Assembly (NCBI GenBank): GCA_020062545.1 | Contig: JAGUWD010000039.1 | Span: 1 to 32,649, forward strand | Origin: Thermodesulfovibrionales bacterium | GTDB lineage: Bacteria > Nitrospirota > Thermodesulfovibrionia > Thermodesulfovibrionales > Dissulfurispiraceae | Length of the DNA stretch: 32,649 nt | Direction of reading: 5' to 3' | In this document: positions 1 through 32,649 of the stretch, one piece after another | Numbering within the stretch: the stretch's first letter is position 1 | Layout: each line of letters opens with the position of its first letter | Notes under the pieces: generated by a model | Databases searched by the model: none | Seen by the model: the letters and a program-made list of their open reading frames with translations, nothing else | Told to the model about the DNA's origin: nothing | Position numbers and translations under genes: made by a program

Positions 1-108
1 CCTGTTGTGCTTATGGAGGACTTGCTTAAATTAGCAGGGTTAATTACTCTGTTCCTTAAATCTCATTTGACTGGTAAATATGTCCATACCAAGTGCCATA
101 TGCAATAA
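1..108 (+). CDS. possible C-terminal end of a convergent gene
   Basis: Frame 1 on the plus strand is open from the window edge through 35 codons to a TAA at 106-108. The peptide begins PVVLMEDLLK and ends KYVHTKCHMQ. The stop sits directly on the strong inverted-repeat terminator at 107-138, as expected for two convergent genes sharing one terminator. I do not recognise the family, and 35 open codons alone are weak evidence. If real, it is the only plus-strand gene in the window. Confidence 0.35.
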   Translation, partial: PVVLMEDLLKLAGLITLFLKSHLTGKYVHTKCHMQ

Positions 109-138
109 AAAGACAGCAGGGAATCCTGCTGTCTTTTT
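107..138. terminator. bidirectional Rho-independent terminator after fliS
   Basis: The two arms are perfectly complementary: AAAAAGACAGCAGG at 107-120 and CCTGCTGTCTTTTT at 125-138, with a 4-nt GAAT loop. The 9-bp GC-containing core is flanked by an A-run on one side and a T-run on the other, so the same hairpin ends in a U-tract on either strand. It lies 24 bp past the fliS stop and closes the flagellin-flaG-fliD-fliS block. It probably also serves the possible plus-strand gene ending at 108. Confidence 0.92.
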
Positions 139-162
139 GAATTTAAGATATTTCTTTAATAT

Positions 163-543
163 TTATACCTGATTTTTAATCTGAACCCATGCCTCTCTCA
201 ACTCTCTGAGCAGACCGATTACATGCTTAACCCTGTTTCCATCATTCTTTGCATTTGCAAGAACAAGTTCTTTCATCATGTGAAGATATAGACTTTGCAA
301 ATTAAGTGCAATCTCTCCGCCAACTTCGAGATTAAGGGCATTAAGGAGTTCTTCGATGATTGCCATCGCCTTGTCTATATATTTTATCTTTATCGGCACT
401 TCCTTCATGTTTATGGCAGTAGCAGCCTTATCGAGAAAGTCTATGGCCCCGTCATAAAGCATCACAATAAGCTCGACCGGATTATAAGCTGTTGTTATTT
501 TTGTCTGTGTGTAAGCATTGTGGGCATATGCTGCATTAACCAT
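163..543 (-). CDS. fliS: FliS, flagellin export chaperone
   Basis: FliS is a cytoplasmic chaperone that binds the C-terminus of newly made flagellin, prevents premature polymerisation and delivers it to the flagellar type III export gate. The 126-residue length is typical. Family signatures are visible: the N-terminal AYxxxxxxTAYNPVELIVMLYDGAI block (about residues 10-34), the central GGEIALNLQSLY segment and the C-terminal LLRELREAW helix. The ATG overlaps the fliD stop by one base (TAATG) and is preceded by GGAGGT, so translation is likely coupled to fliD. It is the last gene before the 107-138 terminator. Confidence 0.96.
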   Translation of the reverse strand: MVNAAYAHNAYTQTKITTAYNPVELIVMLYDGAIDFLDKAATAINMKEVPIKIKYIDKAMAIIEELLNALNLEVGGEIALNLQSLYLHMMKELVLANAKNDGNRVKHVIGLLRELREAWVQIKNQV

Positions 544-2249
544 TATTTACCTCCAAAGGTTTTTCCAAGTTTGTCCATCTGCTGCGTCAAGTAACTGCTT
601 GTTCCCTGAAGCTGGTTCAACAGTCTATCGAGGGCGATAAATTTCTTCTTGAGGGCAACTTCGGTTGTCTGAAGTCTCCTCTCGAGGTTTTCTGCGTTTT
701 TCTGAACATTTTTTACGCTATCCTGATAACCGCTTTTCCTTACAGGAAGTATTGTGTTTACATAATCGCCGAGAGTCGCCTCAAGAGAGGTTGCCATTGT
801 GTTTATCGTTGTAATAACACTTGACTGATTGCTCGAAATAGCGCTGTCAAGCGTAGTGCTGTTTAGGCTCAACACACCGTTTTTATCGTGGGTTAAGCCT
901 AAAGATACGAGGTTTGTATTGTTGTATGTTGCAGTTATTATATTGCGAAGCGTATTTTTCAGTGCTGCCGATGTTGCATCTCCGCTCAAAATGCCTCTTG
1001 TAGTGGCATTTCCTCTGAGTCCGTTTATCGTGCTCATCACCTGATTATAAGAAGATACGAAAGAGTTCAGCTTGCTTGTTAATGCGCTGGAATCCTGTGC
1101 AACTGTAAGCGTAAATTCCGTAGTGCCGCTTACTTTAACTAAGTTAATGGTAACACCTGTAATTACATCGGTAATGGTATTGCTTGACCTTGTAACAGTT
1201 AACCCGTTAACCGTAATGCTGGCGTCCGCTGCTGCCTGCGTCGTGCTCATGTTGCCTGACGCAATGCTTGAAAGCCCCGCTGTATCTGTCTCCCCGGCGC
1301 CTCCATAGGTGCCGTCATTGTTTTCATCAACTGTTAATGAAATCGTATTTGATGCGCCTGTTGTATTGGATGTAAGAGTGAGTTTATATGTACCGTCAAC
1401 CAGATCGTCCCCTGTTGTCAATGAGCCGGCAGTAACGGTATCTGTTGTAGGATCAAAGCCTAAAATCTGCTCAGCAGTCGTCGAAGTACTCCCCCACAAG
1501 ATATTGACATTAGGGCCTGCGCTGTTGGTAATCTTAAACTTGCTTAAAGTAGTATCATATTGTACAGCAAATGTATTTGTAGTTCCAGGCGCTGAATTTA
1601 ATGCTGTCTGTATTGCAGTTGCAAGCCCGCTGGAAGTATAGGTTCCTGCAGCTATAGTTGCAGTCCTGTCTGCTATGCCGTCATTGAATATAATTGTGTT
1701 ATTATTGGCGTCTATAACAAAACCGCTGCTTTCTTTTACAACAGAGGCAGTAACTCCTGCGCCTGCAGAATTGATGGCATCCTTTATGCCTGAAAGGGTG
1801 TTATTTGTGGAATCAATCGTTATCTCCTTTGCTGTACTGCTGCCCACCTGAATCTTGATCTTTTGCGTGGTATTTACGGAAAGATCGGCAACCTTCATTG
1901 TCTGAGAGCCGAATCTGAGAGATGAAAGGCTCTGTGCAGCAGCAAGAGAGCCTATCTTCATTGTGTATGTCCCTGCTGTGGCTGTGCTTGAAGCAGTTGC
2001 TGTCATATAAGAGGTGTCTGACACTGTTGCCTTCATTCCTATAAGACTTGAATCTTTTAATGCAGTAACAGCGCTCTTAAAGCTCGATACACTGCTTAAG
2101 AGAGTTGCATATGCGCTTATCTTTGCCTGATAGTCAGCCTCTTTTTGCTTGAGCTTAAGCAATGGCTGTCTTTCAACCTGCATAAGCTGCTGGACTATTG
2201 CATTTGTATCAATGCTCGAACCTGAAGTTCCCAAAGGATTAACTGCCAT
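543..2249 (-). CDS. fliD: FliD, flagellar filament cap (HAP2)
   Basis: FliD forms the pentameric cap at the filament tip and guides flagellin folding and insertion outside the cell. The 568-residue protein has the FliD N-terminal domain: a start rich in G/S/T, then IDTNAIVQQLMQVERQPL at about 13-30 and a coiled segment to about 66. A long Thr/Ser/Ala-rich middle contains hook-IN-like repeats. The C-terminal coiled coil ends in SSYLTQQMDKLGKTFGGK. There is no cysteine, as usual for exported flagellar proteins. An AGAGGTG sequence lies about 5 nt before the ATG. It starts 13 bp after flaG and overlaps fliS. The Ser/Thr-rich middle could itself be glycosylated, but nothing shows this directly. 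Confidence 0.96.
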   Translation of the reverse strand: MAVNPLGTSGSSIDTNAIVQQLMQVERQPLLKLKQKEADYQAKISAYATLLSSVSSFKSAVTALKDSSLIGMKATVSDTSYMTATASSTATAGTYTMKIGSLAAAQSLSSLRFGSQTMKVADLSVNTTQKIKIQVGSSTAKEITIDSTNNTLSGIKDAINSAGAGVTASVVKESSGFVIDANNNTIIFNDGIADRTATIAAGTYTSSGLATAIQTALNSAPGTTNTFAVQYDTTLSKFKITNSAGPNVNILWGSTSTTAEQILGFDPTTDTVTAGSLTTGDDLVDGTYKLTLTSNTTGASNTISLTVDENNDGTYGGAGETDTAGLSSIASGNMSTTQAAADASITVNGLTVTRSSNTITDVITGVTINLVKVSGTTEFTLTVAQDSSALTSKLNSFVSSYNQVMSTINGLRGNATTRGILSGDATSAALKNTLRNIITATYNNTNLVSLGLTHDKNGVLSLNSTTLDSAISSNQSSVITTINTMATSLEATLGDYVNTILPVRKSGYQDSVKNVQKNAENLERRLQTTEVALKKKFIALDRLLNQLQGTSSYLTQQMDKLGKTFGGK

Positions 2250-2262
2250 CTTACACCTCTAT

Positions 2263-2637
2263 TTAAACCTCTTTACTGAAGAGGCTTTCAACATTCTCTT
2301 TGAATTTCTTTATCATGTTTATATATTCCTCTGGAGGGTACTGTCTTACGACCTCACCCTTCTTATCTAAAACCTTTATAACTACATTCTTTTCTTTATC
2401 GAGGGCAAAAATAGCTTTTAAATCAAGCAACCCATTTCCTACAGATACAGACTGATTATCTTTATTCTGTTGTTTATCCCTAAGCCTCTCTTTTAAGGCA
2501 GAATTAACATTTACAGCGCTTAATGAAGAGGCATTATTGCCGGTAGTCCTGCTGTTCGTGCCAGTACTATTATTAGCAGGGCTTTCTGTCTGGCCTTTAA
2601 CTGCAGGTACATTTATGTTTACGCTGTCAATCTTCAT
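2263..2637 (-). CDS. flaG: FlaG family protein
   Basis: A small protein (124 aa) of the FlaG family, found next to flagellin and fliD in many polarly flagellated bacteria. FlaG affects filament length or stability, but its mechanism is poorly defined. Residues about 1-50 are low-complexity and Asn/Ser-rich. The conserved part is the C-terminal half: IFALDKEKNVVIKVLDKKGEVVRQYPPEEY, matching the family pattern of a beta hairpin followed by (I/V)RQ(I/Y)PPEE. It lies between fliC and fliD in the usual order. No clear sigma-28 promoter is visible directly upstream; it may be read through from fliC. Confidence 0.9.
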   Translation of the reverse strand: MKIDSVNINVPAVKGQTESPANNSTGTNSRTTGNNASSLSAVNVNSALKERLRDKQQNKDNQSVSVGNGLLDLKAIFALDKEKNVVIKVLDKKGEVVRQYPPEEYINMIKKFKENVESLFSKEV

Positions 2638-2733
2638 CTTATTTGCCTTAATAAGTAAATGTTTTTTTACTCATCCTCTCATTCACTTTTTAAATACTTT
2701 ATCACATAACTGATAACTTGTTAACTTTATTTT

Positions 2734-2770
2734 ACGGGCGGCCCCCAAAAAATATTGGAGGCCCGCCCGT
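2734..2770. other. GC-rich stem-loop between fliC and flaG
   Basis: ACGGGCGG at 2734-2741 pairs with CCGCCCGT at 2763-2770, and the stem extends with one or two bulges through CCCC/GGAGG to a loop of about ten bases. It is by far the most GC-rich spot in an AT-rich gap. The strand carrying fliC has no clean U-tract after the stem, so it is not a canonical Rho-independent terminator. A partial terminator or a 3'-end stabiliser that raises flagellin mRNA over flaG-fliD-fliS would fit the position. Confidence 0.5.
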
Positions 2771-2790
2771 AATTGTTATTACAAATCCTC

Positions 2791-2824
2791 TAACGCATAA
2801 CGCTTCACGCATTACGCATTACGG
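2791..2824. repeat. imperfect ACGCATTA tandem repeat
   Basis: Four imperfect copies of an 8-bp unit of the type ACGCATTA/ACGCATAA lie in the 3'UTR just after the flagellin stop: TAACGCATAACGC, then ACGCATTACGCATTACG. The composition differs from the surrounding AT-rich spacer. It resembles short simple-repeat debris scattered in intergenic DNA, similar in style to the repeats inside the gene at 4620-6716. No function is assigned. Confidence 0.5.
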
Positions 2825-2830
2825 TCCCTA

Positions 2831-4360
2831 CTACCTTCCGCCCAGAAGTGCAAGGACATTCTGAGGCAGAGTATTAGCCTGCGACAGCACCGATATACCG
2901 GCCTGTTGCATTATCATGGCCTTTGTCAGGTTTGCAGTTTCCACTGCAAAGTCTGCGTCCATGATTCTTGAACGGGCTGAGGTAATATTCTCACGAACAT
3001 TGTCAAGGTTTGCGATTGTTGATGTCAGCCTGTTCTGAACAGCGCCAAGTTTTGCCTTTTCAGAGGTTATGGTATCAAGCGCCTGTTTTGCTGCCAGCAT
3101 GGTGACATTTGCAAGACCCACATCCGTTACAGCAACAGCATTTACGGAATTTGCTGTCAGAGATATACTCGTAGCTGAAGATGAATAACCAAATACTGCT
3201 GCTGCATCACTGTTTACAGAGAGGGATGTCTTTGACAATCCTGCATTAAATATTATCTTGCCGTTCTGCCCTGCAGACACAGATGTTGTACCGGAAGCAA
3301 ATGGATGCGCTGTTATCAAGCTTGCACCCGTAGTATCACTACTCAGAGTTATGTCAATACCGGCGCCTGTTGTATTTACCAGAACCAACCTGTTAGCAGC
3401 ATTGCCGGTGCCGGTCTCTGCAATTGCAGTCACGCCTGTAGAAGCGCTCTTTGCATTTATGGCACTGGCAAGATTAGATAATGTTGTTGCTCCTGCGTCT
3501 GATGCACCGGCGCCAGATGCAAGTGAGAAGCTTCCTATTGTTACGCCGTTAATCGTTAGATAGCCGGAATTAACAGTATTTGTACTCTGCGCAGTAGTTG
3601 CAACCAACATATCCGCTGTGGCAACCATAGCATTTCCGAAACTAAATGCGGTTACACCAGTACTTGCCGTATACTGGTTAATACGGTTGATAATATTGAT
3701 GCTGTTATTCTTATAATCTGATGCAGTTGTAATTGCGTCGCCGAGATCAACACCTTCCAATGTGGCATTAGCTCCGAGTCCGCCTGAATAATATCCTCTC
3801 ACTGCTGCAAGGGACACATCGCTTGCCGCTAAAGATGATGTGTAACTGGTAGATACTCCCATTGATGTTGGAGTTACGCTGGAAGTTGATATGTTGATTG
3901 TCTCATTGACATCAACACCGACCTGTACATTGATGCTTTTTGACTGATTCAGGAACTGCTCACCGTTGTACTTTGTCTGGGTGACAATCCTGTTTAACTC
4001 TGCAACAAGCTGACGGACTTCCTGGTTCATGGAGCTTCTGTCAGATGATGTGTTGTAGCTCGATGCCTGGTTTGCAAGCTCATAGATCCTTTGCAGGGCA
4101 TTAATCATCTCATCCATGGCACCTTCAGCAGTCTGAGAGAAGGAAACACCGTCATTTGCGTTTCTCATTGCAACGGAAAGACCGTTAATCTGAGTGGTCA
4201 TTCTTGTAGCAATGGCAAGACCTGCTGCATCGTCCTTTGCTGAATTGATCCTTAAGGTGGATGACAGCCTCTGCATTGCCTGTGCAAGAGGATTCTCTGA
4301 TTTTCTCAGGTTCCTCTGAGCATTCAGAGCATATAAGTTGGTATTAATTGATAGAGCCAT
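2831..4360 (-). CDS. fliC: flagellin (filament protein)
   Basis: This is the major structural subunit of the flagellar filament, 509 aa, with no signal peptide because it leaves through the flagellar export channel. The conserved D0/D1 N-terminus (MALSINTNLYALNAQRNL, then RINSAKDDAAGLAIATRM and ANDGVSFSQTAEGAM) occupies about residues 1-150. The D1/D0 C-terminus (NVRENITSARSRIMDADFA, ending NVLALLGGR) covers about residues 425-509. The exposed middle is Ser/Thr/Ala-rich, has no Cys, and contains a flagellin-IN-like segment near SGYLTINGVTIGSFSL. These Ser/Thr residues are the likely O-glycosylation targets. AGGAGG lies 5 nt before the ATG. It has its own sigma-28 promoter and a long 5'UTR. 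Two TAG codons stand in tandem at the end. Confidence 0.98.
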   Translation of the reverse strand: MALSINTNLYALNAQRNLRKSENPLAQAMQRLSSTLRINSAKDDAAGLAIATRMTTQINGLSVAMRNANDGVSFSQTAEGAMDEMINALQRIYELANQASSYNTSSDRSSMNQEVRQLVAELNRIVTQTKYNGEQFLNQSKSINVQVGVDVNETINISTSSVTPTSMGVSTSYTSSLAASDVSLAAVRGYYSGGLGANATLEGVDLGDAITTASDYKNNSINIINRINQYTASTGVTAFSFGNAMVATADMLVATTAQSTNTVNSGYLTINGVTIGSFSLASGAGASDAGATTLSNLASAINAKSASTGVTAIAETGTGNAANRLVLVNTTGAGIDITLSSDTTGASLITAHPFASGTTSVSAGQNGKIIFNAGLSKTSLSVNSDAAAVFGYSSSATSISLTANSVNAVAVTDVGLANVTMLAAKQALDTITSEKAKLGAVQNRLTSTIANLDNVRENITSARSRIMDADFAVETANLTKAMIMQQAGISVLSQANTLPQNVLALLGGR

Positions 4361-4393
4361 TTTTTCCTCCTTGAATGTCTTTTAAGTCTTTTC

Positions 4394-4477
4394 GGGCATC
4401 CTGCCCTTATTTGCATCAGGAGCAACGCCTTATTTAATTCCCACCTCCTTCTTTCTTAATTTTGGCTTTTTAAGCCA
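4394..4477 (-). promoter_or_regulatory. structured flagellin 5'UTR with an extra SD-like site
   Basis: Between the sigma-28 promoter and fliC the leader is about 140 nt long. It contains two small perfect hairpins (TGGCTT/AAGCCA at 4463-4477 and GGGCA/TGCCC at 4394-4406). It also contains AAGGAGGTG at 4442-4450 (minus strand), which matches the full anti-Shine-Dalgarno tail of 16S rRNA. No start codon stands at a usable distance from this second site; the true SD (AGGAGG) is next to the fliC ATG. It could act as a standby or decoy ribosome site, or be chance. Confidence 0.4.
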
Positions 4478-4509
4478 TTTCAGGCATTACCCTTTTGCTC
4501 TTGTCTAAG

Positions 4510-4537
4510 TTATCGGAGGGAATATTTAAAAACTTTA
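4510..4537 (-). promoter_or_regulatory. sigma-28 (FliA) promoter of fliC
   Basis: Read on the minus strand: TAAAGTTT at 4537-4530, a 12-bp spacer, then TCCGATAA at 4517-4510. The enterobacterial FliA consensus is TAAAGTTT-N11-GCCGATAA, so only one base of the -10 box and one base of spacing differ. It lies about 150 bp upstream of the flagellin ATG, where a late-class flagellar promoter belongs. The promoter at 30847-30874 has the same two boxes and spacer length. Confidence 0.88.
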
Positions 4538-4619
4538 GTATCTGATAGAAAAAAAGAAAGAAAAATTAAGGCAGATATTTTGCTTGTACTTCAATGTGTT
4601 CAGGGAGTGCTACGCCACA

Positions 4620-6716
4620 TCAAACCTTCAACAAATCCCCTGCAAATTTTATATAATCGTCATCCTTAGGCAGTTTTCCCCACCATTTGGCAAAAAACCT
4701 GATTCTTGTTTTCCATTCATCATCACAAGACGGGGACAGTCCCGATTCTACGACTCCGTCTTGCTCCGTCCGTAAATCTGGGACAGTCCCCTTTGACCCT
4801 TGACCCTTGACCCTTGACCCTTCAGCAAATGTCTCTTTAAAAACAAATCCCAAACAATCAGACAAATATTTCACAGAATAGCCTTTATATTTTGCAGAAA
4901 GACAAATATCAGCTTCTGTGAGATGATTTGCAATCCCTTCATCAAATCCGCCTATGGATTCATATACCCTGCTGTGCATGCCAATCAAACCGCCGCCAAC
5001 CGCATTTAGAGTCCCCTCTGGCGTACTGTCGCACTGTCGCTCTTCTTTTATAAAATACGGACTAAAATTAAAATCAAATCCTATTCCAAGACAATACGGT
5101 GTCATGTCGGGATTTCTCAGCGGAATTCCTGCTACACCGCCCTTCAATGCATCAAGCAATCCCTTGTCTTTAAAGTAAACAATGCCGGGTTTCATAAATA
5201 TAAGGTATTCGCCTGTTAACGCCTCTGCACCCCTGTTATAAAGAAAAGAAAGGTTATCACCATGTGAATCGACTATCCTTATATCTCCAGAAATACCCGA
5301 AAGCATTTCCTTTATATTTTCATCATTTATTACTATTACAACTTCCCAATCAGCATATTTAACATTCTGGGATAGGGATGTGATGGTCGATAACAGGGCC
5401 TCTTGATCATTACCAGATGGAATAATAAAGCTCACCCGTCCGGCGACATATTCTCTTTCTTTGCCTTGTGCCTTTTGCCCTTTACCCTTTGCCTTGTCCT
5501 GTCTGCATTCAAGTATATAACTTATTACTTCAAGCGCCCTGTCAACTGCCCTTCCGTCAAGCCTGTAAAAAGACTGTCTTAAATATTCATCCACATTTCT
5601 TTTTATGTCTTCATGCACCCCATTTTCTATGGTGTTATATAGATTTGTCCAATTCCCGGGAGGAGATACGGACTGGGCAACTCCCATTTGAACATAATAA
5701 TCTTTAGTACCGTCCCTGCTTGGAATTGCAAACAGAGGCTTGCCAAATGCAATGGCCTCAAGTGCAAGGGTAGTCTTCCCAAGAGTAACACAATAATCAG
5801 CAATCGAAAGCAGGGCATAAGGGTCATAGGTGTATAACACAATAGCAAATGGAGCCGATTCTTTTATATTCTTTTCTATTTTAAGATAGGTTCCTCGAGC
5901 TACATTGGGATGCCATTTAAAAATCACAACTATATCTTCGCTCAAGCCCTTCAGGAACGTCTCCCATACCCACCCATCCATAACTCCGCCCCACTCGAGG
6001 TCTACCAAAAAGAGTAGGATTTTTTTACCATCCGGTATATTTAATTCTCTTTTAATCTGATTTATTTTCGTTAAATCCGAATATATCTTCTTTGCATTAT
6101 CAAGATGAGTATTCCCCACAAGCACTATCTTATCTGCAGGACATTTATGTTTCACCAGCATCTTTTTTGTCGCTTCGCCCCATAAAAGATTTACCGTAGA
6201 ATATTCGTTGTGAGCGCTGAAACTCAAACGGCCTTCATGATAGTCACCTTCCTGCATGGTGATATATGGGATGCCGTATTTGTTGGATAGATGTCCAATG
6301 ATTTTCCCCCACCTGTTACGCTCATGGAGGGCAAGAAAGACATCCGGCTTTTCTCTTTTTATAAATTCTTCAAGACAGAAATACTCCTCAAAACAGCTAC
6401 CCATCATTCTCTCTTGTTCTAAAAGAGTCCACTGCCTGAATCCATCCCACTCGAAAAGTTTCTTTGCCCACTGATCTAAAAAAGCATTAAAAGCACTTTC
6501 AATTTTTTCCCTAACTTCATCATTCGTATAACCATTAAGATATTTATAGACTATTTTTTTCTTGAAAAGATCCCTTTCAAATGGATAATCAGACATGGTA
6601 AGGAAGAATAGTGTATCGGCGCCGTATCTTTTTGCAGGCTCTGTTATTGGCAGAAGAAATCTTGTGTGATGCGGCAAGGCAACAAAACAGGCTATCCGTT
6701 TTCCTTTTAGTTTCAT
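4620..6716 (-). CDS. two-domain glycosyltransferase-like protein (GT-B plus degenerate GT2)
   Basis: A 698-residue protein with two parts. Residues 1 to about 400 look like a GT-B fold of the CDP-glycerol/UDP-GlcNAc-epimerase type: EGDYHEGR, VGNTHLDN, FKWHPN and the nucleotide-site-like stretch ADYCVTLGKTTLALEAIAFGKP. Residues about 424-625 resemble family 2 glycosyltransferases: VSFIIPS start, LYNRGAEALTGEYLIFM, then GGFDEGIANHLTEADICLS. The metal-binding DxD expected after the EYLIFM strand is absent (KPG instead), so this half may not be catalytic. The domains are joined by a Lys/Gly/Gln-rich linker (404-419), and the tail (633-662) is encoded by a 7-bp tandem repeat plus palindromic repeats. 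The ATG overlaps the upstream stop (ATGA). It is the last gene of the operon, immediately before the fliC promoter, and is a candidate flagellin glycosyltransferase. Confidence 0.72.
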   Translation of the reverse strand: MKLKGKRIACFVALPHHTRFLLPITEPAKRYGADTLFFLTMSDYPFERDLFKKKIVYKYLNGYTNDEVREKIESAFNAFLDQWAKKLFEWDGFRQWTLLEQERMMGSCFEEYFCLEEFIKREKPDVFLALHERNRWGKIIGHLSNKYGIPYITMQEGDYHEGRLSFSAHNEYSTVNLLWGEATKKMLVKHKCPADKIVLVGNTHLDNAKKIYSDLTKINQIKRELNIPDGKKILLFLVDLEWGGVMDGWVWETFLKGLSEDIVVIFKWHPNVARGTYLKIEKNIKESAPFAIVLYTYDPYALLSIADYCVTLGKTTLALEAIAFGKPLFAIPSRDGTKDYYVQMGVAQSVSPPGNWTNLYNTIENGVHEDIKRNVDEYLRQSFYRLDGRAVDRALEVISYILECRQDKAKGKGQKAQGKEREYVAGRVSFIIPSGNDQEALLSTITSLSQNVKYADWEVVIVINDENIKEMLSGISGDIRIVDSHGDNLSFLYNRGAEALTGEYLIFMKPGIVYFKDKGLLDALKGGVAGIPLRNPDMTPYCLGIGFDFNFSPYFIKEERQCDSTPEGTLNAVGGGLIGMHSRVYESIGGFDEGIANHLTEADICLSAKYKGYSVKYLSDCLGFVFKETFAEGSRVKGQGSKGTVPDLRTEQDGVVESGLSPSCDDEWKTRIRFFAKWWGKLPKDDDYIKFAGDLLKV
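4726..4791. repeat. paired GGGACAGTCCC palindromic element inside a gene
   Basis: The 11-bp near-palindrome GGGACAGTCCC occurs twice, at 4733-4743 and 4780-4790, 36 bp apart. CAAGACGG at 4726-4733 is also the reverse complement of CCGTCTTG at 4756-4763, so the segment can fold into nested hairpins. This is the layout of REP/short palindromic elements. It lies in frame near the 3' end of the gene at 4620-6716 and encodes a Gly/Val/Ser/Thr-rich stretch (about residues 643-663) with no family character, so it looks like an insertion that the gene tolerated. Confidence 0.6.
4793..4820. repeat. 7-bp tandem repeat, four perfect copies, in coding sequence
   Basis: Four perfect contiguous copies of TTGACCC (GGGTCAA on the coding strand) plus a partial fifth. 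The unit is not a multiple of three, so gain or loss of one copy would frameshift codons after about residue 633 of the glycosyltransferase at 4620-6716. In the present state the frame is open. Three copies encode one 7-residue peptide period (GSRVKGQ then GS). It adjoins the palindromic element at 4726-4791. Confidence 0.85.
5462..5508. repeat. degenerate CCTTTTGC-type simple repeat encoding a linker
   Basis: A run of imperfect units of the type GCCTTTTGCCCTTT encodes the Lys/Gly/Gln-rich linker KAKGKGQKAQGK (about residues 404-419) exactly between the GT-B-like and GT2-like halves of the protein at 4620-6716. The units vary in length, so copy number is less likely to be unstable than at 4793-4820. 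It suggests that the two halves were joined, or spaced, by repeat DNA. Confidence 0.5.
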
Positions 6717-7891
6717 TTTATCATCCTTTTAACAATATCGCTTATAGAGCTGTAACCCTGTTTTTTGGATAACTGGGTTGAAACAATATCCATTAACGCC
6801 ATTTTATCATTAAGATAAGAGACGCCATCTTCAAAGGCTATTGCCTTTTTTAACGGGTTATAAACAACTGCAGACTTATTATATCTGGCAGCAAAACTCA
6901 ATGGAATTATATATGTGGTAGCAATAATTACATCACAAAGCATGACGAGTTTAACAAGGGCGCCTTCATGGACTATATAATATTTCCCCCCCACCTTTTC
7001 AAGGGCAGGTCTTATTATCTCATCTATTATCTGTTCCTCAGAAAGTTCACGCACATGATACCCTCTTTTGTAAAAAAAGACAGATTTTTTAATGTTCAAT
7101 CTCGATAAAGCCTGTAACACTTCGTTTATCTGCGGTCTATATTTAGGATGATTTACAATTAAAATACCAATTTCATCTTTTTCGATATTAATCTGTTCAT
7201 CAAATACAAGATTTTTATAAATATCCTCTACAGTAGAGAGACAGTAATTCTCATCAGGAGTGCTTAACACAAAAACCTTTTTCCCCTCAATGTCATGTTT
7301 CAGATAATACTCCTTCTCAAATTCTTCTTTTACTATAAAAAAATCCAATATTTTCATATAAAGCAACGGTGTGTGCACAACAGGATATATCTGGAGTCCT
7401 GCAATAGGAACCCCTTTCTCTTTTGCATGGAAGATAAGACTTGAATAAAAAACATCACATTCAGTTGAAGGCGGTTCATCAAAAGACGGAAGAGGCATTA
7501 ACAAAAGGTCATAATCGCTGTTGAATGAAAAAGAACTCGAAGCAATATGACCTCTAAAATCATCGAAGGCTGACGCCTTCCAATATCTCATATCGGTTCC
7601 CGGGATAAAAAAATCAAAGGTATGTTTGATATATATCCTGACAAAGTCGTCTCTTTGCTGCGGAGACCAGACAAGTGATGCGGACTGCAGATATATTACA
7701 TTGATATTGGGATTGTCTTTAAAAAAAGCCTCTGCCTTTTCATGTATTTCCTTTTTATAAAGAACCACATCAACACTAAAACCGGATTCTGCAAGCCTCA
7801 AAGGAATATGCAGCAACCTCTCCTGAACCGAAACAAGTTCCTTTTCACCTATTGGGAATAATATTCTTTTTATAGAACCTCCCTTACTCAC
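6713..7891 (-). CDS. uncharacterised GT-B-like protein
   Basis: A 392-residue protein not assignable to a named family from sequence alone. The pattern is that of a two-lobed GT-B protein. The N-terminal lobe starts KRILFPIGEKE, followed by alternating strands and helices. The C-terminal lobe has VIIATTYIIPLSFAARYNKSAVVYNP, which resembles the donor-site region of GT-B enzymes. No transmembrane segment or signal peptide is seen. The start is GTG at 7891, overlapping the TPR stop by 8 nt; no other plausible start lies nearby and the SD is weak, which suggests translational coupling. The next gene overlaps by 4 nt. Between a TPR protein and a glycosyltransferase, a role in glycan transfer is likely but inferred. 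Confidence 0.55.
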   Translation of the reverse strand: MSKGGSIKRILFPIGEKELVSVQERLLHIPLRLAESGFSVDVVLYKKEIHEKAEAFFKDNPNINVIYLQSASLVWSPQQRDDFVRIYIKHTFDFFIPGTDMRYWKASAFDDFRGHIASSSFSFNSDYDLLLMPLPSFDEPPSTECDVFYSSLIFHAKEKGVPIAGLQIYPVVHTPLLYMKILDFFIVKEEFEKEYYLKHDIEGKKVFVLSTPDENYCLSTVEDIYKNLVFDEQINIEKDEIGILIVNHPKYRPQINEVLQALSRLNIKKSVFFYKRGYHVRELSEEQIIDEIIRPALEKVGGKYYIVHEGALVKLVMLCDVIIATTYIIPLSFAARYNKSAVVYNPLKKAIAFEDGVSYLNDKMALMDIVSTQLSKKQGYSSISDIVKRMIK

Positions 7892-8438
7892 CCTGCTTTA
7901 CTCTCTTTGCATCTATTTCAGACATTATATCATATGCCTTTTTAATGTATTCGTTACGTGACACATCAGATAGTTTCTTCACGATGTCTTTAATGCTTTT
8001 ATGCTGGGTTGCATTTTTATATGCCAGCGGAACAAGGTTGTTAAAAACCTCATTGATTGCATTCTGTCCTACAAACTCATAATCGTATCTATCCTTGTCA
8101 GGCCCGTTCAAGGTTAAAAGACAATTGATAAGAACTACAAGCATCTCATCGAACATTTTGTTATCAAGCAGATAGAGCGCCTTTAAAAATAACAGGTCTG
8201 AGTGGTCATCTTTTATCTTAAGACCCTCTTCTATATTTTTTATCGCCTCCTCGCCCTCTTTTTTCTCAAAATTAAATTTTGCAACCATAGTCAGCATCTT
8301 GAGATATGCCGCATTCTCCTTTGTTTTTTCATTATCGGGGATTTGGGCCATCGCCCTTTTCAGGGAATCTATAGCCAGATCTTTCTGTCCCAGTTTCATA
8401 TAGGTTAATGCCGAATTAAAATTAGACTGATAGCTCAT
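7884..8438 (-). CDS. TPR-repeat protein
   Basis: A 184-residue, mostly helical protein. The start (YQSNFNSALTYMKLGQKDLAIDSLKRAMAQIPDN) is a clear tetratricopeptide repeat, and a second lies around EGEEAIKNIEEGLKIKDDHSDLLFLKALYLL. TPRs are protein-binding scaffolds. In glycosylation loci they often accompany or are fused to glycosyltransferases and may present the acceptor protein. No signal peptide is seen, so it is cytoplasmic. A strong SD (AGGAGGAG) precedes the ATG. It sits 8 bp after neuB and overlaps the next GT-B-like gene. Binding flagellin or the transferase is a reasonable inference only. Confidence 0.7.
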   Translation of the reverse strand: MSYQSNFNSALTYMKLGQKDLAIDSLKRAMAQIPDNEKTKENAAYLKMLTMVAKFNFEKKEGEEAIKNIEEGLKIKDDHSDLLFLKALYLLDNKMFDEMLVVLINCLLTLNGPDKDRYDYEFVGQNAINEVFNNLVPLAYKNATQHKSIKDIVKKLSDVSRNEYIKKAYDIMSEIDAKRVKQGE

Positions 8439-8446
8439 CTCTCCTC

Positions 8447-9475
8447 CTATTGCAAATCGTCAAATTGCAGCAATGAATCTATTTTAATATTTCTCTTTGT
8501 CCTGCGTCCAATTACCTTCGAAATATCCTCCGGGCTTATACCTGTTCCTGGTCTTTTTAATGTCAGCATGTCTTCTGTTATTACATCGCCCCTTTTAATA
8601 TCAACTTTAGCAACAATGCTCTTTCTTGCCCATTCTTTGCTTTTAAGCTCCTTTTCGGAAGGTGTTTTGATACCTGTTCCAAGCGCCTTGTCTATTTTTC
8701 TAATGCTGTTCACCATCTCTATGAGATCACGCTCATCGCATGAGACAGGGCAATCCTGAGAACCAGGTGCATTCTTGCTCACAGCAATATGTTTTTCGAT
8801 AACAGAAGCGCCAACGGCGACAGCAGCAAGAACCATATCATTGCCGATAGTATGGTCAGAATATCCAACAGGACATCCGAATTCTTTCTGCAGCGTGTTA
8901 ATAACCTTCAAGTTTATATCTTCAGGAACAGGAGGATAGCAAGTTATGCAATGAAGAAGAATAAGATTGGTATTACCTTCGTCGAGAAAAATATTAACCG
9001 CATCCCTTACATCATCCATGTCATACATGCCTGTTGAGAGAATTACAGGCTTTTTCTTCTTTGCTATTTTTCTCAAATACGGCGTATTAGACACCTCGCC
9101 AGAGCCGATTTTATATGCTAAGGGATTAAGAGAGCTGTAAAAATCAAGGCTCTCGTCATCGTGGGCCGTGGCAAGAAACATTATGCCCTTTTGCTCGCAA
9201 TATTCCTTAAGATATTTAAAGGCATCATAGGGCAGTTCTTTTGGTTTAAGCCTCTCTATCCAGTCAGGTGCAACCGATGAAACAAGATTTTCTGTCCTGA
9301 ATATCTGAAATTTTACGGCATCAGCCCTTGCTATAACCGCCATATCGACAAGGTGTTTTGCAATTTCAATATTTCCGAAGTGGTTTACGCCAGCCTCTGC
9401 TATAACAAAGACAGGGTTGTCTGAACTGACATGTCTGCTGCCAATCTGAACAACATTGCTAAGTTTTTTTCTCAT
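8447..9475 (-). CDS. neuB: NeuB-family nonulosonic acid synthase
   Basis: Condenses phosphoenolpyruvate with a 6-carbon N-acyl amino sugar (ManNAc for sialic acid, 2,4-diacetamido-trideoxymannose for legionaminic acid) to give a 9-carbon nonulosonate. The 342-aa length is standard. The TIM barrel carries EAGVNHFG (27-34), KFQ (55-57), GSGE near 124-127, LHC around H175, DHT (207-209) and EKHI (227-230). A C-terminal SAF (antifreeze-like) domain from about 283 includes the conserved Arg308 in KRPGTGISP, which reaches the active site of the partner subunit. The sequence alone does not settle sialic versus legionaminic substrate. It overlaps the upstream methyltransferase by 17 nt. Confidence 0.94.
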   Translation of the reverse strand: MRKKLSNVVQIGSRHVSSDNPVFVIAEAGVNHFGNIEIAKHLVDMAVIARADAVKFQIFRTENLVSSVAPDWIERLKPKELPYDAFKYLKEYCEQKGIMFLATAHDDESLDFYSSLNPLAYKIGSGEVSNTPYLRKIAKKKKPVILSTGMYDMDDVRDAVNIFLDEGNTNLILLHCITCYPPVPEDINLKVINTLQKEFGCPVGYSDHTIGNDMVLAAVAVGASVIEKHIAVSKNAPGSQDCPVSCDERDLIEMVNSIRKIDKALGTGIKTPSEKELKSKEWARKSIVAKVDIKRGDVITEDMLTLKRPGTGISPEDISKVIGRRTKRNIKIDSLLQFDDLQ

Positions 9476-10796
9476 AATTCTTCAGTATCCTTTTCATTTT
9501 AAAAAGCTCTTCGTAATATAACCCACGACGCATTACAAATTCTTTTATATTAAAAACTCCTTTATTTGCAAGCCCTTCAAGATACGGAAATTCATACAGT
9601 TTAGGCAACAACTCAAAAGCCTGTTTAAGAAAAAATCTCGCATATACCATATCTCCTGTATTAAAACATATTATGGCAAGCAAGCCGTATATATTACCTT
9701 TCTGAAAGTTTAAATCTTCTTCATTAAAATCAGATTGGAGGCACTCCATCAAGAGTTCCTTTGCTCTGGCAAAATCACCCTTCTCGTATGCCCTAAAAGC
9801 TTCAATAAATTTTATAGGATTATATTCAGAAATAGTCTCTTTAACAACTTTCATTGCAGATTCAAAAGAAAGAATATTTCTATTATAATTTTCCATAGCA
9901 GAATAAACTTTATCATATCTCAAAAAAAAGTCAGCAATAGAATTAAAATCATCCCTGAATTCTATTTCTCTAAACTTACCTTTCCTCGCCACTACCCGCA
10001 TGTTCATGCAATATCCGCCGTATTCGAAATGCAAAAATTCAAAACCACCTATATTCAGCAGGTTCTTAATACTGTTGGGGCTGAAGGTATATAAATGGGC
10101 ATTGGACAAGAAACCAAATAATGGTTTGTGGGGCTTAAAAATATCCGGCACTTCGATAAGCACTATGCCGTCATCTTTAAGTAAATCCCTTATCTTCAGT
10201 AGCACATTTTTAGGATGCGAAAAATGCTCAAGGGCATCGCAGATTGTTACCATGTCAAACTTTATGTCTGTTTTAAGGTCTTCAAATGGAACTCTGAATA
10301 TTGTATCTACTCCAAACAGTTCATTTGTATAATCTGCAAACTGAGATAGCTCAACTCCATAAGCATTACAACCCCTTTCTTTTAAATAGGCAGGTAGAGC
10401 ACCGAAAGACGAGCCTATATCGAGAGTATTGATTCCTTTTTTAAGGTAGCCCAGTCTTTTTAAAAAGTCATATCTGACAACAGCGTTATAAATCTCAAGA
10501 CCTAAATGTACATTGGTAAATGGCAGATTATCAATTTTTGTCTCATCCTTTGCTGTATATATTTCTCTGTATTGGCTTTCGTAAAACTTAATAGTCTCTT
10601 CATCAGTCATTCTGGGATTTATATAAACAAGGCCACACTGTTTGCAGCATACATTTCGGTAATTAACAGGAATGCCGTCAGAAAAAAGGATGCGCCCTTC
10701 CTTTTTCCAGTTATACTTTTCACACAGCCACAGCTTATCCAAAAGCACACCATATTCGGCTGAGCCGCATATTTCGCAGACAACATCTTCCATCAC
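9459..10796 (-). CDS. zinc-binding class I SAM methyltransferase with TPR-like tail
   Basis: A 445-residue protein with three parts. A zinc-ribbon-like head has CEIC at 7-10 and CKQC at 51-54. A class I SAM-binding core follows, with motif I LDIGSSFG (125-132) and the acidic VTICDALEHFSHP block typical of Methyltransf_23-type sugar C-methyltransferases. The C-terminal helical region (about 345-445) contains DFARAKELLMECL and a following repeat that resemble TPRs. The head plus core resemble C-methyltransferases of deoxysugar pathways, but the family's usual third domain seems replaced by the TPR-like tail. The start may be GTG at 10796 or the adjacent ATG at 10793; AGGAG lies 7 or 10 nt upstream. 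The neuA stop is directly adjacent. Confidence 0.78.
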   Translation of the reverse strand: MMEDVVCEICGSAEYGVLLDKLWLCEKYNWKKEGRILFSDGIPVNYRNVCCKQCGLVYINPRMTDEETIKFYESQYREIYTAKDETKIDNLPFTNVHLGLEIYNAVVRYDFLKRLGYLKKGINTLDIGSSFGALPAYLKERGCNAYGVELSQFADYTNELFGVDTIFRVPFEDLKTDIKFDMVTICDALEHFSHPKNVLLKIRDLLKDDGIVLIEVPDIFKPHKPLFGFLSNAHLYTFSPNSIKNLLNIGGFEFLHFEYGGYCMNMRVVARKGKFREIEFRDDFNSIADFFLRYDKVYSAMENYNRNILSFESAMKVVKETISEYNPIKFIEAFRAYEKGDFARAKELLMECLQSDFNEEDLNFQKGNIYGLLAIICFNTGDMVYARFFLKQAFELLPKLYEFPYLEGLANKGVFNIKEFVMRRGLYYEELFKMKRILKNYEKKT

Positions 10797-11492
10797 CTAT
10801 GTTCTCCTCGACATCAGCCATTCAGCCATTTCCATGTCAAACATATCGTCAATATCGAATCCTTCGATATTATCGACCTCTATAGGAAACGATTTATCTC
10901 CGTAAAGCGAATCCTTTTCAAAGATAGTAGCCCTTTTAGATGCATAAAGGTTCCCGAAAAAATAAACGGGGGGCGCTGACTGGCTGTTGGGACACTTCTT
11001 TTTCTCTTCAGGAAACATAAAAGAGATTGTGCCATCCTCGTTTATCTTTCTTGCATTGTAAGGATGGTGTTTAAACGGCGCCCTTGTAACGGTTGTTACT
11101 GAATCAAAATCTCCATTCTCAGAAAAAGCCTTTATAGTTTTTTCTATATTATCAACCGTAATGAATGGATAGGTCGGCTGTATAGTAAGAATTATATCCG
11201 CATAAAAACCGGCCTTATCCAATTCAGTGATTACATGCTCTATTACAGGCAGAGTCGGAGTATTATCCTGCGCCAGTTCAACAGGTCTCTTAATTACCTC
11301 TACACCCTCTTTTTTAGCAACCTCTGCTATAGCCTCATCCTCTGTTGAAACAACAAGCCTGTCAATAAAAGAACTCTTTTTAGCTGTTCTCAGGCAATGG
11401 CATATAAGGGGAATGCCTCCTAACGGGTATAGATTTTTATTCGGTATCCTTTTTGACCCTCCCCTTGCAGGAACTATTCCCAAGATTTTCAT
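10797..11492 (-). CDS. neuA: CMP-nonulosonate cytidylyltransferase (NeuA/LegF type)
   Basis: Activates the nonulosonic acid with CTP to give the CMP-sugar donor used by glycosyltransferases. The 231-aa protein is the single-domain bacterial form. The family motif PARGGSKRIPNKN is at 8-20, followed by VVSTEDEAIAEVA, the LTIQPTYPF strand and the C-terminal IEGFDIDDMFD, whose Asp residues bind the metal. The ATG overlaps the dehydrogenase stop (ATGA) and GAGGAG lies upstream. Whether the substrate is Neu5Ac, legionaminate or another nonulosonate cannot be told from sequence alone; it should match the NeuB product. Confidence 0.93.
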   Translation of the reverse strand: MKILGIVPARGGSKRIPNKNLYPLGGIPLICHCLRTAKKSSFIDRLVVSTEDEAIAEVAKKEGVEVIKRPVELAQDNTPTLPVIEHVITELDKAGFYADIILTIQPTYPFITVDNIEKTIKAFSENGDFDSVTTVTRAPFKHHPYNARKINEDGTISFMFPEEKKKCPNSQSAPPVYFFGNLYASKRATIFEKDSLYGDKSFPIEVDNIEGFDIDDMFDMEMAEWLMSRRT

Positions 11493-12457
11493 TGCAATCT
11501 CCTCATATATTCAATAGTCTGTTCAATTACATGCCGCTGGGTCAGATACCATGCGTCTTCTGTGGAGCCTGCAATATGTGGCGTAATTATAAGATTATCA
11601 TGCGTCTGGGCATACTTCACCAATGGATGGGATAACACCTTATTTGAAAAGCCGGGCTCAAACTCGCCGTCAAGCACATCCAGCGCAGCGCCTTTGATGA
11701 TCCCTTTTTCCAGCGCCTCTATCAGTGCTTGGGAATCAACCACCTCTCCCCTTGCTGTGTTTATAAAATAAGAACCTTTCTTAAATTTACAAAATACTGC
11801 TTTGTTGAAAAAATGCCTGTTCTCCCCATTCATTGGTATATGAACAGTAATAATATCGACCTGAGAAACCAGTTGTTCAATACTTTCAATTCGTTTATAA
11901 GACCATTCAGCATTATGTGTAATAAAAGGGTCATAATAAGAAACCTTCATGCCGAATGCAGTTGCATATCTTGCTACCATTTTGCCAAGCCGCCCGAGAC
12001 CCACGATGCCGAGGGACATCCTCGAAAGCATTGCCTGCCCTCCAAATTCCCATCTGCTCCACTCGCCGTTTAAAACAGATTTCATTGCAGGAACCATATT
12101 CCTCGTGATGTTAATTATCAATCCCATTGTCAGTTCTGCGGTGGGAGTAATTGTATCGAGAAATTCTTTTTCATCCTTTAATGAGATAACATTAATGCCC
12201 CTCGATGCTGCACGCTCAACATCAATATGAGGCACGCCGGTTGTATTGGTTGCAACCACCTTCAGATTTGGAGACACGGAAAAAATATCCTCTCCGAAGA
12301 AATAGCCTAATGGTGCAAATATCACGGATATATCCTTCAGGATGTCTGGAGTTATCATTGATGGGTTATTCAGCCTTATGACCTCGAAATTATCGTATAA
12401 AAGATCAAGATTCTCTTTTTTGTAATTAAGTATTTCAAAATAAAGGGCTTTTTTCAT
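11489..12457 (-). CDS. D-isomer-specific 2-hydroxyacid dehydrogenase
   Basis: An NAD(P)-dependent oxidoreductase of the SerA/D-lactate dehydrogenase superfamily, 322 aa. The nucleotide-binding motif GIVGLGRLG is at 150-158. The catalytic triad is present: Arg236 in NTARGEVVD, Glu265 in LDGEFE and His294 in TPHIAGST. The N-terminal catalytic lobe is less conserved, so the substrate cannot be named. It overlaps asnB and neuA by 4 nt each, so it is an integral member of the operon. It might make a hydroxyacyl group that decorates the glycan, or reduce a 2-keto acid derived from a sugar; both are inference. Confidence 0.85.
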   Translation of the reverse strand: MKKALYFEILNYKKENLDLLYDNFEVIRLNNPSMITPDILKDISVIFAPLGYFFGEDIFSVSPNLKVVATNTTGVPHIDVERAASRGINVISLKDEKEFLDTITPTAELTMGLIINITRNMVPAMKSVLNGEWSRWEFGGQAMLSRMSLGIVGLGRLGKMVARYATAFGMKVSYYDPFITHNAEWSYKRIESIEQLVSQVDIITVHIPMNGENRHFFNKAVFCKFKKGSYFINTARGEVVDSQALIEALEKGIIKGAALDVLDGEFEPGFSNKVLSHPLVKYAQTHDNLIITPHIAGSTEDAWYLTQRHVIEQTIEYMRRLQ

Positions 12458-14316
12458 TTGAAGTTTAATTTATACCATCTTGCCAATATTATCAATCCCC
12501 AGATGTGCTGTTTAAAGCCTTTGTCCTTTCCTTCTCGAAATAAAAACTCGATGAATTCATTATTGAAAAAACCTGTCTCATGATTAAAGCTTAGCAATTC
12601 CTTCATAAGTATCGATGCATAATAATCGGATATCCACTCCATAAATGGTGAACTGAACCCCTTTTTCCTGCGATGCACTATTTCCTGAGGCAGATATCGA
12701 ATCGCAATGTTCTTCAGCAAGTTTTTATTCTCCCTGCCGACCCTGATCTCAGGTGAAATACTCAACAAAAGCTCCACAAGCTCATGGTCTAAAAAAGGGG
12801 CCCTTAATTCCAGAGAATGTGCCATGCTCATTTTATCCAGTTTCATGAGAATAACCTCTGGTATCCATATCTTAAGATCGAGATAAGAAAACCAGTGCGA
12901 TGGATGCTTCAGCCCGGACTCTACAAATATATCTCTGTAACGGGATATAAAATTTAACGAATTATATTGAGCAATGTCCTTAAAAACATCTTTATTTAAC
13001 AAAAGCTCTTTTTGTCTATTAGTGAAATTTTCTCCTATAGTTCTAAAAATAGGTTCGTTATTTACAGTTCTTTTGAAAAATTCCCAGTCCCTCGAAATGG
13101 TAAAGTTTGACAACAAATAACCAAGGATAAACTCCTTCCGGGCATCGTTAAGTCCTGTTTGAAGATCATAATATTTTAGAAAATCGAAGTACCTGTCGTA
13201 GCCGAAGAATATCTCATCGCTTCCCTCGCCTGTAAGGCATACTTTTATATCATGCTCCCGCACCAGTTTCGAAAGTATGTAGGTCGGCACGCATGCAGGG
13301 TCATTTATCGGCTCATCCAGATGATAAACTACAGAGTCTATATTGTTAATAAAATCATCTTTTGACATGATAGTTTCATGATAATTTGCATGTATATGGT
13401 CTGCGACCCTCTTTGCAAAGTAGAGTTCGTCGTATTGCTTGTGTTCGGCATAACCAACAGAAAAAGTATTAATTTGTCTCGTTGTTAAATTGCTATAAAG
13501 TGCACTTATCATAGAAGAGTCGACTCCGCCCGAAAGATAACTCCCGACCTCGACATCGCTCACAAGTCTATAGTGCACAGACCGTTTAAGATATTCTTCA
13601 ATGCTCTCGTGAACTTCGTCCGCATCATTTAAAAGAGGGGGGAGGTTCTTTATCGGGTCATAATATTCTGATACGGCTATGTTTCCTCTGCTAAATACAA
13701 GCATATACCCTGCTTGAAGTTTATGGATGTTTTCAAACATGGTGTTTGGAGGAAGAGGAGCCAAAAAACTCAAATATTGCAAAAGCGCCTCTTTGTTAAT
13801 ATCCAACATTTCATCTATAAAAAATTTGATGGCCTTTATTTCTGATGCAAAAATAAAACTATCCTTATAAAAGCTATAATAAAGCGGCTTTTTCCCGAAT
13901 CTGTCCCTGCATAAAATGAGTCTTTTATTTAATTTATCCCATATTCCAAAGGCAAACATCCCCCTCAATTTATGTATAAAATCAATCCCATAATGCTTAT
14001 ACAGATAAATTATAACTTCGGTATCGGTATTGCTTTTAAACCTATATCCAATATTCTCGAGTTCTTTTTTTAATTCAAGATAGTTGTATATCTCACCGTT
14101 AAAGGTTATCCATATATTCCCCGCAGAATCGGACATGGGCTGTTTTCCATGCTTTGAAATGTCTATTATCGAGAGCCTATTATGGCCGAGGACTATAAAA
14201 TTATCCGAATATATACCACTGTCATCAGGTCCCCTGTGGCGAATTGATTTAAGGGCAGAATCGAAATTTTCTTTATTTATCTCTTTCTCTGAAAATACAC
14301 CCAATATTCCGCACAA
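12454..14316 (-). CDS. asnB: AsnB-type glutamine amidotransferase
   Basis: Glutamine-hydrolysing, ATP-dependent amidotransferase of the asparagine synthetase B family, 620 aa, full length. The N-terminal class II glutaminase domain begins with the catalytic Cys2 (MCGILGVFS) and carries RHRGPDDSG and NGEIYNY. The synthetase domain has the PP-loop SGGVDSS at 262-268. The start codon is TTG at 14316: Cys2 must follow the initiator, no ATG precedes it, and GGAGG lies 9 nt upstream. In polysaccharide loci such paralogues often amidate a sugar carboxylate rather than aspartate. Given the hydroxyacid dehydrogenase, neuA and neuB just downstream, amidation of a sugar acid or acyl group is plausible but unproven. 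Confidence 0.9.
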   Translation of the reverse strand: MCGILGVFSEKEINKENFDSALKSIRHRGPDDSGIYSDNFIVLGHNRLSIIDISKHGKQPMSDSAGNIWITFNGEIYNYLELKKELENIGYRFKSNTDTEVIIYLYKHYGIDFIHKLRGMFAFGIWDKLNKRLILCRDRFGKKPLYYSFYKDSFIFASEIKAIKFFIDEMLDINKEALLQYLSFLAPLPPNTMFENIHKLQAGYMLVFSRGNIAVSEYYDPIKNLPPLLNDADEVHESIEEYLKRSVHYRLVSDVEVGSYLSGGVDSSMISALYSNLTTRQINTFSVGYAEHKQYDELYFAKRVADHIHANYHETIMSKDDFINNIDSVVYHLDEPINDPACVPTYILSKLVREHDIKVCLTGEGSDEIFFGYDRYFDFLKYYDLQTGLNDARKEFILGYLLSNFTISRDWEFFKRTVNNEPIFRTIGENFTNRQKELLLNKDVFKDIAQYNSLNFISRYRDIFVESGLKHPSHWFSYLDLKIWIPEVILMKLDKMSMAHSLELRAPFLDHELVELLLSISPEIRVGRENKNLLKNIAIRYLPQEIVHRRKKGFSSPFMEWISDYYASILMKELLSFNHETGFFNNEFIEFLFREGKDKGFKQHIWGLIILARWYKLNFK

Positions 14317-14334
14317 AAGATAAAGCCTCCACTT

Positions 14335-14880
14335 TTAAATATTTGATATTATATTGCCTTTCTTAGTTGCCTTGCTTCCATAAAATATTTCTCCATCGCA
14401 AACATCCTCCGTAATAATGCTTCCTATTCCTATCATCGCCTTTTTCCCGATTCTTACTCCGCATCTTATCACACTGCCGGCTCCGATGCTTGCACCATCT
14501 TCTACCGTTGTTGGTACTACCTCAAACTTTACTTTTCTATTGCCATTTTCATCGCACGACCTCGGGTAAAGGTCGTTTGTAAAAGAGACATTGGGTCCGA
14601 CAAAAACACAGTTCCCTATTTTTACACCTTCGGGTATAAATACACACGACTGTATTTTTGTGTTAGAACCTATTTCGACATTTTTACCAATTTCTACAAA
14701 GGTTGCAATGCTCGAATCATCACCGACTTCTGCACCGTAAATATTGAGGTTAGACCATATCCATACGCCATGTCCCATAATGGTGTCCTTAATGATTATG
14801 TTCCATTCAGGTAAAATCAGATTAATCCTTCTGTCATTATGGACTTCCACCTTCTCTCCTCTTACATAAATGCATCCCAT
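14335..14880 (-). CDS. hexapeptide-repeat sugar N-acetyltransferase (WbpD/QdtC-like)
   Basis: A left-handed beta-helix acyltransferase, 181 aa. Hexapeptide repeats run through most of the chain (VEIGKNVEIGSNTKIQSC, VKIGNCVFVGPNV, ASIGAGSVIRCGVRIGKKAMIG). The loop VFVGPNVSFTNDLYPR is characteristic of the WbpD/WlbB/QdtC group, which acetylates the amino group of nucleotide-linked aminosugars with acetyl-CoA. It could acetylate the product of the aminotransferase at 24120-25226. It sits 1 bp after the DUF354 protein and 18 bp before asnB. The exact acceptor, and whether the acyl group is acetyl, are not determined. Confidence 0.85.
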   Translation of the reverse strand: MGCIYVRGEKVEVHNDRRINLILPEWNIIIKDTIMGHGVWIWSNLNIYGAEVGDDSSIATFVEIGKNVEIGSNTKIQSCVFIPEGVKIGNCVFVGPNVSFTNDLYPRSCDENGNRKVKFEVVPTTVEDGASIGAGSVIRCGVRIGKKAMIGIGSIITEDVCDGEIFYGSKATKKGNIISNI

Positions 14881-14881
14881 T

Positions 14882-15919
14882 TTACTTTATCACCTCGTCA
14901 ACCAAGGATTTAACATCAGCATGTTGTTCTCTTAAAACATTGTTTGTGAGCCTTTTGCCTGCATGCTCTTTGTATAGTTTGATAATTTCCCCTTCTGTTT
15001 GCGCCAGAAACATCAGTTCGTTGTCTATTAAAAATTTGTCATAATGCGTTACAAAGGATCTTGTAGAAATTACAGGCGTACCCCAGTAACACGCTTCTAT
15101 ATTAATAGTACCTCCGCCACCTATGAATATATCCACAAATGGAAGTATCTTGGAAAGATCCATTTTTTCCTCTACTGTAATTGCATTGGGGAATTCTTCC
15201 CTCAAATGACCTGTCTCGTATCTGGGTATAATAATCAGGTTTGCATCTATATTCTTTAATGCATCGTACACAAATTTCTTTTTGTTCAAGACATAGGATG
15301 CTTTGTATTCTTCTTCTCTAAAAAGTATCGTTTTTTTATTTTTATCTATCGAAAGCTTTTCGAAAAAACTGCCGTCCGCGACTTGATATTGAAGATAAAT
15401 AATCGGATCAAGAAAATTATAAGTATAAACATTATTGACGCCGACAAACGGGGTAAAATATTCTCTTGGCACGACAAAGGGATGAAATATTCTGTTGGAC
15501 AAAGGAAGTGTCAACTTCGCAATAGGTGTCAGATTGCCATTAATTCCCCTGCTCGGAATATCAAAAAAACTCACGATCTCTATTCCATTACCGAATGCAA
15601 CCCTGCAGCCGTCTACCGAGCCTAAATTCACCAGCTTTTTTATCCTGAAGTTTTGTATAAATTCGTTTAAAGCGATCTGTCTGTTCAATGCACTGGATAA
15701 CTTTGATTTAAGTTTCTCTCCGCCGTATTCTCCCAGAGAATAATATTGCAAGCCTCTCAATTCAAGAAGCCTTATTGGTTCTGTATAGTCTTCTGATTTG
15801 CGTGTAGTTATTAAGCAGTCTATGCCCCTGCCCTGTATCTCCTTTATTATCGGCTCAAAGAAAGTAACCTGTTTCGGAGTGCCGAGATCAAACCAAATTG
15901 TTTCGTCTTTGTATTTCAT
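14882..15919 (-). CDS. DUF354-family GT-B-like protein
   Basis: A 345-residue protein resembling the DUF354 family, a GT-B-like group seen in archaeal and bacterial polysaccharide loci with no settled activity. The N-terminus, IWFDLGTPKQVTFFEPII, has the family's short nucleotide-sugar-enzyme-like opening. The C-terminal lobe has DIFIGGGGTINIEACYWGTPVIS, a glycine-rich loop plus conserved Glu, comparable to the UDP site of UDP-GlcNAc 2-epimerases. No membrane segment is evident. It shares ATGA with the upstream radical SAM gene. Transferase or epimerase activity on a nucleotide sugar is the likely role. Confidence 0.7.
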   Translation of the reverse strand: MKYKDETIWFDLGTPKQVTFFEPIIKEIQGRGIDCLITTRKSEDYTEPIRLLELRGLQYYSLGEYGGEKLKSKLSSALNRQIALNEFIQNFRIKKLVNLGSVDGCRVAFGNGIEIVSFFDIPSRGINGNLTPIAKLTLPLSNRIFHPFVVPREYFTPFVGVNNVYTYNFLDPIIYLQYQVADGSFFEKLSIDKNKKTILFREEEYKASYVLNKKKFVYDALKNIDANLIIIPRYETGHLREEFPNAITVEEKMDLSKILPFVDIFIGGGGTINIEACYWGTPVISTRSFVTHYDKFLIDNELMFLAQTEGEIIKLYKEHAGKRLTNNVLREQHADVKSLVDEVIK

Positions 15920-16923
15920 TGCTTATCCTTTCCAACTGGTATTAATCCTGCCTGTCTTCCCCATGGAAACTCAATTTTAAGGGCGCAGAGCATCCCGCAA
16001 GGCTGACACTTTCTCTCTTTTACATACTCAATTGCTTTCACCGCTTTTTCTGACGATAGCAGCATGTCCAGATCTCCGCCAAATTCTTTTAAATTGCCCA
16101 TAAACAGTTCCGGCAAAAGCTCATTGCAGGGGTAAACATTCCCGTAAGGGTCTATAACAATAGACATCCTTCCCATATAGCATTCAAAGAATGGAATGTT
16201 TCTTTCATATACGCTTTTTGCCCAGAGCCAGTTTGCAAGCCGTCTTTCAGTAAGCCAACCAACCTTGTTAAGCAGGTTTTCTATTTCTGCGATTTCTTCC
16301 TTTGTAAAGTTGAATTCTTTATCCGAATTATTGAAATAAAAGGAAGAAATTCGTGGATAGCCTATATAATAACCAACGCCCATTTCCTTTGCGAAGCCGA
16401 CAAACCACTCGATATCTCTATAGATTTCCTTGAATGTGGTCATTATAAATCGTATGGGAATATTTAATTGCTTGAGAAGCTTAGCGGTCTCTACCGCCTT
16501 ATAAAAGCCGTCTTTGACAAACCTGATGGATTTATAATTTTCAGGACGGCCATCGAGAGAAATATCTATCTTGAAATTTAAAGGCCTTATATGTCGAATG
16601 CATTCTTTTACAACCTCAAAGTGCCTTTTGGGATACCACCCGCTAATATTCGTATGTATAATCGCATCTGGTTTATATCGGGCTATTAATTTGACAACAT
16701 CCACATATCTGGATGACAACTGCGATTCCCCGCCTGTAAGTTCAAAGTGTGATGCCTTGTGTAATGCCTTGCTTTGGAGTGCCTTCTCAAATAAGAACAA
16801 GTCTATTTCATTTTTTGTAACTTCTTCTTTTTCCCTCTGCCATACATTACAATTTCTGCATTTGCCAGGACAATACAAAGAGACCATATACTGAACATCA
16901 TCTATTGTATACTCTTCCTTCAT
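15916..16923 (-). CDS. radical SAM enzyme with SPASM-like C-terminus
   Basis: A radical S-adenosylmethionine protein of 335 aa. The cluster-binding CxxxCxxC lies at Cys18, Cys22 and Cys25 (YCPGKCRNCNVW). FELTGGES is the glycine-rich SAM-contact strand, and ISLDG follows. The C-terminal part has FFECYMGR, YGNVYPCNE and CQPCGMLC, a Cys pattern like a SPASM/twitch auxiliary Fe-S domain. Such enzymes modify peptides or carry out sugar dehydrogenation or epimerisation. I use the ATG at 16923: it forms ATGA with the upstream stop and has GGAGAGG upstream; an in-frame ATG at 16941 is less likely. The substrate is unknown; nearby genes suggest a sugar. Confidence 0.85.
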   Translation of the reverse strand: MKEEYTIDDVQYMVSLYCPGKCRNCNVWQREKEEVTKNEIDLFLFEKALQSKALHKASHFELTGGESQLSSRYVDVVKLIARYKPDAIIHTNISGWYPKRHFEVVKECIRHIRPLNFKIDISLDGRPENYKSIRFVKDGFYKAVETAKLLKQLNIPIRFIMTTFKEIYRDIEWFVGFAKEMGVGYYIGYPRISSFYFNNSDKEFNFTKEEIAEIENLLNKVGWLTERRLANWLWAKSVYERNIPFFECYMGRMSIVIDPYGNVYPCNELLPELFMGNLKEFGGDLDMLLSSEKAVKAIEYVKERKCQPCGMLCALKIEFPWGRQAGLIPVGKDKQ

Positions 16924-18101
16924 GCAACCTCTCCAACCCATGGCAGGATAATTTTATAATCTTTTAAATCCGCATTTCTTATTTTATTGATCATTGCTTC
17001 AGCATTCTCCCTCGCCGCGCATATGATAAACAAAATTTTTTGCTCTCTCACGGTGTTCACATAATCAAAGCCATTGATAAAAAATCCGTTTACCCTCTTC
17101 CCTATCCTCTCAGCAGCATCATCCACAACCGCCTGGTCTGCCAGCTTGATAGAATCTGCACCGATACTGTTTGCAAACGCAGCATAAAACCATACAAAAG
17201 CATTCTTGGATCCATAAAACACCAGCTTCCTTCCTTCATTTAAATGTTGTTTTACAAGCTGGCAGGTATGGCTAATAGAATCCCAGTACTTTGATATCAT
17301 CATCTCTATGCTGTCTGCCGTCACAAGACGCAAATAGTTTGATGTTCCTTTTTTATTCTTGCTGGCAACTAACATCAAGGGAGTATCGATATTATCCCAA
17401 ATAGCTGCCGGATGCATTCCAACCTCATCTATAAGTTTAACTAATGAGAAACTTACAAAATAATTGACATGATCGGGGATAAACACTTCAACTCCTTCGG
17501 AAAGGTCATTTTTGATATTTGGCACCTCTATAAAAATAGCCCCGTAAGGATCAAGCACTTTCTTTATAGTTCCTATAAATCTTTTGGGATATTTGATATG
17601 TTCAAGAACATTCCTCAATATAACAAGATCGAATTTATTCAAAAAAAGGTCCTCTGAAAAAAAGGCCTTAACGGTTGGAATACCCACGAAATCGAGCCCG
17701 GATGGCTCCACACCAATAACATTGATGTGATTACACTTTAATTTCAGGTGGTAAAGAAAATCTCCCCTGTTCGAACCTATTTCGAGAACATTTTTAATCC
17801 TTGAGAGGTCAAGGTTATCGGTTAAAAACTTCAATGCATAACTCAACGAGTTCTCGGAGACAGGAAAAGGCCTTATGCTATTGTCCATCATACTGTAGAA
17901 GTTATAAACATTCTGCATAACCGCATCGTATTCCTCAACGGTATATGCTGATTTCTGAAATATAAAACTGCAATTATTACATAAAGATGCAACCAGATTA
18001 ATGGATGGAACATTTTCATCATGCCAGAATATGCTATAAGGCAAATTATTCCTCTTATATATATCTGCAACATCATGGTGTTCACAGACCGGACATTTCA
18101 T
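16920..18101 (-). CDS. zinc-binding SAM-dependent C-methyltransferase (NovU/TylC3-like)
   Basis: A 393-residue protein with the three-part layout of deoxysugar C-methyltransferases. A zinc-binding head has CPVC at 3-6 and CNNC at 41-44. The class I SAM core has motif I LEIGSNRGD (about 106-114) and LVILRNVLEHIKYPKRF. The C-terminal domain (about 280-393) begins RKLVFYGSKNAFVWFY and resembles Methyltransf_14. The family methylates a keto-sugar carbon next to the carbonyl. This suggests a branched-chain sugar in the glycan. It precedes the radical SAM gene with a 4-nt overlap. It keeps the family's own C-terminal domain, unlike the methyltransferase at 9459-10796. Confidence 0.82.
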   Translation of the reverse strand: MKCPVCEHHDVADIYKRNNLPYSIFWHDENVPSINLVASLCNNCSFIFQKSAYTVEEYDAVMQNVYNFYSMMDNSIRPFPVSENSLSYALKFLTDNLDLSRIKNVLEIGSNRGDFLYHLKLKCNHINVIGVEPSGLDFVGIPTVKAFFSEDLFLNKFDLVILRNVLEHIKYPKRFIGTIKKVLDPYGAIFIEVPNIKNDLSEGVEVFIPDHVNYFVSFSLVKLIDEVGMHPAAIWDNIDTPLMLVASKNKKGTSNYLRLVTADSIEMMISKYWDSISHTCQLVKQHLNEGRKLVFYGSKNAFVWFYAAFANSIGADSIKLADQAVVDDAAERIGKRVNGFFINGFDYVNTVREQKILFIICAARENAEAMINKIRNADLKDYKIILPWVGEVA

Positions 18102-18132
18102 ATTTAATTCTTTTCCTCTTTATTTAAATAAT

Positions 18133-19071
18133 TCATAATTTTTGTAAAAACTGGTTTTTATTCATAAATGCAGTCTTTAATCGCACTGCATTATTATCGT
18201 CCAGTATATCCGTATAATTAGTAAACAACTGGCTAATAATATCTGCATGTTCTTCAGATGGCTCCAAAGAAGAGTATTCGAGTATAGTTTCAAGTCGTGA
18301 AATAAAAATTCTCTTGAGGCATTCTGCATCTTCTATTCGGTTAGTTCTGCGATAGTACCGGCATAACCATGCATATGTTTCTGTAAGAAAAAAATATTTT
18401 TTGTTATTACTTAAACTTGAAAAAGAACCTTCAGAGTGTATTCTGTATGCAGCGGGTTCAACGGATTCAATAAATTTGCCTTTGCCATAGCAACCCAATA
18501 AACAAGTTAAAAATTTATCTACACTATATACTTTGTAAAATTCCTCCGGGAAATCCTGGATAACATTCTTAAAGCACATAGAAAGAGTTGAAACCCACGC
18601 AGTTCTTCTAAGTTCTTCATCGGAAAAATCTCTTTTCATATCATCCGGCAGTAGAGAATCTTTAATAAATTTTCCTGAACTATCAACAACAAAAGCATCA
18701 TGATAGCAGATAACATATTCTGGGTTTTCCTCCAAAAAATTTACCTGCTTCTGAAGTTTATAATGGTCAGTCCAATAATCATCGCCTTCAAGCAGTGCAA
18801 TGTATCTTGCTTTAGATTCTCTAAGCAACTGTAGAAATTTGCGGTCTTTACTTTGAAGCCCTCTATTTTTCGTATCTAATACGATATCTATTTTATCTGA
18901 ATATTTCAGATAATAAGACATTATAATGTCCTGAGTTTTATCAGTCGAGCAGTCGTCAGCGATATGTATTTGTACATCAAAGTCGGTCTTCTGCATAAGA
19001 ACACTTTCAATAGCCTGTGCAATAAATCTTTCGTGATTATATGTGCCTATTATTACGTCTACAATAGACAT
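18133..19071 (-). CDS. family 2 glycosyltransferase
   Basis: A cytoplasmic GT-A glycosyltransferase of 312 aa. The N-terminus, VDVIIGTYNHERFIAQAIESVL, is the classic GT2 nucleotide-binding opening. ADDCSTDKT at 38-46 holds the first acidic pair and LEGDDYW at about 94-100 holds the DxD-type metal ligand. The second half is variable and probably sets the acceptor. I place the start at the ATG at 19071 (MSIVDV): the longer frame would add 29 residues that overlap the upstream gene and have no GT2 character, and GGGAGG lies 12 nt before this ATG. The donor and acceptor are unknown. Confidence 0.88.
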   Translation of the reverse strand: MSIVDVIIGTYNHERFIAQAIESVLMQKTDFDVQIHIADDCSTDKTQDIIMSYYLKYSDKIDIVLDTKNRGLQSKDRKFLQLLRESKARYIALLEGDDYWTDHYKLQKQVNFLEENPEYVICYHDAFVVDSSGKFIKDSLLPDDMKRDFSDEELRRTAWVSTLSMCFKNVIQDFPEEFYKVYSVDKFLTCLLGCYGKGKFIESVEPAAYRIHSEGSFSSLSNNKKYFFLTETYAWLCRYYRRTNRIEDAECLKRIFISRLETILEYSSLEPSEEHADIISQLFTNYTDILDDNNAVRLKTAFMNKNQFLQKL

Positions 19072-19078
19072 TTGATTC

Positions 19079-20008
19079 TCATTCCTCCCAAACTGCGCAT
19101 CCAAAACCTGCATATCCAAAACTATTGCCGTTATAAAACATATATTTTTTGCCATCAACTTCTATAACTGCCGGATATGCCTGCATTTTTGAATCCCAAC
19201 CTTCCGAACTCGGACCGATACCCGCTTTAGAATCATCACGATTCCAGTGAATTGGATCCTCAGCTTCGGCATAACCAATACGATAGCTGTCAATACCATC
19301 ACGGAAATCCTGACTACCTCTGTAAGTAAACCACATTTTGTATCTGCCATTTGATTTAATAATCGCTGGTCGTGCATTAGCTTCCTGTTTGTTCAATTGT
19401 GGTATGCAGGTAATGTCATCACGATGCCAGACGATACCATTATAAGAATATCCATACTTTATGACATAAAGAGGCTCTGGAATATCTTTCACCGTTATCC
19501 AACCAATACCAGATGTATACCACATATGCCACACGTCATTCTCTATCATGATGCATGGGGAAACAGCAAAATACGGCTCTTTGTTAGTTCGGTCAACAAC
19601 AGCACCCTCGAACATTCGCTCAAAGGATACTCCTCCGTCATTGCTTACAGCTAATCCGATCGCATTACTCCATGGAACAGTATTTCTGACATTATAGCCA
19701 TTATAATATAAATAAACAGTGTCACTATTACGAACTGCGCAGGTTGCCAATGTGCCGCAATCATCAAATGTGCCTAACTTTCCCTTTTCCAATATCGGAC
19801 GATCATGCACATAAAGGATTTCAGACGGATCTTCTCGATTAACATCGACGAAAGTAACGCAGCTTTGACCTTCATGATTTCTTGATGAAAAATATACCCT
19901 TATTCTGTCTTCAAACAATAAAGGTGTCGGCAACATTGCATGGCTTTTAATCCATTTAATATTGTGCTGACTTAAATCAAATATCATTCCGAGCTTTCTC
20001 CAGCCCAT
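19079..20008 (-). CDS. five-bladed beta-propeller, glycosidase-like protein
   Basis: A 309-residue, beta-rich, Trp/Tyr-rich protein with repeated blade motifs: IRVYFSSRNHEG, VYLYYNGYN, WHMWYTSGIGW, YKMWFTYRGS and KYMFYNGNSFG. This repeat pattern is that of the GH43/GH32/GH130-like five-bladed propellers. There is no signal peptide, so it would act in the cytoplasm, which is odd for a hydrolase and more in line with a phosphorylase or a sugar-binding or glycan-editing role. AGGAGG stands 6 nt before the ATG. It lies between a GNAT gene and a GT2 gene. Similar proteins are often left as hypothetical in glycan loci; I infer a sugar ligand but no reaction. Confidence 0.72.
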   Translation of the reverse strand: MGWRKLGMIFDLSQHNIKWIKSHAMLPTPLLFEDRIRVYFSSRNHEGQSCVTFVDVNREDPSEILYVHDRPILEKGKLGTFDDCGTLATCAVRNSDTVYLYYNGYNVRNTVPWSNAIGLAVSNDGGVSFERMFEGAVVDRTNKEPYFAVSPCIMIENDVWHMWYTSGIGWITVKDIPEPLYVIKYGYSYNGIVWHRDDITCIPQLNKQEANARPAIIKSNGRYKMWFTYRGSQDFRDGIDSYRIGYAEAEDPIHWNRDDSKAGIGPSSEGWDSKMQAYPAVIEVDGKKYMFYNGNSFGYAGFGCAVWEE

Positions 20009-20025
20009 TTAAAACCTCCTGAAAA

Positions 20026-20490
20026 TTATAAAAACTTCCCAAGCGACCAGAAATCAAGATGCCACCAATGATCTCTGTGGGATCCCTCAACTTTCATACC
20101 CTGTTTTTCGTAAAAATGAACCGCCGTTGTTGTAGAAGCGGTGAGTTTTATTTTGTGGCAGCCATTATCCTTTGCCCATTGACAAGCCATATTAAAAAGT
20201 TGCGTGCCTATGCCTTGACCCTTATATTTTGGAGCAACAACAAGCCACAATATTGTGGCAACACCACCTTCAGGCGGCAAACATATTAAAAGTCCAATCA
20301 AATCTTCGTTTTTTTTGCACCCAAGAAATAGATGCCCTTTTGACTGCCCGTTTAGCACATTTACTATAATATCTCTATAATGACAAAGAGCTTCCAAAGG
20401 AAAACCCATTTCACCCATAGCAGCTTCGCTTACTAACTCCAAAGCCTTATTCACATCCGATGGTTTTATCGGTGAAATTTCAAGTTCCAT
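20026..20490 (-). CDS. GNAT-family N-acyltransferase
   Basis: A compact 154-residue GCN5-related acetyltransferase. The acetyl-CoA pyrophosphate loop is clear in WLVVAPKYKGQGIGTQL, followed by the helix and the C-terminal strand YEKQGMKVEG. Such enzymes transfer an acyl group from a CoA thioester to an amine, here plausibly an aminosugar. I chose the ATG at 20490 (MELEIS): AGGA lies about 10 nt upstream, homologous GNATs begin just before this strand, and the longer frame reads 21 extra residues inside the upstream gene. It overlaps that gene by 11 nt and ends 17 bp before the propeller gene. Confidence 0.85.
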   Translation of the reverse strand: MELEISPIKPSDVNKALELVSEAAMGEMGFPLEALCHYRDIIVNVLNGQSKGHLFLGCKKNEDLIGLLICLPPEGGVATILWLVVAPKYKGQGIGTQLFNMACQWAKDNGCHKIKLTASTTTAVHFYEKQGMKVEGSHRDHWWHLDFWSLGKFL

Positions 20491-21130
20491 CGTCTGAATT
20501 CCTGTATACATAGACTGTAAATTCATAAAGACCATAGTCCATACGAATAACAATATTCCGGCTGCACTCTTTTACAAGAAAAGACACAACACTGTCTAAC
20601 GACCAATGAAATAAATCATTACGATACCAGTCAACATGAGTGCTCATAACATTAAACGCTATGCCATATATGCATGTATCATACGCCGCCTTTATTATTG
20701 AACAACTATATTCCTTCATCTGTTCATAAGTAAGGCTAACCCTCTCGGTCAAAACTCCGTTCATTACAATATAGTCTATAGATTGGCCTGGTAAAGGGTT
20801 TTCTAATATGTCCCTTACCTCAAAATCATGGTCAGGATATCTCAGTTTTGCTATTTCTATCATCTTTGACGATATGTCTATGCCCTTATATTGATACTTA
20901 TCAATCAATTTTTTATCATTTATATAATCTAATAGGAAACCGACTCCGCATCCAATATCGAGCAATGAAACACTTTGTTTTTGCTTATTCTTTATAACAT
21001 TCAACATAACATTAAAACGTTTTTTTAAATCATCTTCATTTGGCCAATCCATGCCTTTTGCTGTTATTCCATATTTAGCCAAACAATTCTCATAATGAGC
21101 TGCTATCTTATAATAAATCGGTTTATTCAT
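20480..21130 (-). CDS. class I SAM-dependent methyltransferase
   Basis: A 216-residue Rossmann-fold methyltransferase. Motif I LLDIGCGVGF lies at about 56-65 and YKGIDISSKMIEIAK provides the acidic residue that binds the SAM ribose. No zinc-binding head is present, so it differs from the two C-methyltransferase-like enzymes of this operon and may be an N- or O-methyltransferase. The ATG at 21130 (MNKPIYY) lies 10 bp after the upstream stop and is a better start than the in-frame ATG at 21181, which would overlap the upstream gene by 41 nt. Its substrate cannot be inferred beyond the sugar or peptide context. Confidence 0.85.
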   Translation of the reverse strand: MNKPIYYKIAAHYENCLAKYGITAKGMDWPNEDDLKKRFNVMLNVIKNKQKQSVSLLDIGCGVGFLLDYINDKKLIDKYQYKGIDISSKMIEIAKLRYPDHDFEVRDILENPLPGQSIDYIVMNGVLTERVSLTYEQMKEYSCSIIKAAYDTCIYGIAFNVMSTHVDWYRNDLFHWSLDSVVSFLVKECSRNIVIRMDYGLYEFTVYVYRNSDDGT

Positions 21131-21140
21131 ATTTTTAACT

Positions 21141-22163
21141 TTACCAATTTGCCCAGTAAGGAGGAAAATAATCGGTTTCACAATTATTTTTAGTATATTT
21201 TGAAATCAGATAGTCATATTTGTCCTTATTAAATATCTGTCTAACAACTTGAGCTTTAGTTTGTATGCCGCCAAACCTCCGCTTAAATAAATCCAGGTTA
21301 TCGTTACTCTTTATACCGCCTCCCAAATTAATATAAGGAATTCCTATTTTTTTAAATTTATTAATAGCATTCCAGATAATAAGACGAGAATACTTTCTAC
21401 CATCTTTTGATGAAGCATTTAAAAAATATTCGGCACACATATCTGTAAAAATAAATAGTGAGACCGCCTCGGTTCTAGACCTATTTTTTACCCCGATTAA
21501 TAATGAATTATTTGACAACATCAGACGCTTAAGGGTATTTTCTGTAAAATGATAAGTTTTAGAAGCCCCGACTCGCTCCATTGTCTGGTAGTACAGCGTT
21601 ATAAAATCCGTTATAAGTTCTTCTTTGTTTGCTGTGAGCTCTATACATTTATCTTTCTCCATACGACGAATTTCATAACGATGAGTAGAACACATATTCT
21701 GCCATAATTCCTCAATAGAAAGAGAAAGATCAATCAAGTATATATAACTTGAGTGTTCAAAAACATATTCACCCCATATGTCTGTATTTAATTTAATCAG
21801 CGGATGCTGCATTATATACGCTGTAACAAAACCATTATCACTCCAGAAAGAATTCCATTCATTCATGGCTTGCCGCTGTTTTTCTATAGGAATCGTTGAA
21901 ACAATTCCGCCAAATCCGTAAGGAGATACTATATCTCTATAACCCTCCTCTTTTATTCTAATCTGCATAGGACAATAAAATTTCCAATCGTTGTCTTCGC
22001 CTGCATACAGATAAGTCTCCCAATCAGACGACTCGGATATAGCCCTGCAATACTGCCATGTATGTGCCGGCATATAAGGCATGCCATGGAGTTCTTTTGT
22101 CCAATATTCAGAATGAGAAACAGGAATTAATTTGTGAACGATACCGACCTCCTCCATTACCAT
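21141..22163 (-). CDS. FemAB/GNAT-like acyl- or aminoacyltransferase
   Basis: A 340-residue protein resembling the FemAB/Acetyltransf_6 group, with two GNAT-like halves. The signature is near the C-terminus: LIIWNAINKFKKIGIPYINLGGGI then DNLDLFKRRFGG, the pattern of lipid II aminoacyltransferases and of similar proteins in exopolysaccharide loci. In polysaccharide loci such enzymes may attach an amino acid or acyl group to an aminosugar. Either the ATG at 22163 or the one at 22157 could be used; there is no good SD before them. It lies 6 bp after the radical SAM gene. The acyl donor is unknown. Confidence 0.75.
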   Translation of the reverse strand: MVMEEVGIVHKLIPVSHSEYWTKELHGMPYMPAHTWQYCRAISESSDWETYLYAGEDNDWKFYCPMQIRIKEEGYRDIVSPYGFGGIVSTIPIEKQRQAMNEWNSFWSDNGFVTAYIMQHPLIKLNTDIWGEYVFEHSSYIYLIDLSLSIEELWQNMCSTHRYEIRRMEKDKCIELTANKEELITDFITLYYQTMERVGASKTYHFTENTLKRLMLSNNSLLIGVKNRSRTEAVSLFIFTDMCAEYFLNASSKDGRKYSRLIIWNAINKFKKIGIPYINLGGGIKSNDNLDLFKRRFGGIQTKAQVVRQIFNKDKYDYLISKYTKNNCETDYFPPYWANW

Positions 22164-22169
22164 TTCAAA

Positions 22170-23438
22170 TTAAGACAGAATACGACAACCCATCTCTTTT
22201 GAAAGATGCAAAGCCCGCTGTTCAATTACCTTCTGTGGAATTTTATCAGGCATATTCGATGCCTCTGTGCCGGGTCTATCTTCATACCTATTAATTGTAA
22301 CTTCAAAAAAATCAATTTCTGGGATAAATCGTTCTGTTTCAGCAAAATCTTTCTCGGTTTCTCCGGGGAAACCTACTAAAAAGCTCGTACGAATGGCTAT
22401 TGATGGGGCTCGCTCTCTTAGCTCTTTCAATACAGATTTAACATCATCGGCGATATAGTTACGCCTCATCCTTTTCAGGATATGATCGGAACCAGATTGA
22501 ATCGGCACAAATAATTCTTTGATTTTATCCTGATTTTTTACTATTAAAGGAACTATTTTTTGGCGCTGCTCAACTAACCACTGAGGACAACAATCAATTA
22601 TTACCAACTGGTAATCGCCTTCTATTGCAAAAATCTGCTCCAGCAACTCCGAAAAATTCGTGCCTATATCAAGCCCATAACATCCTGTATCTTCTGCAAT
22701 AAGCTGAAATATCTTATATTTTTTTCCAATACCGTACTTAAGATCCTCAATAATCTTTTCAACAGGCCTACTGCGCAGTCTTCCTGTTGCAAATTTCGTA
22801 GCGCAAAATGCACAATTGCTCATACATCCTTCAGCAATCCTTATATTGAAATAAGGCACCACTTTTTTTTGCGGTGCATTAGAAAAAACTTTTTTTACAT
22901 ATTGAATAGTCCTGTTTATGTATACTGATGCAGAAAGGAACATGCTATTCATACTGAATCTATGAAATAATGCTTTATAGAATTGATACTGTCTGCAAAA
23001 ACTTCGTGCTATCAAATAATTAGTAATATCTTTATTGTCTGCTATACTGTCAGGCGCTCCGACTTCGGAAATTGGCTTAACAGCAGTAATCGTTGAATCT
23101 AACAGTTCAAGATTACCGGTAGGAACAATAATAAATTTTCCAATCTTCCCAATTTCATCCGGATTAATTTTAGGTAGGCATCCTGTTATAACAATCTGTG
23201 AGTTCTTCTTCTTTTTCTTCTCGGCAATCGAAATTGCTTTAAGCGAATTGATCTCATTCAACCTAACAACACCGCATGTTGCGATAACAATTAAATCAGC
23301 CCTTTTAAGATGTTTTGTTAATTTCCAATTATTTTCTTCGAGATATTCCTGAATATGAATAGCATCTATTGCGCGCCTTATGCATCCGGCGTTAAATATA
23401 TAAAACTTTTTTATGCTCCTATCTTTATATAAGCTCAT
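22170..23438 (-). CDS. MiaB/RimO-like radical SAM protein lacking TRAM
   Basis: A 422-residue methylthiotransferase-like protein. The N-terminal UPF0004 half keeps three cysteines (Cys19, Cys55 in IATCGV, Cys87 in TGCLP) for an auxiliary 4Fe-4S cluster. The radical SAM core has EGCMSNCAFC with Cys205, Cys209 and Cys212, and ends in the family's RYEDRPGTEAS. Two features set it apart: the gap between the third and fourth cluster cysteines is longer than usual (basic, aromatic residues about 140-190), and the chain stops about 30 residues after RPGTEAS, so the TRAM RNA-binding domain of MiaB and MtaB is absent. A tRNA role is therefore less likely, and a sugar or peptide target is possible. It overlaps wbqC by 14 nt. 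Confidence 0.85.
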   Translation of the reverse strand: MSLYKDRSIKKFYIFNAGCIRRAIDAIHIQEYLEENNWKLTKHLKRADLIVIATCGVVRLNEINSLKAISIAEKKKKKNSQIVITGCLPKINPDEIGKIGKFIIVPTGNLELLDSTITAVKPISEVGAPDSIADNKDITNYLIARSFCRQYQFYKALFHRFSMNSMFLSASVYINRTIQYVKKVFSNAPQKKVVPYFNIRIAEGCMSNCAFCATKFATGRLRSRPVEKIIEDLKYGIGKKYKIFQLIAEDTGCYGLDIGTNFSELLEQIFAIEGDYQLVIIDCCPQWLVEQRQKIVPLIVKNQDKIKELFVPIQSGSDHILKRMRRNYIADDVKSVLKELRERAPSIAIRTSFLVGFPGETEKDFAETERFIPEIDFFEVTINRYEDRPGTEASNMPDKIPQKVIEQRALHLSKEMGCRILS

Positions 23439-24123
23439 ATTGTTCTAACATGTTGCCTATTGCCAAAGGCGAATTATTCATCATTACATCGATAATTGAT
23501 AAATTCTGAATAAAATAATTACATAATTGTTTGTATCGTATTTCTTTTGTTCTTAAAAAATTTATCTTTAATCCATTATCATAAAAAGACTGCTTATCAT
23601 AAAACTCAAGACCTCCAATAGGATTTATGTAATGGTCGGCATTTTCTTTTTTACAGATATCTATAATCTTATGTTCCGCTTTTAAGTTGTCATTTTTATA
23701 CTTTGACGATGATTTGATAATTGTCGTATCAATTTTTAAATACTTATTAAGCAGAAGCAAACTATTGTAAATAAATCTACTGAGATAGCTTTCTGTATCA
23801 TTTATTATTTCGCATATTATTGGAAATGTATCCTTAAAATAAGGCGCTTTTTTGTATCCGTATTCTATTGTTTTAAAAAACTTTGCTTTCCATTTATTGT
23901 CAGACGCTACCTGTATATCTCTAATCATCTTATTTTGGGATGAGTTTCTCAGAGGAATCGTAAACATATATTCATTGCCATTTACTATAATTCTATTTCT
24001 GTTTATCCAGCCTTTTTTTATGTGCGATACATTATCGAGCAACACAAAAACATCAACCGCTTTTATTAATTGAAAATATCCTATGTACGGGAACAAATAT
24101 GGCTGCATTATGGCTATTTTCAT
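23425..24123 (-). CDS. WbqC family protein
   Basis: A 232-residue member of the WbqC-like family, common in O-antigen and exopolysaccharide loci and often beside aminosugar aminotransferases. The N-terminal signature is clear: IMQPYLFPYIGYFQLIKAVD, then VLLDNVSHIKKGWINRNRI. His and Cys residues later in the chain, and INPIGGLEFYD near residue 185, are also characteristic. The biochemical role is not established; a link to N-acylation of aminosugars has been suggested by context. The ATG overlaps the aminotransferase stop (ATGA), which strengthens a functional link with that enzyme. Confidence 0.88.
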   Translation of the reverse strand: MKIAIMQPYLFPYIGYFQLIKAVDVFVLLDNVSHIKKGWINRNRIIVNGNEYMFTIPLRNSSQNKMIRDIQVASDNKWKAKFFKTIEYGYKKAPYFKDTFPIICEIINDTESYLSRFIYNSLLLLNKYLKIDTTIIKSSSKYKNDNLKAEHKIIDICKKENADHYINPIGGLEFYDKQSFYDNGLKINFLRTKEIRYKQLCNYFIQNLSIIDVMMNNSPLAIGNMLEQYELI

Positions 24124-25226
24124 TGTTTTCTAAACGATATTACCCTGCAGATTTTATCAACACTATCTTCATCCAAATCCGCATAAAGCGGCAGGCAAAG
24201 CACCTCATTCGTTATCCTCTCCGCTACTGGCAGATTGTCCGGTGATGCGGACGACAACCCTTTATATGTAGGGAACTGACTGATAAGCGGATAGAAATAT
24301 CTCCTTGCAAAAATATTGTTGTTTTTAAGCTCGTTATAAAGATCATCCCTGCTCTTGCCAAAAGCAGCACTATCAATAAAAACCGGAAAATATTGATAGT
24401 TATACTTCACATTTGTATCTTCACCAAGCATTCGGATGCCTCCAATATCGGATAAGTTCTTACGATATAGCATCGCAAGATTTTTCCTTTTCTCAATTGC
24501 CCCGTCTATGTATTTCAACTGCAACAACCCCAGTGCCGCCTGAAACTCGTTCATCTTGGCGTTAATACCAGGAGCAACCACAACTGTTTCATCGGCAAAA
24601 CCGAAATTTTTTAAAAAATCAATCCTCTTTTTCATCTTTTCATCATGGCATATAATCGCTCCGCCCTCAAAAGTAGTGAATACCTTTGTCGCATGAAAAC
24701 TCAGCACAGAAAGGTCGCCAAAATTCAGAATTGAATCTCCGTTAATTCCAACGCCAAAAGCATGGCAGGCGTCATAAATAACCTTTAACCCATACGTATC
24801 TGCAATCTTCTCTATCTTCCGAACATTACAGGGATTTCCATAAACGTGCACCGGCAATATTGCCGTTGTCTTAGGAGTTATGAGAGACTCTATCTTTTCA
24901 GCGTCAATATTGCAAGAATCGGGTTCGACATCGCAAAAAACAGGTGTTATTCCATTCCAATGAAGAGCGTGAGTTGTAGCAACAAAGCTGAAAGGCGTGG
25001 TGATAACTTCTCCAGTAATTCTGAGAGCTTGTAAGGCTGTTACTAATGCAAGTGTACCGTTAGCAAAAAGACAAACATATTTTACGCCAAGATATTCAGC
25101 CAAAGCCTGTTCAAACCTCTTATGATATGGACCGTCATTAGTAAGCCACTTTGAATCCCAAATATCTTTCAATATTTCGGAAAACTCTTCAAACGGCGGC
25201 AGATTAGGTTTTGTAACATATATCAT
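24120..25226 (-). CDS. VioA-type PLP sugar aminotransferase (DegT/DnrJ/EryC1/StrS)
   Basis: A 368-residue nucleotide-sugar aminotransferase. The PLP lysine is Lys181 in SFHATKVFTTFEGGA, and Asp152 and His155 in YDACHAFG contact the cofactor. The N-terminus, VTKPNLPPFEEF with WLTNDGPYHKRFE, and the stretch GEVITTPFSFVATTHALHWNG match, as I recall it, the VioA/FdtB-like branch that aminates C4 (or C3) of a 4-keto (or 3-keto) 6-deoxy sugar. LegC-type aminotransferases open differently. It could use the product of the 4,6-dehydratase at 29634-30677, or a TDP-sugar made elsewhere. WbqC follows directly. AAAGGT precedes the ATG. Confidence 0.9.
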   Translation of the reverse strand: MIYVTKPNLPPFEEFSEILKDIWDSKWLTNDGPYHKRFEQALAEYLGVKYVCLFANGTLALVTALQALRITGEVITTPFSFVATTHALHWNGITPVFCDVEPDSCNIDAEKIESLITPKTTAILPVHVYGNPCNVRKIEKIADTYGLKVIYDACHAFGVGINGDSILNFGDLSVLSFHATKVFTTFEGGAIICHDEKMKKRIDFLKNFGFADETVVVAPGINAKMNEFQAALGLLQLKYIDGAIEKRKNLAMLYRKNLSDIGGIRMLGEDTNVKYNYQYFPVFIDSAAFGKSRDDLYNELKNNNIFARRYFYPLISQFPTYKGLSSASPDNLPVAERITNEVLCLPLYADLDEDSVDKICRVISFRKQ

Positions 25227-25271
25227 ATTATACCTTTCATAAAATTGTTCCTCGCTATTTATTACATAATA

Positions 25272-27293
25272 CTATCTTCTCTTATTAATTGAATGTGCCG
25301 TGTTTTTTTGTAGGCATCGGTTAGCGAGGCTTCCATAAAACTGTTCCAGTTGCTCTGCTGATTTCTGGCAGCTTAATATCTGTTCTAAAATTCCCTGTTC
25401 TTTCCTGCCTACTGCTTCCCTGTAATCTTTATCCTTTATAAAGTTACATGCAATGCTTATATACTCTTTGACAGAATCAGACCACATTTCTCCCCCCGTC
25501 ATAGTTTGTTTACGTTTTCGTATGATATCCTGTTCGTCAAATTCTAAAACACTTATCATAGAAACTACTGGTTTACCCTTTGCCCTGAGTTCAAGTCCAG
25601 CAAATCCCATTCCTACAGGAAATGAATTTAATCCCATATCTATAACGTGACCATATATATGGGCATTAACATGTCCTTCAAAATACACTCTATCAATACA
25701 TCCTGCACTCTCAAAATGTTTTTTAATCGGCTCATTATCCCCTGCGCCGCATATCAAGAAAATAGTTTCTGGATTCAACTTTAATATTTCTGCTATAGCA
25801 TAAAGACATTCATGATTGTATAGTTTTGCTAATCTGCCTATAAATCCTAAAATAATTTTATTTTTAGGATATCTGTTTCTAATTTTTTTTATAGCTTCTT
25901 TTGAAACAGGCGGATCTAAAAATTCCATAGCTACAGGAGCGCTGAAGACAAAAAATTCAATTCCTTTATACAAATCTTTTTGTACAGATTCACGATTTCC
26001 ATAATGCATCATCCTATAATCAAGATTATTTACATTCCAGTAAGGGTCGCCGTGTGACCAATAAATCTGAATAGGCGCTACCCTTGAGGATACCAAAAAA
26101 TTGCCTATCTGGGTTCCTGTTGTAACAAATATATCTATTTTATCTTCAATTATCTGCTTTCTTAATGCCATTGCCTTTTCAAAGTGAGAATAATAAATAT
26201 CTTTGAAATTACCCAACTGTCCTGCACTTATACATTTGAATCCCATGGATTCTATTATGTTTATAACTTTTTCAGTATCTCCGATCTTCTCAATATAATC
26301 ATAGCCATACACATAAAACTCGATATCGGTATTTTTGTTTAAATAATGTCCGCTCAGCAGAGACAGTAAAACACCCACAGGAGATGAAAGAGCTAACTGC
26401 TGGTATGCGTATCCCACTCTTATCTTTTTATCTCCTTTGGGCTTTCTATTGCATGGCAATATGTTGTTTGCTTTACAATACTCGACAAAAAAATCACTCA
26501 CGGGTTTTTCTATCTCTTCATCAAGCCTTTTCCATGCCTCAACATTTAATTCGAGATTCCCATAATAAAAACGGATAAAAAAGCCAATATATAAAACAAG
26601 TTCAATGTTTTTTGCTTTTATGGATTCATAAAAAAGAGTCTTCAGCGGCTCATAAAGCCTTGCATAGCAAGCAGGGGCATCAAACTCTGAAAATATGCGA
26701 TGAAGAAACAGCAGATTGTTCTTTTGGACATTAATTGTTTTTTTCATAAACAAATCGGGTGAAAAAATCCCGGACTCTATATAAATGTCCACAATATCAT
26801 CCGGCGAAACATTTAGAACTTTCAATATTTCAGCAAATTCTTTTACTCTGAAATCTATGTCAGCATATCGTGTTATGAAGTCTTTAAGACCTTTATCTCT
26901 ACGTTGGTTCAAAATGTCTATCAGTAAAACTAAAATTAGTATCGCTTCTTTATTAATATTATCAGTCTTTTCATAATGTTCATCCAGCAGTTTATTCTTA
27001 ATATAAAACATACCTTTATGGGGAGCTAATTTGAACTTTCTTGAATTAAATAACGGGTATAGTGCAAAAAGATTCGTATGAAACTTTAATCTGCTTATGA
27101 AAACCAAAAAAATCTTTTCCCTTAATAATTCCACTATGTCTATCGAAGGATTATCATCGTTGCTCATCTTGAGAAGTTCATCTATCAATTCAAGCAAGGA
27201 GTTTTCGTCTTCGGCCTTTTGGAGAGATTCACGAATTTCCTTTAAAAGAATCTCAAGGTCATCTTTATAAACAGCAGCGCTATCCATTTCCAT
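25272..27293 (-). CDS. large GT-B glycosyltransferase with helical N-terminus (OGT/SPINDLY-like)
   Basis: A 673-residue protein. The N-terminal half (to about 285) is helical, without a clear TPR consensus. From KIRVGYAYQQLALSSP onward it resembles a GT-B transferase: IDIFVTTGTQIGNFLVSSRVAPIQIYWSHGDPY, then IILGFIGRLAKLYN, LICGAGDNEPIKKHFESAG and the donor-site segment GHVIDMGLNSFPVGMGFAGLELRAKGKPVVSM. The arrangement (helical domain plus GT-B with the phrase PIQIYWSHGDPY) recalls GT41 (OGT/SPINDLY) proteins that glycosylate Ser/Thr of proteins, but it is not a certain member. A flagellin Ser/Thr transferase role is possible. I use the ATG at 27293 (TGATG with neuC), not the TTG at 27296. Confidence 0.72.
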   Translation of the reverse strand: MEMDSAAVYKDDLEILLKEIRESLQKAEDENSLLELIDELLKMSNDDNPSIDIVELLREKIFLVFISRLKFHTNLFALYPLFNSRKFKLAPHKGMFYIKNKLLDEHYEKTDNINKEAILILVLLIDILNQRRDKGLKDFITRYADIDFRVKEFAEILKVLNVSPDDIVDIYIESGIFSPDLFMKKTINVQKNNLLFLHRIFSEFDAPACYARLYEPLKTLFYESIKAKNIELVLYIGFFIRFYYGNLELNVEAWKRLDEEIEKPVSDFFVEYCKANNILPCNRKPKGDKKIRVGYAYQQLALSSPVGVLLSLLSGHYLNKNTDIEFYVYGYDYIEKIGDTEKVINIIESMGFKCISAGQLGNFKDIYYSHFEKAMALRKQIIEDKIDIFVTTGTQIGNFLVSSRVAPIQIYWSHGDPYWNVNNLDYRMMHYGNRESVQKDLYKGIEFFVFSAPVAMEFLDPPVSKEAIKKIRNRYPKNKIILGFIGRLAKLYNHECLYAIAEILKLNPETIFLICGAGDNEPIKKHFESAGCIDRVYFEGHVNAHIYGHVIDMGLNSFPVGMGFAGLELRAKGKPVVSMISVLEFDEQDIIRKRKQTMTGGEMWSDSVKEYISIACNFIKDKDYREAVGRKEQGILEQILSCQKSAEQLEQFYGSLANRCLQKNTAHSINKRR

Positions 27294-28444
27294 CAATACA
27301 TCAATCTCTTCTGAACGCTTATCTTGCGCGTGCTTAAAATCTCTGCAATCTTCTCCCCTGCATGGCCATTACCATATAAATGGTTGCTCGGGTATTTTCC
27401 ATGGGCAATCTGTTTTTTTATCGCATTTCTTATCTCATCCCTGCTGTAATTCACATCTATTACATTTTCTCCCCTTTCCCTGTGGTTCTGCCTTGTGCCT
27501 ATGTTTACCACCGGCACGCCGAGATATGCGGATTCCCTTATTCCGCTGCTCGTGTTACCAACCAGAACAGCCGAGTTGTTTATCAGCTTGGCGTAATCCT
27601 CAAAGGCAAAGTTCTTGAAGAAGTGTATGTGCTTAGGCTGGTATTTCTCCCTGAACATTCTTATGCCCTTTGATATCTCGTCTGTTCCTGCATCCATATT
27701 CGGCCAGAGCCATAATGTCGGCATGTTTATATCATTGATCGCATGAAGTGTTTCCTGCACCTGCGTACTTGCAGACTCGTATTCTGTCGTAACAGGATGC
27801 TGGGATACGACTATATAATTATTCTTCGTTACAGGAACTAAAGCGCCCACTCCGGCATATTTTTCAAAAACATCAAAATCGAGGTCGAGATTTATATCCC
27901 TTATCAGGTCGATTGTCGGGGAGCCTACTACATAGACATTTTCTGGATCCTCTCCCATCTTTATTACTCTCTCTGCGCTCTTTTGTGTTGCGACAAAATG
28001 GATATGCGAGAGTTTTGTAATCGCATGCCTGATGGATTCGTCTATAGAGCCCGAAAGCTCTCCGCCTTCGAGATGTGCGACAGGTATATTCATGTAGCTT
28101 GCTGCCACTGCAACAGCAAGGGCTTCAAATCTGTCGGCAATTGCCATTACAATATCAGGACGGAGGTTTTCAAAAACGGTAGACAACTCAACAACAGCAA
28201 GGCCTGTGGATTTCGCCATTGTTATGGGCTTACCGCCCTCGACAAGAAAGTGAACCATCTCGCTTATCTCAAAGCCGTCGGCCTCGATGATATTTATTGG
28301 ATTGCCGAATTTATGGAGAATAACAGCGCCGCCCACAACAAGCTGCAATTCGCAGTTTGAGCGGTTTTTTATTTCCTTCATTATGGATTTCATCTTCGCA
28401 TAATTGCCGCGCACTGTTAATACAATACATATTTTTCTTTTCAT
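27293..28444 (-). CDS. neuC: NeuC/LegG-type UDP-GlcNAc (or diacetamido-sugar) 2-epimerase, hydrolysing
   Basis: Removes UDP while inverting C2: UDP-GlcNAc to ManNAc (NeuC), or UDP-diNAc-bacillosamine to the LegI substrate (LegG). It is 383 aa. The signature runs through PDIVMAIADRFEALAVA, AHLEGGELSGSIDESIRHA, FVATQKSAERV, VVSQHPVTTEY and the C-terminal GNTSSGIRESAYLGVPVVNIGTRQ. Hydrolysing epimerases of this clade carry the SIDESIRHAITKLSH stretch. I start at the ATG at 28444 (MKRKICIV) rather than 28477, which lies inside the upstream gene; GGAG stands about 14 nt upstream. Substrate choice between the two classes is not decided by these motifs. Confidence 0.92.
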   Translation of the reverse strand: MKRKICIVLTVRGNYAKMKSIMKEIKNRSNCELQLVVGGAVILHKFGNPINIIEADGFEISEMVHFLVEGGKPITMAKSTGLAVVELSTVFENLRPDIVMAIADRFEALAVAVAASYMNIPVAHLEGGELSGSIDESIRHAITKLSHIHFVATQKSAERVIKMGEDPENVYVVGSPTIDLIRDINLDLDFDVFEKYAGVGALVPVTKNNYIVVSQHPVTTEYESASTQVQETLHAINDINMPTLWLWPNMDAGTDEISKGIRMFREKYQPKHIHFFKNFAFEDYAKLINNSAVLVGNTSSGIRESAYLGVPVVNIGTRQNHRERGENVIDVNYSRDEIRNAIKKQIAHGKYPSNHLYGNGHAGEKIAEILSTRKISVQKRLMY

Positions 28445-28467
28445 ATCGCTTCTGCCTTCTCCTCTGT

Positions 28468-29631
28468 TTATTGCCATTTTGCCCTGCCCGGCAGGATTAT
28501 GTCCTGCCTTATATTCTTTTTATTCTCCATCACTATCTCCAGCATCTCTGTAATAACCTTTTCTGTAAGATAATTGGGCTGAAGCCCGAGGCTCAAGAGA
28601 TTGGTATTCTTTGCATTATAATAATGCTCCTCTGCTTCTTTTCTTGGGTTTGGATAATTTTTCGTGGTTACATCAATGCCAAGATTTTTGGCAGCAGCCT
28701 TAACCTTTTCGGAAAGCTCATTGACACTGAATATCTCTGTGAACTGGTTCATAACCCTGAACTCGCCTTTATTAGCAGGATTTTGGACTGCAAGCCTTAC
28801 GCATTGAAGGGTATCTATAATATTTAAAAATCCCCTCTTCTGACCGCCCTTGCCATAAACAGTCAGAGGAATTCCTACCACTGCCTGTGTAATAAATCGA
28901 TTCAGAACCGTACCCCAGAATTCATCGTAATGGAAATGGGGCATAAGGCGGTTTTCTTTGTCCATTCTGCTCTCGGCTGTCTCAATTCCATAAACAGGCC
29001 CCTGATTTAAATCGGTAACCCTCAACCCCCACATCCTAACGCCAAGATAAAGCATGTCGCTGTCCTGAACCTTACTCAGATGATAAAATGAGCCGGGAAG
29101 CTTCGGGAATGGCAGCCTGTCCTTTCTGCCGCTTTGTTCTATCTCCATAAACCCTTCTTCAATATCAATATTCGGTGTCCCGTATTCTCCCATTGTGCCA
29201 AGCTTTATGAGATGAATATCAGGATTTATTGTCTTAATAGCCCACATAACGGCCAGTGTAGCTCCGAGGTTATTCTGTATGGTTTCCCATGAGGTATTGT
29301 GATTGAGCATTGAATAAGGCGCAGACGGTATCTCTCCGTAATGTATTATTGTATCGGGCTCAAATTCCTTTACTACCTTAAAAAGAAAATCCTGCTCTCC
29401 TATGTCGCCGACATAAACCTTGATATCATTCCCTGTCAGCCCCTTCCATATATTTGCCCTTTCTTGGAGGTTAGGGCAATCAATCAATGGCGTTATGCCG
29501 AGTTTATTGAATATCCATCTCTTGAAATAATTATCCAATACCGCAACACTATAGCCAAGATTTGAGAGATTCATTGCAGTAGGCCATCCGAGATAACCAT
29601 CACCGCCGAGTATAAGCACTTTGTCTTTCAT
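28468..29631 (-). CDS. SQD1-like NAD-dependent sugar enzyme (sulfoquinovose synthase family)
   Basis: A 387-residue extended short-chain dehydrogenase. By memory it matches the plant SQD1/bacterial SqdB family along its whole length: GGDGYLG (9-15) Rossmann loop, KGLTGNDIKVYVGDI, SAPYSM, KLGTMGEYGTPNIDIEEG, SFYHLSK, TDLNQGPVYG and LTVYGKGGQKRGF. Thr146, Tyr183 and Lys187 take the places of the SQD1 catalytic Thr/Tyr/Lys. SQD1 makes UDP-sulfoquinovose from UDP-glucose and sulfite. Other members of this family may only dehydrate or epimerise. It sits between the 4,6-dehydratase and NeuC and shares the sigma-28 transcript. Whether it uses sulfite cannot be seen from sequence. Confidence 0.85.
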   Translation of the reverse strand: MKDKVLILGGDGYLGWPTAMNLSNLGYSVAVLDNYFKRWIFNKLGITPLIDCPNLQERANIWKGLTGNDIKVYVGDIGEQDFLFKVVKEFEPDTIIHYGEIPSAPYSMLNHNTSWETIQNNLGATLAVMWAIKTINPDIHLIKLGTMGEYGTPNIDIEEGFMEIEQSGRKDRLPFPKLPGSFYHLSKVQDSDMLYLGVRMWGLRVTDLNQGPVYGIETAESRMDKENRLMPHFHYDEFWGTVLNRFITQAVVGIPLTVYGKGGQKRGFLNIIDTLQCVRLAVQNPANKGEFRVMNQFTEIFSVNELSEKVKAAAKNLGIDVTTKNYPNPRKEAEEHYYNAKNTNLLSLGLQPNYLTEKVITEMLEIVMENKKNIRQDIILPGRAKWQ

Positions 29632-29633
29632 AT

Positions 29634-30677
29634 TTAACAGACTTCCTCCATTAATCTATGTTTGAGGATATATGATTTTAGATCTTCCCTGCTCATAAAC
29701 GGCTCGTCAGAGGATATGTACGGATTTTTAAGGGTCTTTGAAACAATGCCTTCATAGGTATAATCGATTTTGTATAAATCACGGAATGCAGGAAATATCA
29801 CGAACAACTTCTCAAGCTCTATAGCCCTGCCCATCTCTTCCAGAGACATAAGTTCTTCGTAAAGTTTTTCGCCTGGCTTTTTTCCTATCTCCACAATCTT
29901 TATGTTTTCTGGCTTATGCCCGTACATCGGCGATAGGATCTCTATCATAACATCTGCAAGGTCAGCAATCCTGATTACAGGCATTTTTGTTACAAGAACT
30001 TCGCCTCCCTTTGCTATTAATGCTGACTCAATTACAAGTCCAACTGCCTCGTCGATGGTCATTACAAACCTCGTCATTCTGCTGTCTGTCAATGTAACAG
30101 GACCGCCGTTTTTAATCTGCTTTTTAAATATGGGGACAACCGAGCCCCTTGAACCCAGCACATTTCCAAACCGCGTGCTCGAAAAAATGGTCTTTTTGTC
30201 ATAGCGTATCGTATTCGCAGCAGTAATAAGTTTTTCAGCCATCAATTTAGAGGTTCCCATGACATTCGTTGGATTCACAGCCTTGTCACTGCTGGTAAAA
30301 ATAACCTTTCCTACATCATTCAGTAGTGCCGCTTCTATGATATTCTGGGTCCCGTTTATATTTGTCTGCACAACATCAAAGGGATTGAATTCAGACAGAA
30401 TTACATGCTTGAATGCTGCGGTGTGAAAGATTACATCCACGCCCCTTGTAATCTTAATCAGCTTATCCCTGTCCCGTATATCGCCAAGGAAAAACACAAC
30501 CCTTTGGTCTCCGCGATATTCATCTGTTAGATAAAAGAGTTCTGTCTCATTATTGTCAAAAACCCTTATTTCTTCCACATCAGACAGCAACAGTTGCTTA
30601 AGCAGTATCTTGCCGACAGTCCCTGCCCCGCCTGTAATCAGAACTCTTTTTATTTCATTATTAAAAATATCCTGCAT
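29634..30677 (-). CDS. nucleotide-sugar 4,6-dehydratase (LegB/PglF/WbpM-like, soluble)
   Basis: Converts an NDP-GlcNAc to its 4-keto-6-deoxy derivative, the first step to bacillosamine/legionaminic-type sugars. It has the VLITGGAGTVG Rossmann loop near its N-terminus, SDKAVNPTNVMGTSK (Ser-Asp-Lys triad, with Met where Tyr occurs in PseB), and TRFGNVLGSRGSVVPIF. The Met-type active site is that of the PglF/WbpM branch, which keeps the C5 configuration, so a bacillosamine/legionaminate route is favoured over pseudaminate. It lacks the membrane domain of WbpM, as LegB does. I use the ATG at 30677: it leaves the usual ~11 residues before the Rossmann strand and has GGAG upstream; the in-frame ATG at 30695 has no SD. 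First gene after the sigma-28 promoter. Confidence 0.88.
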   Translation of the reverse strand: MQDIFNNEIKRVLITGGAGTVGKILLKQLLLSDVEEIRVFDNNETELFYLTDEYRGDQRVVFFLGDIRDRDKLIKITRGVDVIFHTAAFKHVILSEFNPFDVVQTNINGTQNIIEAALLNDVGKVIFTSSDKAVNPTNVMGTSKLMAEKLITAANTIRYDKKTIFSSTRFGNVLGSRGSVVPIFKKQIKNGGPVTLTDSRMTRFVMTIDEAVGLVIESALIAKGGEVLVTKMPVIRIADLADVMIEILSPMYGHKPENIKIVEIGKKPGEKLYEELMSLEEMGRAIELEKLFVIFPAFRDLYKIDYTYEGIVSKTLKNPYISSDEPFMSREDLKSYILKHRLMEEVC

Positions 30678-30679
30678 CT

Positions 30680-30829
30680 CTAATAAAGACTCCATTTAAA
30701 CATCGGATTTAACTTAGCAATAAGCATACCATTGGGCATAAAAACATAAGCCTTTGAAATACAAAACATATTCCTTATAGGGCGCGCTTCCTGAGGAGCA
30801 TTTTTGACATTCCCAAAAGTGTCTGTCAT
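30680..30829 (-). CDS. possible 49-aa leader ORF upstream of the dehydratase
   Basis: An ATG-initiated frame of 49 codons begins about 20 nt after the sigma-28 -10 box and ends with TAG at 30680-30682, 2 nt before the ATG at 30677 of the dehydratase. The predicted peptide starts MTDTFGNVKNAPQEARPIRN, and its C-terminal half is rich in Met and aromatics and ends KWSLY. There is no SD (at most AGAG), so translation would be near-leaderless. I do not recognise it. It could be a small protein or a leader coupling translation to the dehydratase, or chance: the length is only mildly surprising. Confidence 0.35.
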   Translation of the reverse strand: MTDTFGNVKNAPQEARPIRNMFCISKAYVFMPNGMLIAKLNPMFKWSLY

Positions 30830-30846
30830 AAAATTGACTCTATTTG

Positions 30847-30874
30847 TTATCGGATTTTTTGGATAGAAACTTTA
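30847..30874 (-). promoter_or_regulatory. sigma-28 (FliA) promoter of the glycan operon
   Basis: Read on the minus strand: TAAAGTTT at 30874-30867, a 12-bp spacer, then TCCGATAA at 30854-30847. Both boxes and the spacer length are identical to the fliC promoter at 4510-4537; the spacer sequences differ. It is the only non-coding gap over 100 bp between the transglutaminase gene and the fliC promoter. It would start transcription near 30840 and could drive the whole gene run down to 4620, putting sugar synthesis under the same late-flagellar control as flagellin. Confidence 0.85.
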
Positions 30875-30897
30875 AAAATTGAAATTCAGGGGAATTT

Positions 30898-32526
30898 TTA
30901 TGGTCTTATCGCCTTTATCTTAAAGACAAAGTCATAATTCTGTATATCTTCCCACTTGTAGCCTTTTAATGTAGACCTCGTGTCATCGCTGTCGCCATAA
31001 GGATTTCCAGGGATGTAAAACCAGTTTATTATAACCTCTCCGGAATGTCTCAGCACAATCCAGTATCTTCCTTTTCCCAGAATAATACTATCCGGAAAGG
31101 AAAAATCAACCCAGTAGTAGCCGGGTCTCTTCTTTATGGTTTCGAGGAATATAGGCGCTGATCTTACACCTTTGAGGCTTGGCCTGCCGTTGTCGTCAGA
31201 TACGAGGTCAATATAGACAGTGCCATCGCCTCCGAATTTTCGCATGGCCAATGAGATGTTGTCTATATTGAGTTTTTCGTCTATCTCAAATGCCTGTGCA
31301 TAAACATACTTAGATGTCACATACTCGGCGGTTTCTTTATCGAGTATTTTTATACCCTTGTCTCCAACCACATGATATATATCCACAAGGCTTGGAAATT
31401 CCATATTGCCGAATTCTATAACCTTGCCGGGCGGCAATTTTGGTCTCTCCACGGGCGGCAGTTTAGGCTTTTCTACAGGAGGCGCCTTTACTACCAGATT
31501 ATTGCTGAGAAAATATGACCTTGGAGATCTTTCTGATGATTTCAATTGCAAGGAAATGGCATCGTCTATAAACTTTGCATCAACCGCCTCTTTGTAATCA
31601 GGCAGATAAGGCGATGCCCTCCATGAATCGTTTATGTCGTCTGAGTCGAGGCCGTGTGTCTGTTTTATATGTCTTGATGATGTGAACTGCTTTGACTGCT
31701 GCGGGTCGTATGAAAGCCATCCGAGGTCAGGGAAGTAAATCTCCACCCATGCATGTCCTCCCTGACCCATGCTCTGCACAAGGAAATTGTTATTGCCTAC
31801 CGGTATTTTCCAGGATTGTTTAAGGCTTATGCCTCCCACAATCCTGGCAGGAATCCCTGCTGCCCTTAAAAGCGCCATACTTAAATGTGCAAAGTTCTGG
31901 CAATTACCGGATCTTGTCTTTAAGGTATAAAGGGCATCGTATTGGGGAGGATTATAAGTGTATTTAACATTATCTATAACATAATTCAGTATGGCAGTAA
32001 CTGCCTCATATTCCGTGGTTGCTCCTGCTGTCAATTTTTTCGAAAGGGAAATAATCTCTGGAGCATTGCTCTGAACTATTTCTGTAGGCTTTAAATAAAG
32101 CAATTCACTTTTAGGAGTTGGATTAAGGGGGAATAGGGCTTTGCTTTCCATTGCAGAAAGCTCTGACTTAATATTCGTCTCAAAGGTTATATTAATCCTC
32201 ACATCCCTGTTTATATCGTTCCATGTAACCACCTTAAATCTATTTCCAAATTCATCGACTGCATCATCAACCTTTGCAGGCTGCGGGTCGAATTTGATAT
32301 TAAGTCCTTGTGTTTTTTGCGAGACAGATTTATTAGCAAATTCAGAAGGAAGGGCAAATTTAAAGGTAAGTCTTGATAAAGGCTTATCTACACCAAAACC
32401 GATCTGTTGATTTACGAGGACTTTGCTGTTTAATTTGCCTTCGAGGATGATGGTTTTGGCATGGGCAGTACTCCACAACAGTAGAAAAAACAAAAGACAC
32501 GAAAAATAGCAGAAAAGTTTCTTCAT
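30898..32526 (-). CDS. secreted transglutaminase-like (cysteine protease fold) protein
   Basis: A 542-residue exported protein. The signal peptide covers about 1-23 (two Lys, then a Phe/Leu-rich core, cleavage near AHA). A beta-rich N-terminal domain follows. The transglutaminase-like core has the Cys in RSGNCQNFAHLSMALLRAAG, the His in GGHAWVEIYFPDLGW and the Asp in YDPQQ, so the Cys-His-Asp triad is complete. A Pro/Lys-rich linker (APPVEKPKLPPVERPKLPP) leads to a C-terminal beta-sandwich ending WKDxxNYDFVFKI-like. Such bacterial proteins act in the periplasm or outside as peptidases or amidases rather than cross-linkers. It lies upstream of the sigma-28 promoter, 8 bp after the partial gene, so it is probably a different transcription unit. 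Confidence 0.85.
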   Translation of the reverse strand: MKKLFCYFSCLLFFLLLWSTAHAKTIILEGKLNSKVLVNQQIGFGVDKPLSRLTFKFALPSEFANKSVSQKTQGLNIKFDPQPAKVDDAVDEFGNRFKVVTWNDINRDVRINITFETNIKSELSAMESKALFPLNPTPKSELLYLKPTEIVQSNAPEIISLSKKLTAGATTEYEAVTAILNYVIDNVKYTYNPPQYDALYTLKTRSGNCQNFAHLSMALLRAAGIPARIVGGISLKQSWKIPVGNNNFLVQSMGQGGHAWVEIYFPDLGWLSYDPQQSKQFTSSRHIKQTHGLDSDDINDSWRASPYLPDYKEAVDAKFIDDAISLQLKSSERSPRSYFLSNNLVVKAPPVEKPKLPPVERPKLPPGKVIEFGNMEFPSLVDIYHVVGDKGIKILDKETAEYVTSKYVYAQAFEIDEKLNIDNISLAMRKFGGDGTVYIDLVSDDNGRPSLKGVRSAPIFLETIKKRPGYYWVDFSFPDSIILGKGRYWIVLRHSGEVIINWFYIPGNPYGDSDDTRSTLKGYKWEDIQNYDFVFKIKAIRP

Positions 32527-32534
32527 TTATTTCT

Positions 32535-32649
32535 TTAATACAACTCCCCAAACTTCTTCTCATCTATCTTGCCTTCAAGAAATGCATCAAGGGTTTTAGA
32601 CCTTACCTGTTTCTTCATCTCATCCATCGCCCTGCTTAATTGCTCGGCC
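32535..32649 (-). CDS. C-terminal end of an unidentified gene (cut by window edge)
   Basis: The minus-strand frame is open from the window edge through 37 codons to a TAA at 32535-32537. The peptide reads AEQLSRAMDEMKKQVRSK, then about 19 more residues ending DEKKFGELY. It is charged and helix-prone. It ends 8 bp before the transglutaminase ATG, as expected for an upstream gene of the same operon. The family cannot be told from this fragment. Confidence 0.6.
   Translation of the reverse strand, partial: AEQLSRAMDEMKKQVRSKTLDAFLEGKIDEKKFGELY

Follow-up and report, generated by a model that had tools for sequence, protein, structure and literature searches.

Sulfonation of the SQD1 type is known on glucose, in the sulfolipid and in one archaeal N-glycan. 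When sulfite is withheld, SQD1 and Agl3 yield UDP-Glc-5,6-ene, Agl3 then being a 5,6-dehydratase, and Agl3 is inactivated by the R101A exchange (PMC4388408). For UDP-GlcNAc, a 5,6-dehydratase is represented by Pen (structure 6BWC), whose product is UDP-GlcNAc-5,6-ene (PMC8987622). On flagellin of C. difficile, a taurine-containing peptidylamido-glycan has been described (PMC5207245).

In this study, we explored a stretch of 32,649 nucleotides from a Thermodesulfovibrionales bacterium (contig JAGUWD010000039.1), referred to as the window, in which an SQD1-like gene lies between a dehydratase gene and neuC, in a same-strand gene run ending at flagellin. The features discussed below are:

2831 to 4360, minus strand: flagellin (Flagellin_N/C), the probable acceptor and last gene of the same-strand run
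8447 to 9475, minus strand: NeuB-type nonulosonate synthase of an SQD1-associated clade, by tree placement
9459 to 10796, minus strand: SAM methyltransferase adjoining neuB/neuA; class I methyltransferases also occur in other SQD1-neu clusters
10797 to 11492, minus strand: CMP-nonulosonate cytidylyltransferase of NeuA/PseF type, by profile match
11489 to 12457, minus strand: D-2-hydroxyacid dehydrogenase, recurring with neuB/neuC/neuA/SQD1 across other phyla
25272 to 27296, minus strand: glycosyltransferase-like protein after NeuC, 61-62% identity in both congeners
27293 to 28477, minus strand: NeuC, hydrolysing UDP-GlcNAc 2-epimerase, with a 10-base overlap with the SQD1-like gene
28468 to 29631, minus strand: SQD1-like extended SDR, proposed to sulfonate C6 of a UDP-GlcNAc-derived sugar
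29634 to 30695, minus strand: partner dehydratase (SSDK...NVMGTSK), nearest solved structure Pen, a UDP-GlcNAc 5,6-dehydratase

The gene at 28468-29631 encodes a genuine SQD1 homologue. Its minus-strand reading frame spans 387 amino acids from ATG through stop, and a phmmer search against the PDB returned Arabidopsis SQD1 entries as the only matches below 1e-10 (437.7 bits, E 3.5e-130), with a colinear alignment over residues 4-382 and 51.5% identity end to end, confirming the long, colinear match of the original prediction. The Thr/Tyr/Lys active-site pattern claimed there could likewise be located: the SQD1 triad T145/Y182/K186 and His183 of YH-x-x-K are all intact, the NAD motif GGDGYLG agrees with GxxGxxG, and TMGEYG and YHLSK agree with [ST]MG...Yx3K. 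The structural comparison with SQD1 that had been suggested gave the same picture, since the AlphaFold2 model (mean pLDDT 88.9) has SQD1 (1i2b/1qrr) as its top match with Z about 57, an rmsd of 1.6-1.7 over 382 residues and a TM of 0.95, and the runner-up families GalE and RmlB follow at Z about 33 (33.6 for GalE). A Tyr at the position resembling GalE Y299 is mostly conserved and is His in G002, one of two congeneric genomes compared below, which does not discriminate between GlcNAc and Glc. The cut-off of the UDP-sulfoquinovose synthase model NF041015 is missed (441.7 vs 575 bits).

The protein could be a plain UDP-sulfoquinovose synthase acting on UDP-glucose and sulfite, in which case sulfoquinovose would be a residue of its own in the flagellar glycan and the nonulosonate genes would be mere neighbours. 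The 51% identity, the SQD1 fold and the intact triad and His183 would agree with this, as would sulfite genes near relatives and the precedent of Agl3 in archaeal N-glycans (PMC4388408). However, Arg101 is lost, NF041015 is missed, and both the fixed GlcNAc-type dehydratase partner and the association with one NeuB clade would be left unexplained, so that we regard this reading as unlikely. The substrates of NeuC and NeuB are 2-acetamido sugars, so that UDP-sulfoquinovose could not enter their route; the dehydratase is also of UDP-GlcNAc type, which makes UDP-glucose the less likely UDP-sugar.

The replacement of Arg101 is not confined to the window enzyme. SQD1 reads GEQRSAPYSM at this site and the window enzyme GEIPSAPYSM, with Pro at the position of Arg101. 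A tree built from 110 SQD1 homologues places the window enzyme in a clade of 63 rows (support 99), of which QGPVY is the mark, Val being replaced by Pro after the QG motif in 63/63. Pro101 is found in all 63 members and in 29 further homologues, thus in 92 sampled proteins from two large uncharacterised SQD1 groups, and Arg101 is carried among the sampled homologues by SQD1, alphaproteobacterial SqdB-type enzymes and some Chloroflexi. Since we found no characterised Pro101 enzyme, annotation of these proteins as UDP-sulfoquinovose synthases is unsafe. The loci span Nitrospirota, Desulfobacterota, Alpha- and Gammaproteobacteria, Bacteroidota and others. In the plasmid collection, 22 SQD1 homologues lie on plasmids, mostly Arg101 SqdB-like among those read. 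A homologue on a Pseudonocardia autotrophica plasmid (L112, 11998-13146) has Arg101, carries TLGKYG in place of TMGEYG at the active-site loop and has a cysteine synthase family gene nearby. SQD1 homologues had no match in the phage collection and none on viral contigs.

The strongest single locus for a link to sulfite is L080 from Candidatus Falkowbacteria (Patescibacteria), a genome of 0.9 Mb, where the gene order on one strand is neuC-x-neuA-cysH-cysD-cysN-SQD1-neuB, with x encoding a 335-aa protein. Its cysH, cysD and cysN each score over at least one curated cut-off, its CysD is the sole one of that genome, and a survey of 342 Patescibacteria found CysD in 4. L080 is the only NeuB-clade cluster with a sulfite module. 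In four further loci (L057, L064, L072, L091), a cysH over the PAPS-reductase cut-off lies near a dehydratase-SQD1 pair. Overall, cys genes are located near 8 of 109 SQD1 homologues vs about 0.3 expected under the assumption of one cys locus per 4 Mb, a count in which four loci are Saprospiraceae and thus not independent, for which reason we rejected treating every cys neighbour as an independent case, and in which L075 and L097 are putative cases. A PAPS reductase likewise neighbours an Arg101-type homologue on a Pelagovum plasmid, and genes that supply sulfite thus accompany SQD1-family genes as a general pattern. No cys genes lie within the window; its genome contains dsrA and CysD was not found there, and sulfite could therefore come from dissimilatory sulfur metabolism.

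From these relatives we infer that the window enzyme uses sulfite. Of the two branches of the original prediction, the sulfite-fixing one is thus favoured by comparative genomics, through genes for APS/PAPS reductase and sulfate adenylyltransferase beside relatives. The other branch, recruitment of the SQD1 fold for another NDP-sugar step, holds in so far as the substrate would be a UDP-GlcNAc-derived sugar, on which sulfite is probably still fixed. A sulfite-free step carried out with the adjacent dehydratase (5,6-dehydratase, 4- or 5-epimerase or 4-ketoreductase) would fit the exchange of Arg101 for Pro, further changes shared by the group, among them Val to Pro after QG in 63/63, and the 5,6-dehydratase activity of Agl3 without sulfite (PMC4388408), but it is hard to reconcile with L080, where genes for sulfate-to-sulfite conversion separate neuA from SQD1, and with cysH beside dehydratase-SQD1 pairs, and we consider it improbable. 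Loss of Arg101 was rejected as proof of a sulfite-free enzyme, because the L080 enzyme, whose cluster carries cysHDN, also has Pro101.

The dehydratase is a fixed companion of the window clade. It adjoins SQD1 in 42 of the 54 loci which belong to the 63-member clade and have enough flank, compared to 0 of 39 SQD1 homologues outside the clade (Fisher p 1e-15), and the partner dehydratases are 47-100% identical to the protein encoded at 29634-30695 of the window. Among solved structures, the window dehydratase scores highest against Pen (303 bits, next 234). The catalytic residues DK...M-x3-K are present in 44 of 45 SQD1-adjacent dehydratases, with one lacking a motif match; the Pen-type residues DK...Y-x3-K were not found in these proteins. 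The earlier label of this gene as LegB-like proved wrong and was rejected, since TIGR04180 gives 62.4 bits at a cut-off of 475; the enzyme is of Pen/PseB/PglF type instead. Without sulfite, UDP-Glc-5,6-ene is the analogous product of SQD1 and Agl3, which makes UDP-GlcNAc-5,6-ene a logical starting compound for an enzyme of the SQD1 type. A GalE-like SDR, which may epimerise the sulfonated sugar at C4, is often the third gene after the dehydratase-SQD1 pair (L008, L033, L061 and others).

On the nonulosonate side, the predicted position of the SQD1-like gene beside neuC was borne out, with NeuC scoring 412 bits against the TIGR03568 cut-off of 235.9. Its nearest PDB structure is human GNE with 257 bits, compared to 211 for the diNAcBac epimerase, which makes a 4-OH substrate plausible. 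The window NeuB is encoded about 20 kb from the SQD1-like gene and misses the cut-off of TIGR03569 (N-acetylneuraminate synthase NeuB; 363.8 vs 399.65). It belongs to a clade of 16 members with 99/98 support in the careful tree (again 99 with 72 rows), and all 16 rows stem from SQD1-containing genomes of several phyla. NeuB of this clade and SQD1 share one cluster, except in G050, whose two genes are on different short contigs. It should be noted that part of the tree sample was picked by SQD1 similarity, so that a fair test is confined to two whole-phylum samples in which NeuB was the sole query, namely 296 genomes from the phylum of the window and 297 from that of L094 (Deltaproteobacteria). 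There, SQD1 is found in 10 of 11 genomes with a clade NeuB vs 3 of 30 with other NeuBs (Fisher p 2.6e-6; p 2.2e-5 with the genus of the window counted once). In the one exception, G171, NeuB is cut at the contig end, and SQD1 lies directly downstream in the sister genome G117. The reverse rule, from SQD1 to a clade NeuB, fails, because SQD1 clusters L008, L033, L045 and L065 hold other NeuBs.

The gene set of the window recurs together with SQD1 in L032/L040 (Desulfatibacillum), L094, L108 (Rokuibacteriota), G138, G690, G720 and G831; the 2-hydroxyacid dehydrogenase was not seen in the L040 stretch, and L032 belongs to an isolate, Desulfatibacillum alkenivorans DSM 16219, that has the complete set. 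A D-2-hydroxyacid dehydrogenase with 51-57% identity to that of the window accompanies neuB/neuC/neuA of the SQD1-linked clade in L094, L032, L108, L172, L173, L189, L190 and L191. Two SQD1-like genes occur in L190 (G690, Desulfobacterota; 1104-2249 and 5467-6705), one paired with a dehydratase and one beside neuA, and an aldolase gene of DHDPS/NanA type adjoins neuA in an SQD1-neuB cluster (L203, G739; 5857-6774). The window genome itself holds three more NeuB genes of other clades (contigs C2 and C12; L221-L223 of G000) so that production of at least two nonulosonic acids is probable.

Across three congeneric genomes, dehydratase, SQD1, NeuC and NeuB are kept at 85-97% identity. The aminotransferase of the window is not conserved in the clusters of the congeners, with no such type in that of G002 and a 34% paralogue in that of G001, which weakens the case for reading the cluster mainly as a legionaminic pathway; against the LegC-type model TIGR04181 the score is 217 at a cut-off of 420. 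In the cluster of G002, a one-contig genome, neither NeuA nor the 2-hydroxyacid dehydrogenase was found. The glycan cluster of the window further encodes an AsnB-like amidotransferase and two radical SAM proteins, one of them MiaB-like (UPF0004), at 12454-14316, 15916-16941 and 22170-23438, and likely carries out unusual sugar tailoring. Between glycan genes and flagellin, at 6713-7891, lies a gene for a 392-aa protein that has no Pfam match and is 65-68% identical in both congeners.

We propose a model, which we hold to be marginally better than an even chance, in which a UDP-GlcNAc-derived sugar receives sulfite at C6 and is then converted by NeuC and NeuB to a nonulosonic acid sulfonated at C9, destined for the flagellar glycan. 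Substrate, order of steps, product, acceptor and every chemical step we infer as follows. Dehydration of UDP-GlcNAc by the Pen-like dehydratase would yield the 5,6-ene or an equivalent 4-keto compound, upon which the NAD-dependent SQD1-like enzyme would oxidise C4, add sulfite at C6 and reduce C4, leading to UDP-6-deoxy-6-sulfo-GlcNAc. NeuC would release 6-sulfo-ManNAc, which NeuB would condense with PEP to a 9-deoxy-9-sulfo nonulosonic acid, and NeuA would form the CMP sugar for transfer to flagellin. No dehydratase is adjacent in L080, L018 and L108, so the SQD1-like enzyme of these loci may need no partner to work on UDP-GlcNAc, in the way SQD1 works on UDP-Glc.

Several observations count against this sulfonated-nonulosonate model, namely the exchange of Arg101 for Pro, the missed NF041015 cut-off, a window without cys genes, a sulfite module in L080 alone among NeuB-clade clusters, the distance of 20 kb to NeuB, the G002 cluster without NeuA, and an aminotransferase and acyltransferases in the window that would suit a legionaminic-type route. 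In addition, many dehydratase-SQD1 pairs occur without a clade NeuB, so that sulfonated GlcNAc may also be used directly. In its strict form, UDP-6-sulfo-GlcNAc from the pair would be used by glycosyltransferases and the nonulosonic acid of the same glycan would itself be unsulfonated. That most pairs lie in such clusters, some with cysH, agrees with this; however, SQD1 is present in 10 of 11 clade-NeuB genomes and directly adjoins NeuC or NeuB in the window, L018/L171, L060, L080 and L094, which renders strict direct use rather improbable.

Taken over several phyla, C9-sulfonated nonulosonic (sialic-like) acids could be made via a sulfite-using SQD1-family enzyme with a 6-sulfo-N-acetylhexosamine precursor, a NeuB clade dedicated to this route and, for one reduced genome, a sulfate-to-sulfite module of its own, with flagellin as carrier in the window; this broader claim is tentative, and we place it just short of an even chance. 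If true, SQD1-type sulfonation would extend to UDP-GlcNAc and sialic-like acids, an added class of strongly acidic surface sugars, and a function would be assigned to the two Pro101 groups, now readily taken for UDP-sulfoquinovose synthases. A new source of organosulfonates would consequently be predicted in anoxic and subsurface habitats. We found no paper joining nonulosonic acids with sulfoquinovose or SQD1 in a search with subscription literature mostly outside its reach, which is weak evidence of absence, and a broader literature search returned no sulfonated nonulosonate.

In comparison to known systems, the window enzyme has in common with the UDP-sulfoquinovose synthases SQD1, SqdB and Agl3 the fold, the NAD motif, the Thr/Tyr/Lys triad, the active-site His and 51% identity to Arabidopsis SQD1, but differs in Pro for Arg101, in its dehydratase and NeuC/NeuB partners and in a probable 2-acetamido substrate. 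Pen and TunA, as UDP-GlcNAc 5,6-dehydratases, resemble the window dehydratase, with Pen as its closest solved structure and a fitting exo-glycal chemistry; in contrast to them, the window protein, whose function is predicted, has Met at the position of the catalytic Tyr, as in the PglF/WbpM type, and less than 50% identity. With the NeuC-NeuB-NeuA pathway to N-acetylneuraminic acid, the window shares homologues of all three enzymes, including a NeuC nearest to human GNE, whereas its NeuB forms an own clade that misses TIGR03569 and the SQD1 module is added. The flagellin glycan of C. difficile likewise carries a sulfonate (PMC5207245), so that a sulfonated flagellar glycan already has a precedent; its sulfonate derives from taurine and not from a C-sulfonated sugar, and a sugar C-sulfonated by an enzyme of the SQD1 type would be a novelty on flagellin.
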